Below, one piece after another: positions 1-50,586 of a stretch of DNA of 50,586 nt. The stretch is from contig JAHFDN010000021.1 in assembly GCA_023248995.1 (NCBI GenBank), forward strand, positions 1 through 50,586. Reading direction: 5' to 3'. This stretch comes from Candidatus Rokuibacteriota bacterium (lineage in GTDB: Bacteria; Methylomirabilota; Methylomirabilia; Rokubacteriales; CSP1-6). Position 1 is the first letter of the stretch. Each line of letters opens with the position of its first letter. Under the pieces are notes generated by a model that ran no database searches, was not told the DNA's origin, and saw nothing but the letters and a program-made list of their open reading frames with translations. The position numbers and the translations under genes were made by a program.

Positions 1-598
1 CCCAGCTATCCGCGAATTTCGTCTCCCAGACCACTCGATTCAACCTGGCTCGGCCGAGCGCCTCACGACCCGCAAGAGCGACGAAGAGGAACGGAATCCC
101 GCATGAAATGGAGCGTGGCGCGAGGGCTCCGGTGCAGATGTCTCGGGGCGCCAGGGACAGAACCCCAGCGATATCATCGATTGAGTTGGAAGTGGTCCGC
201 AACTCCGGAAGCTTCGGTGACGAGAACTCGGCGAAATACGCTCGACCGTTGCGCAGAAGCAGCCGCACCGGGACGGGACCGACGCCTTCTTCGAGCACCA
301 CCTGGGCGCCATCGCCGTCGGATGGAATCTCCCCGATCCAAGAGAGGATCATCGCTGTGCCGATCGTGGGATGTCCCGCGAAGGGCAGCTCCTTCTTCGG
401 TGTGAAGATGCGGACCTTGCGCGTATGACGCGGATCCTCGGGTGGGAGAACGAACACGGTCTCGGACAAAGCGAACTCGGCGGCAACTCGTTGCATGGTC
501 TTAGAATCCAGACCCTCGACGGCGGGGAAGACGGCAAGCGGGTTACCGCCGAAGGGCTCGGTGGTGAACACGTCGGCGGTGTGGAATTGAAGTCGCAC
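1..598 (-). CDS. PhzF-family isomerase-like protein, partial (C-terminus off window)
   Basis: Translation from a GTG at 598, preceded by AGGAG, gives a protein opening with the PhzF-family N-terminus: a beta strand, then 'EPFGGNPLAVF', then 'LSETVF', where Glu46 matches the catalytic Glu of PhzF, and 'PFAGHPTIGTA'. About 199 residues are visible and the frame runs off the left edge, so roughly the last third is missing. PhzF-family members are cofactor-free isomerases or epimerases of small molecules; the substrate cannot be told. The frame has no stops, so this is a truncated view rather than a pseudogene. The gene stands alone, with about 285 bp of non-coding sequence upstream. Confidence 0.82.
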   Translation of the reverse strand, partial: MRLQFHTADVFTTEPFGGNPLAVFPAVEGLDSKTMQRVAAEFALSETVFVLPPEDPRHTRKVRIFTPKKELPFAGHPTIGTAMILSWIGEIPSDGDGAQVVLEEGVGPVPVRLLLRNGRAYFAEFSSPKLPELRTTSNSIDDIAGVLSLAPRDICTGALAPRSISCGIPFLFVALAGREALGRARLNRVVWETKFADSW

Positions 599-883
599 TG
601 CTTCTCCTTTTCGCGCGCCTGACGAGGCTAGAGGCAACCCCAATCCGAAAATAATGACTGTCCCATTTTCTCCGGCCCGCGGGTCCTGCCGCCGCGAACA
701 GCCCCACGGTGCTCGCTCCCGCGAGGGCCAGGCTCTTTCCACTCCGGTTGCGGCCCGCATTCCCAGCGTCTGCCGTTTGAGGCGGTGCGCTCCGCGCCGT
801 GGGGCGCCCCGTTCGCCGCGTCACCCGCGGACCTTCGCCACTCCTGCCGCGCAGTGTTTCTTCGGATCAAGGTCAACAGACAC
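599..883. other. Intergenic stretch with no supported gene
   Basis: About 285 bp between the PhzF-like gene and a small membrane protein gene. Reading frames here have Arg/Gly/Pro-rich low-complexity translations with no recognisable domain and no convincing start signals. The segment 'gggacagtcattattttc' (minus strand, near 647-664) looks like the flanks of decayed REP-type elements, but I cannot support an element boundary. Confidence 0.4.
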
Positions 884-1198
884 TCATCGGGACGAACCCC
901 GCGCACGCCCACGAAACACTACGAGGTTCCGGAGAATGGCCGCGACGCCTAAGGCGAGGGGGAAAATGGCAAGCGAGCCGAGCAAAGAAATGAGCGGCCA
1001 CCACGCTCTATCCTCGGTAGGCGACATGACCAGATAGGTTCGCACGCACCACGCCCCGGCAAGCGCCAGTCCGAGGGCAAGCGCACCGAGGTTGAAGCGA
1101 ACTACAGCCTTGCGCTCAACGTGACGCGGGGCGAACCGAAAGAAGGCCCACGTTACGACGCCCACGATTGGCACCAAGAGCAGCAGGGCCGCGATCAC
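884..1198 (-). CDS. Small membrane protein of unknown function
   Basis: A 104-residue protein with three hydrophobic segments, at about residues 2-20, 36-53 and 67-90, separated by short charged stretches, so an inner-membrane location is predicted. The start is a GTG 8 bp past a GTTAGAG core-like sequence (1206-1212). I do not recognise a family. It lies 34 bp downstream of ynfA on the same strand. The GTTAG-like motif and hairpin just upstream resemble the boundary before ynfA, hinting that both may be former integron cassettes, but no complete attC is present. Confidence 0.6.
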   Translation of the reverse strand: MIAALLLLVPIVGVVTWAFFRFAPRHVERKAVVRFNLGALALGLALAGAWCVRTYLVMSPTEDRAWWPLISLLGSLAIFPLALGVAAILRNLVVFRGRARGSSR

Positions 1199-1232
1199 AG
1201 TTGCGCTCTAACTCGAATCGGCCGGCACGCCC

Positions 1233-1553
1233 CTACCGCCGACCGAACAGGACGACAAGGGCCCCGACAACCGAAATAGCAGCACCCACGAAGTCCCAGC
1301 GGTCAGGATGAATGCCTTCGACGCCACGCAACCATGCCAGCGAGCTGGCGATGTAGATGCCGCCGTAGGCCGCGTACGCCCGCCCCGCGTACGGGGCCTC
1401 GACTCGTGTCAGACAAAGCGCAAAGAGCACGAGGCTCAGAAGGCCCGGAACGACATACCAGACGGGCCGGCCGCTCCGCAACCATGCCCAGAACGCGTAG
1501 CAGCCACCGATCTCGAACACCGCCGCCAGAAGGAAGAAGAGCAGGGACTTCAC
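1233..1553 (-). CDS. YnfA family (UPF0060) membrane protein
   Basis: A 106-residue, four-helix integral membrane protein with the UPF0060 signature: N-terminal '[17 protein letters not shown]', central '[19 protein letters not shown]', and a C-terminal '[20 protein letters not shown]'. It resembles small multidrug-resistance-type transporters in size and topology, but the function of YnfA proteins is poorly established. Start ATG at 1553 is preceded by GGAGG. A GTTAGGC core (minus strand, 1581-1587) and an imperfect hairpin lie just upstream, resembling an integron cassette boundary. Confidence 0.9.
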
Positions 1554-1658
1554 GAGACCTCCGTTCCTCGCCGCCGTGCGGCCTAACTTGAATTGGACGG
1601 AACTGTCCTGCGGGAACCATAGCCCGTTCCCGTCCTATCAGCAAGTGGATGCGGGCGC

Positions 1659-2282
1659 TCAGCGGGGCGTGAGCGTGACAACACCCTCCTTGGCGTCGAT
1701 GATTACCGTGAACCGCTCAAGGAAGTCGCGGCCCAGGAGGCCGTCGGCCTCTTTCAGGTTGGCGTCATGCGAGATGATCAGGAGCGGTCCCGCCTTGGCC
1801 TCTCCCACCCCGACCGAGGCGACCTGGACCACATCTCCCTGCCCTGTCCCGGTCACCCCCTGGATCTCGGCCCGCGGAGCGTTGACGGTCGAGATGCCGA
1901 GCCGCCAGAGCGCCAGCGGCGATACCATCGTGCGATCGGCTCCGGTGTCCAGAATCAGTGTGACCGGCCCGGTTCCATTGATCGTGGCGGTGACCAGAAT
2001 CGGGGACCCGGGCGTGAAGGGGATCCGGGTGATCCCGGCCGAGGGGGCGAGGGCTGGAGGCGCCATGGGAGATGCGGGGACGAAGCGGGCCCGGGAGCGA
2101 AAGAGCTCCGGAATGCTCTGGAGCTCGTTGGTGACGTGGACCGTTCCCTGCTCGTCCTCCCACTGGTAGATCTGGGCCACAGCGAGCCCGGGGACAAGCA
2201 TAAGAATCAAGAGAAGCCCGGCGAGACGGCGGAGGAAGACTTCCACTTCCTTGAACTGGGCGATCTTGTCCTGGGGGATCAC
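1659..2282 (-). CDS. Secreted retropepsin-like aspartic protease with N-terminal DUF4124
   Basis: 207 residues. A hydrophobic signal-like stretch (about 18-36, ending 'GLAVAQ') is followed by a DUF4124-like segment ('IYQWEDEQGTVHVTNE'), then a retropepsin-like domain with the 'LILDTGADRTMV' catalytic Asp motif and a C-terminal 'DGLLGRDFLERF', the usual paired motif of single-domain bacterial aspartic proteases. It probably acts in the periplasm. The start is a GTG overlapping the stop of the upstream hydrolase gene as GTGA, implying translational coupling. A 16-residue N-terminal extension before the hydrophobic core makes an internal GTG start possible. Confidence 0.82.
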   Translation of the reverse strand: MIPQDKIAQFKEVEVFLRRLAGLLLILMLVPGLAVAQIYQWEDEQGTVHVTNELQSIPELFRSRARFVPASPMAPPALAPSAGITRIPFTPGSPILVTATINGTGPVTLILDTGADRTMVSPLALWRLGISTVNAPRAEIQGVTGTGQGDVVQVASVGVGEAKAGPLLIISHDANLKEADGLLGRDFLERFTVIIDAKEGVVTLTPR

Positions 2283-2992
2283 ACGAGATAGCGCGTGAGC
2301 CAGCTGAGGCTCAAGGCGACTGCCTCCGTCCGATGCGCCATGTCACTCAGCCGGTGATCCGCCCCCTTCAGGATGTGGAGGTCCCTGGGGTCGGCGGCCC
2401 GGTCGAAGAGGAGCCGCCCGTGGCTCGGCGGAACCACCTCGTCCCGCTCGGCCTGGATCGTGAGCGACAAGCCGACGCCGGCCGGGGTGTCGGCGAAGGC
2501 GCCCGTGTCGAGCTCGTCGAAGAAGGGGCGGCCGAGGCCCGCCAGGTCGGACGAGGACGATTTCAGGAGCCCGCGGAGCGTGGCCGGAGCGTTCCACGTC
2601 ACCACCGGCATCGCCGGACGTCGTGAAGCGGCCACGTGGAGCGCGATGAACCCTCCCATGCTCGAGCCCAGGAGCCCGACGCGCCCGCTCAGCGCGGGAT
2701 GCTCCGCGAGGAAATCCAGCACGGCCTTGAGGTCCGCGACGCGGGTCGCCACGGTGGTCTCGGCGTAGGCGCCATCGCTCTCGCCCGAGCCGCGGAAGTC
2801 GAACCGGCAGAGCGCCTGACCGACCCGGGGAAACTCGCGCCCGAGGAGCAGGTACTTGTCGCTGTTCTTGGAGGCGCCGAGGCCGTGGCAGGCCACGACG
2901 CACGGGGCGGGAATGCGAGGAGGCAGGTGGAGGACGAGCGCCACCTTCTGATCGCCCACTTGAACTCGATGGACCTCTTCACGGATATTCAC
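2279..2992 (-). CDS. Alpha/beta hydrolase
   Basis: 237 residues from a GTG at 2992; a longer frame reaches 3058, but its first 22 residues come from G/C-rich hairpin sequence and look non-native. The alpha/beta-hydrolase core shows the oxyanion region 'ACHGLGASKNSD', 'FDFRGSGESDG', the nucleophile elbow 'LLGSSMGG', a likely acid in 'QAERDEVVPPSHG' and the catalytic His in 'KGADHRLSD'. Its substrate is unknown; the arrangement is typical of acyl-ester hydrolases of the dienelactone-hydrolase/BAAT-like group. It is in line with the retropepsin-like gene, with which it overlaps by 4 bp. Confidence 0.85.
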   Translation of the reverse strand: MNIREEVHRVQVGDQKVALVLHLPPRIPAPCVVACHGLGASKNSDKYLLLGREFPRVGQALCRFDFRGSGESDGAYAETTVATRVADLKAVLDFLAEHPALSGRVGLLGSSMGGFIALHVAASRRPAMPVVTWNAPATLRGLLKSSSSDLAGLGRPFFDELDTGAFADTPAGVGLSLTIQAERDEVVPPSHGRLLFDRAADPRDLHILKGADHRLSDMAHRTEAVALSLSWLTRYLV

Positions 2993-3043
2993 ACGCCTTG
3001 TTCGAGCACCGGCGCCGCCGGTGCAACCCATGGGGGGAAGGTG

Positions 3044-3071
3044 CCGGAAGGGGGGCAAAACCCCCCTCCGG
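3044..3071 (-). terminator. GC-rich stem-loop after tatD
   Basis: An inverted repeat of about 11-12 bp (CCGGAGGGGGG against CCCCCCTTCCGG, loop TTTTG) starts 6 bp after the tatD stop on the minus strand. It has no U-tract, so it may be a processing or pausing hairpin rather than an intrinsic terminator. Confidence 0.4.
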
Positions 3072-3076
3072 GTTAA

Positions 3077-3862
3077 TCATGCGTACGGAAGATCGAAGAG
3101 GCGGCAGGTGTTCGTGGAGAGGCGCACTATCACCTCGTCCACCGGCAGCTGCTTGAGCTTGGCGACCTCCTCGACCACCCGCGCGGCCATCCACGGTTCG
3201 GTCGCCAGCCCCTCGAACTCGCCCTTGTACGGCCACGGGCTGTCCGTCTCGACCAGGAGCGACTCGAGCGGGATCCACTCCACCATCTCGCGGTCACGCT
3301 CCCGGTACACCACTTCCGGCGTCACCGAGACCAGATAGCCGGCGTCCACGATCTGCCGGGTCACCTCGGCCGGAGCCTTGTGCCAGTGGAAGACCGCCCG
3401 CTCGATGCCGCACCGACGCAGCAGACCGAGCGCTTCTACGGCCGCGCCGTGAGGGGCGTGGAGGATCACGGGGAGGTCGTAGCGGCTGGCCATCTCCAGG
3501 AGGCGAAGAAGGCGCGCGCGGCCGCTCACCATCAGGGAGGCTGGATCGGGGGCGGCGTCGAGGCAGTACCAGGGAAGCCCCACCTCCCCCAGCGCGACGA
3601 TCCGCGAGTGGTGCTCGGCGACCTGGCGCTCCACTTCGTCCACCGCCGCATCCGTCAATCTGGTCCACTCGGGGTGGCAGCCGAGGCAGGGCCAGATCGC
3701 CTTGCCGTGCCGGGCGGCCGCTCGGAGCGTCTTGGCGTTCGTGGCGGGATCACAACCCACCGCGATGACCCCCCAGACGTCGTGGTCAATGGCGCGGTTC
3801 AACGTGCTGCGGAGATCCGTGAACACTGGCTCGTGCAGGTGACAGTGGGTATCGATGATCAT
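3077..3862 (-). CDS. TatD family metal-dependent hydrolase
   Basis: 261 residues with the TatD amidohydrolase TIM-barrel signature: metal ligands His6 and His8 in 'IIDTHCHLH', the Glu in 'ALGEVGLPWY', the His of 'VILHAPHG', the 'VFHWHKAP' region and the Asp in 'LLVETDSPWPYKG'. TatD proteins are 3'-5' DNA exonucleases or related hydrolases in the cytoplasm. The central part is divergent from classical TatD, so the precise substrate is open. It ends just before a GC-rich hairpin, and pmbA lies 26 bp upstream on the same strand. Confidence 0.88.
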   Translation of the reverse strand: MIIDTHCHLHEPVFTDLRSTLNRAIDHDVWGVIAVGCDPATNAKTLRAAARHGKAIWPCLGCHPEWTRLTDAAVDEVERQVAEHHSRIVALGEVGLPWYCLDAAPDPASLMVSGRARLLRLLEMASRYDLPVILHAPHGAAVEALGLLRRCGIERAVFHWHKAPAEVTRQIVDAGYLVSVTPEVVYRERDREMVEWIPLESLLVETDSPWPYKGEFEGLATEPWMAARVVEEVAKLKQLPVDEVIVRLSTNTCRLFDLPYA

Positions 3863-3888
3863 CGCCCGTGATTCTCCGACGACCCGAA

Positions 3889-5223
3889 CTACTCGCCGGC
3901 CACGACCATGCGGGCCACCCGCACGGTCGGCGCCGAGGTGCGGTCGCGCATCACCAGGTCGTTGCCGATGCCGTCAACGGCCTGGAACATCGTGAGGAGG
4001 TTCCCCGCGACGGTGACCTCCTCCACGGGATAGGCGAGTTCGCCGTTTTCGATCCAGAGGCCCACGGCCCCGCGCGAATAGTCGCCGGTGACCATGTTGA
4101 CCCCGAAGCCGATCAGCTCGGTCACGTAGAGCCCGCTCTTCACGGAGCCGATGAGCTCCTCGGGGGATGCCGCCCCGGGGGCCAGATAGAGGTTGGTCGT
4201 GGCGACGCCGACTCCCGCGCCGTCGCGTAAGGCGTGGTGCGTGGAGGGCAGGCCGAGCTTCCGGCCGCTGTACGTGTCGAGCAGGTAGGAGTCGAGCCTC
4301 CCCCCGGCGACGAGCGCGGTCTTCCTCACGGGGAGCCCTTCGCCGTCGAAGGGACGCGAGCCGAGGGCCCCGGGGAGTGTGCCGTCGTCCACGAGGGTGA
4401 CGCCCGGAGCGGCGATCGGCGTGCCCAGGCGGTTCAGGAGAAACGACGTCCCCCGGTAGAGCGCCGGCCCCGCGGCGGCGCCGGCGAGCCCGCGGATCAG
4501 GCTCGCGGCGGTCTCCGGATCGAAGACCACCGGCACCTCGGCCGTCTTCACCTTGCGCGCGCCGAGGCGGCGGAGGGCGCGCTGGGCGGCGATCCGTCCC
4601 ACCTGCTCGGGGGGATCGAGCCGCTCCCGTCTCCGCGCGAGCGTGTACCACGAGTCGCCCTGCCTCTCACCGTTGCTGGACGCCACCGGCGAGACCGTCA
4701 GGCTGAAGCTCGAGGTCTCGTACGCGCCCAGGAACCCGTGCGAGGTCGCGTAGGCGTAGCGGGCCTGGCGTTCGAAGAACTCCGCCCCCTCCGAGTTGGT
4801 GATCCGTGGGTCGGCGTCGAGGGCGGCGGCCTCGGCCTGCCGGGCGAGGGCGATCTTCTCCTCGGGCGTGAGGGCGTGACCCACGGGATCCTTGAGCCCC
4901 AGGTCGGGGATCGTCCCGGCGCACTCGCCCGGCTCCGGCAGCCCGGCCACGGGATCGGGCGCGGTGAGGCGCGCGAGCGCGACCGCCTCGTCAATCAACC
5001 GCTCGACGGAGTCGCGCGAGAGATCCGACGTGGACGCCGACGCCGAGGCCTTGCCGGCGAAGACGCGCAGGGCCAGCCGCTGCCCGCGGGCGTGGGTGAC
5101 GGTCTCCACCTCGCCGAGCCTGACCCGGACCGAGGAGTGCCGCTCGTCCACGAGGTACGCGTCGGCCTCCGACGCCCCGCGCCTCCGCGTGCGCTCCAGG
5201 AGCCCGGTCAGGAGCTCATCCAT
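3889..5223 (-). CDS. TldE/PmbA-type metalloprotease subunit
   Basis: 444 residues matching the TldD/PmbA family: the N-terminal half has the ferredoxin-like region 'SASASTSDLS..SVERLIDEAVALA', and the C-terminal half the 'LVDDGTLPGALGSRPFDGEGLPVR' block and the 'YSRGAVGLWIENGELAYPVEEVTVAGNL' end typical of TldE. It lacks the HExxxH of TldD, as expected for the non-catalytic partner. TldD-TldE is a heterodimeric protease that degrades unfolded peptides and matures some peptide-derived natural products. It lies 6 bp downstream of tldD. Confidence 0.92.
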   Translation of the reverse strand: MDELLTGLLERTRRRGASEADAYLVDERHSSVRVRLGEVETVTHARGQRLALRVFAGKASASASTSDLSRDSVERLIDEAVALARLTAPDPVAGLPEPGECAGTIPDLGLKDPVGHALTPEEKIALARQAEAAALDADPRITNSEGAEFFERQARYAYATSHGFLGAYETSSFSLTVSPVASSNGERQGDSWYTLARRRERLDPPEQVGRIAAQRALRRLGARKVKTAEVPVVFDPETAASLIRGLAGAAAGPALYRGTSFLLNRLGTPIAAPGVTLVDDGTLPGALGSRPFDGEGLPVRKTALVAGGRLDSYLLDTYSGRKLGLPSTHHALRDGAGVGVATTNLYLAPGAASPEELIGSVKSGLYVTELIGFGVNMVTGDYSRGAVGLWIENGELAYPVEEVTVAGNLLTMFQAVDGIGNDLVMRDRTSAPTVRVARMVVAGE

Positions 5224-5229
5224 CGCCGG

Positions 5230-6714
5230 TCATACCTGCGTGCCGCCCACTGTGATGCCGTCCACCCGGATGGTGGGGAGGCCCACCCCCACCGGCACCG
5301 ATTGGCCGTCCTTGCCGCACGTTCCCACGCCCTCGTCGAGCTTCAGGTCGTGACCGACCCGCGAGACGCGCGTCAGGACGTCGGGGCCGTTGCCGATCAG
5401 CGTCGCGCCCTTGACCGGCGCCGTCAGCTTGCCATCCTCGATCAGGTAAGCCTCGCTCGCCGAGAAGACGAACTTTCCGTTCGTGATGTCCACCTGGCCG
5501 CCGCCGAAGGCGACCGCATAGAGACCGTAGGGGACCGACCGGATGATCTCCTCCGGGTCGTCCTGGCCGGCCAGCATGAACGTGTTGGTCATCCGCGGCA
5601 TCGGCGGATACGCGAAGGATTCGCGCCGGCCGTTTCCCGTGGGCGCCATGCCCATGAGGCGCGCGTTCAGGCGATCCTGCATGTAGCCCCGGAGCACGCC
5701 GTGTTCGATGAGGACGTTGCGCCCGGTGGCCGTGCCCTCGTCGTCCACGTTGAGCGACCCGCGACGGTTGGGCAGGGTCCCGTCGTCCACGACCGTCACC
5801 AGGGCCGAGGCCACGCGCTCCCCCATCCGCCCCGAGAACGCCGAGACCTTTTTCCGGTTGAAGTCGCCCTCGAGGCCGTGGCCCACCGCCTCGTGGAGCA
5901 GGATGCCGGGCCAGCCCGGACCCAGGACGACGGTGAGCGTGCCCGCGGGAGCGTCCACGGCGCGGAGCTTGAGGAGCGCCTGGTTGGTGGCCACGGCCGT
6001 GAACCGCTTCCACCGTTCCTCCTCGAGGAAGAAATCCAGGGGCACCCGGCCGCCGCCGCCGTAGGTCCCGACCTCCCGCCGGCCCTGCTCCTCGGCGACG
6101 ACCGTGATGCTGAGGCGGGTCAGCGGCCGCACGTCCCCGACGGTCCAGCCGGACGCGGTGGCGATCAGGATGATCTGGTCCTCGCTCGAGACGGCCGCGA
6201 TGACCTGTCGGACCCGCGGGTCGGCGGCGCGGGCTGCTTTATCGATGCGCTCGAGCAGCGCGGTCTTCTTCGAGAGATCTGCGGCGACGGGCGGGACGGC
6301 CAGCGAGTAGAGGTCATGAGGGCGGCGGTCAGGCTTGACGGGAACGATCGCGGAGGTCGCCGCCCGCTCCGCGATGGCCCGGGCCTGCCGCGCCGCCTCT
6401 TCCAGGCTCGGGAGCGAGACCTCGTCGGTGTGGGCGTAGCCCGTCCGCTCCCCCGATTGGGCCCGCACGCCGGCCCCCTGGCTCACGTGCCGGGAGGCCT
6501 TCTTGACGGCGCCCTCTTCCAGGACGAGCTCCTCGTTGACGCGGTACTCGAGGAAGAGGTCGGCGTCCTCCACGCGGCCGGCCAGGGCCGAGCCCAGGAG
6601 ACGCTCCAGGAGGGACGACGTCAGGCCGAATCGGTTTTCAAAAAAGCGCTCCGGGCGCTCGATCTCGCGGGTCACTGAGCCTGGCGTCATGGGGGTTGTC
6701 GAAAGGGGATTCAT
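5230..6714 (-). CDS. tldD: TldD metalloprotease catalytic subunit
   Basis: About 494 residues from the ATG at 6714; an in-frame GTG at 6726 would add four. The zinc-binding 'HEAVGHGLEGD' motif (HExxxH) lies near the middle, followed by 'VVDDGTLPNRRGSLNVDDEGT' and 'TNTFMLAGQDDPEEIIRSV', all TldD hallmarks. It is the catalytic subunit paired with the TldE gene immediately downstream. No modified-peptide precursor gene is evident next to it, so a general peptide-degradation role is more likely than a dedicated maturation role. Confidence 0.94.
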   Translation of the reverse strand: MNPLSTTPMTPGSVTREIERPERFFENRFGLTSSLLERLLGSALAGRVEDADLFLEYRVNEELVLEEGAVKKASRHVSQGAGVRAQSGERTGYAHTDEVSLPSLEEAARQARAIAERAATSAIVPVKPDRRPHDLYSLAVPPVAADLSKKTALLERIDKAARAADPRVRQVIAAVSSEDQIILIATASGWTVGDVRPLTRLSITVVAEEQGRREVGTYGGGGRVPLDFFLEEERWKRFTAVATNQALLKLRAVDAPAGTLTVVLGPGWPGILLHEAVGHGLEGDFNRKKVSAFSGRMGERVASALVTVVDDGTLPNRRGSLNVDDEGTATGRNVLIEHGVLRGYMQDRLNARLMGMAPTGNGRRESFAYPPMPRMTNTFMLAGQDDPEEIIRSVPYGLYAVAFGGGQVDITNGKFVFSASEAYLIEDGKLTAPVKGATLIGNGPDVLTRVSRVGHDLKLDEGVGTCGKDGQSVPVGVGLPTIRVDGITVGGTQV

Positions 6715-6850
6715 CTTACCATGCACCCCCCGGCTTCCCCCATTTTTAAGGACGCGATCTCAGGCAAAATGAATCTCGGATGTTGTGGGATGTTTTCGAC
6801 GGCAGGACAGGAACTTACACTCCCTGGAGAGAGACTGGACTTGAAGGGAA

Positions 6851-7654
6851 CTACTGGCCCTCGGCCCAGCCCTGAACGATCTCGTGAATCTGGCGGAGGC
6901 CCCGCATGACGGAGGGTCCGGGGGCCAGGACGTCCGCCCCGTCCACCTCGTAGATCCGGTTCTCCCTGACAGCGGAGACCTTCTCCCAGCCGGGTCGCGA
7001 CCGGACCCGCTCCGGATCGAGCTTCTTCCCGCACCACGAAGCCAGGATGATCTGAGGGTCGCGCCGGGCGACCTCGGCGGGATCCACCACGCGGCCCAGC
7101 GCCGCGGCCTTGTCCCGGAGCTCGGGGAAGACGTCGCGCCCCCCGGCCATCTCGATCAGCTCGGAGACCCAGCGAATCCCGGCGATCAGCGGCTCGTCCC
7201 ACTCCTCGAAGAAGACCCGGGGGCGGTCCGCCCACACGCTGGAGAACTCCCGCGTCTGCCGGACCTCGTCCTGCATGTCCTGCACGAGGGCCCGGGCCTC
7301 GCCCTCTCTGCCGATGAGGCCGCCGATCATGACGATCGTCCGGAGAATGTCCGCGAACGAGCGCTGATTCGAGGCGAAGACCGTGACGCCGGCCCCCACC
7401 AGATCGCGGACGATCTCCTTCTGGAGGTCGGAGAAGGCGAGGACGAGGTCGGGGGTGAGGGCCAGGATCTTGTCGAGCCTGAACGTCGTGAACCCGCCGA
7501 CCCTCGGTTTCTCTCGCGCCTCGGGCGGGTAGACCGCCGTCCCGGGGACGCCGACCACGCGCTCCCCGGCTCCGAGGGCGTAGACGATCTCCGTCGTCTC
7601 TGCTGTCAGGCAGACGATGCGCTGCGGGAACTCCACCGAGTCCTTGCCGTACAT
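6851..7654 (-). CDS. BtuF-like cobalamin-type ABC substrate-binding protein
   Basis: 267 residues with the class III periplasmic-binding-protein fold: 'RIVCLTAETTEIVYALGAGERVVGV' at the N-terminus, 'ILALTPDLVLAFSDLQ' and a C-terminal 'RENRIYEVDGADVLAPGPSVMRGLRQIHEIV', close to cobalamin-binding proteins of the BtuF type. There is no signal peptide at the N-terminus, and no permease or ATPase gene nearby, so export and transport role are unresolved; a cytoplasmic or solo binding protein is possible. It follows the M20 amidohydrolase gene by 8 bp. Confidence 0.82.
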   Translation of the reverse strand: MYGKDSVEFPQRIVCLTAETTEIVYALGAGERVVGVPGTAVYPPEAREKPRVGGFTTFRLDKILALTPDLVLAFSDLQKEIVRDLVGAGVTVFASNQRSFADILRTIVMIGGLIGREGEARALVQDMQDEVRQTREFSSVWADRPRVFFEEWDEPLIAGIRWVSELIEMAGGRDVFPELRDKAAALGRVVDPAEVARRDPQIILASWCGKKLDPERVRSRPGWEKVSAVRENRIYEVDGADVLAPGPSVMRGLRQIHEIVQGWAEGQ

Positions 7655-7662
7655 TTGCCGCC

Positions 7663-9015
7663 CTAGGGGGTCTTGGGCTCGACGCCAGCCCCGTCGAAGA
7701 GCTCACTCCGTTGGAGGCCGCGCTGGAACGCCAGGTATTCCTCCTTCGTCATCCTCGGCTTGGAGGACCGGAGGATGTCTCGCGCGCGCGCCCCGCCATC
7801 CCAGAGCAGGTCCACCGCCGTGAGAGCCAGCGCCTTGGCCGGCATCACGTACGCGAGCACGGGATCGGCGATGGCGAAGTCGGCGGCGTGGTGGCCGCCC
7901 GTCGCCCCGCCCATGTAGGGGTGGAGCGCCGGCATCACGTGGGTGACGTCGCCCATGTCCGTGGAACCCGTCCGGTGGCCGCCGCTGGCGACGTGCTCCT
8001 CCCCGAGGAGGCTCACCGCGTTCTCCCGAAAGACCTTTCCCAGCCCCTCGTTGTTGTAGAGCGGCAGGTACCCCGGCAACGTCTCGATCTCCACCTTCGC
8101 GCCGAGCGCGAGCGCCCCGGCCCGGAGCGCCCGGTCCACCTTCACGTTGGCGTCCCGGATCGCCTCCATGGTCTTCCCCCTGACGTAGGTCTCGATGCGC
8201 ACTTCGGCCGGGATCACGTTCACCTGGGAGCCTCCGTGGGTGATGATGGGATGGACGCGGATCGTGTCCTCGTCCCTGAAGGTCTCCCTGATCGCGTTGA
8301 TGGCGCCGAGCCCGATCGTCGCCGCGTAGAGCGCGTTGATCCCGCGGTGGGGTGCGCCGCCCGCGTGAGCCGCGCGGCCGAGGTAGCGGATCGTCTTCAC
8401 GAGGCAGCCGTTGTTGGAGGTGCCGACCGCCGCCTTCAGGTCTTCGGAACGCGCCGTGGTGTGGATCATCATGGCCAGGTCCACGTCATCGAAGTGGCCG
8501 AGCCTGAGCAGCTCGGGCTTGCCGCCGAGGAACTCCAGTTTCCCCTGCCGCGCCTGGTCCACCCGCCACTCGACGTCGCCGTACTCCTCGGCGGGGACGG
8601 CGAAGAAGACGAGGCGGCCGGCGAGCGACTCCATCGCCTTCGCGTCGAGGAGCCCCATGGCCGCGCCGAGCAACCCAGCGATCTGAGCGTTGTGCCCGCA
8701 GGCGTGGGCTGCTCCCGTCGCGGGATCCGCCAGGGGGTGGTCCTTCACGACCAGCCCGTCGAGCTCGCCCAGGAGCGCGAGGGTCGGCCCGTCCGCCGCG
8801 CCCCGCGCCTCGGCCCTCACACCGGTGAGGGCGAGCCCGGTCTTGGGCGGAAGCCCCAGGCCGGCGAACGTCTCCATCACCAGGCGCGCCGTCTTCATCT
8901 CCCTGAAGCCCAGCTCGGGATTCCGCCGGATCTGCTCCCCGAGCCGGACAATTTCCTCCGCGCGCCGCTCGATGGCCGCCACGATCTCACGCTTGAGCTC
9001 TTCCTTCGTCCGCAT
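7663..9015 (-). CDS. M20-family amidohydrolase (AbgB-like)
   Basis: 450 residues from ATG at 9015, which overlaps the upstream thiO stop as TGATG and is preceded by GGAGAGG. Features are the metal motif 'AHACGHNAQ' (about 112-120), the catalytic Glu in 'AVPAEEYGD', the dimerisation-domain 'RAAHAGGAPHRGINAL' and the C-terminal 'GGHHAADFAIADP'. The family (M20D, p-aminobenzoyl-glutamate hydrolase AbgB and relatives) hydrolyses N-acyl amides. Its place at the end of the thi operon could mean a role in salvage of thiamine or folate breakdown products; this is inferred only from position. Confidence 0.9.
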   Translation of the reverse strand: MRTKEELKREIVAAIERRAEEIVRLGEQIRRNPELGFREMKTARLVMETFAGLGLPPKTGLALTGVRAEARGAADGPTLALLGELDGLVVKDHPLADPATGAAHACGHNAQIAGLLGAAMGLLDAKAMESLAGRLVFFAVPAEEYGDVEWRVDQARQGKLEFLGGKPELLRLGHFDDVDLAMMIHTTARSEDLKAAVGTSNNGCLVKTIRYLGRAAHAGGAPHRGINALYAATIGLGAINAIRETFRDEDTIRVHPIITHGGSQVNVIPAEVRIETYVRGKTMEAIRDANVKVDRALRAGALALGAKVEIETLPGYLPLYNNEGLGKVFRENAVSLLGEEHVASGGHRTGSTDMGDVTHVMPALHPYMGGATGGHHAADFAIADPVLAYVMPAKALALTAVDLLWDGGARARDILRSSKPRMTKEEYLAFQRGLQRSELFDGAGVEPKTP

Positions 9016-10136
9016 CACCTCTCCTCCGTGACGAACCGGTCGGGGAGAAACGGCGTGAGGTCGAGGGACGGCTTGCCGTCCACGAGCAGCTCTCGCACCA
9101 GGCGGGCGGTGACGGGCGCCAGGAGGATGCCGTTCCTGAAATGCCCCGTGGCCAGCACGAGCCCTTCGAGGGCGGGCCATGGGCCGATGATGGGGCGCTC
9201 GTCGGGCGCCCACGGCCGGAAGCCGGCCCACGTGGCCTTGATGGGGAGCTGGCCGAGAGACGGGACGAGGCGCAGGACGTCGTCCAGGATGTCGCGCGCG
9301 ACCTTGGCGGTGACCTGCTTGGTGAATCCCACCCACTCCATCGAGGCCCCCAGCAGGATCTCCCCGTTGACCCGCGGAACCACATAGTGGCCCCTCACGT
9401 GGAGGAGGTGATGGTGCCGCCGCGGGATCCCCTCGAGGCAGACGATCTGTCCCCGCGCCGGCCCCACCGGGAGGCGGAGCCCCGCGGTGGCCGCGAGCTG
9501 GCCGCTCCACGCGCCGGCTGCCAGGATCACCAGGGCCGCGCGGAGCGTCTCGCCACCGACGCTCACGCCCGTGACGCGATCCTTGCTCCTGAGGATCGTG
9601 CCGACCTCCCCCCTCGCGAACGTCACCCCCTCGAGCGCCGCCGCATGGGCGAGCGCGGTCACGAGCCGCGGGTTGTTGACCCAGTGGTCCTCCGGGAGGA
9701 AGAGGCAGCCGCGGACCTCGGGGGAAAGATCGGGCTCGAGCGCCAGCGCGTCGGCACGCCCCAGGAGCTCGGCCTTGAAGCCGGCCTCGCGCTGCCAGGC
9801 GAACGCGGCCCGGCCCACCGCCTCGTCGCCCTCGTCGAGGAAGCAGTGCAGGTCGCCTCTGGTCTCGTACTCGACGTCGAGGCCGGTCCGCTCGCGGAGC
9901 TCCAACGCGAGGTCGGGATAGAGCGCCTTGGAGGCGAGGCCGAGCGTGAGCATGGGGCCCAGCGCCGCGTTCTCCGACTGGGGTGCCAACATCCCCGCGC
10001 CGGCGGAGGACGCCTCGCAGCCGGGAGTCCCCCGCTCCACGAGGGTGACGAAGAGCCCGGCCTTGGCCAGCTCATAGGCGATGGCGCAGCCGATGACGCC
10101 CCCGCCGACGACTAGCACGTCCCCCGTCCGCACCAT
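9015..10136 (-). CDS. thiO: Glycine oxidase ThiO
   Basis: 373 residues from the ATG at 10136; longer frames upstream come from the thiE coding region. The N-terminus has the Rossmann FAD motif 'DVLVVGGGVIGCAIAYELAKAG', followed by 'SSAGAGMLAPQSE' and a C-terminal 'ATGHFRNGILLAPVTARLV', typical of ThiO. It oxidises glycine to iminoglycine, the source of the C2-N3 unit of the thiazole made by ThiG. It sits between thiE and the amidohydrolase gene, with TGATG overlaps on both sides, so co-translation is likely. Confidence 0.95.
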   Translation of the reverse strand: MVRTGDVLVVGGGVIGCAIAYELAKAGLFVTLVERGTPGCEASSAGAGMLAPQSENAALGPMLTLGLASKALYPDLALELRERTGLDVEYETRGDLHCFLDEGDEAVGRAAFAWQREAGFKAELLGRADALALEPDLSPEVRGCLFLPEDHWVNNPRLVTALAHAAALEGVTFARGEVGTILRSKDRVTGVSVGGETLRAALVILAAGAWSGQLAATAGLRLPVGPARGQIVCLEGIPRRHHHLLHVRGHYVVPRVNGEILLGASMEWVGFTKQVTAKVARDILDDVLRLVPSLGQLPIKATWAGFRPWAPDERPIIGPWPALEGLVLATGHFRNGILLAPVTARLVRELLVDGKPSLDLTPFLPDRFVTEER

Positions 10137-10780
10137 CACGGGCCTCCGAGGACGTCGAGCAGCGCCTTGGTCGCGTCGCCCGGGCGCTCCGCGGCGAGGA
10201 TCGCCGAGATCACGGCCACGCCGTGGGCGCCCGCCGCCCGCACGGCGGAGACCCGCTCGGCGGTGACGCCGCCGATCGCGAAGACCGGGACGCTCACGGC
10301 GCCGACGACGCCGGCGAGGGCGCCAACCCCCTGGGGAGGGCCGTACTGCCACTTGGACGGCGTGTCGTACACGGGACCGAAGACGACGAAGTCCGCCCCG
10401 TCGCGCTCCGCCGCGCGCGCCTCCTCCACGCTGTGAACCGACGCGCCGACGAGAAGCCCGGGCGCTCGAGACCGGAGGACGGACACCGGCAGCGCGTCGT
10501 GGCCACGCTGGAGGCCGTCCGCTCCCACGGCCAGCGCCGCTTCCACCCGGCTGTTGATGAAGAGGCGCGCGCCGTGGCGCCGCGTGATCTCACGGAGGGA
10601 GCGGGCCAAAGGCAGGAACTCGGCATCAGGGAGGTCCTTCTCCCGGAGCTGGACCGCCCGGAGACCGGCCTCGAGCGACTCCTCCACGACCTCCGCGAGG
10701 GGGCGCCCGCCGGTCTGCCCCCGGTCCGTCACCAGACACAACCGAAAATCCACTCGGCTTGCCCTTTCGACCATCATCAT
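10136..10780 (-). CDS. thiE: Thiamine-phosphate synthase ThiE
   Basis: 214 residues; couples the pyrimidine pyrophosphate and thiazole phosphate to thiamine phosphate. Visible family features are 'LCLVTDR' at the N-terminus, 'AVQLREKDLPDAE', 'LFINSRVEAALAVGADGLQRG', 'ASVHSVEEA', 'FVVFGPVYDTPSKW' and 'VFAIGGVTAERV', close to the full family length. There is no obvious Shine-Dalgarno before the ATG run at 10780, and the 110 bp dispersed repeat lies just upstream. It follows thiG after a 157 bp gap. Confidence 0.95.
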   Translation of the reverse strand: MMMVERASRVDFRLCLVTDRGQTGGRPLAEVVEESLEAGLRAVQLREKDLPDAEFLPLARSLREITRRHGARLFINSRVEAALAVGADGLQRGHDALPVSVLRSRAPGLLVGASVHSVEEARAAERDGADFVVFGPVYDTPSKWQYGPPQGVGALAGVVGAVSVPVFAIGGVTAERVSAVRAAGAHGVAVISAILAAERPGDATKALLDVLGGP

Positions 10781-10813
10781 GACACGTAGGGCAAGTTCTT
10801 AGCGAAGCGGACT

Positions 10814-10925
10814 CGTGCCGGGGCGAGAACCGAGCAGCCCAAGGCCGCAGCGAGGAGCCGGCCGCAGCGTACTCGGTTGTACGTGAGGATCGGCGACGAG
10901 CGAGAACGCCGGGATGCGACGGTTA
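10814..10925 (-). repeat. Dispersed repeat copy A
   Basis: Read on the minus strand, this segment aligns with few differences to 43165-43274 on the plus strand: shared blocks are 'gtcgccg.tcctca', 'cgtacaaccg.gtacgc', 'ggccggctcctc' and a terminal 'ccccggcac'. It lies between thiG and thiE. It has no ORF with a recognisable product. The two copies are in inverted orientation to each other in the window. The alignment may extend weakly further towards 10790. Confidence 0.75.
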
Positions 10926-10937
10926 TCGACACGGCAC

Positions 10938-11720
10938 CTAGCTGGTCCACTCAGGGAGGCCTTCGATCGGAGACGACGCCGTCGCGTAGAGCTTCTTGGC
11001 AATCCGCCCCGCCTTGAAGGCCAGGCGTCCGGCCTCCACCGCAAGCCGCATCGCGGTTGCCATCGCGACCGGGTCCCGCGCCCCCGCGATCGCGGTGTTC
11101 ATCAGCACCCCGTCGCAGCCGAGCTCCATCGCGATCGCCGCGTCGGAGGCGGTGCCGACACCGGCATCCACGATGACCGGCACCGTGATGGTTTCCAGGA
11201 TGATCTTGATGTTGTACGGGTTGCGGAGGCCGAGCCCCGAGCCGATGGGGGCTCCCAGCGGCATGACCGCGGCGGCGCCCGAGTCCTGGAGCTTGAGGGC
11301 GAGGACCGGGTCGTCGTTCGTGTACGGCAGCACGGTGAACCCCTCGCGCGCGAGAATCTTGGTGGCTTCGAGAAGGCCCTGGACCTCCGGGAAGAGCGTC
11401 CGCGAATCGCCGATCACCTCGAGCTTGATCAGCTCCCCCAGACCGGCCTCGCGCGCGAGGTACGCGGTCCGGACCGCTTCGTCAGCAGTGTAGCAGCCTG
11501 CCGTATTCGGCAGGAGCGTGTAGCGGGCCGGATCGATGTGATCGAGGAGCGACTCGCCGGTGCCCGGGAGATTCACCCGGCGCACGGCCACGGTGACGAG
11601 CTGGGCGCCCGACGCGGCGATGGCCTCCTTCATGATCTCGAACGACGGATACTTGCCGGTCCCGACGATCAACCGGGATTGGAACTCCTTGCCTCCCAGC
11701 ACCAGCGTCGTGTCCTGCAT
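10938..11720 (-). CDS. thiG: Thiazole synthase ThiG
   Basis: 260 residues with the ThiG TIM-barrel: '[19 protein letters not shown]', '[19 protein letters not shown]', the '[10 protein letters not shown]' region holding the catalytic Lys, '[13 protein letters not shown]', '[32 protein letters not shown]'. It forms the thiazole phosphate from DXP, iminoglycine and ThiS thiocarboxylate. Located 3 bp after thiS, as in many bacterial thi operons controlled by the upstream TPP riboswitch. Confidence 0.97.
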
Positions 11721-11723
11721 GGT

Positions 11724-11924
11724 CTACCCCCCTCCCATCGGCCGAACGATCTCGACGCGGTCGCCCTCCCGAAGCATGGTCTCGGCATAGGCGGCCTTCG
11801 GGGCCACTTCCCGGTTGAGAGCCACGGCGGTGTACTCCCGGCGGATCGCGAGCATGTCGAGGAGTGCCTCGACGGTCAGGCCGTCGGCGACCTCCATGGG
11901 TTTGCCGTTCACGCTGATCTTCAT
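11724..11924 (-). CDS. thiS: Sulfur carrier protein ThiS
   Basis: 66 residues, ubiquitin-like: starts 'MKISVNGKPMEVADGLTVEALLDML', includes 'YTAVALNREVAPKAAYAE', and ends '...EIVRPMGGG' with the diglycine tail that is thiocarboxylated as sulfur donor to ThiG. The ATG at 11924 follows the riboswitch terminator U-tract by only five bases and has no Shine-Dalgarno. Its frame continues far upstream only through riboswitch sequence, so the short protein is the right call. Confidence 0.93.
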   Translation of the reverse strand: MKISVNGKPMEVADGLTVEALLDMLAIRREYTAVALNREVAPKAAYAETMLREGDRVEIVRPMGGG

Positions 11925-11928
11925 AACG

Positions 11929-11954
11929 AAAAAAACCGCACCCAAGGGTGCGGT
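11929..11954 (-). terminator. Intrinsic terminator of the TPP riboswitch
   Basis: Minus strand reads CCGCACCC-TT-GGGTGCGG followed by seven T residues: an 8-bp perfect stem with a U-tract, placed after the TPP aptamer and directly before thiS. It fits an OFF-switch expression platform where TPP binding favours termination. Confidence 0.85.
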
Positions 11955-11973
11955 CCTCAGAGCCGGAATCGGC

Positions 11974-12059
11974 GCCGCGTTCCCTTCGCTGGGATTATCC
12001 AGAGCAGGTTCGAGGGGTCCCGGGCCGCACCCGGTTCTCAGGAATCCTCCCCCCGCGGC
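11974..12059 (-). promoter_or_regulatory. TPP riboswitch aptamer (thi box)
   Basis: On the minus strand it has the TPP-aptamer consensus: 'CCTGAGA' in J3-2 and 'GAACCTG' followed by 'CTCTGGATAAT' and 'CCAGCGAAGGGA', flanked by a GCCGCG/CGCGGC P1 stem. It precedes thiS-thiG-thiE-thiO, as expected for thiamine feedback control, and is followed by a terminator. Confidence 0.95.
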
Positions 12060-12068
12060 TTCGGCCCT

Positions 12069-12074
12069 ATTATA
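12069..12074 (-). promoter_or_regulatory. Candidate -10 element of the thi operon
   Basis: A perfect TATAAT on the minus strand overlaps the stop codon of the DUF255 gene (TATAATAG), and would start transcription close to the riboswitch P1 stem at about 12062. No good -35 element is seen 17 bp upstream, so this is a plausible extended or activated promoter, not proven. Confidence 0.5.
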
Positions 12075-14094
12075 CCCCCTCCTCGAGCTGGCGGGCCAGC
12101 TCGTCGGGGTCGGTCGTCGGCGACTTGCAGGCATACTGGCGGCAGACGTACGCCGTGGCCTTGCCTCCAGCGAGGGGGCGGGACTCCAGGAGCGGAATGC
12201 CCGCCCGCCCTGCGGCATCGCCGTCGGGAGCGCCCACGACGACGCGATTGGGTAGATACCGGCCGAACACCTGGGCGAGGAGCGGCTCGAGGCCATCGCC
12301 GCCCGGCGGCCACACGAGCGCGATCTCACTCACCGGGCTCACGTGGAAGTCGAGAGCGCAGAGAAACCGGCCGAAGCCGGTGGGATGACGGGCCAGGAGA
12401 TCCGCCATCGGGCGGAGAGCGCGGAGGGCGTGCCACTCGTATCGCGCCTCCCCCGTGAAGATCGCCAGCCTGAAGAGCACCTCCACTGTCACTGAACTGC
12501 CGCAGGGGACGGCGTTGTCGAAGAGGTTACGCGGGCGGACGACCAGCCGCTCGTGGTCCGCTCCGGTGTCGAAAAAGGCCTCGCGGTCCTTGTCCCAGAA
12601 GAGCCGGAGGATCTCGTCTACCAACACCCTGGCTTCCTTGAGCCACCGCAGGTCGAAGGTGGCCTCGTACACCGCCAGGCAGGCGTCCGCGACCATAGCG
12701 TAATCCTCGAGGTAACCCAGGAGTTTCGCCTCGCCGTCCTTCCAGGATCGGAGTAGCCGCCCGTCCTGCCTCATGGCCGAGAGAACGAACCCGATGTTCT
12801 TGACGGCAGCCTCGGTGTAGTCGGGACGGCCGAGGGCCCGGCCCGCCTCGGCGAAGGCGCGGCACGCGAGCCCGTTCCAGGCCGCGAGCACCTTATCGTC
12901 CCGCCCCGGGTGGATCCGTCGCTCCCTCGCCTCGTAGAGGATTCTCCGGGCCTTGGCGATGGCGTCGGGCGCCACGTCCTCCGGCTCCCCCGAGACGAAC
13001 AGGATGTTCTTCCCCTCGAAGTTCGGCCCGCTCTCGAAGCCCCAGTACGTCGAGACCGCGCGGGCCAGCTCTTCGTCACCCAGCGCCTCGCGCATCTCCT
13101 CGGGCGTCCACACGAAGAACTTCCCCTCCTCCCCTTCGGAGTCGGCGTCCTGGGAGGAGTAGAAGCCGCCCAGAGGGTGCGTCATCTCCCTGAGGATGTA
13201 GTCGAGCGTCTCCTCGGCGACGCGCCGGCACTCGCGATCCTTGGTCGCGAGCCAGGTGTCGAGGTAGAGGCGGGCCAGCTGGCCGTTGTCGTAGAGCATC
13301 TTCTCGAAGTGGGGGACGAGCCACTGGCCGTCCACCGAGTAGCGGTGGAACCCGCCGCCGATCTGATCGTACATGCCGCCGCGCGCCATGCGCCGGAGCG
13401 TCAGCTTCAGCATCTCCACCACCAGCGGATTGCCCGTGCGGCGGGCGAAGCGGAGCATGAACTCCCAGATCATCGGCTGGGGAAACTTCGGGGCGCTGCC
13501 GATCCCTCCGTCGCGCTCGTCGAACTGGCCCGAGATCCCCTGGAAGGCGGTGAAGAGGATCTCGTGGGTGAGGAGCATCGCCGAGCCCTGGAGCCGCTCG
13601 CCCTGGGACATCTGGGCCACGAGCTGGCGCCCCGATTCCAGGACGTCCCCCTTCCGGCTCCGATACGCCTCGGCCACGGATTGGAGGAGCCGGGGAAAGG
13701 CGGGCATCCCGTGACGCTCGACCGGCGGGAAGTAGGTGCCGCCGTAGAAGGGCACGCCGTCGGGGGCGAGGAAGACCGTCATCGGCCAGCCGCCGTGGCC
13801 GGTCATCGCCTGGACCGCCTGCATGTAGATCTGGTCCACGTCCGGCCGCTCCTCGCGGTCCACCTTGACGTTGACGAAGAGCTCGTTCATGAGCCGGGCG
13901 ATCTCCGGGTCCTCGAAGGACTCGCGCTCCATCACGTGGCACCAGTGGCAGGCCGAGTAGCCGACCGAGAGGAGGATGGCTTTGTCCTCGGCCTTGGCCC
14001 GGGCGAAAGCCTCCTCGCCCCACGGGTACCAGTCCACGGGGTTCCCCTTGTGCTGGAGCAGGTACGGGCTGGTCTCGCGGGCGAGCCGGTTCAT
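12070..14094 (-). CDS. DUF255/thioredoxin-fold protein (YyaL/SSP411 family)
   Basis: 674 residues, the full length of the family. The N-terminal thioredoxin-like domain has '[25 protein letters not shown]', '[17 protein letters not shown]' (Cys49, Cys52) and '[41 protein letters not shown]'; the remainder is the (alpha/alpha)6-toroid that resembles sugar epimerases. Biochemical function is unclear; a redox or glycan-related role is guessed from the fold. Its stop overlaps the candidate thi promoter. The upstream YgfZ-like gene overlaps it by 4 bp. Confidence 0.93.
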
Positions 14095-15194
14095 GGGACG
14101 GCGCGGCGGTAGAACGGCAGCGCGGTGACCCGGGCCGTCAGTGCGCGATCATCCGCCTTCACTGTCAGCACCGTTCCCGGCTCCAGGTATTCCCGCCTGA
14201 CGTACGCGAGCGCGATCGGGCGGCCGAGCGCGAAGGAGCGAGCCGCGCTCGTGACGTGCCCCACCCCGCGACCGTCCGCCTCCACGGGGGCGCCGTGCCC
14301 CGGCACCCGGTCGCCGTCGAAGCTGAGGCCCGTGAGCGACCGGTTGACGTGGCCCCGATACTTGATGCGGGCCACGACCTCCTGGCCGATGTAGCACCCC
14401 TTGGTGTAGCTCACGTACGGCTCGAGGGGGATTTCGGGAAGCAGGACGGTCTCGTCCACGTCGTGACCGTACCAGGGCACGCCGGTCTCCAGCCGCAGCA
14501 CATCGAGCGCGGTCACGCCGACCGGCCGGAGACCGTCGGGCCGCCCCGCGGCGAGAGCCGCCGCCCAGAGCGCCTGAGCCCCGGCGGACGGCGCGTAGAG
14601 CCACGCCTCGGCCTCGCCGGTCTCTCCGTCTCCCGCGATCACGCGGACCAGGACCTCGCCCACTCTCCGCTCGGCGTGGGCCCAGGGGGCCGGCGGAGGC
14701 GGCGCGCCGGTGAGCCGCTCGACCACGGCCGGCGCCTTCGGCCCGGCGACCAGGAAGAGCACCTTCTCGGCGCTAACGTTCCGGAAGGAGACCTTCTCGG
14801 AGATGAGGAATCTGTCCAGCGCCTGGAGCGTCTTCTCGGCCGAGCCGCCGTCCAGGACGAGGAGGAGCCGGTCCTCCAGGATCAGCACGGTGAGAAGCGC
14901 CTGGACTTTGCCGTGGGCGTCGAGAAAGGCCGCGCGGCACCCCTGCCCCGGGGCCAGCGCCTTCAGGTCGTTCGTGAGCATCCCCTGGAGAAAGGCGACC
15001 CGGTCGCGGCCCGTCGCTTCCAGCACCTCCACGTGGGAATGATCGACGAGCCCCGCCGCCGTCCGCGCGGCGCGGTACTCGGCCTCGGGATCGCCGTAGG
15101 AGAACGGCAGATCCCACCCGCACGGCGCGGCGAAGACGGCGCCCAGCTCTTGGTGGACGGCGTGAAGGGGAAGACGGCTCGCCACGGACCTCAT
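14091..15194 (-). CDS. YgfZ/GcvT-domain folate-binding protein
   Basis: About 367 residues from ATG 15194; an earlier ATG at 15239 would overlap the divergent AMMECR1 start. The aminomethyltransferase-like fold starts '[51 protein letters not shown]'; the YgfZ hallmark '[23 protein letters not shown]' lies around residue 260. YgfZ binds tetrahydrofolate and supports Fe-S enzymes such as MiaB. No T-protein partner genes (gcvH/P) are adjacent, supporting YgfZ rather than GcvT. Confidence 0.88.
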
Positions 15195-15237
15195 TGTCAG
15201 GGCGCTCCGGGATGATGTCAAATAGGGCAGAGATGCC

Positions 15238-15765
15238 ATGGACGCCCCTGGAGCGCTGGCCTTGGCCCTGGCCCGTCGGGCGGTGGAACACTACGTTCGA
15301 AGCCGCGATCTGCTGCCGCCCCCGGCCGACCCACCGCCCCTCCTCCAGGATCCCGGCGCCGCGTTCGTGACCCTGAGAATCGGCAGGGCGCTCCGGGGGT
15401 GCATCGGCACCCTGGCTCCCAGCAAGCCCACCCTGGCGCACGAGATCGTCGCCAACGCCGTCGCCGCGGCGTCGAGTGACCCGCGCTTCCCTCCCGTGGT
15501 GGCGCACGAGCTGGCGGCGCTCCTCTACGAGGTGGATCTCGTGAGAACGCCGGAGCCCGTCGCCGACCAGAGTCACCTCGACCCCGAGCAGTACGGCGTC
15601 GTGGTCGAGGCCGGGGGACGCCGGGGCGTCCTGCTGCCGGGGATCGAAGGCATCACCACCTCCCACCAGCAGGTGGCGATCGCCAGGGCCAAGGGGCTCA
15701 TCCTGCCGAGCGAGAGCGTCACCCTCTATCGGTTCACGGTCATCCGGTTCAGGGACGAGCTGTGA
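15238..15765 (+). CDS. AMMECR1 domain protein (AmmeMemoRadiSam protein A)
   Basis: 175 residues. The family motif 'LRGCIGTL' with 'PKA..FVTLR' context (here 'FVTLRIGRALRGCIGTLAPSKP') sits at about residues 47-60, followed by 'NAVAAASSDPRFPPV' and C-terminal 'GGRRGVLLPGIEGITTSHQQVAIARAKGL'. It is the protein A of the AmmeMemoRadiSam set; its Memo and radical SAM partners are not adjacent here. Function unestablished. GTGA overlap with mutY suggests co-translation. Confidence 0.92.
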   Translation: MDAPGALALALARRAVEHYVRSRDLLPPPADPPPLLQDPGAAFVTLRIGRALRGCIGTLAPSKPTLAHEIVANAVAAASSDPRFPPVVAHELAALLYEVDLVRTPEPVADQSHLDPEQYGVVVEAGGRRGVLLPGIEGITTSHQQVAIARAKGLILPSESVTLYRFTVIRFRDEL

Positions 15766-16466
15766 GGCCCGACCCCGGACTCTGCCGCCGCTTCCAGCGA
15801 CGGCTCCTCGCCTGGTACCGGCGTCACGCCCGCGACCTGCCGTGGCGAAAGACCGACGACCCGTATTCGATCCTGGTCTCCGAGATCATGCTCCAGCAAA
15901 CCCAGGTGGACCGCGTGATCCCGAAGTACCACGAGTTTCTCCGGTGCTACCCGACGCTCGAAGCCCTGGCCCGGGCGCCCGTCACGGAGGTGAGACGGAC
16001 CTGGTACCCGCTCGGCTACAACATCCGGCCGGTCCGGCTCCACGGGATCGCGCGGGAGACGGTGGCCCGCTACGACGGCCGCCTCCCGGCCGAGGAGAAG
16101 GCGCTCCGTCGGTTCAAGGGGATCGGCCGCTACACCGCGGGTGCGCTTCTCTCCTTCGCCTTCCGGCAGGACGCGCCGATCCTCGACACCAACGTCCGCC
16201 GCGTGCTGGGACGGGTCTTCCTCGGGGTAAGGCGCATGCGGGCGCTCCGCGGCCAGAAGGCCCTCTGGGATCTCGCAGCCACGCTCGTGCCGAAGGGGAA
16301 GGCCTACGACTTCAACCAGGCGCTCATGGACTTCGGCGCGACCTGGTGCACGCCGCGCCACCCGCGCTGCCCCCCCTGCCCCATGAAGGGCTTCTGCCGG
16401 TCCTACCCCCTCACCTTGATCCTCTCCCCCCGCGGGGGGAGAGGGCGGGGTGAGGGGGACCGATGA
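15762..16466 (+). CDS. mutY: Short A/G-specific adenine glycosylase MutY (no C-terminal domain)
   Basis: 234 residues from a GTG that overlaps the AMMECR1 gene. HhH-GPD fold: catalytic Glu in 'SEIMLQQTQV', HhH 'FKGIGRYTAGALLSFAF', catalytic Asp in 'ILDTNVRRVLGR', and a [4Fe-4S] cluster 'CTPRHPRCPPCPMKGFC' (spacing C-X6-C-X2-C-X5-C). It ends about 20 residues later in sequence from a palindromic repeat and lacks the C-terminal 8-oxoG-recognition domain of E. coli MutY. The role is removal of A opposite 8-oxoG, though specificity may differ (a Tyr follows Gly-Arg in the HhH motif, as in some thermophile enzymes). Confidence 0.9.
   Translation: MRPDPGLCRRFQRRLLAWYRRHARDLPWRKTDDPYSILVSEIMLQQTQVDRVIPKYHEFLRCYPTLEALARAPVTEVRRTWYPLGYNIRPVRLHGIARETVARYDGRLPAEEKALRRFKGIGRYTAGALLSFAFRQDAPILDTNVRRVLGRVFLGVRRMRALRGQKALWDLAATLVPKGKAYDFNQALMDFGATWCTPRHPRCPPCPMKGFCRSYPLTLILSPRGGRGRGEGDR
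16406..16458. repeat. Palindromic repeat at the mutY 3' end
   Basis: An imperfect palindrome of about 53 bp: CCCCCTCACC, CCTCTCCCCCC, a CG centre, GGGGGGAGAGG and GGGGTGAGGGGG. It encodes the last residues of MutY and ends just before the start of the MutT gene. Such 'LTLILSPRG'-coding GC-rich palindromes occur widely in bacteria as REP-type elements; only one copy was noted here. Confidence 0.7.
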
Positions 16467-16864
16467 CCATGGGCGGCGTGGTGACCGAGGTGGCGGCGGC
16501 GGTGATCGAGGCGGACGGACGGTACCTCATCACGCGCCGGGTGAGAGGGCACCTCGAGGGGTTCTGGGAATTTCCGGGAGGCAAGGTGAGGCCGGGGGAG
16601 ACGCTCCCGGAATGCCTCCGTCGGGAGGTCAGGGAAGAGCTGGGGATCGAGGTCAGCGTCGGCGAGAAGCTCGAGACCGTCACCTGGCGCTCCCCGAACC
16701 GCACGCTCGTCCTGCATTTCTTCCGCTGCGGCCTGGCAGGCGGCGAGATCGCCCCGCAGGAGGGCCAGGCCTTCGCCTGGGTCGCGCCCGAGGAGCTCGA
16801 ACGCTACCAGTTCCCTCCTGCGGATGCCTCGCTCATCCGCCGCCTCCGCCGGGGCGGCTCATGA
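16463..16864 (+). CDS. Nudix hydrolase, MutT-like
   Basis: 133 residues, start ATG overlapping the mutY stop as ATGA. The intact Nudix box is 'GGKVRPGETLPECLRREVREELGI' (about residues 39-62), matching GX5EX7REUXEEXGU, with the 'WEFPGG' lead-in typical of MutT (8-oxo-dGTP diphosphatase). Its linkage with MutY supports a GO-system role in removing oxidised guanine nucleotides. It may compensate for the missing Nudix-like C-terminal domain of MutY. Confidence 0.9.
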   Translation: MTMGGVVTEVAAAVIEADGRYLITRRVRGHLEGFWEFPGGKVRPGETLPECLRREVREELGIEVSVGEKLETVTWRSPNRTLVLHFFRCGLAGGEIAPQEGQAFAWVAPEELERYQFPPADASLIRRLRRGGS

Positions 16865-16886
16865 CTAGTAGATAGTCGCCTCGGGG

Positions 16887-17714
16887 CTAGTTGAGCGCCG
16901 CCAAGGCCTGACGGACGCGGCGCAGCCGCGCGCGGACGGCCTCGGCGTCGGACGACTCGGGGCGCTCGCGGAGGTAGGTCTCCCAGTCCCGCGCGGCGGC
17001 CACGAGCGCGCCGAGGTTGGCGAGCACCAGTCCGCGATCCCGAACCTCGCAGGCGTTGACGGGATCCAGGACCACGAGTCGCTCCGAGACCATGCGGGCT
17101 TTGTCCCACGCCTCCTGCTTGAAGTAGATGGCCTTGAGATTGCCCAGCATGCGGATCAGGAACGGCCGCTTGGTGACGGGAGCGAAGTGCTCGTCCTGGA
17201 GCTCGACCGGCCGTCCCAGGAGCCGGGAGACCACGTCCTGGCACCCTTCGGGGGTGAGGATCGCGCCGCCGTTGAACGGATCCAGGAGCATCCGGCACCG
17301 GTCTCGCTTGAAACCGACGATGAAATGCCCCGGGAGGCCGATGCCGTGGATGTGGAGCCCGAGCCGCCGGCCCACCTCGATGAGGACCAAGGACAGCGTG
17401 ATGGGGATGCCGAGCCGCCGGTCCAGGACGTCGTTGAGGAAGCTGTTGCGGGGGTCGTAGTACTCGCCGGCGTTTCCCCTGAACCCCAGCTCCTCGAACA
17501 GGAACTCGCGCAGACGGTGGAGGCGGCGGAGCGGTTCACCCTCGGGGACTTTCGCGTCGGCGGCCAGCCCGTCGAGCCGCTCGAGGTAGTCCCGGACATC
17601 CAGATCCGGATACTCCGTCTTGGCGATCAGGAGCGCTGCGACGGCGAGGTCGATCTCCGCTTCGGGTCGCTGCACGGCGGCGGCGAACTCGGGCAGCGAC
17701 GGGTCAGCGCGAAT
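16887..17714 (-). CDS. SirB1-family transglutaminase-like/TPR protein (start likely ATT)
   Basis: The conserved frame begins upstream of the first GTG (17675): translation from an ATT at 17714 gives 'RADPSLPEFAAAVQRPEAEIDLA', matching the N-terminus of SirB1-family proteins, and GAGGAG lies 8 bp before that ATT. The domain holds 'GNAGEYYDPRNSFLNDVLDRRLGIPITLSLV' and a 'GIGLPGHFIVG' motif, then TPR-like helices to the C-terminus (about 275 residues). Role unclear; the family is a transglutaminase-like fold without established activity. ATT is a rare start codon, so the exact start needs protein data. Confidence 0.85.
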   Translation of the reverse strand: MRADPSLPEFAAAVQRPEAEIDLAVAALLIAKTEYPDLDVRDYLERLDGLAADAKVPEGEPLRRLHRLREFLFEELGFRGNAGEYYDPRNSFLNDVLDRRLGIPITLSLVLIEVGRRLGLHIHGIGLPGHFIVGFKRDRCRMLLDPFNGGAILTPEGCQDVVSRLLGRPVELQDEHFAPVTKRPFLIRMLGNLKAIYFKQEAWDKARMVSERLVVLDPVNACEVRDRGLVLANLGALVAAARDWETYLRERPESSDAEAVRARLRRVRQALAALN

Positions 17715-17726
17715 GCCCGGATCTCC

Positions 17727-18395
17727 TCAGCAGCCGGGGGCGTGGTGGATCCCCGCCGTCTTGAGCGCGGCGGTCTGGAGCTCCTCGGCGAGGGACAGGG
17801 TGCGCGCGGCGGCACGGCGCGCCTCCTCCTGCGCCTCGGGGGTCGTCGCGAAGCGGAGGAGCAGCGAGCGGCCCAGCTCGTGGTGGTAGCGCTCGTCGGG
17901 CTCGATGATGTCCCGGTAGAGGGCCGCGGTGACAGTGTCCCCCGCCCGCTCGCAGAACTCGATGAACTGCCGGTTCTTCACGACCGCGATGGCCTCCCGC
18001 GTGAACTGCCCCGCCGCGACGCGCTCTACCGTCGTCCGGAGCGTCGCGAGGTACTGGAAGAGGGGGCCGTATCCCTTGGCGAGGGGGTTATAGCCTTTGG
18101 CGTCGAAGCCCAGCTGGCGGAGGCGCTCGACGACCAGGTGGTAGTGCTTGGCCTCGTCGCCCACCTGGCGCGCGAACGCGAGCTTCACGGTCACGTCCTC
18201 GGTGGTCACCATCCAGCGGGCGGCGATCTCGCTCGCCTCGATCTCGTTCTTCAGCGCGACCTTGAGGAGGTTCAGGACGTTCAGGTCGCCCTCCACTTCG
18301 GGCCGGAGCGTGTCGTCCGGCGCCAGGCGCTTGAGCAGCTCCCGGTTCTTTCCGTCCATCTCCCTGACGAACTCCTCGGCGGTCACGGCGGGCAT
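17727..18395 (-). CDS. Ferritin-like diiron-domain protein
   Basis: 222 residues, all-helical, with ferritin-like metal-ligand patterns: 'NEIEASEIAARWM', 'DEAKHYHLV' (ExxH) and 'IEPDERYHHELG' (ExxH) spaced as in rubrerythrin- and PaaC-like four-helix bundles. Likely binds iron for oxidation or redox roles in the cytoplasm; the exact activity is not predicted. It is followed at once by the SirB1-like gene, whose likely Shine-Dalgarno overlaps its end, and preceded by a receiver-domain gene, so they may be co-transcribed. Confidence 0.75.
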   Translation of the reverse strand: MPAVTAEEFVREMDGKNRELLKRLAPDDTLRPEVEGDLNVLNLLKVALKNEIEASEIAARWMVTTEDVTVKLAFARQVGDEAKHYHLVVERLRQLGFDAKGYNPLAKGYGPLFQYLATLRTTVERVAAGQFTREAIAVVKNRQFIEFCERAGDTVTAALYRDIIEPDERYHHELGRSLLLRFATTPEAQEEARRAAARTLSLAEELQTAALKTAGIHHAPGC

Positions 18396-18405
18396 CCTCG
18401 GGGCC

Positions 18406-18771
18406 TCAGGCGCGCGACCGGGCCCCGAGCCCGTGCCTCAGGATGTCCGGCAGCTCCTGGGTGAAGGTCTCCTTGGTCACGACGCGGTCGCAGCGCGGGT
18501 GCCACGGCTGGGTCGCCTTGGCCAGGACGTGGGTCGTGAACCCGAGGACCGGAGGGCGGGGCTCACGGCGCTCCAGGACCGCGAAGAGCCCGGCGTAATC
18601 CCAGCCTGGGGTGGTCAGGTCCACGATGACGAGCTCCGGGGCGGCCTTCCCCAGCGTCGATTCCAGCTCCTCGGGCCGGCGGACGAACTCGACGGCCGTT
18701 CCCACCAGCCGCCCCGTCTCGCCGATGCGGGCCGTGAAGAACAGGTCCTTACACAGGACGAGAACGCTCAA
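18406..18771 (-). CDS. Stand-alone response regulator receiver-like domain
   Basis: 121 residues from a TTG start at 18771 that overlaps the stop of the def gene (TTGA) with GAGGAG upstream. CheY-like pattern: 'VLVLCKDLFFTARI' at the first strand, the phospho-acceptor Asp in 'LVIVDLTTPG', 'VLGFTTHV' with the Thr position, and 'DRVVTKETF' with the conserved Lys. The first acidic pair is reduced to a single Asp (Lys-Asp), so phosphorylation chemistry may be altered. No output domain; no partner kinase in the window. Confidence 0.72.
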   Translation of the reverse strand: MSVLVLCKDLFFTARIGETGRLVGTAVEFVRRPEELESTLGKAAPELVIVDLTTPGWDYAGLFAVLERREPRPPVLGFTTHVLAKATQPWHPRCDRVVTKETFTQELPDILRHGLGARSRA

Positions 18772-19316
18772 TCCGCCGGCTCCTCGACACCGAGCCAGTA
18801 TTTGCTCCACTCAGTCAGGTGGGTCAGCGTGGCGAGATTCTTCATCCGGTCCACGTAGACGATCCCGTTCAGGTGATCGGCCTCGTGCTGGATGACCCGG
18901 GCGAAGAAGTCCTTGGCGACCAGATCCATGGGCTCGCCGTGCCGGTCGTATGCCTGAAGCCGCACCGCCGTGTAGCGCGGGACCATGCCGCGCATGTCGG
19001 GGATCGAGAGGCACCCCTCCCACCCTTCCTCCATCGCCTCGGTCAGCGGGGACACGGTGGGGTTGATGAGGACCGTCAACGGGATCTCCGGGGCCTCGGG
19101 GTAGCGCGGGTTCGCCACCACCTCGATGACCGCGATCTGCTTCAGCGTGTGGACCTGCGTGGCGGCGAGCCCGGCCCCGCTGTACTCGCGCATGGTCTCG
19201 ATCATGTCGTCAATCAACCGCTGGGTCTCGGCCGCGCGGAACTCGGCCGGCGGCACGGGCGCCGCGACCGTCCGGAGCACGGGGTGGCCCAGGCGAGCCA
19301 CCTTCAGGATCGCCAT
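18768..19316 (-). CDS. def: Peptide deformylase
   Basis: 182 residues with all three metal-site motifs: 'GAGLAATQ' (47-54), 'EGCLSIPD' and 'HEADHLNG'. Removes the N-formyl group from nascent proteins in the cytoplasm. Length matches the family. It begins with 'AILKVARLGHPVLRTVAAPV', a type I deformylase N-terminus. The stop overlaps the receiver gene TTG start. Confidence 0.95.
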   Translation of the reverse strand: MAILKVARLGHPVLRTVAAPVPPAEFRAAETQRLIDDMIETMREYSGAGLAATQVHTLKQIAVIEVVANPRYPEAPEIPLTVLINPTVSPLTEAMEEGWEGCLSIPDMRGMVPRYTAVRLQAYDRHGEPMDLVAKDFFARVIQHEADHLNGIVYVDRMKNLATLTHLTEWSKYWLGVEEPAD

Positions 19317-19395
19317 GAAGGCATTCTACCCTATTTCGCGCCCTCGATCCTGCCCTCCTCCCGCCAACGCCTCTCCGACTGCAGCCGACCGCGCG

Positions 19396-19887
19396 TCAAC
19401 ACGCCGGAGGCCAAGGCGTGGCGGGCCCCAAGATCCGCGCGATGGCCAACCCCTCCACGACCGCCATGATCCCCTGAAGGCACAACTCATAGGCGATGAG
19501 GGGCAGAGGCTCGTGGTACTGGTTGAACGGGGCGAAGAACTCGAAGTAGCCGTACTGGAAGATCCAGATCCCGACCGCCAGGCAGAGTCCCTTTCCGACC
19601 CACCCCCTGCCGGGGAGGAGCGGCGCGAGCCGGAGGTAGACCAGCGCGTGGAGCAGGGTGAAGCCGAGAAACCCGGCCATCATGGGGACGGACGGTTGTT
19701 GGGTGATCCTCGGGAGCGGCTCCCAGAGCCTCCACACATTGATGAGCTTCTGGCTCTGGCCGAACTCCGGCGTCAGGATGATCCGCTTGGTCAACGGATT
19801 CATCCAGAGCAGCGCGGTGGCCGCCTGCATGAGCACGCCGGCGACGAGGGTCGCGATCAGGATTCGGCGCCACGGCATGGGCGTCAT
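19396..19887 (-). CDS. Integral membrane protein of unknown function
   Basis: 163 residues from ATG 19887, which overlaps the SRPBCC stop as ATGA. Four hydrophobic segments (about 8-24, 70-88, 99-117, 133-152) and a polar 'PLTKRIILTPEFGQSQKLINVWRLWEPLP' loop. I recognise no function. Probably co-transcribed with the two upstream genes. Confidence 0.6.
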   Translation of the reverse strand: MTPMPWRRILIATLVAGVLMQAATALLWMNPLTKRIILTPEFGQSQKLINVWRLWEPLPRITQQPSVPMMAGFLGFTLLHALVYLRLAPLLPGRGWVGKGLCLAVGIWIFQYGYFEFFAPFNQYHEPLPLIAYELCLQGIMAVVEGLAIARILGPATPWPPAC

Positions 19888-20285
19888 CGCCCCTTCCGCC
19901 TCAGGTAGGCCCGCCACGGCTTCCAGTAGTACTTGGGCCACCCCCGGTTGATGTCGGCATAGTGCCGGTCCGGGATGTTGGCGTGGACCAGGCTGAGCCG
20001 ACCGCCGCCTCGAGCCCTGCTGAACGTGAGAATCAGGATGGAGTCGGCGTCGGCCTTCCCCCAGTCCGACCCCCGCCAGGTCTGGACGATCATGCGCCCC
20101 GGCACGATGGCGAGATTTTTCCCCCGGAGCATTCCCCCGAAGAGGCTGAACGCCCCCCCGACCTTCCGGGTGATGGACGCCCGGGAGTTGATGGCGGCCG
20201 CGTGCTTCTTCGAGTCGAGGTAGATGTCGAACAGTTTCTCGGGCGGCACCGGAAACGTCACCGTCTGCTGAATGGTCTTGGCCAT
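19884..20285 (-). CDS. SRPBCC/AHSA1-like domain protein
   Basis: 133 residues with the AHSA1/START-like pattern: 'QTVTFPVPPEKLFDIYLDSKKHAAAI', 'GGAFSLFGGMLRGKNLAIVPGRMIVQTWRGSDW', and 'HANIPDRHYADINRGWPKYYWKPWRAYL'. These domains bind hydrophobic ligands or modulate partners; here only the fold can be assigned. Overlaps the membrane protein gene at the stop and lies 9 bp after the DinB gene. Confidence 0.82.
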   Translation of the reverse strand: MAKTIQQTVTFPVPPEKLFDIYLDSKKHAAAINSRASITRKVGGAFSLFGGMLRGKNLAIVPGRMIVQTWRGSDWGKADADSILILTFSRARGGGRLSLVHANIPDRHYADINRGWPKYYWKPWRAYLRRKGR

Positions 20286-20294
20286 GCGTCGCTC

Positions 20295-20804
20295 CTATCG
20301 GGCGTCCGGGAGGCCGACCGCCTTCCGGATCTTGGCGAGCTGGCCCGCGTGGTCGTTCCAGTGGAAGTCGAAGAGCGCCCCCACGTAGACGGCCATCGCG
20401 ATCTCGTCCGTCCCCATGAACTGCTTGAAGAGCGGGATGCGCGCCTTGCGCTCTTGGAGCGCCGCCTCCGACAGGCCCTCGACGTGGGCGAAGACGCGAC
20501 GCCGCTGGTCGTCGAGGGCGTCCAAGAACTGGCGGATGGTCATCGCCTTCCGCTCGGCCGTCAGGAGGGCTTCGCCCGGCTTGATGTCCACCAGCGGGAG
20601 GTCGCGGTCCCCGAAGGTCTTAAGAAGCGCGACGGGGTCCCACCCAGGCTCGAAGAGAAGATGCGATAGCACCTGGCGCGTCGTCCACTCTCCGGGAGCG
20701 TCGGACCGCTCGAGGTACGGCTCCATTCCCTGGAGCTGGCGGCTCACATTCGCCCACGCCGCGTCCGTCTTCTTCCTCAACTCGTTCACGATCGCGCTCG
20801 CCAT
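20295..20804 (-). CDS. DinB-family protein
   Basis: 169 residues, helical, with the DinB-like four-helix bundle: 'EWTTRQVLSHLLFEPGWDPVALL', 'FLDALDDQRRRVFAHVEGL', 'DFHWNDHAGQLAKI'. His ligands for metal appear at 'LSHLLFE' and 'DFHWNDHAGQL' as in DinB/YfiT-type proteins. Function in the cell is unknown; many bind metal and some act on thiol cofactors. Confidence 0.78.
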   Translation of the reverse strand: MASAIVNELRKKTDAAWANVSRQLQGMEPYLERSDAPGEWTTRQVLSHLLFEPGWDPVALLKTFGDRDLPLVDIKPGEALLTAERKAMTIRQFLDALDDQRRRVFAHVEGLSEAALQERKARIPLFKQFMGTDEIAMAVYVGALFDFHWNDHAGQLAKIRKAVGLPDAR

Positions 20805-20913
20805 GATGGTTCCTCCTTCTCGGGCTTAGAGAGTCTTTGCGAGCTTCATGCTGGCCCGTCTGGGAATCCGTGCGAAGGTCGTTCTTCAACCCTCCCGCCG
20901 ACGTGCCGGAGTC

Positions 20914-21010
20914 GCCTAACGGTTGCGTTGAGCGGCGCGCACAAGAACACACGCAAACGATGGCGTCAGAGGCACACCAACCACGCGTCCGCTCGAACGT
21001 TTTGTTACGC
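20914..21010 (-). other. attC-like recombination site 1
   Basis: 97 bp. Minus strand: R'' GCGTAAC containing the TAA stop of the preceding gene, a TTcGAGCGG arm with an extra base, long variable loop, CCGCTCAA arm and R' GTTAGGC. Arms are complementary except the one bulged base. Confidence 0.78.
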
Positions 21011-21586
21011 GTCAAATCTTTCACGGCATCGGCGAGCCACGAATTCCACGGCGGCATAGTACGCGTTGCACACAACCAGAATGTTTGTGCCTGGAAACTC
21101 TTCCAGATTTCGTTCAATGGCCACATTTGTCGCCGGGAACCTTAGGCGTTCACCATCGATCTCGATCTCGACGAAGTACTTGCCTGCACTGCCGCCAACA
21201 TGTGCGGGAATCTCGCCGGTCGCGGACTTAGCAATCGCCTCGGTGAGCCGAGGAATGTAAGCCTCGGGTATCGTGAGTCCATCTACCTTGACTCGAGAGG
21301 TCGTTTGAAGTGGACCAAGCTTTTGGGTTCTGATGCGAACCTCATTGGTGCCTCTTAGGAGAGCGGCTTCCTCTTCCGAGGTGGCAAGAGAGTCAAACCA
21401 GACTCTCCAGCCCTCTACGTCGGCATACTCAGTCCCCATTACCCAGGTGACTGAACGGGCGGCGCTGATAAACGCGCTGAGGAAGAAGTCGAACTTGCGC
21501 TCCTTGCCGTAGTTTGGCTTGAGCTGATCGAGAAAGAACTTCGCCTCATCGAGTTTGAGCTGAGTCAAATGTCCACGAACGCCCAT
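21005..21586 (-). CDS. Cassette-borne hypothetical protein
   Basis: 193 residues, no recognised family. Contains 'DEAKFFLDQLKPNYGKERKFDFFLSAFISAARSVTWVMG' in its N-terminal part, a helical block seen in some small proteins of unknown role; the rest has a mixed strand/helix pattern. It has lower GC and unlike codon use compared with its flanks, as expected for a mobile cassette gene. Ends inside attC site 1; starts 8 bp after the core of attC site 2. Confidence 0.75.
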   Translation of the reverse strand: MGVRGHLTQLKLDEAKFFLDQLKPNYGKERKFDFFLSAFISAARSVTWVMGTEYADVEGWRVWFDSLATSEEEAALLRGTNEVRIRTQKLGPLQTTSRVKVDGLTIPEAYIPRLTEAIAKSATGEIPAHVGGSAGKYFVEIEIDGERLRFPATNVAIERNLEEFPGTNILVVCNAYYAAVEFVARRCRERFDA

Positions 21587-21593
21587 CTGTGAC

Positions 21594-21650
21594 GCCTAAC
21601 GCGCAGCTGAGCAGCGCGGGTACCGCGTCGGCTCGAGCTGCTGGTTATGT
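21594..21650 (-). other. attC-like recombination site 2
   Basis: 57 bp. Minus strand: R'' ACATAAC, L'' CAGCTCGAGC-type arm with one extra base relative to the L' arm GCTCAGCTG, R' GTTAGGC. The PIN gene stop lies 2 bp from R''. Confidence 0.78.
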
Positions 21651-21651
21651 C

Positions 21652-22134
21652 TCATCTGTCTGGCTTCTCGTTTCTGCGCACCAAAGCCAAGAACTCGCTA
21701 GGAAGGAGGACGTCAACGTTACATGCGGCTTCAAGCTGCGACGCACATGTGAGGATCCGTCGGTCAGTGGTGACAAAGTATGATCCGTACTTTTGGGCCT
21801 CAAATAAGTGCCGTGCGTCCGCCTCGAAGTTCTTGGGTTTCCCGGCTCCAGTGAGGATCTCCAGGATTCTCCGAAGCATAGCTCGTTCGTTCGGGGTCAG
21901 CGTCACCCGGATTGTGTAGATTAGTCCGGCAGCTTCTGCCTTCACCCAAGCCGGGGTGTTCGGATGTTCGATTTCCTTTTGGTTGGAATGGGCAATCTGA
22001 ATCCCCAATTGCTCGTTCCGGTGTAGCTCAACGATCGCGTTCGCTGCTTCGTCCTCAGGCGCGTATTTCGGGTCGAACGCGCACGAGTCCACGAAGCTGT
22101 TCGTGATCCAGGGATTTATCCGCCGTCTGGTCAT
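21652..22134 (-). CDS. PIN-domain-like protein (possible RNase toxin cassette)
   Basis: 160 residues with PIN-like acidic positions: 'FVDSCAFD' near the N-terminus, 'QKEIEHPN', 'FEADARHLFEAQKYGSYFVTTDRRIL'. PIN domains are metal-dependent RNases, often toxins. No antitoxin gene is visible next to it in the cassette. ATG 22134 lies just past the GTTATGT core of attC site 3. The combination of PIN fold and cassette context suggests a selfish stabilising or defence role, which is inference. Confidence 0.78.
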   Translation of the reverse strand: MTRRRINPWITNSFVDSCAFDPKYAPEDEAANAIVELHRNEQLGIQIAHSNQKEIEHPNTPAWVKAEAAGLIYTIRVTLTPNERAMLRRILEILTGAGKPKNFEADARHLFEAQKYGSYFVTTDRRILTCASQLEAACNVDVLLPSEFLALVRRNEKPDR

Positions 22135-22137
22135 GAG

Positions 22138-22211
22138 ACATAACGCCGGTGCTCACCCGCGGGCGCACGCGGATCGCGCGTGCGCCCGTCGGGTGCAGCG
22201 GCTTGTTGGGC
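22138..22211 (-). other. attC-like recombination site 3
   Basis: 74 bp. Minus strand: R'' GCCCAAC, then AAGCCGCTGCACCCG, a long near-perfect stem centred on 'gcgcgat', CGGGTGAGC, and R' GTTATGT. It is a long hairpin of the kind typical of environmental integrons. Confidence 0.78.
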
Positions 22212-22227
22212 GGGCCGACGGGCTCAC

Positions 22228-23322
22228 TCAGTACGACCGGCTGGCCCAGATTCGCCGCCGGATGTAGGCCTCCCGCTCCGAGGAGCATTGTGCGGCCTCC
22301 TCCGGGTGCGCCGCGCAGAAAGCCTTGCCGTTCAGGATTGGCCTCCGAGACCGGCGGAAGCTGCACACGCCGGCTACTGCCTCGCAGTCTTCGATCGCCT
22401 GGATAGCCTGCGCCTTGAGATCCTCCTCATCCACCGTGAGGCGCGCCTCCTGCTGCTTGAGATCGAGGTACTCGCCGTGCAGGCGGGCGAGATTGTTTGT
22501 CCGCTCACCCTCCTTCCGAAGGCCATTGCCGTTCTCAAGCATTGCAGTGTCGAGTTCGCGCTGTTTCTCCTTCAGACACTCGACTTCCGCTCGCAAGTCC
22601 GTCCATCCGGGTGAGCCAAGGTTTGGCACATCCCGCCAGCGGAAGCTGCCGCCAACCTCCTCGACCGCATGGCCAGCAGCGAGGTTGGGGAACTTGTCGA
22701 GGGCCATCTGGGAACTGAACCGCCTCGAGGGCGAGAAGGGCCATATTTTGACGATGCCGGGGATGCGCAGAACCTTGCCCGCTTCGAGAGCGATACTCCT
22801 CGCCGTGCGTTCGAGTCGAAGCTTGACCGGGCACAGATCCGTGAGAACGCCGCGTACCGTCTCGTGGAGGCGCTTCTCCCCAGAGCCGGGTTGCCGCTCC
22901 TTTCCGTTGGATTCCGACTGACTCCAGCGCGCCATGGCCTCCGCGATGCGGGCGAGTCGCTCGCCTTCCTGCTTCGCGGTCTTGACGACATCGGCGATGT
23001 CCGAGCGAGCCAGTCGCAGCCACTCAAGTTGTGCGACCCGCGACGCGTTTGTACGATGCACCCAGTGCTCGACCTGGCGCGCGACCGCAGATTGGAAGCT
23101 CGCTTCACAGCAGATCTGATACGGGTTTCCGGTCTGGAGCTGCTCGATCCGTCTCTCGACGTCGTTCTTCGTGATCCCGACCTTGACGAGCCCGAAGTCG
23201 CGGCCCGGGTCGGCCGGATCGGCGAGCGAGAGGAAGTATACCTGCCACGAGCCGCCTGCCTCGGCGGCGTCCATCTCAGCCGGCGACTCGACGGCATCGA
23301 AGTTGTTTTCGTCGTCCCGCAT
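22228..23322 (-). CDS. GIY-YIG-like (T5orf172/MUG113-type) domain protein
   Basis: 364 residues from ATG 23322, chosen because GAGGAGG lies 9 bp before it; a further ATG at 23349 lacks this. The N-terminal part has a GIY-YIG-like pattern: 'SWQVYFLSLADP...FGLVKVGITKNDVERRIEQLQTGNPYQ' and 'EHWVHRTNASRVAQLEWLRL'. A helical region follows, then coiled-coil-like 'LKEKQRELDTAMLEN' and a Cys-containing C-terminal stretch. GIY-YIG domains are nucleases; a DNA-related role is plausible. Unusually long for a cassette gene. About 150 bp separate the start from the cassette R' core. Confidence 0.75.
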   Translation of the reverse strand: MRDDENNFDAVESPAEMDAAEAGGSWQVYFLSLADPADPGRDFGLVKVGITKNDVERRIEQLQTGNPYQICCEASFQSAVARQVEHWVHRTNASRVAQLEWLRLARSDIADVVKTAKQEGERLARIAEAMARWSQSESNGKERQPGSGEKRLHETVRGVLTDLCPVKLRLERTARSIALEAGKVLRIPGIVKIWPFSPSRRFSSQMALDKFPNLAAGHAVEEVGGSFRWRDVPNLGSPGWTDLRAEVECLKEKQRELDTAMLENGNGLRKEGERTNNLARLHGEYLDLKQQEARLTVDEEDLKAQAIQAIEDCEAVAGVCSFRRSRRPILNGKAFCAAHPEEAAQCSSEREAYIRRRIWASRSY

Positions 23323-23465
23323 TCGGGAGCCCTCCTCTGCCGTACGCATGTAGGCACGGCTAGCGGGTTGCGGCGGTGCACGCCAGCCTTCTTCCGGACC
23401 CGCGGGCTCGGCGTTCGTAGAGAAGTTCGGCCGGTCCCGGTCAATCGAGAGGGAACTCTCCGTCC

Positions 23466-23554
23466 GCCCAACGCTCCGGTTGAGCGGCGGCGCCAGCGCG
23501 CGTCGGGTCCGGCACCTCGGTCATAGCGCCGTCCGCTCCAATCGGATGTTAGAC
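23466..23554 (-). other. attC-like recombination site 4
   Basis: 89 bp. Minus strand: R'' GTCTAAC holding the TAA stop of the cassette gene, an arm TTGGAGCGG with an extra base relative to CCGCTCAA, and R' GTTGGGC. Confidence 0.78.
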
Positions 23555-24001
23555 CTCGTCCTCGGAAGCATATGCTTCCCTTAGCCGGATGCTGCCCCTA
23601 ATCGCATCAAAGTAGCCGCAAGTGTAAACGGCCGCCGCGCGAAATCTCGCGACCGATGTCCCAAGCCGGCCAGCGTAATCCGGCCGGAGCTTCGCGACGA
23701 CTGACCCAAGGAGCTCGTCCAAGTCGCCCGGATCAAGATGGTGCGCCATCCTGTTTCTCACTTCGTTCAGCCTCCCCACGAAATCCCAGGCGGGTTCGTC
23801 GTGCCGTCCTACCACAGCACGACACAAACAGAGGACTTGGTGGAACGACAGTCTCGCAGCGCGCAACTCGTCAGGCGACCGGCAGATTCCAGCCAAGACG
23901 TCACGAAGACGCTCCTCGACCAACAGGTGAGTCCTCAGAATGAGGAGCGTCGGGTCATCGGTCTTGTCGAGGTGCCGACCGATTTGTTCCAGAGGGTCCA
24001 C
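23549..24001 (-). CDS. HEPN-like cassette protein
   Basis: 150 residues, all-helical. It carries 'LNEVRNRMAHHLD', an RN-x3-H match to the RX4-6H motif of HEPN RNases, after a helical 'HLLVEERLRDVLAGICRSPDELRAARLSFHQVLCLCRAVVG' region. HEPN proteins are often RNase toxins or parts of defence systems; no partner is seen. It is the first gene of the cassette array on the minus strand and begins near the lone GTTAGAT core at 24018. Confidence 0.7.
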   Translation of the reverse strand: MDPLEQIGRHLDKTDDPTLLILRTHLLVEERLRDVLAGICRSPDELRAARLSFHQVLCLCRAVVGRHDEPAWDFVGRLNEVRNRMAHHLDPGDLDELLGSVVAKLRPDYAGRLGTSVARFRAAAVYTCGYFDAIRGSIRLREAYASEDEV

Positions 24002-24177
24002 CTATGCTCTCCAGTAGATCTAACTTGAATTAGGCTGACCCGTCTAGCACGGCGAATCTTGCGGTGCCGGACGGCCTATCACCCAAGCGAGACCGCCCCT
24101 CTACACTACGTGTCTTCATCGGTTCGAGAATAGCCCACCCTCCTCGTCGGGAGCAAGACCGAGTCCTTGGCCCGGCA

Positions 24178-25023
24178 CTAGGAGCGGCGGGCTGCGTCCC
24201 AGAGGAGCAGGATCCCCACGACGAGGAGCACGAGGCCCATCAGCCACAGGAGCCGGCGGAGGCTCAGCGTCCCTGTGAGCCGTGCACCCTGATACGTCCC
24301 CACCATGCCCGTGAGCGCCATCAGGACGAGAAGGGGGTAATCCACCTGCCCCTTGACGACGTGGCCCACCCATCCGAAGCCGCCCATCAGAAAGCCGATG
24401 ACGAGGTTGCTCCCCGCCGCCACGCGCGGGTCAATGCCGAGAATCGTGATGAGGGCCGGGAGCCTCACGCTTCCGAGGATCAGCCCCACGGCGCCGCCGA
24501 GGAGCCCGATGGCGAACCCCACCACGGCTTCGGCGACGATCCGGCCCCGGCTCCAGCGCGGGCCGGCGGCCCTCGCCGGCTCGGCGCGGGAGGCGACGGG
24601 ATGCTCCCGGGGCCGCTCGCGCCGGGCTCTCAGGAGAAGCTCGACGCCCTGCCAGACCACGAGCACTCCGGCCAGGGCGATGAGAAGGGCCTCGGGCGCC
24701 ACGCCGCTGCCGAAGCCGCCGACGAACGCGCCGAGGACGGCGGGGATCCCCTGGACCGCCACCACGCGAAGGTCCACGCGCCGCTCGCGAAGGTGCCGGA
24801 GGGAGCCGGTGGCGGCCCCGAGGGTGCTGACCAGGATGTTGGTCCCCGCTGCCACCGGAGGGGGCATGCCCAAAAGGAGGAGAAACGGGAGTCGCATCGT
24901 GCCCAGCGCGAGCCCGACGATGCCTCCCAGGACGCCGACGCCGTAGGAGAGGACGGTGAGGAACAGAGCCTCCCAGAGCGGGACGGCGGATGGAAGCCCC
25001 CACGCCGACAGGGGAGCGGTCAC
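24178..25023 (-). CDS. Sulfite exporter TauE/SafE family (TSUP) membrane protein
   Basis: 281 residues, about eight hydrophobic helices, with repeated 'GGIVGLALGTMRLPFLLLLGMPPPVAAGTNILVSTLGAATGSLRHL' and 'GLLGGAVGLILGSVRLPALITILGIDPRVAAGSNLVIGFLMGG', the tandem motifs of TSUP transporters. Such proteins move sulfite, sulfonates or other organic anions across the inner membrane; the substrate is not resolved here. It overlaps the VOC gene at the 5' end by 4 bp. Confidence 0.88.
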   Translation of the reverse strand: MTAPLSAWGLPSAVPLWEALFLTVLSYGVGVLGGIVGLALGTMRLPFLLLLGMPPPVAAGTNILVSTLGAATGSLRHLRERRVDLRVVAVQGIPAVLGAFVGGFGSGVAPEALLIALAGVLVVWQGVELLLRARRERPREHPVASRAEPARAAGPRWSRGRIVAEAVVGFAIGLLGGAVGLILGSVRLPALITILGIDPRVAAGSNLVIGFLMGGFGWVGHVVKGQVDYPLLVLMALTGMVGTYQGARLTGTLSLRRLLWLMGLVLLVVGILLLWDAARRS

Positions 25024-25412
25024 CGTCCCGCGGCCTGGCGGTAGCCGACGAGCTCGAGGAGATTGCCGTCAGGATCGAGAAAGTAGAGGCAGTCGTGGTC
25101 CCCCCAGTTGATGGGCGCGTGGTGGGGGATGCCCTCGGTTTTGAAGAGCGCAATGGCGCGCTCGAGGTCCGCGTAGGCGACCTCGAAGGCGTGATGGCTC
25201 TTGCCGAGCGGGTTTGCGATCTGCTCGAGGCCGCCGGGCGGCCGGTCGGGCTTCCAGAAGAGAGCGCAGTTCCCGTCGCCGTAGCTGAGGAGCACCTGAT
25301 CGGGAAGGCGCATCTCGACTGTCATACCTAGGAGCCCTGTGTAGAAACGCTCCGCGCGCGCGAGGTCGGCCACGTCCACGCCGAAGTGATCGAGCCGCGT
25401 GACCTTCAGCAT
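25020..25412 (-). CDS. VOC superfamily (glyoxalase-like) protein
   Basis: 130 residues; two vicinal-oxygen-chelate modules with 'RLDHFGVDVADLARAERFYTGLLGM' and 'SHHAFEVAYADLERAIALFKTEGI...YFLDPDGNLLELVGY'. Likely metal ligands His9, His in 'SHHAF' and the Glu of 'LLELVGY'. Substrate unknown; typical for glyoxalase or dioxygenase-like fold. Start ATG at 25412 overlaps the nicotinamidase stop (TGATG). Confidence 0.88.
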   Translation of the reverse strand: MLKVTRLDHFGVDVADLARAERFYTGLLGMTVEMRLPDQVLLSYGDGNCALFWKPDRPPGGLEQIANPLGKSHHAFEVAYADLERAIALFKTEGIPHHAPINWGDHDCLYFLDPDGNLLELVGYRQAAGR

Positions 25413-25999
25413 CAGAGGTCCGTGAGCGTGACGAACGTCGCCCCCGCCGCCCGCATCTCCTCGATGGCCCGGTCGCCGTCGCCGGGGCGGAGGTCCACGG
25501 CGCCGATCGCGTCCTCGAGGACCACGACCTGAAACCCTTCGTGGAGCGCGTCGAGGACCGTGGAGCGGACGCAGTAGTCCGTGGCGAGGCCGCCCACGAA
25601 GAGGCGCTGGATGCCGTGCTCGCCGAGGCTGACCGCGAAGTCCATGCCGTCCGGGTCCTGGGCCTGAAAGCAGGAGTAGGCGTCCTGCTCGGGGTCCATC
25701 CCCTTGGAGACGATGACGACGTCGGAGGGCAGGGTCACGGCCGGGTGGAACTCCGCGCCCTTTGTGCCCTGGACGCAATGGGGCGGCCACACACCCCCAT
25801 GGGCCTGAAAGTGCTTGGTCACCGGCGGGTGCCAGTCGCGCGAGGCGTAGATGGGAGCCTTGAGTTCGCGGAAGCGCTGCATGTACCGGTTAAGGACGGG
25901 TATCACCCGGTCTCCGTCCGCAATTCCCAGGGACCCGCCGGGGCAGAAGTCGTTCTGCAGATCTACCACCACCAGCGCGTCGAAGGTGGGATCAATCAT
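25412..25999 (-). CDS. pncA: Nicotinamidase (isochorismatase-like)
   Basis: 195 residues. Catalytic Asp13 in 'ALVVVDLQNDFCPGG', metal ligands in 'ASRDWHPPVTKHF' and 'HCVQGTKGAEFHP', catalytic Lys in 'VIVSKGMDPEQDAYS' and nucleophile Cys in 'GLATDYCVRSTVLDA'. Hydrolyses nicotinamide to nicotinate for NAD salvage. ATGA overlap with the queG stop, TGATG with the VOC gene. Confidence 0.93.
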   Translation of the reverse strand: MIDPTFDALVVVDLQNDFCPGGSLGIADGDRVIPVLNRYMQRFRELKAPIYASRDWHPPVTKHFQAHGGVWPPHCVQGTKGAEFHPAVTLPSDVVIVSKGMDPEQDAYSCFQAQDPDGMDFAVSLGEHGIQRLFVGGLATDYCVRSTVLDALHEGFQVVVLEDAIGAVDLRPGDGDRAIEEMRAAGATFVTLTDL

Positions 26000-27021
26000 C
26001 CCAGACGCGAGAGCGCCCAGGCGGCGTGGTCGCGGACGAGCGCCTCGGGGTCCGACAGCGCGCCGGCCAGCGCCGGGCGCGCGCCCCGGTCCTTCCGGTT
26101 CCCGAGAACGACGGCGACGTTCCTGAGAAGCCCCCGACGTTTGGGTCGCGAGAGGGGGCTTCCCGCAAAACGCGCGCGGAACTCGCCTTCGCCCATCTCC
26201 AGGAGCGACGGAAGGGGCGGGAGCGGGCCGTCGGGGAAGAAGGCCGGCTCGCGCGTGACCGGCGCCTTGCGGTTCCAGGGGCAGACCGCCTGGCAGAGGT
26301 CGCAGCCAAACACCCACTCCCCTACCGGCTCTCTCAGCTCCTTGGGGATCGGGCCCTTGTGCTCGATGGTGAGGTACGAGATGCAGCGGCGGGCGTCCAG
26401 CACGTAGGGCGCGACGAACGCCTGGGTGGGGCAGACATCGAGGCACGCCCGGCAGGACCCGCAGCGATCGGGGAGCGGCTCACCGGCCTCGAGCTCGGCC
26501 GTGGTGAGAACAGTCCCTATGAAGAACCAGGAGCCCAGCTCGGGATGGAGCAGGGTGGTGTTCTTTCCCACCCAGCCGAGGCCCGCGCGCGCCGCCAGAT
26601 CGCGTTCGAGGATCGGCCCGGTGTCCACATAGGTCTTCGCGCGGACATCCGGGCCGGCGGCCTCCCGCAAGAAGGCGACAAGCGCCTCGAGCCGCGGGGT
26701 CATCACCTCGTGGTAGTCCCGCCCCCACGCGTACCGGGCCACGGACGCCCACCCGTCGGCGGCGGCCGGGTCCCCTTGATAGTAATTGAGCGCCACCGCA
26801 ATGACCGACCGGGCGCCCGCGAGGACCTCGCCGGGATCCAGCCGCTTGGCCTTCCCGCGCTCGAGGTACTCCATGGTCCCGGCATAGCCCGCCTCCAGCC
26901 AGCCCGCGAAGGCCGGGCCGTGCTCGGGAGGGGCCGCGGGGCCCACGGCCACGCGGTCGAACCCGAGAGCCAGCGCGTGGTCCTCGATCGCCCGCGTGAG
27001 CGCGGCGCGCGCGAGCGTCAT
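25996..27021 (-). CDS. queG: Epoxyqueuosine reductase QueG
   Basis: 341 residues from ATG 27021. Cobalamin-dependent epoxyqueuosine reductase: 'YVDTGPILERDLAARAGLGWVGKNT' in the N-terminal domain, then two ferredoxin-type [4Fe-4S] motifs 'CGSCRACLDVCPTQAF' and 'CDLCQAVCPWNRK'. A HEAT-like tail ends 'ALVRDHAAWALSRLG'. Acts last in queuosine synthesis on tRNA. No other queuosine gene in the window; the B12-binding protein at 6851 shows cobalamin use elsewhere. Confidence 0.95.
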   Translation of the reverse strand: MTLARAALTRAIEDHALALGFDRVAVGPAAPPEHGPAFAGWLEAGYAGTMEYLERGKAKRLDPGEVLAGARSVIAVALNYYQGDPAAADGWASVARYAWGRDYHEVMTPRLEALVAFLREAAGPDVRAKTYVDTGPILERDLAARAGLGWVGKNTTLLHPELGSWFFIGTVLTTAELEAGEPLPDRCGSCRACLDVCPTQAFVAPYVLDARRCISYLTIEHKGPIPKELREPVGEWVFGCDLCQAVCPWNRKAPVTREPAFFPDGPLPPLPSLLEMGEGEFRARFAGSPLSRPKRRGLLRNVAVVLGNRKDRGARPALAGALSDPEALVRDHAAWALSRLG

Positions 27022-27644
27022 CGCCGTCGAGCCTTCACGATGAGATAACTCCGGGTGAGCGTGCGGCCGCCGCGCTCGAGGAACTCCACATAGCGCGGCC
27101 AGCGCCCGTCCGCTTTCCATTTAGCCTCGAGGGGGGCCGCCGCGGCGAGCCCCTCCGCCACCGACCCGAAGGAGGCCACCCGGCGATCCACCGCGAGATG
27201 CTCGGCCCCGAACCCGTTGGCCCTGAGGACCGAGGTTAGACGCTCTTCCTCGTACGCAAACCGTGAAGGGATGCCGGTCTCCCGCCACTGATCCACGTGG
27301 AAGGCCACGAAGGCCAGGCATTCGCCGGGGGCCAGCGCCCGGCCGGCGCGGGCGATGATGGCGTCCGACATGCAGAGGTGCGCCACGACCATCTGCGGGG
27401 CGAACTGGTCGTATTCGACCGCCTCGGCGTCGGCCACGCGGAACTCCGCGTTCGCCACGCCGGCCGCCCGCGCGCGTCTTTCCCCCTCCTCGATCGCGCC
27501 CGCGGCGCGATCGATCCCGATCACGCGGCGGGCTCTGAGCGCGAGGAGGAGCGTGAGCCGGCCCGCGCCGCAGCCCACGTCGAGGATCGCCCGGTCCTTG
27601 AGGTCTTCTTCCTCCAGAAGTGCCAAGAACCGAGGGCTGATCAT
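27018..27644 (-). CDS. Class I SAM-dependent methyltransferase
   Basis: 208 residues: motif I 'ILDVGCGAGRLTLLLALRARRVIGID', motif II 'FRVADAEAVEYDQFAPQMVVAHLCMSDA', and 'GRALAPGECLAFVAF'. Substrate unknown; small-molecule or tRNA methylation both possible. It overlaps queG by 4 bp (ATGA), which may hint at a linked role but is not proof. It lies just after ilvD. Confidence 0.85.
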   Translation of the reverse strand: MISPRFLALLEEEDLKDRAILDVGCGAGRLTLLLALRARRVIGIDRAAGAIEEGERRARAAGVANAEFRVADAEAVEYDQFAPQMVVAHLCMSDAIIARAGRALAPGECLAFVAFHVDQWRETGIPSRFAYEEERLTSVLRANGFGAEHLAVDRRVASFGSVAEGLAAAAPLEAKWKADGRWPRYVEFLERGGRTLTRSYLIVKARRR

Positions 27645-27650
27645 CGAGCC

Positions 27651-29324
27651 TCAGCCCGTGACGGCGCCCTCGGAGGCCGACGACACCAAGCGCGCGTACT
27701 TGGCCATGGCGCCGCTCGCGTAGCGCGGCTTCGGAGACTTCACCGCGCGCAGCCGCTTCTTGATCTCCGCGGGCGACAGCTCGACGTCGAGCCGGCGGCG
27801 CTTGATGTCGAGGACGATGACGTCGCCGTTCTTGAGGGCGGCGATGGGGCCGCCGGCGGCCGCCTCCGGGGCCACGTGCCCCACCATGAAGCCGTGGGTC
27901 GCACCCGAGAAGCGGCCGTCCGTCATGAGGGCAACGGACTCGCCCAGCCCCGCGCCCTGGAGCGCGCCCGTGACGACCAGCATCTCGCGCATCCCGGGAC
28001 CGCCCTTGGGTCCCTCGTAGCGGATCACGATCACGTCGCCGGCCTTGATCTTGCCCTTCTTGACGGCGGCGAAGGCGTCCTCTTCGCGGTCGAACACGCG
28101 CGCGGGTCCGCGGTGGATGAGTCGGGTCTGCCCCGACACCTTCGCCACGCAGCCCTCGGGCGCGAGGCTCCCGCGCAGGATGACCATGCCGCCCGTCGGC
28201 TTCAGCGGGGAGGCGAGCGGCCGGATGACCTGCTGGCCGGGCGCTTCCCGGGCCGCCCGGGCTTCGTCTCCGATCGTCCTGCCGGTCACCGTCAACTCGT
28301 TGGCGTTGAGGATGCCGGCGTCGAGCAGGCGCCTGGCCACCACCCCCATCCCGCCGGCCTGGTACATCTCGGGCGCGGTGAACCGCCCCCACGGCTTGAG
28401 GTCCGCCAGGAGCGGCGTCTTGCGGGAGATCCGGTCGAAGTCGTCGATGGTGAGTCTCACGCCGGCCTCTCTCGCCACGGCGAGGAGGTGGAGCACGGCG
28501 TTGGTCGAGCCGCCCGTGGCCATCACGCCCGCGATCGCGTTTTCTATCGCCCTTCGCGTGATGATCTGCCGCGGCGTCACCCCCTTCTTGAGAAGATCCA
28601 TGACGAGCCGCCCGCACGCGAAGGCGACCTCCTCCTTCCGCGGATCCAGGGCGGGCACGCCGTTGCCGTTCATCGGGGAGATCCCCAGCATCTCGAACGC
28701 GGTGGACATGGTGTTGGCGGTGAACTGGCCGCCGCAGGCGCCCGCCCCCGGGCAGGCGCGATTCTCGATCTCCTTGAGCTCCTCGGGCCCGATCTTTCCC
28801 GAGTTGAAAGCTCCCACCGCCTCGAAAACGTCCTGAAGCGTGATGCGGCGTCCGTGGTACTCGCCGTACATGATCGAGCCGCCGTAGAGCATGAGCCCCG
28901 GAATGTCGAGCCGCGCGAGCGCCATCACCATGGCCGGGATGGTCTTGTCGCAGCCGGAGATGCCGACCAGCGCGTCGAAGAGGTGGCCACGCGTGACCAG
29001 CTCCACCGAGTCCGCCACAACCTCGCGGCTGATCAGCGACGCCTTCATCCCCTCGGTCCCCATGGCGATGCCGTCGGTCACGGTGATCGTGTTGAACTCG
29101 ATGGGGGTGCCGCCGGCGGCGCGGACCCCTTCCTTCACCTTCTGGGCCATCTTCTGGTGGTTCCAGTTACAGGGGGTCACCTCGATCCAGCAGTGGCCGA
29201 CGCCGACCAGCGGCCGGGCCAGGTCCGCGTCGGTGAACCCGATCGCCTTGAGCATCGACCGGGCGGGCGCGCGGTCGGGGCCGTCGAGGAGCGTGCGGCT
29301 TTTGTGTCGGGGGTCGAAGGTCAT
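27651..29324 (-). CDS. ilvD: Dihydroxy-acid dehydratase IlvD
   Basis: 557 residues, full length. Cluster and metal-binding Cys regions are 'PCNWNHQ', '[23 protein letters not shown]' and '[16 protein letters not shown]', and the C-terminal '[25 protein letters not shown]' is present. Converts 2,3-dihydroxy-acids to 2-keto acids in branched-chain amino-acid synthesis. Cytoplasmic. It lies upstream of the methyltransferase by 6 bp. Confidence 0.97.
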
Positions 29325-29364
29325 GCTGGCCTCCTTCTGGGCAATGTTCGCGAGATGGAGCGTA

Positions 29365-29820
29365 TCACGCCATCGGACGCTTCGCGACGAGGAACCTCAG
29401 CTTGCCGGATTGCACGACCTCGCCGCGCTGGTTGAGGATCTCGTGCTCTTCCACGACCACGCCGCCGTCCTTCATGGCGCGCTTGGCGACGGCCCACGAA
29501 CGGCTCCGCACGGTATCACCCACCTTCAGCGGAAGGAGGACATTCCACTCGACCCCCATGAAGGCCAGCACGACCAGCGGCGGGTGGGGATTCCGCCATC
29601 CGAGGCCGATCGCGAGGCAGAGCGGCAACAGCTCCGGCACGACGCGCGTCCCGGCCTCCGACTGGCGCGCGAACCCGTCATCGGTCGTCCGCGACTCCCA
29701 GTCGCCGGAGAGCCCGACGTACCGGAGGACGTCCCCCTCCGTCACCGTCCACGCGGGGCTCTCCACGCGCAGGTCGAGGGGCACGTCGTCGAAGTACCAG
29801 ACCCGCTGCTGCCGAGACAC
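29365..29820 (-). CDS. MaoC-like hotdog protein, degenerate active site
   Basis: 151 residues from GTG 29820. It has a MaoC-type hotdog fold, with '[10 protein letters not shown]..' at the start, '[40 protein letters not shown]' and '[59 protein letters not shown]'. The catalytic Asp/His motif ('GDxNPxH') is replaced by 'GDWESRT', so it may be non-catalytic and pair with the next gene. Lies 14 bp downstream of the intact MaoC gene; a heterodimer is plausible. Confidence 0.8.
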
Positions 29821-29834
29821 GTGGCCGGTGCGCC

Positions 29835-30287
29835 TCAGCCGCCGCGGCGCTCCACCATCACGTCCGTCTCGCCGTCCTGGACCACCTCGCCCCGCTGATT
29901 GAGCACCTGACGCTCGAGCGTGATGATCCCGCGGTCCTTCTTCGACGTTTCGCGCTTGTCGCTCACCCGCGCCTTGACCCGGATGGTGTCGCCGATCTTG
30001 ATAGGCCCCTTGAACTTCCACCTGAGCCCGAGCAGCGCCAGCGTGGCGTAGGGACGCATGCCGCGCGTCAGGAGGCCGGACTGGATGGCCAACCCCAGGA
30101 GGCCGTGCGCGATCCGCTCGCCGAAGATGGAAGTCTTCATGAACTCGGCGTCGGTGTGCAGCACGTTGTAGTCGCCGGAGAGGCCCGCGAACATCACGAT
30201 GTCGGCCTCCGTGACCGTCCGTCCGGGGGAGACGTACTCCTCTCCCACCTGGATCTCCTCGAAGTACCGGCGCTCGTTCTCGCCCAT
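29835..30287 (-). CDS. MaoC-like (R)-hydratase/dehydratase
   Basis: 150 residues from ATG 30287, preceded by GGAGGGGG. The catalytic 'GDYNVLHTD' (Asp and His) is intact in 'MFAGLSGDYNVLHTDAEFMKTSIFGERIAHGLLGLA', and the rest shows the MaoC end '[22 protein letters not shown]'. Likely hydrates or dehydrates acyl-CoA-type substrates. Followed by a related gene with a degenerate site. Confidence 0.86.
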   Translation of the reverse strand: MGENERRYFEEIQVGEEYVSPGRTVTEADIVMFAGLSGDYNVLHTDAEFMKTSIFGERIAHGLLGLAIQSGLLTRGMRPYATLALLGLRWKFKGPIKIGDTIRVKARVSDKRETSKKDRGIITLERQVLNQRGEVVQDGETDVMVERRGG

Positions 30288-30370
30288 CAGTTCCCCCTCC
30301 GAGCCTGGCGGGTTCGAAGCATGCGCTAGGATAGCAAACTCCGGCCGACAACGCCTTCCGTTTCTGAACG

Positions 30371-30399
30371 TTGACAGGCCGGCCGGGCTCCGGTAAGAT
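30371..30399 (+). promoter_or_regulatory. Sigma-70-type promoter of mqnE
   Basis: TTGACA at 30371-30376, 17 bp spacer, TAAGAT at 30394-30399. Transcription would start near 30406, about 39 bp before the preferred mqnE start codon. Confidence 0.75.
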
Positions 30400-30444
30400 G
30401 CCGACGGATTGGTCGGTCGGCATGACGATCCTGAAGGCGCTTCG

Positions 30445-31542
30445 TTGACCCTCACCGCGCGTCCCCTGCTCAGGGATCACCGCCTCGTCCCCATCTGGGA
30501 AAAAGTCGGAGCGGGCGCGCGCCTCGACCGTGAGGACGGGCTGCTCCTCTTCCAGACCGACGACCTCCTCGGGCTCGGACGCATCGCGGACTACGCCAAG
30601 CGGCGCCGCGTGGGGGACCAGGTCTTCTTCGTGATCAACCGATATGTCAATCCCACGAACGTCTGCGTCCTCTCCTGCAAGTTCTGCGACTTCGCCAAAA
30701 AGAAAGGGGAGGCCGGCGCCTTCGAGCACTCGATCGAGGACATCCTGGGGATGATCCAAGACGGCGTCCGCGAGGTCCACATCGTCGGCGGCCACCATCC
30801 CGATTGGCCCTTCGAGTACTACGAGCGCCTGATCGCGGCGATCCACGCCCAGCATCCCCAGGTCCAGATCAAGGCCTTTACAGCGGCCGAGATCGACTAC
30901 TTCTGGCGGCGATGGAAGATCCCGCCCGAGGAAGTGCTCTCCCGCCTCAAGGCGGCGGGACTCCACTCGATGCCCGGAGGGGGCGCCGAGGTGTTCTCCG
31001 AGCGCCTTCAAAAACTGCTCAACTACACCGGCAAGGCTGGGGCCGACCGCTGGTGCGAGATCCATGGAATCGCCCACCGCCTGGGCCTCAAGACCAACGC
31101 CACCATGCTCTACGGCCACGTGGAGACCACCGAGGAGCGCGTGGACCACCTGCTCCGCCTCCGGCGCCAGCAGGACGAGTCCGGGGGATTTTTGACCTTC
31201 ATCCCGTTGGCCTATCAGGTCGGCGACACCAAGCTCGTTCCGCGCCAGACTCCCCCGACCGACGATCTCAGGACCATCGCGGCGTCGAGGCTGCTTCTGG
31301 ACAACTTCCCCCACGTCGAGGCGTACTGGATCATGATCGGCGAGGCGACGGCCTCGATCGCCTTGAACTTCGGCGCCGACGACATCAACGGCACCCTCGA
31401 AGACGAGCGGATCGCCCACGCGGCGAAGGCGGAAAGCCCTGCGGGGCTCGCGCGCGAACAGCTCCTCCGCATGATCCGCGACGCCGGCAAGATTCCCGTC
31501 GAGCGCGACGCGCTCTACAACGTCATCAAGGTCTGGAATTAA
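30445..31542 (+). CDS. mqnE: Aminofutalosine synthase MqnE (radical SAM)
   Basis: 365 residues from TTG 30445, chosen because GAAGG precedes it and the promoter start site leaves room; a TTG at 30409 is an alternative. Radical SAM Cys74, Cys78, Cys81 in 'CVLSCKFCDFAKKKG', followed by 'EVHIVGGHHPDWPFEYYE' and 'LHSMPGGGAEVFSE'. MqnE makes aminodeoxyfutalosine from 3-enolpyruvyl-benzoate and SAM in the futalosine menaquinone route. In line with mqnC. Confidence 0.94.
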   Translation: MTLTARPLLRDHRLVPIWEKVGAGARLDREDGLLLFQTDDLLGLGRIADYAKRRRVGDQVFFVINRYVNPTNVCVLSCKFCDFAKKKGEAGAFEHSIEDILGMIQDGVREVHIVGGHHPDWPFEYYERLIAAIHAQHPQVQIKAFTAAEIDYFWRRWKIPPEEVLSRLKAAGLHSMPGGGAEVFSERLQKLLNYTGKAGADRWCEIHGIAHRLGLKTNATMLYGHVETTEERVDHLLRLRRQQDESGGFLTFIPLAYQVGDTKLVPRQTPPTDDLRTIAASRLLLDNFPHVEAYWIMIGEATASIALNFGADDINGTLEDERIAHAAKAESPAGLAREQLLRMIRDAGKIPVERDALYNVIKVWN

Positions 31543-31548
31543 GCCTCG

Positions 31549-32625
31549 ATGCTCGAGGAGATCCGACAGAAGAGCGAGGCTGGCAAGCGCTTCACCCGCG
31601 AAGAAGGGCAGTGGCTCCTGACCGACGCGCCGCTCTTGGAGCTGGGAGCGCTGGCGCAGGCGGCCCGGTTCCGGCGCCATCCCGAGAAGCTCGTCACCTT
31701 CGTCATCGACTCGAATCCCAACTACACCAACGTCTGCGTGACCGACTGCCAGTTCTGCGCCTTCTACCGCAAGCCCGGCGACCCCGAGGCCTACACGCTG
31801 AGCTTGGAGGAGGTGCTGAAGAAGGTCGAGTCCGCGGCCGCCAAAGGCGCCACCACCGTCCTGCTCCAGGGGGGCCACAATCCCGAACTCCCGCTTGACT
31901 ACTACCTGGCCCTCGTCCGCGAGACGCGCCGCCGCTTCCCGCACGTCACGCCGCACTTCTTCACCGCCTCAGAGATCCAGACGATGAGCCAGGTCGCCGG
32001 CCTCACCGTGCGGGAGATCCTCGCGGAGCTGAAGGAGGCCGGCCAGTACTCCCTCCCCGGCGGCGGCGCCGAGATCCTCTCCGATCGCGTGCGCCAGCGG
32101 ATCGAACCCAAGAAGGGCGGCCCGTCGGCGTGGCTCGAGGTCCACGGCGAGGCTCACCGGCTCGGCTTCAAGTCCACCGCCACGATGATGTACGGCCACG
32201 TGGAAGAGCCCGAGGACGTCCTCGACCACCTGGACGCCATCCGGGACCTCCAGGACGAGTACGCGGGCTTCACGGCCTTCGTGCCCTGGTCCTTCAAGCC
32301 GGGGAACACGCTCCTGGAAAAGTGGATCAAGCATTACGCCGGCCCGAACCAGTACCTGAGGATGCTGGCCGTCTCGCGGCTCTACCTGGACAACTTCCCC
32401 CACATCCAGGCGTCGTGGTTCTCGGAGGGCAAGCGCACGGGGCAGGTGGCGCTCTCGTTCGGCGCGGACGACTTCGGCGGCACGCTCTTCGAGGAGAACG
32501 TCCACGCCGCGGCGGACTTCGTGAACACGACGACGGTCGAGGAAGTGTGTACGCTGATCCGCGAGGCCGGCTTCACCCCCGCCCAGCGCACCACCCTCTA
32601 CGAAATCCTCCGCGTCTGTAATTGA
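31549..32625 (+). CDS. mqnC: Cyclic dehypoxanthinyl futalosine synthase MqnC
   Basis: 358 residues; radical SAM with 'CVTDCQFCAFYRKPGDPEAY' (Cys63, Cys67, Cys70), 'TTVLLQGGHNPELPLDYY' and 'AGQYSLPGGGAEILSDRV'. Converts dehypoxanthine futalosine to its cyclic form in menaquinone synthesis. Starts 6 bp after the mqnE stop. MqnA and MqnB are not in the window. Confidence 0.95.
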   Translation: MLEEIRQKSEAGKRFTREEGQWLLTDAPLLELGALAQAARFRRHPEKLVTFVIDSNPNYTNVCVTDCQFCAFYRKPGDPEAYTLSLEEVLKKVESAAAKGATTVLLQGGHNPELPLDYYLALVRETRRRFPHVTPHFFTASEIQTMSQVAGLTVREILAELKEAGQYSLPGGGAEILSDRVRQRIEPKKGGPSAWLEVHGEAHRLGFKSTATMMYGHVEEPEDVLDHLDAIRDLQDEYAGFTAFVPWSFKPGNTLLEKWIKHYAGPNQYLRMLAVSRLYLDNFPHIQASWFSEGKRTGQVALSFGADDFGGTLFEENVHAAADFVNTTTVEEVCTLIREAGFTPAQRTTLYEILRVCN

Positions 32626-32648
32626 AGTACACGTAAATAATAGCAATT

Positions 32649-32804
32649 ATGACCAGCGGCCTGGGCTACGCACTTCTGAGGTACTGCCTCAGGCGTCGTC
32701 ACATGGGGTGGGATAGCCACGCCCTTCTGATCGTCGGCATCGTTGGTTGGGTCGTACTGTTCATCCTAGGCTACAAGGTGTGGTACTGGTCGTCGGCGTC
32801 ATGA
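32649..32804 (+). CDS. Small ORF with one membrane segment (doubtful)
   Basis: 51 codons: 'MTSGLGYALLRYC' then a strongly hydrophobic run (about residues 26-43, 'ALLIVGIVGWVVLFILGY') ending '...WYWSSAS'. No family known and no clear Shine-Dalgarno. Its stop overlaps the ATG of the higB remnant (ATGA). It may simply be the sequence that replaced the start of higB. Low confidence. Confidence 0.3.
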   Translation: MTSGLGYALLRYCLRRRHMGWDSHALLIVGIVGWVVLFILGYKVWYWSSAS

Positions 32805-32896
32805 GGTCTAGCATCCGGATCAACGATCAGTGGCGCATCTGCTTTCGCTGGGGCGAGGGCGATGCGCATGGCGTGGAGATTATCGACTACCACTAG
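32801..32896 (+). pseudogene. Truncated HigB toxin (RelE family), C-terminal fragment
   Basis: 31 codons beginning ATGAGGTCTAGC give 'SIRINDQWRICFRWGEGDAHGVEIIDYH', the conserved C-terminal end of HigB/RelE-type toxins of about 92 residues; two-thirds of the N-terminus is missing and replaced by an unrelated hydrophobic ORF. Lies 11 bp before the antitoxin gene. It cannot form an active toxin. Confidence 0.82.
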
Positions 32897-32907
32897 GAGG
32901 TTCAGCA

Positions 32908-33201
32908 GTGGCGCGGAAGCTGCCGGTCATTCATCCCGGCGAGATCCTCCTCGAGGAATTTCTAAATCCCTTGGGGATCAGCCAGTATCAGCTGGCGAAG
33001 GATATCAGCGTCCCTCCTCGTCGGATTAACGAGATCGTACATGGGCAGCGGTCGATCACAGCTGATACGGCGCTCCGTCTGGCGCGGTATTTTCGCACCT
33101 CTGAGCGGTTCTGGCTCAACTTGCAGAGCCGCTACGATCTTGAGGTCGAGAAGGATCGGCTTGGGAGGCGGTTGGAGCGTGAGGTCGCGGTGCGTTCATA
33201 G
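32908..33201 (+). CDS. higA: HigA antitoxin (XRE-type)
   Basis: 97 residues from GTG 32908, preceded by AGGAGG. Full HigA pattern: 'VIHPGEILLEEFLNPLGISQYQLAKDISVPPRRINEIVHGQRSITADTALRLARYFRTSERFWLNLQSRYDLE', including an HTH. Intact in spite of the broken toxin upstream, so it is an orphan antitoxin, or a domesticated regulator. Sits between mqnC and mqnD. Confidence 0.92.
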   Translation: MARKLPVIHPGEILLEEFLNPLGISQYQLAKDISVPPRRINEIVHGQRSITADTALRLARYFRTSERFWLNLQSRYDLEVEKDRLGRRLEREVAVRS

Positions 33202-33210
33202 ATCAATAAT

Positions 33211-34038
33211 TCAGACAGGATCGATGGGTGGGATTTCGGGGATCAGCCCCTTCTGGTGGGCCAGCGAGAAGAGCCGCTCGAGCGCCTGCCGTCCCTCCTG
33301 CCCCAGCGTCACCGTGTAGTCGTTCACGTACATGAGGACGAAGCGCCGGCAGGTCTCCTTGTCAATCCCGCGACCGAACTTCATCGCGTAGTCCAGCGCC
33401 TCGTCCACGTGGGCGTGAGCATAGGCGATGGAGCGCCTCAGTGCTTCTGAGAGCGCAGCGCCCACAGCCTCCCCCAAGTCCCGCCGCACCACGTTGATGC
33501 CGAGCGGCAGCGGCAGGTGGGTGTCCCGCTCCCAGGCCTGCCCCAGGTCCAGAATCTTGTGGAGGCCCATGGCTTGATAGGTGATCTGCCCCTCGTGGAT
33601 GAGGAGCCCCACGTCGGCCTGGCCTTCCAGGACCACCTTCGGGATCTTGTCGAACGCCACTTCGATGAGCGGCGGGTCGCCACAGTAGAGCCTGAGCAGC
33701 AGCGCCGCGGTCGTGTGGCTGCCCGGAATCGCCACGACGCGGTCGAGGATCTCCCGCGGGTCCATCGGTTCCTTGGCGACGAGGATCGGCCCGTACCCCT
33801 TCCCCATCGAGGCCCCGGGGTCCATGATCCGGTACCGGTCGGCGACCAGCGTATAGACGGCGGCCGAGATCGCGGTCACCTCCAAGTCGGCGCCGCGGGC
33901 CCGCCGGTTGAGGGACTCGATGTCCTCGAGAACGTGCTCGACCTGGATCCCTTCGGCCTTCACCTTCCCAGCGGTCAGCGCGTAAAACATGAACGCGTCG
34001 TCCGGGTCCGGGCTATGTCCGATCCGGATGACCGTCAT
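33211..34038 (-). CDS. mqnD: 1,4-dihydroxy-6-naphthoate synthase MqnD
   Basis: 275 residues with 'IRIGHSPDPDDAFMFYAL', 'VHVLEDIESLNRRA', 'VTAISAAVYTLVADRYRIMDPGASMGKGYGPILVA' and 'IPGSHTTAALLLRLY', typical of MqnD. It cleaves the cyclic dehypoxanthinyl futalosine to dihydroxy-naphthoate. It is convergent with higA and follows the decarboxylase gene by 2 bp. Confidence 0.93.
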   Translation of the reverse strand: MTVIRIGHSPDPDDAFMFYALTAGKVKAEGIQVEHVLEDIESLNRRARGADLEVTAISAAVYTLVADRYRIMDPGASMGKGYGPILVAKEPMDPREILDRVVAIPGSHTTAALLLRLYCGDPPLIEVAFDKIPKVVLEGQADVGLLIHEGQITYQAMGLHKILDLGQAWERDTHLPLPLGINVVRRDLGEAVGAALSEALRRSIAYAHAHVDEALDYAMKFGRGIDKETCRRFVLMYVNDYTVTLGQEGRQALERLFSLAHQKGLIPEIPPIDPV

Positions 34039-34040
34039 CG

Positions 34041-35402
34041 CTACCGACGCGCCCCTGGGCTACTCGCGGTCCGACGGCTACGGCCGTCTCCTCTCACGGC
34101 GGGAGCTGTGGCGAGGTGGGGTGGGAGCTCGTCCAAGCGCAGGAGGTCCTCCGTTCGCTCGCCCCTCCGAAGCACGTAGGTTTCCTTCCCCCGCACGAGA
34201 ACGACCGGCGGTCTGGGATAGATGAACTGGATAGAGTGGGAAATGCTGTAGGCGCCTGCGTGGCGGACGATAAGGATGCTGCCGCGGCGGACCGGAGGAA
34301 GCCAGACATCGCGTCTCAGCACATCGTCCTGCATGCAGAGGGCGCCGACGACGTCGGCATTCTCCGCGTGGGCCGCGCCCCTGCTCCCTGCCAGCACATC
34401 ATGCCGGAAGCGGCGAGCGGCCGGCAGGAGGTTGACCCCGCCGTCCACGACCACGAGCTTCCGCCCCTCCGGGGTCCGCTTCACCGCGACCACGCTCACC
34501 AGGAGGGACACCGGGGCAGCCACGATGGCCCGTCCCGGCTCCAGGATGAGGAGCGGACGGCGGCGAAGTCCCTCTCTCCGGGCGTTCAACGGTCCGCAGA
34601 TGGCCTCCGCGTATGCGTCATAGCTGGGAGCGGCGTTATCGGAAACGAACCCGCCCCCCAGGTCGAGGTATTCGATCTCGCCCAGCCCCTCGCGCTCGAC
34701 GGTGCTCGCCAGCTCCAGCAGCCCTTCGATGGCCGCACGATAGATCTCCACGTCGGCCAGGCGGGTGCCCGCGTGGAGGTGGAACCCCGAAAGCCGGAGG
34801 CGCTTCGAGGCATGAATCCTCCCGCAGACTTCGAGGGCTTGACCGGACTCCAGGTTGAAGCCGAACTTGTCCCATGGAGTGTCGGTCAGCTTCATGTTCA
34901 CCCGAATACCGATCTTGACCGGGCGAGCGAGCCGCTTGGCGACCTCCTCGAGATGAGACAGCTCCTCCTGGTGATCCGCGTTGACCCGGACCCCCTGGCG
35001 CGCCGCCTCGAGGAGATACTCGACCAGCTTGTGCGGCCCGTTGTAGACGATCTGCGGTCCCGGCACCCCCAGCGCGCGGGCGTGCTCAAGCTCGAATCCG
35101 GAGACGACCTCCGCCCACGCCCCTTCCTGGTGGAGGATGGCGCAGATGCCGGACACGTAGTTGGTTTTGTAGGAATACGCGACCACCGTCTCCGGATAGC
35201 GCGAGCGAAAGGCCGAGAGGAAGCGCCGGATGTTCCTCCGGAGCGCGGCTTCCGATACTATGTAGAGGGGTGACCCGTATTTCGCGCGGAGGGTCCCGAC
35301 GCTGACGCCCTCGATCGCCCGGCCGGCCTCGACGGCATGCGCCCGCTGAGCCGGTAAAGATTCCTGAGTTCGCTTCAAGGTTCGAGCAGTGTACGCGACC
35401 AA
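34041..35402 (-). CDS. Group III PLP-dependent decarboxylase (LysA-like)
   Basis: 453 residues from TTG 35402, preceded by AAGGTGAG. Alanine-racemase-like barrel: PLP lysine in 'VVAYSYKTNYV' and 'HLHAGTRLADVEIYRAAIEGL'; 'LILEPGRAIV' and C-terminal 'ALCMQDDVL' region. The usual GPxCxSxD site is GALCMQDDV, differing at the Ser. Best guess is diaminopimelate- or ornithine-type decarboxylase; the N-terminus is extended. Next to mqnD but without obvious link. Confidence 0.85.
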   Translation of the reverse strand: MVAYTARTLKRTQESLPAQRAHAVEAGRAIEGVSVGTLRAKYGSPLYIVSEAALRRNIRRFLSAFRSRYPETVVAYSYKTNYVSGICAILHQEGAWAEVVSGFELEHARALGVPGPQIVYNGPHKLVEYLLEAARQGVRVNADHQEELSHLEEVAKRLARPVKIGIRVNMKLTDTPWDKFGFNLESGQALEVCGRIHASKRLRLSGFHLHAGTRLADVEIYRAAIEGLLELASTVEREGLGEIEYLDLGGGFVSDNAAPSYDAYAEAICGPLNARREGLRRRPLLILEPGRAIVAAPVSLLVSVVAVKRTPEGRKLVVVDGGVNLLPAARRFRHDVLAGSRGAAHAENADVVGALCMQDDVLRRDVWLPPVRRGSILIVRHAGAYSISHSIQFIYPRPPVVLVRGKETYVLRRGERTEDLLRLDELPPHLATAPAVRGDGRSRRTASSPGARR

Positions 35403-35445
35403 AGCTCACCTTGACAAGAGCCCGGCCGGCCAGGTAAAGCCGCCC

Positions 35446-35474
35446 TTGACAGTCCTCACGATCCAGCCTAAAAT
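35446..35474 (+). promoter_or_regulatory. Strong sigma-70-type promoter
   Basis: TTGACA at 35446-35451, 17 bp spacer, TAAAAT at 35469-35474. It serves the secreted NTF2-like gene. Another TTGACA at 35411-35416 has no good -10. Confidence 0.8.
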
Positions 35475-35540
35475 CCGCCAATCTGGTGCCGGCCGGGCCT
35501 TCACGACGGAGGACAAACCACCCATCACGGAGGACGAACC

Positions 35541-36014
35541 ATGAAGCGTCGCATCGGGTTTCTCTTGATCGTATCGCTGATCGTGCTCGGGATGGCCCCG
35601 ACGGCGTTCGCGGGGCCGAAAGAGGAGGTTGCCGCCGCGACGGCGAAGTGGGCAGAGCTCTTCACCTCAGACAATCCCGACCCGATCCTCGCCCTCTATG
35701 CCAAGGATGGCATCCTCTGGGGAACGCTGTCCCCGGCTCGGCGGGATGATCCCGCGGCGATTCGCGATTATTTCGTGAAGGCGTTCGCGGCCCTGCCCGG
35801 CCATAAGGTCGCGTTCGGGGACCAGCGCATACGCGTCTACGGCAATACGGCCATCAACACCGGCTATTACACCTTTTCGTTCATGAAGGACGGCCAGGCC
35901 AAGACTCTCCCCGCACGATACAGTTTCACCTACGTGAAGCAAGGCGGGAAGTGGTTGATCGCGGATCACCACTCGTCGGCAATGCCCGCGCCACCCCCAG
36001 CACCCCCCAAGTAG
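35541..36014 (+). CDS. Secreted NTF2/SnoaL-like (SgcJ/EcaC family) protein
   Basis: 157 residues. Signal peptide 'MKRRIGFLLIVSLIVLGMAPTAFAG', then an NTF2-like domain: 'AATAKWAELFTSDNPDPILALYAKDGILWGTLSPARR..AIRDYFVKAF' and 'YVKQGGKWLIADHHSSAMP'. The two upstream GGAGGAC copies (35500s) form a small tandem repeat including the Shine-Dalgarno. Role in the periplasm unknown; strong promoter and terminator frame it as its own unit. Confidence 0.88.
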   Translation: MKRRIGFLLIVSLIVLGMAPTAFAGPKEEVAAATAKWAELFTSDNPDPILALYAKDGILWGTLSPARRDDPAAIRDYFVKAFAALPGHKVAFGDQRIRVYGNTAINTGYYTFSFMKDGQAKTLPARYSFTYVKQGGKWLIADHHSSAMPAPPPAPPK

Positions 36015-36032
36015 TAGAGGCGTAAAGCGATT

Positions 36033-36063
36033 CACGGGAGCGCCCCGCGGCGCTCCCGCTTTC
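36033..36063 (+). terminator. Intrinsic terminator
   Basis: 9-bp stem GGGAGCGCC/GGCGCTCCC with a CCGC loop, followed by GCTTTCCCC, after the NTF2-like gene and before a convergent gene end. U-tract is short. Confidence 0.6.
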
Positions 36064-36067
36064 CCCA

Positions 36068-37198
36068 TCAGGATCCCGCCCGGTCAGGCACGGTTTCGGC
36101 GGGAGCCGGCAACGCGCCGCCCCGAGCGCTTTCCCAGATGGCCTCCGCCTCGGCCTCGAGCAGCGCGCGGCAGACCCCACGCGTCGGGCCCTGGGCGAGC
36201 ACCGTGCAGATCGGATGCCCCTGGACAATGACCTCTCCCCGGTGGGGCACGTCGCGCACGCCCCGCGTGAGCCACGCGAGCGTATCGCCCACCGATACCG
36301 TCGAGCGCGCGTACACGATCGCTTTCCCCCAGGAGCCGCCGCCCGCCTTCACCTCCGTGGGAAGCGCGCCTCGGAGGGCGGCGAGGTGCATGCCAAAGAC
36401 CGAGACGCCGGCGGCCCGATCGACCAGCTCCATGGACGCGCAGTAGCGGGGGTTCACCTCCACGACCACGGGTCGGCCGTGGCGCAGCACGAAGTCGAAC
36501 CCGTTGAGGCCGCGCAATTCGAACTCAGCCGTGACCGCCTCGGCGATGGCGGAGACCTCGTCCAGGGCCGCCCGAGGCGCGTCGAGCGGGAGAAGGTTGC
36601 CGCCGTAGGCAAAGCCCGTCGGCCCCGGGAGCTGCTCCGTCCATCCGAGGAGGACACTCTGTCGCCCGTCGGCCACGAACACCGCCGAGGCCGGAACGCC
36701 CTCGAGATACTCCTCCAGGATCACCCCCGCCCGGAGAGGCTGACCATCCCAGAAGCCAATTCCCCTCCCGCCTCCCCCGCGGATGGGCTTCACCAGCCAC
36801 CGGCCGCCTCGCGGCAGGGGCGCACCGACCCCCACGGTACGCGGCACCGCAAATCCCCGAGAGGAGAGAAACGGGAAGAGCACGTCCGGGTTACGCACTC
36901 GGCGAAGGGTCTCAGGCCCGTTGCCCAGGAGAGTCCTCCCCGCGGCGAGCGCGGCGATCAGCTCCGGTTCGTTCTCCAGACCGCCGCAGTACGCCACCGC
37001 GTCGTACCGGAGCTCCCCCGCCACCGCCAGAAACGCCACGGCCGAGTACCGGAGCCCGCGCTCGCGGAGCGAGACATTTTCGCACAGGCGCTTCTGGTCC
37101 AGATCGCCGAACAGGTCGATCGTGACGATCTCGCACCCGGCACGGCGGGCGGACTCGGCGATCGCGCGGGTGGTCAGCCCCACGAGGAGGATTTTCAT
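36068..37198 (-). CDS. ATP-grasp protein of the H4MPT island
   Basis: 376 residues. ATP-grasp pattern with 'RWLVKPIRGGGGRGIGFWDG' and 'LEEYLEGVPASAVFVADGR' (ATP and Mg sites) and 'VVVEVNPRYCASMEL'. Its N-terminus has 'KILLVGLTTRAIAESARRAGCEIVTIDLFGDLDQK'. Orthologues are commonly clustered with H4MPT genes; the ligase reaction is unknown. Overlaps the DUF1464 gene by 4 bp (ATGA), so they are co-translated. Confidence 0.82.
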   Translation of the reverse strand: MKILLVGLTTRAIAESARRAGCEIVTIDLFGDLDQKRLCENVSLRERGLRYSAVAFLAVAGELRYDAVAYCGGLENEPELIAALAAGRTLLGNGPETLRRVRNPDVLFPFLSSRGFAVPRTVGVGAPLPRGGRWLVKPIRGGGGRGIGFWDGQPLRAGVILEEYLEGVPASAVFVADGRQSVLLGWTEQLPGPTGFAYGGNLLPLDAPRAALDEVSAIAEAVTAEFELRGLNGFDFVLRHGRPVVVEVNPRYCASMELVDRAAGVSVFGMHLAALRGALPTEVKAGGGSWGKAIVYARSTVSVGDTLAWLTRGVRDVPHRGEVIVQGHPICTVLAQGPTRGVCRALLEAEAEAIWESARGGALPAPAETVPDRAGS

Positions 37199-38289
37199 CG
37201 CATCCCGAATTGACCGCGCACCGCGTCGCTGCCGGCCACATACAGGTGATCCAGCACGGTGCCGCGCGAGTCTCGGAGAGCCATAGTCTCCACCAGAGCG
37301 CGGTTCGAGCCGCCCGCGAGCCCGTCGGCAATCAGGGCCGCCCCTTGGGCCGCTTCCTTAGAGCTCGATGCGAACCCGGTCACGGGATGCACCGGCGCCA
37401 CGCGTTTCAGCCGGGTGGCCAGCGCCGCGGCGATGGCCGGAACGCGGCTCAGGCGGCCCGACAGCAACACCTCCCTCGGGGCGGGGAGGCTGATCCGCAA
37501 CGCCGCGACCATTTTTTCGGTCGATTCGAGGAGCGCGTCCCACGCGATTCTTACGCGCGGATCCTCCCCCGCGCGTTCTGCGAAGGATTCGGGAGACAAT
37601 TCCGGATCCCCGGCGATGAACACGGCGCCGCCGGTAAACAGCGCCGATTTCGAGACGCGCCCCAGCGAGTAGGCCACCTCCCCGTCCAGCGCGCCCAGGG
37701 CTCGGTAGCCGAGCCCGCCGCTGCTCCCCCCGATGCCGTCCACAATCCGCCCGCCATCCACCGCGAGCGCGGCCGTGAATGCACCCCCGAGCTCGACCAG
37801 GATAAAACTCGTCCGCTCGGGGGGCAGACCGAGGCGGCCGGCCTGATCCCAGATGGCCAGGGCAGCGACGCAGAGCTTGTCCGCCGTCCCCATGTCAATC
37901 CGGCTCACCTTCCGGTGCGCCGGAACGGTCCCGAGGTGAATGACGCCGGGGAGGATCACGGCGGGGAGCTGGCGCCGACGCATCAGCTCCACCATCTCCC
38001 GGAGTCCCCCGACCATCTCCGGCTGACTCCGGTCGTCTTCCCGCACGAGGATGAAGAGGTTGAGCTGATCATCAGTTATCTGGGCCACCGGGATGAGCGG
38101 GAGGCCATAGCCCGAGGGGGCGGCCACGAGGTCGAGGGGGAGCGCGCGCGTCAGGTGATCGACGATGAGGGAAGGGGTGCGGGCTGCGTCCTCGGTCGAG
38201 ATCGAGAGCTCGAGGAACACGCGGCCGTCTTCCAGGCCGCAGAGACCAAAACTCAGGGTGCCGGGATCGACGCCGATGACGCGCGGCAC
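37195..38289 (-). CDS. DUF1464 family kinase-like protein
   Basis: 364 residues with actin/hexokinase-like features: 'VIGVDPGTLSFGLCGLEDG' (phosphate-1-type loop), 'FILVELGGAFTAALAVDGGRIVDGIGGSSGG' and a C-terminal 'VLLSGRLSRVPAIAAAL'. DUF1464 proteins are conserved with H4MPT genes in archaea and bacteria. Kinase activity is inferred only from the fold. Tightly packed between the ATP-grasp gene and mtdB. Confidence 0.85.
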   Translation of the reverse strand: MPRVIGVDPGTLSFGLCGLEDGRVFLELSISTEDAARTPSLIVDHLTRALPLDLVAAPSGYGLPLIPVAQITDDQLNLFILVREDDRSQPEMVGGLREMVELMRRRQLPAVILPGVIHLGTVPAHRKVSRIDMGTADKLCVAALAIWDQAGRLGLPPERTSFILVELGGAFTAALAVDGGRIVDGIGGSSGGLGYRALGALDGEVAYSLGRVSKSALFTGGAVFIAGDPELSPESFAERAGEDPRVRIAWDALLESTEKMVAALRISLPAPREVLLSGRLSRVPAIAAALATRLKRVAPVHPVTGFASSSKEAAQGAALIADGLAGGSNRALVETMALRDSRGTVLDHLYVAGSDAVRGQFGMR

Positions 38290-38291
38290 AG

Positions 38292-39146
38292 CTAGATTGA
38301 CCGCGCGATCTGATAGATCCCGCCCACGTCCAGGACCTCATCGTTCCGCTCGAAGAGCCGCGCCACGCAGGTCTTGTGGACCTTCATCTTCAGGCCGCCG
38401 ACCCCGAGAGCGCCGAAGACACGCTTGCCCTCGCGCTCGGCTCCCTTGTCAGCCGCCTCGACGCCCTCGATGCCGAGCGGCGGCACCGCGTTCACGTCGG
38501 CCAGCGCCCTGAGGGTCGGATGCGCGGCCCACACCGAGCGGCGCAAGAGCGTCGTGCCGGCAGCCCCGGCCGTCAGGCACGCCCCGGCGCCGGTGAGCGC
38601 CGCGGCGACACCCGCGTCGTCCCGCGCCTCGGCCGCCTCGACCTCAACCCCGAAACGCGCTTTCAGCTGGTCCCCGGCGGCGCGCGCCCGGTCCAAGGAC
38701 CGAGAGGTGAGGGTGACCGAGGCGCCCTCGCGAGCCAACAGCACGGCGGCCCGGACCCCCACAGGGCCGGTTCCCGCCAGGATGACCACCCGTTGCCCCT
38801 TCAGATCCATCGTTGTCGCCAAGCGCGCCACGGCAGCGGCCGCGGTTGTGTTGCAGCCGTTGGAATCCATCATGAGGCTGACCCGGAACGGTCCAAAAAA
38901 CGCTTTCTTGGCCGCCTCCAACAGCGCGTCACCGGCGGCCACGTCGCTGCCACCGATCCAGATCGCCGTGTGACGCAGGTCCCCCGGCCCTCGCGTGAAG
39001 ATCGCGCCATGGACCAGCGGCGCCACGTCCCCCGGCACGACGCCCCCGTAACTCAGCACCTCGTCCGCGCCGGCGTCATGCGCCACGATCCGGTCGAACG
39101 CGCTCGGGTGTCTGTCGGAGTCCAGCTGCAAGAGCACTTTCTTCAT
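38292..39146 (-). CDS. mtdB: NAD(P)-dependent methylene-H4MPT dehydrogenase MtdB
   Basis: 284 residues from ATG 39146, preceded by GGAGG; an ATG at 39170 lacks a close signal. 'MKKVLLQLDSDRHPSAFDRIVAHDAGADEVLSYGGV' and the dinucleotide-binding 'LKGQRVVILAGTGPVGVRAAVLLAREGASVTLTSR' fit MtdB. It oxidises methylene-H4MPT to methenyl-H4MPT, the step before Mch (partial at the window end). 20 bp downstream of the DHPS-like gene. Confidence 0.92.
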   Translation of the reverse strand: MKKVLLQLDSDRHPSAFDRIVAHDAGADEVLSYGGVVPGDVAPLVHGAIFTRGPGDLRHTAIWIGGSDVAAGDALLEAAKKAFFGPFRVSLMMDSNGCNTTAAAAVARLATTMDLKGQRVVILAGTGPVGVRAAVLLAREGASVTLTSRSLDRARAAGDQLKARFGVEVEAAEARDDAGVAAALTGAGACLTAGAAGTTLLRRSVWAAHPTLRALADVNAVPPLGIEGVEAADKGAEREGKRVFGALGVGGLKMKVHKTCVARLFERNDEVLDVGGIYQIARSI

Positions 39147-39166
39147 CGTGGCCTCCACCGGCACAT

Positions 39167-40549
39167 TCATTTCCGTCTGGCGCGCCGCGTCCCCTCGAGC
39201 CTCACGCGGCCGTGGCGCGACTCCTCCTTCTCGGGTGTCATGTATCCCCAGCGCAACGGTTGCTCCTGGACGTAGGTCTTTCCCAGCAGGAGCGCCAGCT
39301 TGGCCTTCATCAGCTCCTTCCCGAGGTAGAACGCGTGTGACGGCTCCTTGACCTCCAGTTGCTCGAAGAGCGCTTGAATGTCCGTACCGCTGACGAACAG
39401 GCGGTTGTTGAACACGCAGATCGCATCCTGGGTCGTGGAGATGCGGAAGTTCGGGTCGGTGATCGCCGACTGGAGTGCCCGCAACTCGGCCTCCGTCGAA
39501 TACTTCGGACGGGCGTCCTTCACCGTGAGCAGCCGGCTGTCGATGAATTTGGGCACCACCCCGCGCTGCTGGGCGGCACGCATCAGGCGGCGCGCCACAT
39601 CCACTTCGCGCACCGCGCCGCGCGCCCACTCGATCACTTCAGTGGTCAGGACGTGGCGGATTCCCAGCTCCTGGCAGAAGCCGATCAGCAGCGCGTTGAC
39701 GCCGGTGGTGTCGGCGTCGGTCAACTCGGTGATGTTGCCGATACCCATCAGCATCTCAGCAGTCGGGTATTTCGCCCTCACCTGGACATAGCGGTCGAGA
39801 CTCGCCGCGAAGCCCACCGTGATCGGCTCGATGATCGGATCGACGATGTACGGCCGCCCGATCCGCTCGAGGTACGCGATGTTGCGGTCGAGTATGTCGA
39901 GGCCCTGCCCGAGGTCAGGGATGACGACGACGGCACAGTGCAGGGCCTGGGCGATCTCCAGGTTCTCGGCGTTGAGGCTCAGCACGTAGTCCACGCCGGC
40001 CCGGTCAGCGGCCAGGATCTCGGTCTTGTCGAACGTGTCGATGCTGACGACGAAACCTCGCGCCTTGAGCAGTCCGATCACCTCGGCCGCATCCTCGAAC
40101 TTCCGATCGAGCGAACAGCCCAGGTCCACGACGTCCGCCCCACTCTCGCGGAAGTATTCAGCCCAGCGCACGACTTCCTCGCGCGACATGTAGGGGACGT
40201 TGTTGATCTCGGCGAAGATCCGGATGTCGTACTGGCCGTACTCCTCCCGCAGGGCTGCCTGGCCGAAGTATTCCGGTAGTTCGCGCAGGTCGGCCGGCCC
40301 TTTTTCCGCCCTTGCGCCGAAGCGCTCTTCAATAACGCGTACGTCTCCTTCGCACAGCCCCGGAATCAGGATACGGTCGAACCCCTCCGTTGATGCCAGG
40401 TGCTTCGAAATCCAGGACGTAGTCATCAACGCCGCAACGGAGATGCGCAGAACGACGACCTCGTACTGGAAGTCCGGCGCCATGGCCTCGAGCGTCGCCC
40501 TGAGCGCCGGCGCGGCCAGTTTGCCCGTGACGAAGAGGATCTTGGACAA
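39167..40549 (-). CDS. Dihydropteroate-synthase-like protein (DUF6513-type)
   Basis: 460 residues. N-terminal module 'KILFVTGKLAAPALRATLEAMAPDFQYEVVVLRISVAALMTTSWI', then a pterin-binding barrel: 'RIFAEINNVPYMS', 'GADVVDLGCSLDRKFED', 'VSIDTFDKTEILAADRAGVDYVLSLNAEN', 'YIVDPIIEPITVGFAASLDRY'. Longer than folate DHPS (about 280). In an H4MPT island it may join the pterin pyrophosphate to the ribofuranosyl-aminobenzene unit, as the archaeal DHPS homologue does. Reaction not proven. Confidence 0.88.
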   Translation of the reverse strand: MSKILFVTGKLAAPALRATLEAMAPDFQYEVVVLRISVAALMTTSWISKHLASTEGFDRILIPGLCEGDVRVIEERFGARAEKGPADLRELPEYFGQAALREEYGQYDIRIFAEINNVPYMSREEVVRWAEYFRESGADVVDLGCSLDRKFEDAAEVIGLLKARGFVVSIDTFDKTEILAADRAGVDYVLSLNAENLEIAQALHCAVVVIPDLGQGLDILDRNIAYLERIGRPYIVDPIIEPITVGFAASLDRYVQVRAKYPTAEMLMGIGNITELTDADTTGVNALLIGFCQELGIRHVLTTEVIEWARGAVREVDVARRLMRAAQQRGVVPKFIDSRLLTVKDARPKYSTEAELRALQSAITDPNFRISTTQDAICVFNNRLFVSGTDIQALFEQLEVKEPSHAFYLGKELMKAKLALLLGKTYVQEQPLRWGYMTPEKEESRHGRVRLEGTRRARRK

Positions 40550-40563
40550 CGTCCGCGAGAACT

Positions 40564-40941
40564 TCAGGCCGCCTTGTCAGGGCTGCCGCTGCGCACCCAT
40601 TTGTTCGGCGTGCCTTCCATCGGTGAGCCGGCTTTCGGTCTCCAGAGCACCGTTTCCTCGATCCTCTTGGCAACCGCGAAATCGCGCTCAGTGATCCCGT
40701 CGGAAGCATGGGTGCGGAGTTTCACCCACAGTTTACCCCACGTCACCTCGAGATCGGGATGATGCCAGGCGGCCTCGGCGACAAACCCGATGGTGTTCAC
40801 CAGCGCCAAGGTGGTGAGCCATCCGTCAGTGTTGTATTTGCGGCGAATCCAACGACCCTCGTGCCACCAGTCCGGGAGCTCCTCCTTCAGCCGTTTCGTG
40901 ACGACATCTTCGGGCAGAACGGGTAACTTTTCCTCGGGCAT
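40564..40941 (-). CDS. Pterin-4a-carbinolamine dehydratase-like protein
   Basis: 125 residues with the PhhB/DCoH core 'AEAAWHHPDLEVTWGKLWVKLRTHASDGITERDFAVAKRIE', including the His-His-Pro and Thr-His active-site residues. Known members dehydrate 4a-hydroxy-tetrahydropterin. An unlinked phenylalanine hydroxylase is not visible, so a role in H4MPT pterin handling is likely. It lies 14 bp upstream of the DHPS-like gene. Confidence 0.9.
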   Translation of the reverse strand: MPEEKLPVLPEDVVTKRLKEELPDWWHEGRWIRRKYNTDGWLTTLALVNTIGFVAEAAWHHPDLEVTWGKLWVKLRTHASDGITERDFAVAKRIEETVLWRPKAGSPMEGTPNKWVRSGSPDKAA

Positions 40942-40990
40942 ATCGGCCTCCCTCCAAGCGCCCCGTCACCGGGGCGGGCAAATTGCTCCC

Positions 40991-41749
40991 CTAGGCCATG
41001 ACGACCCCGCCACCGACGAGGATTGTCTGGCCAGTGATGAACGACGACTCCGGAGAGGCCAGGAACAGCACCGCCGACGCCACGTCTTCGGGAAGTCCCC
41101 AGCGCCCCAGCGGGGTTTGTCGGAGGACCGAGGCGGCTCTCGCCTCGTCGAGCTGCTCGGCCCACCTGGTCTTGATCCACCCGGGGGCCACGACGTTCAC
41201 CCGCACTCGGGGTGCCAGCTCGCGGGCCAAGCACCGGCTCATCGCCACGACTCCTCCTTTCGCCGCAGCATAAATCGCCGCGGTCGGGTTGCCCATCCCG
41301 TGGAAGACGTGGTCCCACGCCATGTTCACGATCACTCCCTCGCCGCGCCTCATCATCACCAGGGCGGCCGCGCGCGAGCAGAGCCAGGTCCCCTTGAGGT
41401 CCACCGTCATCACCCGATCCCACTTCGCCTCGTCGGGCCACGTGGCCGCATCGCCCGTCAAGACGTCGGCGCCCGCATTGTTGACCCAGGCGTCGATCTT
41501 GCCAAACGACGCCAGGGCAGTCCCGACAAGCCGCTCCACGTCCGCCGTCCGAGACACGTCGGCCTGCGCCAGAATCGCTCGCCGCCCCAGGCGGGCGATC
41601 TCGGCAGCGACCGATTCCGCCTCGGCCTCGGAGCGCACATAGTTCACGACGACGTCAGCGCCCTCGCGGGCGAGAGTCAGCGCCGTCGCCCGTCCGATCC
41701 CGGTGCTCGCTCCGGTGATGACCGCAACTCGGTCATCCAGCTTTCCCAC
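40991..41749 (-). CDS. Short-chain dehydrogenase resembling pteridine reductases
   Basis: 252 residues: 'AVITGASTGIGRATAL' cofactor loop, 'NNAGADV' (90-96), Tyr160 and Lys164 in 'YAAAKGG'. The canonical Ser 13 residues before Tyr is absent: W145-D146-H147 occur instead ('NMAWDHVFHG'). Pteridine reductases (PTR1, FolM) also replace Ser by Asp, though here Asp is one residue off. In this island it may reduce dihydromethanopterin to H4MPT. Upstream of the PCD gene by 50 bp. Confidence 0.8.
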   Translation of the reverse strand: MGKLDDRVAVITGASTGIGRATALTLAREGADVVVNYVRSEAEAESVAAEIARLGRRAILAQADVSRTADVERLVGTALASFGKIDAWVNNAGADVLTGDAATWPDEAKWDRVMTVDLKGTWLCSRAAALVMMRRGEGVIVNMAWDHVFHGMGNPTAAIYAAAKGGVVAMSRCLARELAPRVRVNVVAPGWIKTRWAEQLDEARAASVLRQTPLGRWGLPEDVASAVLFLASPESSFITGQTILVGGGVVMA

Positions 41750-41814
41750 GTTCCCTCCTGCCAGCGACCAGTCTGAACTTGTAGCGCCCGATAGACCCTA
41801 CTATAATCCAAGTC

Positions 41815-42588
41815 GTGCGCCTTCTGGTCAGCGTCGTGGACGCAGCCGAGGCCGTCGAAGCGGCTCTAGCGGGTGCCCGCATCATTGATGTGAAGGACCC
41901 GGTGACCGGGGCACTCGGCGCCGCCACGCCGAGCTCCGTGCGCGAAGTTCGGGACGCGATACCTCCGGGACTCCCGGTCAGCGCCGCCATTGGCGACGGC
42001 CCGTTCGAGCCGAGGTGGGCGACGCGCGCCGCGCGCGCCGCCGCCGAATGTGGCGCGGAGTTCGTGAAGCTCGGTCTTCGCGGTACCTCGGCCGACCACG
42101 CCTTCCAAACGATCCGCGCCGTGCGCGCCGGCCTGCCGCGACAGGTTCGCTTGATCGTCGCCGCCTTTGCGGACTTCCGTCGCGCCGGGTCGCCCCATCC
42201 CCTCGACGTCCCTCGCCTGACCCAGGCTGCCGGCGCCCAGGGCTGCCTGATCGACACGGCGATCAAGGACGGCTTGGGACTGTTCCACTGGCTGGACGAC
42301 GTGGCCCTCCAGGCGTTCGTTGCCGCCTGTCGGGCGCGCGGGCTGCTCTCTGCTCTCGCGGGGTCGCTCGCGCCGACGGACCTCCCGCGCCTGGTCCCGA
42401 TCGGGCCGCACATCATCGGGGTGCGCGGCGCGGCCTGTGAGGGCGACCGCGTCCATGGCCGGGTGACCCGGCAGCGCGTCGGGGCGCTCGCCCTCGCGCT
42501 GGGCGACGGAGCGACGACACCACTTCCGTTCCGTACGTGCGTCCCGTCTCGATCAGCTCCGCAACGCGTTCCGGGCGGGTTCCGTTGA
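41815..42588 (+). CDS. mfnB: (5-formylfuran-3-yl)methyl phosphate synthase MfnB
   Basis: 257 residues from GTG 41815. The TIM-barrel shows 'MRLLVSVVDAAEAVEAALAGARIIDVKDP' with Lys27 and 'GAEFVKLGLRG' with Lys85, the same numbers as the catalytic Lys residues of archaeal MfnB. Makes the furan precursor of methanofuran from glyceraldehyde 3-phosphate. The C-terminal 30 residues are likely read-through, overlapping the antisense MfnE-like gene. Confidence 0.92.
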   Translation: MRLLVSVVDAAEAVEAALAGARIIDVKDPVTGALGAATPSSVREVRDAIPPGLPVSAAIGDGPFEPRWATRAARAAAECGAEFVKLGLRGTSADHAFQTIRAVRAGLPRQVRLIVAAFADFRRAGSPHPLDVPRLTQAAGAQGCLIDTAIKDGLGLFHWLDDVALQAFVAACRARGLLSALAGSLAPTDLPRLVPIGPHIIGVRGAACEGDRVHGRVTRQRVGALALALGDGATTPLPFRTCVPSRSAPQRVPGGFR

Positions 42589-43210
42589 CGATCCAGCAGG
42601 GCATCGCCGAGTCAAGCACCCGAGCGAAGTGGGGATCCACGACGCCGTCCAATCCCTCGAGGACAATCCGCCCCCGGAGTCGTGCCCCCCTCCCCTGCTT
42701 GGGGTTCCGATCGAAGAGGCCGTCCACGTCCTTCACGAGCACCAGCATTTTCGCGCGCAGCTGACGCGCCACCCACGCGGCGATCGAGTCCGAAGTCACC
42801 TGCCACGAATGCGGCAGCGGATCGGCGCGGCCCAGCCACGCGGAAAGCGCGAGGACATTCAGCCGGCCCGCCGCGATGGCCTCCCGCCCGCGGAGCACCA
42901 CCGCGTCGCCGGCCAGGCGCGCCAGCACGTGGGCGTACTGGTCCATCGCCAGGATGGCCATCCAGTGAGCCGGCGAGTCGCCGAGGGCGAAGCGTCGGTC
43001 CGCGCGACGCACCTCCTCGGCGAAGCCTCCTCCCCCGGGCACCACCACAAGCGTGCGGGCGCGCGCCAGCTTCGCGAGCACCGACATCAGCCGCCGGAGC
43101 GCCCGAGGCCGACGGCTCAGACTTCCTCCCACCTTGAGGACGACCCTAGTGCCGGCCCAACTGACTTCGCCATACCGCGTTCTCGGTCGTCGCCGGTCCT
43201 CAACGTACAA
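42413..43210 (-). CDS. MfnE-like amino-acid-kinase-family protein
   Basis: About 265 residues from TTG 43210 (GGAGG about 9 bp upstream); the frame continues to 43321. Kinase fold: 'RVVLKVGGSLSRRP' , 'LVVVPGGGGFAEEVR', 'KMLVLVKDVDGLFDRNPKQG' and 'GTRPERVAELIETGRTYGTEV'. MfnE phosphorylates the furan unit of methanofuran in archaea. The chosen start is inside the dispersed repeat copy B, so the native N-terminus is uncertain. Its 3' end overlaps mfnB convergently by 176 bp. Confidence 0.82.
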   Translation of the reverse strand: MYVEDRRRPRTRYGEVSWAGTRVVLKVGGSLSRRPRALRRLMSVLAKLARARTLVVVPGGGGFAEEVRRADRRFALGDSPAHWMAILAMDQYAHVLARLAGDAVVLRGREAIAAGRLNVLALSAWLGRADPLPHSWQVTSDSIAAWVARQLRAKMLVLVKDVDGLFDRNPKQGRGARLRGRIVLEGLDGVVDPHFARVLDSAMPCWIVNGTRPERVAELIETGRTYGTEVVSSLRRPARGRAPRRAAGSPGHGRGRPHRPRRAPR

Positions 43211-43274
43211 CCGCGTACGCCTCCGGCCGGCTCCTCCCTCGGGCCTTGTCTTGCTCGTCACTTGTCCCGGCACC
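43165..43274 (+). repeat. Dispersed repeat copy B
   Basis: Aligned to 10814-10925 (minus strand) over about 110 bp with few gaps, in inverted relation to it. It covers the likely start region of the MfnE-like gene on the minus strand. Confidence 0.75.
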
Positions 43275-43325
43275 TTGATGCGCGCGTGATTACTTGTCAG
43301 TGTGGGCACGACGTCCGGCACCGGC

Positions 43326-44339
43326 TCACCCTCGTTCGGCGAGGAGCCACGCCACCGCGACGGCCGGCGCGGCGGTGCTGACGTCCACCCCGAGAAGGCT
43401 CGACAATTCGATCGACCCGAGCCCGCACTGTGCCGCCGCCCGGTGGCCCAGGAAAGCGCCCTGCCCCGTCACGATGATGTCCACGGGACGCTCAAAGGGC
43501 GCAGCGACACGGGACAGCGCCGACGCGATCTGGCGGGTTTGCGCGTGGGCCACGGCAGCCGCGATCCCGACGATCTCCTCGTGCGCCAGCATCTCGACGT
43601 CGGCGCACACGACGCGCGCCAGCCTCTCGGCAGCGAAGCTCGGCGTGGCCGGGCGGCCGTCGGGCGTGGGGCAGGTGTAGTCATCCGGACTGAGGCTTCC
43701 AAGGAGGAGATGCACGTCGCCGCTGACCGCGAAGGCCTCGGCGGCAACCGGACACTCGCGACCCCGGAGCGGCACGCTAGGGACGATCGCGGCGACGGTC
43801 GTGCGGAGCGTCCCGCTATAGACGAGCTCGCCGGCGAGCAAGCGCTCCGGGTCGGTCCGGCCCTCTGCGACGACTCGGCCGGCGCGGATCGGAATGATGT
43901 CGCTGGTCGTGCTCCCCACGTCCAGCAGGATCGCATCCGCCGCATGGCGGGCAACCAGCATGGCCGTCGCCATCCAGTTCGAGGCGGCGACCTCAAGGGG
44001 ACGCTCACACGCCGCCCTCGCGGCCAGAAAGTCCCCGCCGGTGGTGAAGACCGAGAGCGGCCGCGGCGACACCGCGCCGAGCGCCTCCAACACGAACGCC
44101 ACGCCCTCACGCTTGGTGCGAAAGGCGTCCGACAGCTCCGCCGTCATCGTGACGGCGATCGCGTCCGCCAGAGGCAGGTCGGCGGCCAGCCCGCGCAGCG
44201 CGTCGGGCAACCGTTCCTTGTCCCGCCAGATCTCGAACGGGCGACTGGCCGTGCGCACCGACCGCACGTGCCCGTCCACGGTCAGGTGCGCCGCTTTGAC
44301 GTTGGCCCCTCCGACGTCCCACCCCAGCACACGGATCAC
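43326..44339 (-). CDS. Hydantoinase/oxoprolinase-type H4MPT-cluster protein (MfnF-like)
   Basis: 337 residues. 'VLGWDVGGANVKAAHL' (ATP-fold P-loop), 'AVTMTAELSDAFRTKREGV', 'ILLDVGSTTSDIIPIRAGRVV' and 'IIVTGQGAFLGHRAAAQCGL'. This group is associated with H4MPT-linked C1 transfer and includes archaeal MfnF, which joins the furan and the glutamyl-tyramine. ATGA overlap with the ATP-grasp gene and 5 bp or more before the MfnE-like gene. Confidence 0.88.
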   Translation of the reverse strand: MIRVLGWDVGGANVKAAHLTVDGHVRSVRTASRPFEIWRDKERLPDALRGLAADLPLADAIAVTMTAELSDAFRTKREGVAFVLEALGAVSPRPLSVFTTGGDFLAARAACERPLEVAASNWMATAMLVARHAADAILLDVGSTTSDIIPIRAGRVVAEGRTDPERLLAGELVYSGTLRTTVAAIVPSVPLRGRECPVAAEAFAVSGDVHLLLGSLSPDDYTCPTPDGRPATPSFAAERLARVVCADVEMLAHEEIVGIAAAVAHAQTRQIASALSRVAAPFERPVDIIVTGQGAFLGHRAAAQCGLGSIELSSLLGVDVSTAAPAVAVAWLLAERG

Positions 44340-45367
44340 GCCGCGACCCCGTGGAGCGGCTCCACTCGCACCTCACCGCCCGCCGTAAACCAGGCCCGCG
44401 CCACCACCGGCATGCTGCCCGGCACCTCGCCCCGCGCGACACGGAGGAGAATAGCCGCCAGATTGACGCCGAGCGCGCGCCGGAGCCCGGTATAGGACGT
44501 GGTCAGGCGCGGGTTGATCTCCATGACGACCGCATCCGCGCCGAGCACGAGGTCCACCCCCACGTAGCCGGAGAGTCCGGGCGTGAGGCCACACGCCGTG
44601 GCCGCCACTGCCAGCGCGCGCGCGCCCAACGGGTGTTCCAGGGGAATAACCCCACCGCGATATTCGAAGCGCGCGCCCTCCGCGATCTCTTGCCCGTTCA
44701 GGCTGATGGGGCGGGCCCCTCGCCCGTCGCAGAGCATCGAGACACTGGCATGCCGGCCCTGAATGTAGGGTTGCGCGATCAGGGGGGAGCCGCTTGCCTC
44801 CTGTGTCGCCTCCCGCCAAGCTTCTGCGAGGCCGGCCAGCTCCCCGACTCGACGGAGGCCCACGCAGCCCGCTCCGTCGCGCGGCTTGAGAACCAGCGGG
44901 AACCCGAGCGAGACCGCCGCGGCCGGCGTCGGCGCCTCCAGCGTGGGCGGGACAGGCACCCCGGCTCCTGCCAAGCGCGCGATGGTCCGGAGCTTGTCGG
45001 CGGCCATCCGAACCCCGTCGCTCCGCGATCCGAGATGGAGGACGCCCGCCCGCTCGACCCGCTCGACGAGTCCGGCCAGCAGCCCGCCCTGCTCCGGGGC
45101 GATGACGAGCGCGGCGTCGCACGTGGCCAGGCAGCGGTCGAAGGTATCGTCGAAACCTCCCGGTTGAACCGTGTGGATGTGGCGCGCCTGGAGCTCCCCC
45201 GGGAGCCGGGGATCGCGGGTCGTGATAACATCGCCCCCGTCGAGCGCGGCGAAATCGGCCACGGCCGCGCGCAGCATCGCCGCCGCCTCCAGGAACATGG
45301 CCGGAGGGAGGGGTTGGCCCGCCAGCCCTCCGCCGGAGACGTACTCAGCGATGAACATCCGCATCAT
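44336..45367 (-). CDS. ATP-grasp ligase of the methanofuran group (MfnD-like)
   Basis: 343 residues from the ATG run at 45358-45367; 'MFIAEYVSGGGLAGQPLP', 'LVIAPEQGGLLAGLVERVERAG', 'FPLVLKPRDGAGCVGLRRV', 'YIQGRHASVSML' and 'VMEINPRLTTSYTGLRRAL' typify the small ATP-grasp proteins with MfnD (tyramine/tyrosine-glutamate ligase). Likely adds glutamate to the amine of the cofactor. Start overlaps the divergent HisA-like start, sharing a 17 bp intergenic/coding region. Confidence 0.83.
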   Translation of the reverse strand: MMRMFIAEYVSGGGLAGQPLPPAMFLEAAAMLRAAVADFAALDGGDVITTRDPRLPGELQARHIHTVQPGGFDDTFDRCLATCDAALVIAPEQGGLLAGLVERVERAGVLHLGSRSDGVRMAADKLRTIARLAGAGVPVPPTLEAPTPAAAVSLGFPLVLKPRDGAGCVGLRRVGELAGLAEAWREATQEASGSPLIAQPYIQGRHASVSMLCDGRGARPISLNGQEIAEGARFEYRGGVIPLEHPLGARALAVAATACGLTPGLSGYVGVDLVLGADAVVMEINPRLTTSYTGLRRALGVNLAAILLRVARGEVPGSMPVVARAWFTAGGEVRVEPLHGVAA

Positions 45368-46106
45368 TCCGGTGCTGGACCTCAAAGATGGCGTGGCAGT
45401 GCACGCCGTGCGCGGTCAGCGGGACGCCTACGCCCCGGTGCGAAGCGTGCTCGCGGCCTCGGCCGATCCGGTCGCGCTGGCCCGTGCCTTCATGGAACGA
45501 CTGGGCCTCCAGGAGTGCTACGTGGCCGACCTGGACGCCATCGCCGGACGCGGGGACCACGGCCCGACGATCCGCGCCATCGCACAACTCGGTTTGGCAG
45601 TGTGGCTGGATGCCGGGGTCTCGACCGTGTCGGATGCCGAGCGCGCGGTCGGCCAGGGTGCTGCCCGCGTGATCATCGGGACCGAGACCCTCGGCGACCC
45701 GCGCGATCTGCCCGGCATCGCGGCGGCCACCCGGGGCGCGGCGACACGGCCGGCGCCGTGCTCTGCCCTCAGCCTCGACCTGCGGGAGGGCCGGCTCCTC
45801 GGCGGCTCCCCTGCCGTCGAACGGCTCGACCCCTTGGACGTGGCCGACCGCGCATGGGCGGCCGGAATCCGGACGTTCATCGTCCTCGACTTGGCCCGGG
45901 TCGGCCACGGGCACGGCGTGGACACGTCCGTGGCCGTCCGGCTGCGGCAGGCCTTCCCCGGTGCAGAGATCATCGTCGGCGGGGGCACGCGCGACGTCGA
46001 AGACCTGCGCCGGCTGGCGCGCCAGGGTTTCGACGGCGCGCTCGTCGCCACCGCGCTGCACACCGGGGCGATCACGTCGGGAGCCGTCGAGGCGGGGACC
46101 CCGTGA
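45351..46106 (+). CDS. HisA/HisF-related protein
   Basis: 251 residues, TIM barrel: 'IIPVLDLKDGVAVHAVRGQRDAY', 'VADLDAIAGRGDHG', 'LSLDLREGRLLGG' and 'IIVGGGTRDVEDLRRLARQGFDGALVATALHTG'. Related to HisA but this lineage is linked with H4MPT/methanofuran genes in archaea and methylotrophs, function unknown. The 3' end overlaps the PabBC gene by 35 bp convergently. Confidence 0.85.
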   Translation: MNIRIIPVLDLKDGVAVHAVRGQRDAYAPVRSVLAASADPVALARAFMERLGLQECYVADLDAIAGRGDHGPTIRAIAQLGLAVWLDAGVSTVSDAERAVGQGAARVIIGTETLGDPRDLPGIAAATRGAATRPAPCSALSLDLREGRLLGGSPAVERLDPLDVADRAWAAGIRTFIVLDLARVGHGHGVDTSVAVRLRQAFPGAEIIVGGGTRDVEDLRRLARQGFDGALVATALHTGAITSGAVEAGTP

Positions 46107-48015
46107 AGCCAGCATCAAGCGGCGGGACGAGGGCGGTGCCGGCGTCGGACTCGGCACCGAGTCCCAGATACTGCTCGCAGAATCCCACTTCGCGTAGCCC
46201 CCTGATCGCGTTACAGATATAGATCGCGTCGGCGTGCCGGAGATCGTCCAGCCACAAGACTCCCTCACGCGCCCCTGCTTCGGTCTCGAGCAGGTGTTGC
46301 CGGTAGACCCCGTTGAGCAGCCCGCAGGTCACCGGGGGCGTGACGAGGGCCGCCCCCTTTCGGATGAAGATGTTGCTGATCGCCCCTTCCGTGACCTGGC
46401 CGTCCTCGTTCATAAAGATCACGTCGGCGAAGCCTCTTTCCGCGGCGAGGCGATACATCCGATCGTACACCGCTCGCCGCGTCGTTTTGTGATAGAGGAA
46501 CGGATCCGTGGCGTCGCTTCTGCGGCCCGACAGGGCGACGCGGGCAGCGGCCACCTCGCTCCCCTCCTCGAGGACCGAGCTCTCCAGCGCGATGCCCCCG
46601 TGGCGGTCCAGCGTCAACCGCACCTTGTATCTTTTCCCCGCTGGGAACCGTTCGCCCTCCGCCATGAGACTCGCGACCACACGATCAACATCCGAGGGAT
46701 AGTCGAAGTACCTCGCCGACTCGATGAGCCGTCTCATATGCCGGGTCAACAGGGGATATCCGTCGTCCCAGAGGATCGTCTCGACCAGCTTGAACTCCTC
46801 GTGCACGCTCGCCACAAAAGCCGCCTTCAGTTGACACTCTTCGTACTCGTCCCCTGGATTCGAATCCGCCACGATGCCGCTCCCGATCCCCATCTCGCCT
46901 CTGCGGCCGTCGAGGACGAGCGTGCGGATCGCCACATTGAACACGGCCTCACCCGCGGGCGACACATAGCCGATGGCTCCCGTGTACACGCCGCGGGACT
47001 CGCCCTCCAGCTCGCGGATGATCTGCATGGATCGGATCTTGGGAGCGCCGGTCACGGAGCCAGACGGAAACAGACTGCGGAAGAGATCGTAGTAGCCCAC
47101 CCCCCGGCGGATCTTCCCCTCGACCGTCGAGGTCATCTGAAACAGCGTCTGATACTTCTCGACCGTGAAGAGCTCCCGGACTCGGACCGACCCGACCTCC
47201 GCTATCCGGCCCAGATCGTTCCGGAGCAGATCCACGATCATCACATTTTCCGCTCTGTTTTTGGGATCATTTCTCAACCATTCCTCGAGGACCAGGTCTT
47301 CCTCGCATGTGCGCCCACGCCTGACCGTGCCCTTCATCGGCTTCGTCGTGATCGTGTCGCCCGTTCGCCGCAAGAACAATTCGGGGGAGAAGGACAAGAC
47401 CGTCCGTCCGCGGGCGTTGATGAAGGCGCCGTACGATACGCGCTGCCGCTTTTTCAGGGCATGGTAGAGCGCCAGGCGAGACCCCTCACACTCGAAGAGG
47501 TACTTGCCCGTGAAGTTTATTTGATACGTAGAGCCCGCGCGGATGAGGCTCTGTATCCTGTCAAGGCTCCGGAAATACTCCTCCCTGGGAATGTTATAGC
47601 GGAGGTGATCGATCCGGTAAGCGCCGCCCGGCGGCTCACCGGCCGTCGGCGCGGACCCCCTCTCGCCGTCCGCTTCGAACGCGCCGGTGAGGTGATTGAA
47701 CACGAGCGGGGCACGGTAGATCCCAAACCACGCGAGCGGAGAGGCGTCCGGGAGACAATCGGCGATCTTCTCAAAATGATATCCGCACTCATACCCAAGG
47801 TATCCGGCGGCATACAAGCCTTGCCCGACATAGCGCTCGATGTCTGCCAACAGAGCCGGGACTTCCCCAACCGAATGTATAGAGCGCGTGTCGATCGGAT
47901 CGATAAAGAGGAAGCTCCGGTAATTGTCCAGGTCGTATCGAGAGGTTTCCAGCAACACGACATTCTCGCGACCCTCGATCAGCGCGTAGTGGGCCGGTGG
48001 GAAATCGTGAAACAT
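46072..48015 (-). CDS. Aminodeoxychorismate synthase I-lyase fusion PabB-PabC
   Basis: 647 residues. Domain 1 (about 1-370) chorismate-binding: 'FRSLDRIQSLIRAGSTYQINFTGKY', 'KPMKGTVRRGR', 'RAENVMIVDLLRNDLGR', 'GSVTGAPKIRSMQIIRELEGE..GVYTGAIGYVSP'. Domain 2 (about 390-640) class IV aminotransferase: 'VFMNEDGQVTEGAISNIFIRKG' and the PLP Lys in 'YKVRL'. Makes 4-aminobenzoate, the precursor of the aryl part of H4MPT. 18 bp after the PTPS gene. Confidence 0.93.
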   Translation of the reverse strand: MFHDFPPAHYALIEGRENVVLLETSRYDLDNYRSFLFIDPIDTRSIHSVGEVPALLADIERYVGQGLYAAGYLGYECGYHFEKIADCLPDASPLAWFGIYRAPLVFNHLTGAFEADGERGSAPTAGEPPGGAYRIDHLRYNIPREEYFRSLDRIQSLIRAGSTYQINFTGKYLFECEGSRLALYHALKKRQRVSYGAFINARGRTVLSFSPELFLRRTGDTITTKPMKGTVRRGRTCEEDLVLEEWLRNDPKNRAENVMIVDLLRNDLGRIAEVGSVRVRELFTVEKYQTLFQMTSTVEGKIRRGVGYYDLFRSLFPSGSVTGAPKIRSMQIIRELEGESRGVYTGAIGYVSPAGEAVFNVAIRTLVLDGRRGEMGIGSGIVADSNPGDEYEECQLKAAFVASVHEEFKLVETILWDDGYPLLTRHMRRLIESARYFDYPSDVDRVVASLMAEGERFPAGKRYKVRLTLDRHGGIALESSVLEEGSEVAAARVALSGRRSDATDPFLYHKTTRRAVYDRMYRLAAERGFADVIFMNEDGQVTEGAISNIFIRKGAALVTPPVTCGLLNGVYRQHLLETEAGAREGVLWLDDLRHADAIYICNAIRGLREVGFCEQYLGLGAESDAGTALVPPLDAGFTGSPPRRLPT

Positions 48016-48033
48016 ATCGTCGTTCCGACCTCG

Positions 48034-48519
48034 CTAGAGGTCCTCGCGGTACAACGCGCGCTGCCCGAAGGACTCCTCGACCTCCACCTGGATCGCCGTC
48101 AGGCCAGTCAGCCCCGTCTCACCCAGCGCCTCGCGGAGCTGTCCGGCAATCCAGCGCGCCAGCATCTCCGCCGTGGTGTTCGGGATCGGCAGCAGGACCA
48201 CGTCGCTCCGTGGAAACACGTATCGCTTGTCTTTATAGGTGGCAACGACGTGATCTCCCTCCGCTTCCACCCGGATCAGCTCGCTCCGGTCGGGGAGCAG
48301 CATCCGGTGGTCGAGCCGATCCACAATGTCCTTCAGCCGCTTCTTCAGCCGAGTGAAGTCGAAGACATAGAAATTCTCATCGAGAGATCCCTCCAGCTGC
48401 GCCGCGGCCCGGTAGTTATGACCGTGGAGCGGTTCGCATTCGTGACCGTCGTACGTGATGAAGTGGCCGGCGCAGAATACCGTGTGATCCTTCTCGACAC
48501 GAACCCCGTAAGCGCTCAT
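48034..48519 (-). CDS. 6-pyruvoyltetrahydropterin synthase family (PTPS/QueD-like)
   Basis: 161 residues. Zn ligands His19, His32 and His34; 'AGHFITYDGHECEPLHGHNY'. It has both a Cys28 (as QueD) and Glu29 (as PTPS-III) before HGH: CExxHGH. PTPS-III enzymes convert dihydroneopterin to 6-hydroxymethyl-dihydropterin, the pterin that H4MPT synthesis needs. Start overlaps the CitG-like gene by 4 bp. Confidence 0.9.
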   Translation of the reverse strand: MSAYGVRVEKDHTVFCAGHFITYDGHECEPLHGHNYRAAAQLEGSLDENFYVFDFTRLKKRLKDIVDRLDHRMLLPDRSELIRVEAEGDHVVATYKDKRYVFPRSDVVLLPIPNTTAEMLARWIAGQLREALGETGLTGLTAIQVEVEESFGQRALYREDL

Positions 48520-49403
48520 CCCAGCACTCCCCCCTCCGCCTCCAACAGCCCGACGAAGAGAGCGGCGGAAACGAGGTCGGCCGACGCCCCCGGGTTCAGC
48601 CGATTGCCCTCCTGCCTGAGGTCGTGATCGAGCTGACCGGCCGCCCGTCGGCCCTGCCGCGTGTAGAGTCCCCCGGTTTCCACCACCGTCCGCGCCTGAG
48701 CCGACACCGTCTCGGCAGTCGCTCGGCCAGCCTTGCGCATGATCAGCGTGTCCGGCAGACGGGCCAGGAGTTCAAGGTGGGCCTGGGCGATTGCCTCAGG
48801 CAGGGCGAGCCCTCCCTTCACCCCGGCGAGCAGCGCGGGGAGCGCGAGATCGAAGGTGATCGCGAAATCCCGGACATACTCCGACGCGATCGCGTCCCGC
48901 TGGGCGGCGAGCGCCATGGCCTGCCGGAGCGTGATCGTCGGCGGGTGCCTAACATCGGCCGCGTCGCTCCGTCCCAACCCGCCCGGGTTGGCGATCCGGA
49001 TGGCGCGATACGCCCAGCGGGCATCCCCCACGCTCAGCCCGCGCAACACCGCGGCCAACCGGCGCCTCAACCCGGCTCTCCCGGGAGACCGCCAGGCGGC
49101 GACGAGAGGCGCGAAGAGCAGCGCCACCCCCAGATGCGTGTTGGTCGCTGCCGCCCGGCGCGCGGCCGACACGGATTTCCACACCGCCCAGCCGACTCGA
49201 CCGGGTGCGGCCCGCGCGATGGCGGGACCGAGCGCTGCGGCGCTCGCCACGAAGTCCCGGAAGCCCGCGTCGGTGAAGCGGTGCTCAGGGGTCACATTGC
49301 CAACTTTCTCGGCGCTCGCCTCGAGCACGCAGGCCAGCGTCGCAGCCAGGGCGACCTGATGCCGCGAGTCGCCCGAACCTTCCTTCCGGTGGGCGAGCTT
49401 CAC
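48516..49403 (-). CDS. CitG/MdcB-like triphosphoribosyl-dephospho-CoA synthase family protein
   Basis: 295 residues, mostly helical: 'EHRFTDAGFRDFVASAAALGPAI', 'NTHLGVALLFAPLVAA', 'LNPGASADLVSAALFVGLLEAEGG'. CitG makes the prosthetic group of citrate lyase; no citrate-lyase genes are here. Homologues commonly lie in H4MPT islands, so a phosphoribosyl or nucleotide transfer in cofactor synthesis is likely. ATGA overlaps with both neighbours. Confidence 0.85.
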   Translation of the reverse strand: MKLAHRKEGSGDSRHQVALAATLACVLEASAEKVGNVTPEHRFTDAGFRDFVASAAALGPAIARAAPGRVGWAVWKSVSAARRAAATNTHLGVALLFAPLVAAWRSPGRAGLRRRLAAVLRGLSVGDARWAYRAIRIANPGGLGRSDAADVRHPPTITLRQAMALAAQRDAIASEYVRDFAITFDLALPALLAGVKGGLALPEAIAQAHLELLARLPDTLIMRKAGRATAETVSAQARTVVETGGLYTRQGRRAAGQLDHDLRQEGNRLNPGASADLVSAALFVGLLEAEGGVLG

Positions 49404-50302
49404 GGGCGAAACGCCTCCGTCCTCGCGTCCCGGCGCGCGGATTTGAGCGCGTGGTCGGCAACCACGCCGGCGATGTCTGTCTCGGTGGTCCGCTGCAAGC
49501 CCTGCCAGCCCGGGATGCCGTTGACCTCGAGCACGAACAGACGACCGTCCTCTCCTTGGAGCAGATCTACGCCGGCGTAGTCGGCTTCGAGGACGCTCGC
49601 CGCGCGCCGGCTGATCTCCGCCAGCGAAGGAGGCAAGTCAAGCCGTTCCGGCCGCGCGCCCTGGGCCAGATTCGTCTTCCATCCCGCGCTCCTGCGCGCC
49701 ATCGCGGCAACCACCTGCCCTCCGACCACAAATGCCCGGATGTCCCTTCCCCCATGGGGGATGTATTCCTGCAGGTAGAACACCGCCCGGGCCAGCTCCA
49801 AGGCCCGGAAGGTGCGGTAGGCAAGGTCGGCGTCCGTGACGCGAACGATCCCGCGCCCCTCCGCCCCGAACAGGGGCTTGATCACCACATCCCCTCCCAG
49901 CTCCTGAAACCCCGCCATCGCGTCGTCGAAGCGCTCCGAGACCAGCGTCCGGGGGGTGGGGAGGCCCGCGTCCTCGAGCAGCGCCGAGGTGAAATACTTG
50001 TCCACACTGCGTTCGATGCACCGCGGCGAGTTGATCACCGGGACCCCGAGCCGCGTCAGCCGGTGAAGGGCATCCACCCGGAAGATGACCTGCTCGAGCG
50101 ACCCGCTCGGGATCGCCCGGACGATGACCGCGCCGCAGTCGTCGAGGTCCTGGCCAAGGACCGCGAGCCGGGGCGCGTCGCTCACGCGTGCCGTGAGCCC
50201 CGTCACCGGGACGAGGATCGGGGTGGCCCCGCGGACAAGCAACGCCCTCTCCAGCTGAGCTTCGTGCCAGCCCCCGCGCGAGCCCAGAATGGCGATCTTC
50301 AT
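49400..50302 (-). CDS. RimK-family alpha-L-glutamate ligase (MptN-like)
   Basis: 300 residues. ATP-grasp: 'VDKYFTSALLEDAGLPTPRTL', 'GGDVVIKPLFGAEGRGIVRV', 'LQEYIPHGGRDIRAFVVGG', 'LFVLEVNGIPGWQGLQRTTE'. MptN adds glutamate to the H4MPT side chain; the position next to mch favours this. Starts ATG 50302 overlapping the mch stop (ATGA). Confidence 0.88.
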   Translation of the reverse strand: MKIAILGSRGGWHEAQLERALLVRGATPILVPVTGLTARVSDAPRLAVLGQDLDDCGAVIVRAIPSGSLEQVIFRVDALHRLTRLGVPVINSPRCIERSVDKYFTSALLEDAGLPTPRTLVSERFDDAMAGFQELGGDVVIKPLFGAEGRGIVRVTDADLAYRTFRALELARAVFYLQEYIPHGGRDIRAFVVGGQVVAAMARRSAGWKTNLAQGARPERLDLPPSLAEISRRAASVLEADYAGVDLLQGEDGRLFVLEVNGIPGWQGLQRTTETDIAGVVADHALKSARRDARTEAFRP

Positions 50303-50586
50303 CCCACTCCAAACGAGGCCCGAAGCGCGTCGGGATTCACCCGCCCCGCTCGGGAGAGGCGGCCGGTCTCGAGATTGTTGATCGTCACCTCCGCCGGGCT
50401 GAACAGCCGCCGATCAATCTTGTAGAAGTCGTGGCCGTAGCGGGCGAAGATGTCCAGGAACGGGGTGCCGTAATCGGGAGACGCCGAGGCGGGGAGCTGA
50501 TCGAGCACCGCCCCGATTTCTTCGTCGGAAGCCCGCACGGTCACGTACACGCGGGAACCATAGAGGATACAATCATTGGTCCAGCC
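50299..50586 (-). CDS. mch: Methenyl-H4MPT cyclohydrolase Mch, C-terminal part
   Basis: 96 codons to the right edge with no start: 'GWTNDCILYGSRVYVTV', then 'FLDIFARYGHDFYKIDRRLFSPAEVTINNLETGRLSRAG', the conserved Mch C-terminus. Mch hydrolyses methenyl-H4MPT to formyl-H4MPT. Cut by the window edge; the first two-thirds lie outside. Overlaps the RimK-like gene by 4 bp. Confidence 0.93.
   Translation of the reverse strand, partial: GWTNDCILYGSRVYVTVRASDEEIGAVLDQLPASASPDYGTPFLDIFARYGHDFYKIDRRLFSPAEVTINNLETGRLSRAGRVNPDALRASFGVG

Follow-up and report, generated by a model that had tools for sequence, protein, structure and literature searches.

A PTPS predicted to replace FolB in the putative coenzyme-making half of a bacterial H4MPT/methylofuran island

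The window, a stretch of 50,586 bases of DNA analysed at its full length (contig C55, bases 1–50586), probably carries that half of a complete formaldehyde-oxidation island, of the bacterial H4MPT/methylofuran type, that makes the coenzymes; a PTPS would take the place of FolB there. The island was found at positions 36068–50586. The original prediction, an integrated H4MPT and methanofuran-type C1 island in a bacterium with methylene-to-formyl transfer, appears from the sequences to be right, and nearly all of the genes it named are present and profile-supported; its label "methanofuran" should read methylofuran, a polyglutamylated compound (PMC8141765), pending evidence to the contrary. Clusters of these genes recur in three families of the class and in Proteobacteria, and the gene cluster is therefore confirmed as real and not due to chance.

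The fae, fhc and beta-RFAP synthase genes, expected outside the window, were all found adjoining, on another contig of this genome, C10, which holds fae, fhcBADC, fwdD, mptG and a full mch, together with pqq genes and a XoxF with the WDYDG motif. The end of C10 overlaps the window end over 706 bp at only 89% identity, and hence the MAG is a mixture of two close strains; the dN/dS of 0.16 between their versions indicates purifying selection. The two contigs would join at these overlapping ends, no single contig spanning the exact join. The linked mch, mtdB, fhcABCD, fae and mptG that mark H4MPT/methylofuran clusters are thus present, split over C55 and C10, and the methylofuran genes mfnB, mfnE, mfnF, orf17 and myfA/B-like all lie in the island.

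The enzyme activities, the order of steps and the production of H4MPT in this organism are predicted as follows. Methanol would be oxidized to formaldehyde by XoxF with PQQ, and Fae would couple formaldehyde to dephospho-H4MPT; MtdB and Mch would then give formyl-H4MPT, from which formate would be released by the Fhc complex with methylofuran. For the carrier, p-aminobenzoate would come from PabBC and RFA-P from MptG (encoded on C10), and a DHPS-like protein would join RFA-P to the pterin. The island PTPS, of the PTPS-I/III type, would convert dihydroneopterin triphosphate directly to 6-hydroxymethyl-7,8-dihydropterin and make the aldolase FolB dispensable in island-bearing Methylomirabilota. 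Methylofuran would be made by MfnB, MfnE, MfnF, MfnD, Orf17, MyfA and MyfB.

Gene content of the island

The identities and linkage of the genes were observed directly. The bounds first proposed for the island hold, but it extends further left to include an ORF for a SnoaL/DUF4440 protein with an apparent signal peptide (35541..36014, plus strand), because this ORF is 61% identical to one in G051 (locus L076) that adjoins the same ATP-grasp ligase as that at 36068..37198 (minus strand). The best match of this ligase is the ATP-grasp flanked by mtdB and mch in L165, L166 and L168; its place matches the OrfY/MyfA position, with a predicted role in the addition of glutamate to methylofuran. Beyond the SnoaL-like ORF lies a LysA-like fold-III PLP decarboxylase (34041..35402, minus strand), which matches Pfam Orn_Arg_deC_N and scores below the TIGR01048 cut-off. 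It is only 30–34% identical to LysA of the dap operon and was rejected as a canonical LysA; it is uncertain whether it is an island partner that could supply tyramine. A second non-canonical LysA-like decarboxylase adjoins fae in G051.

Further to the right, a DUF1464 protein (37195..38289, minus strand; PF07318, 305 bits) gave a predicted fold with a pLDDT of 38, from which no role could be read; its gene adjoins the DHPS-like gene in L077 and L090. It is followed by the methylene-H4MPT dehydrogenase MtdB (38292..39146, minus strand; PF09176, Mpt_N), the start of which was set at MKKVLLQL, and by the DHPS-like protein of H4MPT synthesis (39167..40549, minus strand), identified by the DUF6513/TIGR00284 profiles and 54–55% identical to those of G051 and G052. 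The pterin-4a-carbinolamine dehydratase, PCD (40564..40941, minus strand; PF01329), shows 68–74% identity in families f5 and f8 and about 49% in Proteobacterial islands. A short-chain dehydrogenase, SDR (40991..41749, minus strand), was recognised by profile match, and its gene adjoins the DHPS-like gene also in L076, L077 and L090.

The methylofuran genes begin with MfnB (Orf22), the (5-formylfuran-3-yl)methyl phosphate synthase (41815..42588, plus strand; PF04476, 218 bits), which has no FolB fusion. Next come an MfnE-like kinase (Orf21; 42413..43321, minus strand; PF00696, NF040622) and an MfnF-like protein (Orf9; 43326..44339, minus strand), which scored 336 bits against a TIGR03123 cut-off of 244; a scan of genome contigs with MfnF returned one Planctomycete only. 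The profile-supported MfnD-like ATP-grasp (Orf1; 44336..45364, minus strand, start ATG at 45364) matches the ATP-grasp beside the HisA-like gene in L165 and L166. Four genes had been left without a function in the original prediction, and one of these is the HisA-like Orf17 (45351..46106, plus strand, start at 45351; PF00977, TIGR00734), which Methylorubrum requires for methylofuran (PMC8141765).

The right end of the island opens with a fusion of PabB with the class IV aminotransferase PabC (46072..48015, minus strand; PF00425 and PF01063), proposed to supply p-aminobenzoate for RFAP synthase, and with the PTPS (48034..48519, minus strand). The CitG-like protein of H4MPT islands (48516..49403, minus strand; PF01874) is encoded after the RimK ligase in L165, L166 and L168 as well. 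The ligase that had been called RimK/MptN-like is present (49400..50302, minus strand; NF040720, 263 bits, below the cut-off of 350) and is more probably MyfB (Orf5); its gene stands after mch in the islands compared. The mch gene itself was also correctly recognised, though the window holds only its last 95 codons (50299..50586, minus strand; PF02289, TIGR03120 positions 221–313), the rest being cut by the contig end.

Known clusters, host and origin

The gene set is of a known kind, shared by CSP1-5, Methylomirabilis and Proteobacteria (PMC6094997, PMC8141765), and the orthologues sought in H4MPT users occur in islands of the M. oxyfera, CSP1-5 and Proteobacterial types. With the cluster of Ca. 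Methylomirabilis oxyfera/lanthanidiphila and NC10 CSP1-5 (PMC6094997), it has in common fwdD, fhcBADC, mch and the genes for the MptN-like, CitG-like and DHPS-like proteins, SDR, PTPS and Orf17, with identities mostly of 36–61% and of 68–80% for Fae and PCD. Unlike that cluster, it belongs to another order, in a Rokubacteriales-like host with island-less relatives; some genes are re-ordered, PabB is fused to PabC, and on C10 the fae-mch block includes mptG, next to DUF447. The archaeal-like cluster of Proteobacteria (Methylorubrum orf5/9/17/21/22; Azospirillum, Phyllobacterium, Thiodictyon) shares the block mptG-mtdB-ATP-grasp-mch-RimK-CitG-fae-HisA-like-ATP-grasp-MfnF, at 22–64% identity, and PCD or PabB occurs there too; the present island differs in having PTPS and SDR, in retaining FwdD, and in lacking both Afp and the MfnB-FolB fusion.

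The host appears to belong to Rokubacteriales, the sister order to Methylomirabilales in the class Methylomirabilia (PMC8780371). It was reported that soil Rokubacteria possess XoxF and lack a formaldehyde pathway (PMC5103831). The present genome, in which XoxF and PQQ genes are accompanied by the entire H4MPT route, is unlike these relatives and looks new in this respect.

It is possible, if somewhat doubtful, that the island was acquired horizontally, from another phylum or an unsampled relative in the class, and not kept from the class ancestor; such an origin would be compatible with the pathway proposed above. The genome is the only one in its order with the island, and in the IlvD tree it is nested within its family, with weak tip support; since the sole carrier is so nested, vertical retention needs several losses. 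Against transfer, the concatenated island tree places the island beside Methylomirabilales and away from Proteobacteria with 100% support, and divergence ratios are mostly 1.0–1.7, compared with 1.06–1.44 for housekeeping genes; those of FhcB and MtdB are higher (2.4–2.5). An origin in a class member outside the sampled genomes, one variant of the horizontal reading, may still apply. A mis-binned or chimeric origin of C55 and C10, with the island foreign to this family, is unlikely: contamination is 3.8%, mch occurs in none of the 56 other family genomes, all without the island, and two 89%-identical versions are present, but IlvD (88%) and MqnC/E/D (86–88%) on the island contig are close to those of G015, a member of the family, with gene order conserved as far as the island side, which MqnD directly adjoins, GC is uniform, and both strains carry the island.

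The island PTPS and FolB

The original prediction held that the layout could expose missing bacterial steps of H4MPT synthesis. This stands for pterin side-chain cleavage, which can be assigned with good comparative support to the island PTPS as a probable FolB replacement. The motif of this protein is CEPLHGH, and CExxHGH was read in all 17 island copies. Its predicted model (pLDDT 86) places Plasmodium PTPS as the closest in fold (TM 0.89–0.90, compared with about 0.5 for QueD), and the closest solved sequences are likewise those of Plasmodium. The Plasmodium enzyme (PTPS-III; PDB 1y13, 2a0s) bypasses dihydroneopterin aldolase and needs the aligned Glu to form the bypass product (PMC2229834). 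The island protein shares with it this catalytic Glu before xxHGH and differs in its 30–32% identity, in its location in an H4MPT island and in keeping the adjacent Cys (CE); here the bypass is predicted. In archaea, PTPS-III likewise serves H4MPT synthesis in FolB's stead (PMC5041015); the present case is bacterial, with syntenic absence of folB, and the genome contains no archaeal-type MptE (PF01973) as an HPPK substitute.

Among 60 genomes, 15 had the island PTPS without FolB, 42 FolB without the PTPS, one both (G052) and two neither (73% and 88% complete), giving p=4e-11; with genomes at least 90% complete and the own genome excluded, the corresponding counts were 11, 34, 1 and 0 (p=9e-10), related genomes being non-independent in both counts and firm independent contrasts few (within genus g31 and within genus g28). 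In the dapL-folK interval, folB is absent with no remnant in island-bearing G051 and G045, and present in their congeners G048 and G052. In the own genome FolB and HPPK were undetected, as was the flanking DapL, so that the locus may be missing from the assembly, and this loss was dropped as evidence. In a Phyllobacterium island, FolB is fused to MfnB; the gene annotated there as dihydroneopterin aldolase is really an MfnE-like kinase.

An ordinary island, with the PTPS being the queuosine enzyme QueD or a general pterin enzyme present by chance, is improbable. Pfam and NCBIfam do label the protein PTPS/QueD-like, and CExxHGH is a hybrid motif; because the QueD cysteine is kept, the enzyme could be dual-function. 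However, QueD models score it below cut-off, a separate QueD with plain CxxxHGH adjoins QueC in the same genome, fold and sequence are nearest to Plasmodium PTPS, and PTPS presence follows the island and folB absence. A plasmid search with the island PTPS gave only weak QueD-like matches. The replacement of FolB by the island PTPS looks new.

The SDR is a weak candidate, in effect a guess, for dihydromethanopterin reductase. The motif of the pteridine reductase family is TGxxxRxG; the SDR has TGASTGIG, and assignment to that family is hence unsupported. No full-length Afp match was found in the 60 genomes, and a DmrA-type query found no match at the other loci compared. Some accepted members lack Afp as well, so that it does not define the family (PMC5020050).

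Implications for Methylomirabilota

A wider reading, which seems rather unlikely, is that the H4MPT islands of Methylomirabilota are a class of their own, with unrelated enzymes at three coenzyme steps: PTPS-III would stand in for FolB/MptD in both folate and H4MPT synthesis, the DHPS-adjacent SDR would act as dihydromethanopterin reductase, and the LysA-like protein would replace the tyrosine decarboxylase MfnA. In this reading, gain or loss of the island would toggle retention of chromosomal folB. The proposed island would give a complete formaldehyde-oxidation route to a XoxF-rich lineage whose soil relatives reportedly had none (PMC5103831), and it points to a candidate enzyme with which bacteria would carry out the side-chain step on the pterin during H4MPT synthesis. 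The natural contrast between genomes with island and PTPS but no folB, and those with folB but no island, makes the idea directly testable.

Gene content of the island and its second half

The genome carrying the window (G000) is 2.34 Mb in 57 contigs, 97% complete and 3.8% contaminated, with the window as bases 1-50586 of contig C55. Sixteen tightly packed ORFs, mostly on the minus strand, lie between position 36068 and the right end of the window, and their identities, assigned by Pfam and NCBIfam profiles, agree almost gene for gene with the original prediction of a tetrahydromethanopterin (H4MPT) and methanofuran gene set. The GC content of the island (63-73%) equals that of the remaining part of C55. 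A stretch with lower GC (~60-64%) at 21005-24001 looks acquired; it holds three orphan ORFs plus an ORF with a T5orf172/MUG113 domain.

The genes fae, fhcABCD and mptG, which had been expected beyond the window, are all present on another contig of G000, C10, along with a complete mch. The gene order there is pqq genes, two PQQ alcohol dehydrogenases, fae, fwdD, fhcB, fhcA, fhcD, DUF447, mptG (RFAP synthase), fhcC, mch and an MptN-like gene, inside which C10 ends after the first 140 codons. One of the dehydrogenases carries the XoxF motif WDYDG and adjoins fae; the second (C10 locus L002, 2283-4019), ~14 kb upstream of XoxF, has WDYDT instead. The final 706 bases of C10 are 89% identical to the final 706 of the window (49881-50586, reverse strand), and the differences are chiefly synonymous (dN/dS 0.16). 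The simplest reading is that two close strains, ~11% apart at the DNA level, share one bin, each with the island, and that the contigs abut at mch-mptN; the order C10-C55 is inferred, because no single contig spans the join. The listed contamination may be this strain mixture. The island is real, complete and of a known kind, is probably working, and occurs in an unexpected lineage.

In proteobacterial methylotrophs, Orf22, Orf21 and Orf9 are the counterparts of MfnB, MfnE and MfnF, Orf5 (MyfB) and OrfY (MyfA) add glutamate to methylofuran, and the HisA-like Orf17 is essential for methylofuran (PMC8141765). The window has counterparts of all six. Its ATP-grasp protein at 36068 resembles the ligase sited between mtdB and mch in Proteobacteria, and that at 44336 the ATP-grasp adjoining the HisA-like gene. 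PabB is shared with the island of Thiodictyon, and PCD with those of Azospirillum and Phyllobacterium; p-aminobenzoate supply and PCD therefore recur as island members. The divergent orf17 (+) and mfnD-like (-) genes overlap at their start codons by 14 bp (45351-45364); a divergent pair with near-zero spacing also occurs elsewhere, at ~23 bp in G051, of the CSP1-5-like genus, 34 bp in Azospirillum and 12 bp in Thiodictyon, and the promoters must therefore lie within the opposite gene. The convergent MfnB (+) and MfnE-like (-) ORFs overlap by 176 bp (42413-42588).

The island PTPS and FolB

The island PTPS (48034-48519, minus strand) contains the motif HECEPLHGHNY. Among PTPS proteins, ExxHGH marks PTPS-III, CxxxHGH QueD and CExxHGH hybrids (PMC5041015); CExxHGH occurs in 17/17 readable island copies from 16 genomes, whereas the QueD of G000, adjoining QueC, has CAYLHGH. 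The nearest solved sequences are Plasmodium PTPSs (E 1e-21 to 1e-22; all others 5e-10 or worse), and the predicted fold gives a TM of 0.89-0.90 to Plasmodium PTPS and about 0.5 to QueD. P. falciparum PTPS yields 6-hydroxymethyl-7,8-dihydropterin, an activity requiring Glu-38, and can replace dihydroneopterin aldolase (PMC2229834). The Glu of the island motif aligns with Glu-38, and the island enzyme is a candidate for making the same product; if it does, FolB is expected to be dispensable.

Of the 60 genomes compared, the PTPS occurs alone in 15 and FolB alone in 42; G052 has both, and two genomes, each incomplete, have neither (Fisher p = 4e-11). Restricting the set to genomes of at least 90% completeness and leaving out G000 gives 11 with the PTPS only, 34 with FolB only, one with both and none with neither (p = 9e-10). 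Both p values are inflated by the relatedness of the genomes. Synteny is better evidence for replacement. The order dapL-folB-folK is present in G048, a member of the CSP1-5-like genus that lacks the island; its congener G051, which carries the island, reads dapL-folK and shows no remnant of folB. Within the Methylomirabilis-like genus the order is dapL-folB-folK in G052, which retains folB, and dapL-folK in G045. FolB, HPPK and the neighbouring DapL were all undetected in G000, hence the window's own genome offers no such contrast. In a Phyllobacterium island a FolB domain is fused to MfnB in place of the PTPS, showing that the step has its place in such islands. On the Phyllobacterium plasmid (L168, 22988-24792), the gene annotated as dihydroneopterin aldolase is an MfnE-like kinase, and it is the neighbouring MfnB that ends in the FolB domain; the annotation is likely a slip. 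Our verdict from these comparisons is a predicted, class-specific replacement of FolB by PTPS in the H4MPT/methylofuran island. A search of the open literature, which omits most subscription journals, found no report of this in a bacterial H4MPT island.

The neighbour of the DHPS-like gene is the flavoprotein Afp in the Phyllobacterium island but an SDR in Methylomirabilota, and a search of 60 genomes gave no full-length match to Afp. The SDR, which lacks a diagnostic motif, may be the dihydromethanopterin reductase. From its adjacency, the LysA-like decarboxylase (34041-35402, minus strand) could be a putative tyramine source for methylofuran. Non-canonical LysA-like decarboxylases of 30% mutual identity lie beside the H4MPT islands of two families (the window gene and L075 6511-7842).

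Host lineage and origin of the island

Relatives in the host family chiefly have 3-6 Mb genomes and span many genera. IlvD on C55 is 88% identical to that of family member G015, and MqnC, MqnE and MqnD are 86-88% identical in conserved order; the island therefore sits in a family-typical chromosome. Synteny with G015 ends directly after MqnD, where the window continues with the LysA-like gene, a SnoaL ORF (35541-36014, plus strand) and the island; other family members have different genes there. Rokubacteriales is the other order of the class beside Methylomirabilales, to which M. oxyfera and CSP1-5 belong (PMC8780371), and we infer a Rokubacteriales-like host. Mch occurs in 17 of the 95 genomes of the class. 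The Methylomirabilis-like family accounts for 14 of these and the CSP1-5-like family for two, G000 being the last; 0/56 other genomes of the host family and 0/3 other members of its order have it.

In a tree of 13 concatenated island proteins, G000 branches as sister to the clade uniting CSP1-5-like and Methylomirabilis-like genomes; this placement, which separates it from Proteobacteria, has 100% support. The divergence of G000 or its family from Methylomirabilales was expressed as a ratio to the split inside that order. Five housekeeping proteins gave ratios of 1.06-1.44 and most island proteins 1.0-1.7, whereas FhcB and MtdB came out higher, near 2.4-2.5. Tree and ratios suit an old presence of the island in the class. 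However, the IlvD tree nests G000 within its family, with weak support near the tip, and vertical descent would then need several losses; the island may have been retained from early in the class or transferred in from an unsampled relative.

Soil Rokubacteria were reported by Butterfield et al. to have XoxF and none of three formaldehyde pathways (PMC5103831); G000, with a complete formaldehyde route, is an exception to this pattern.
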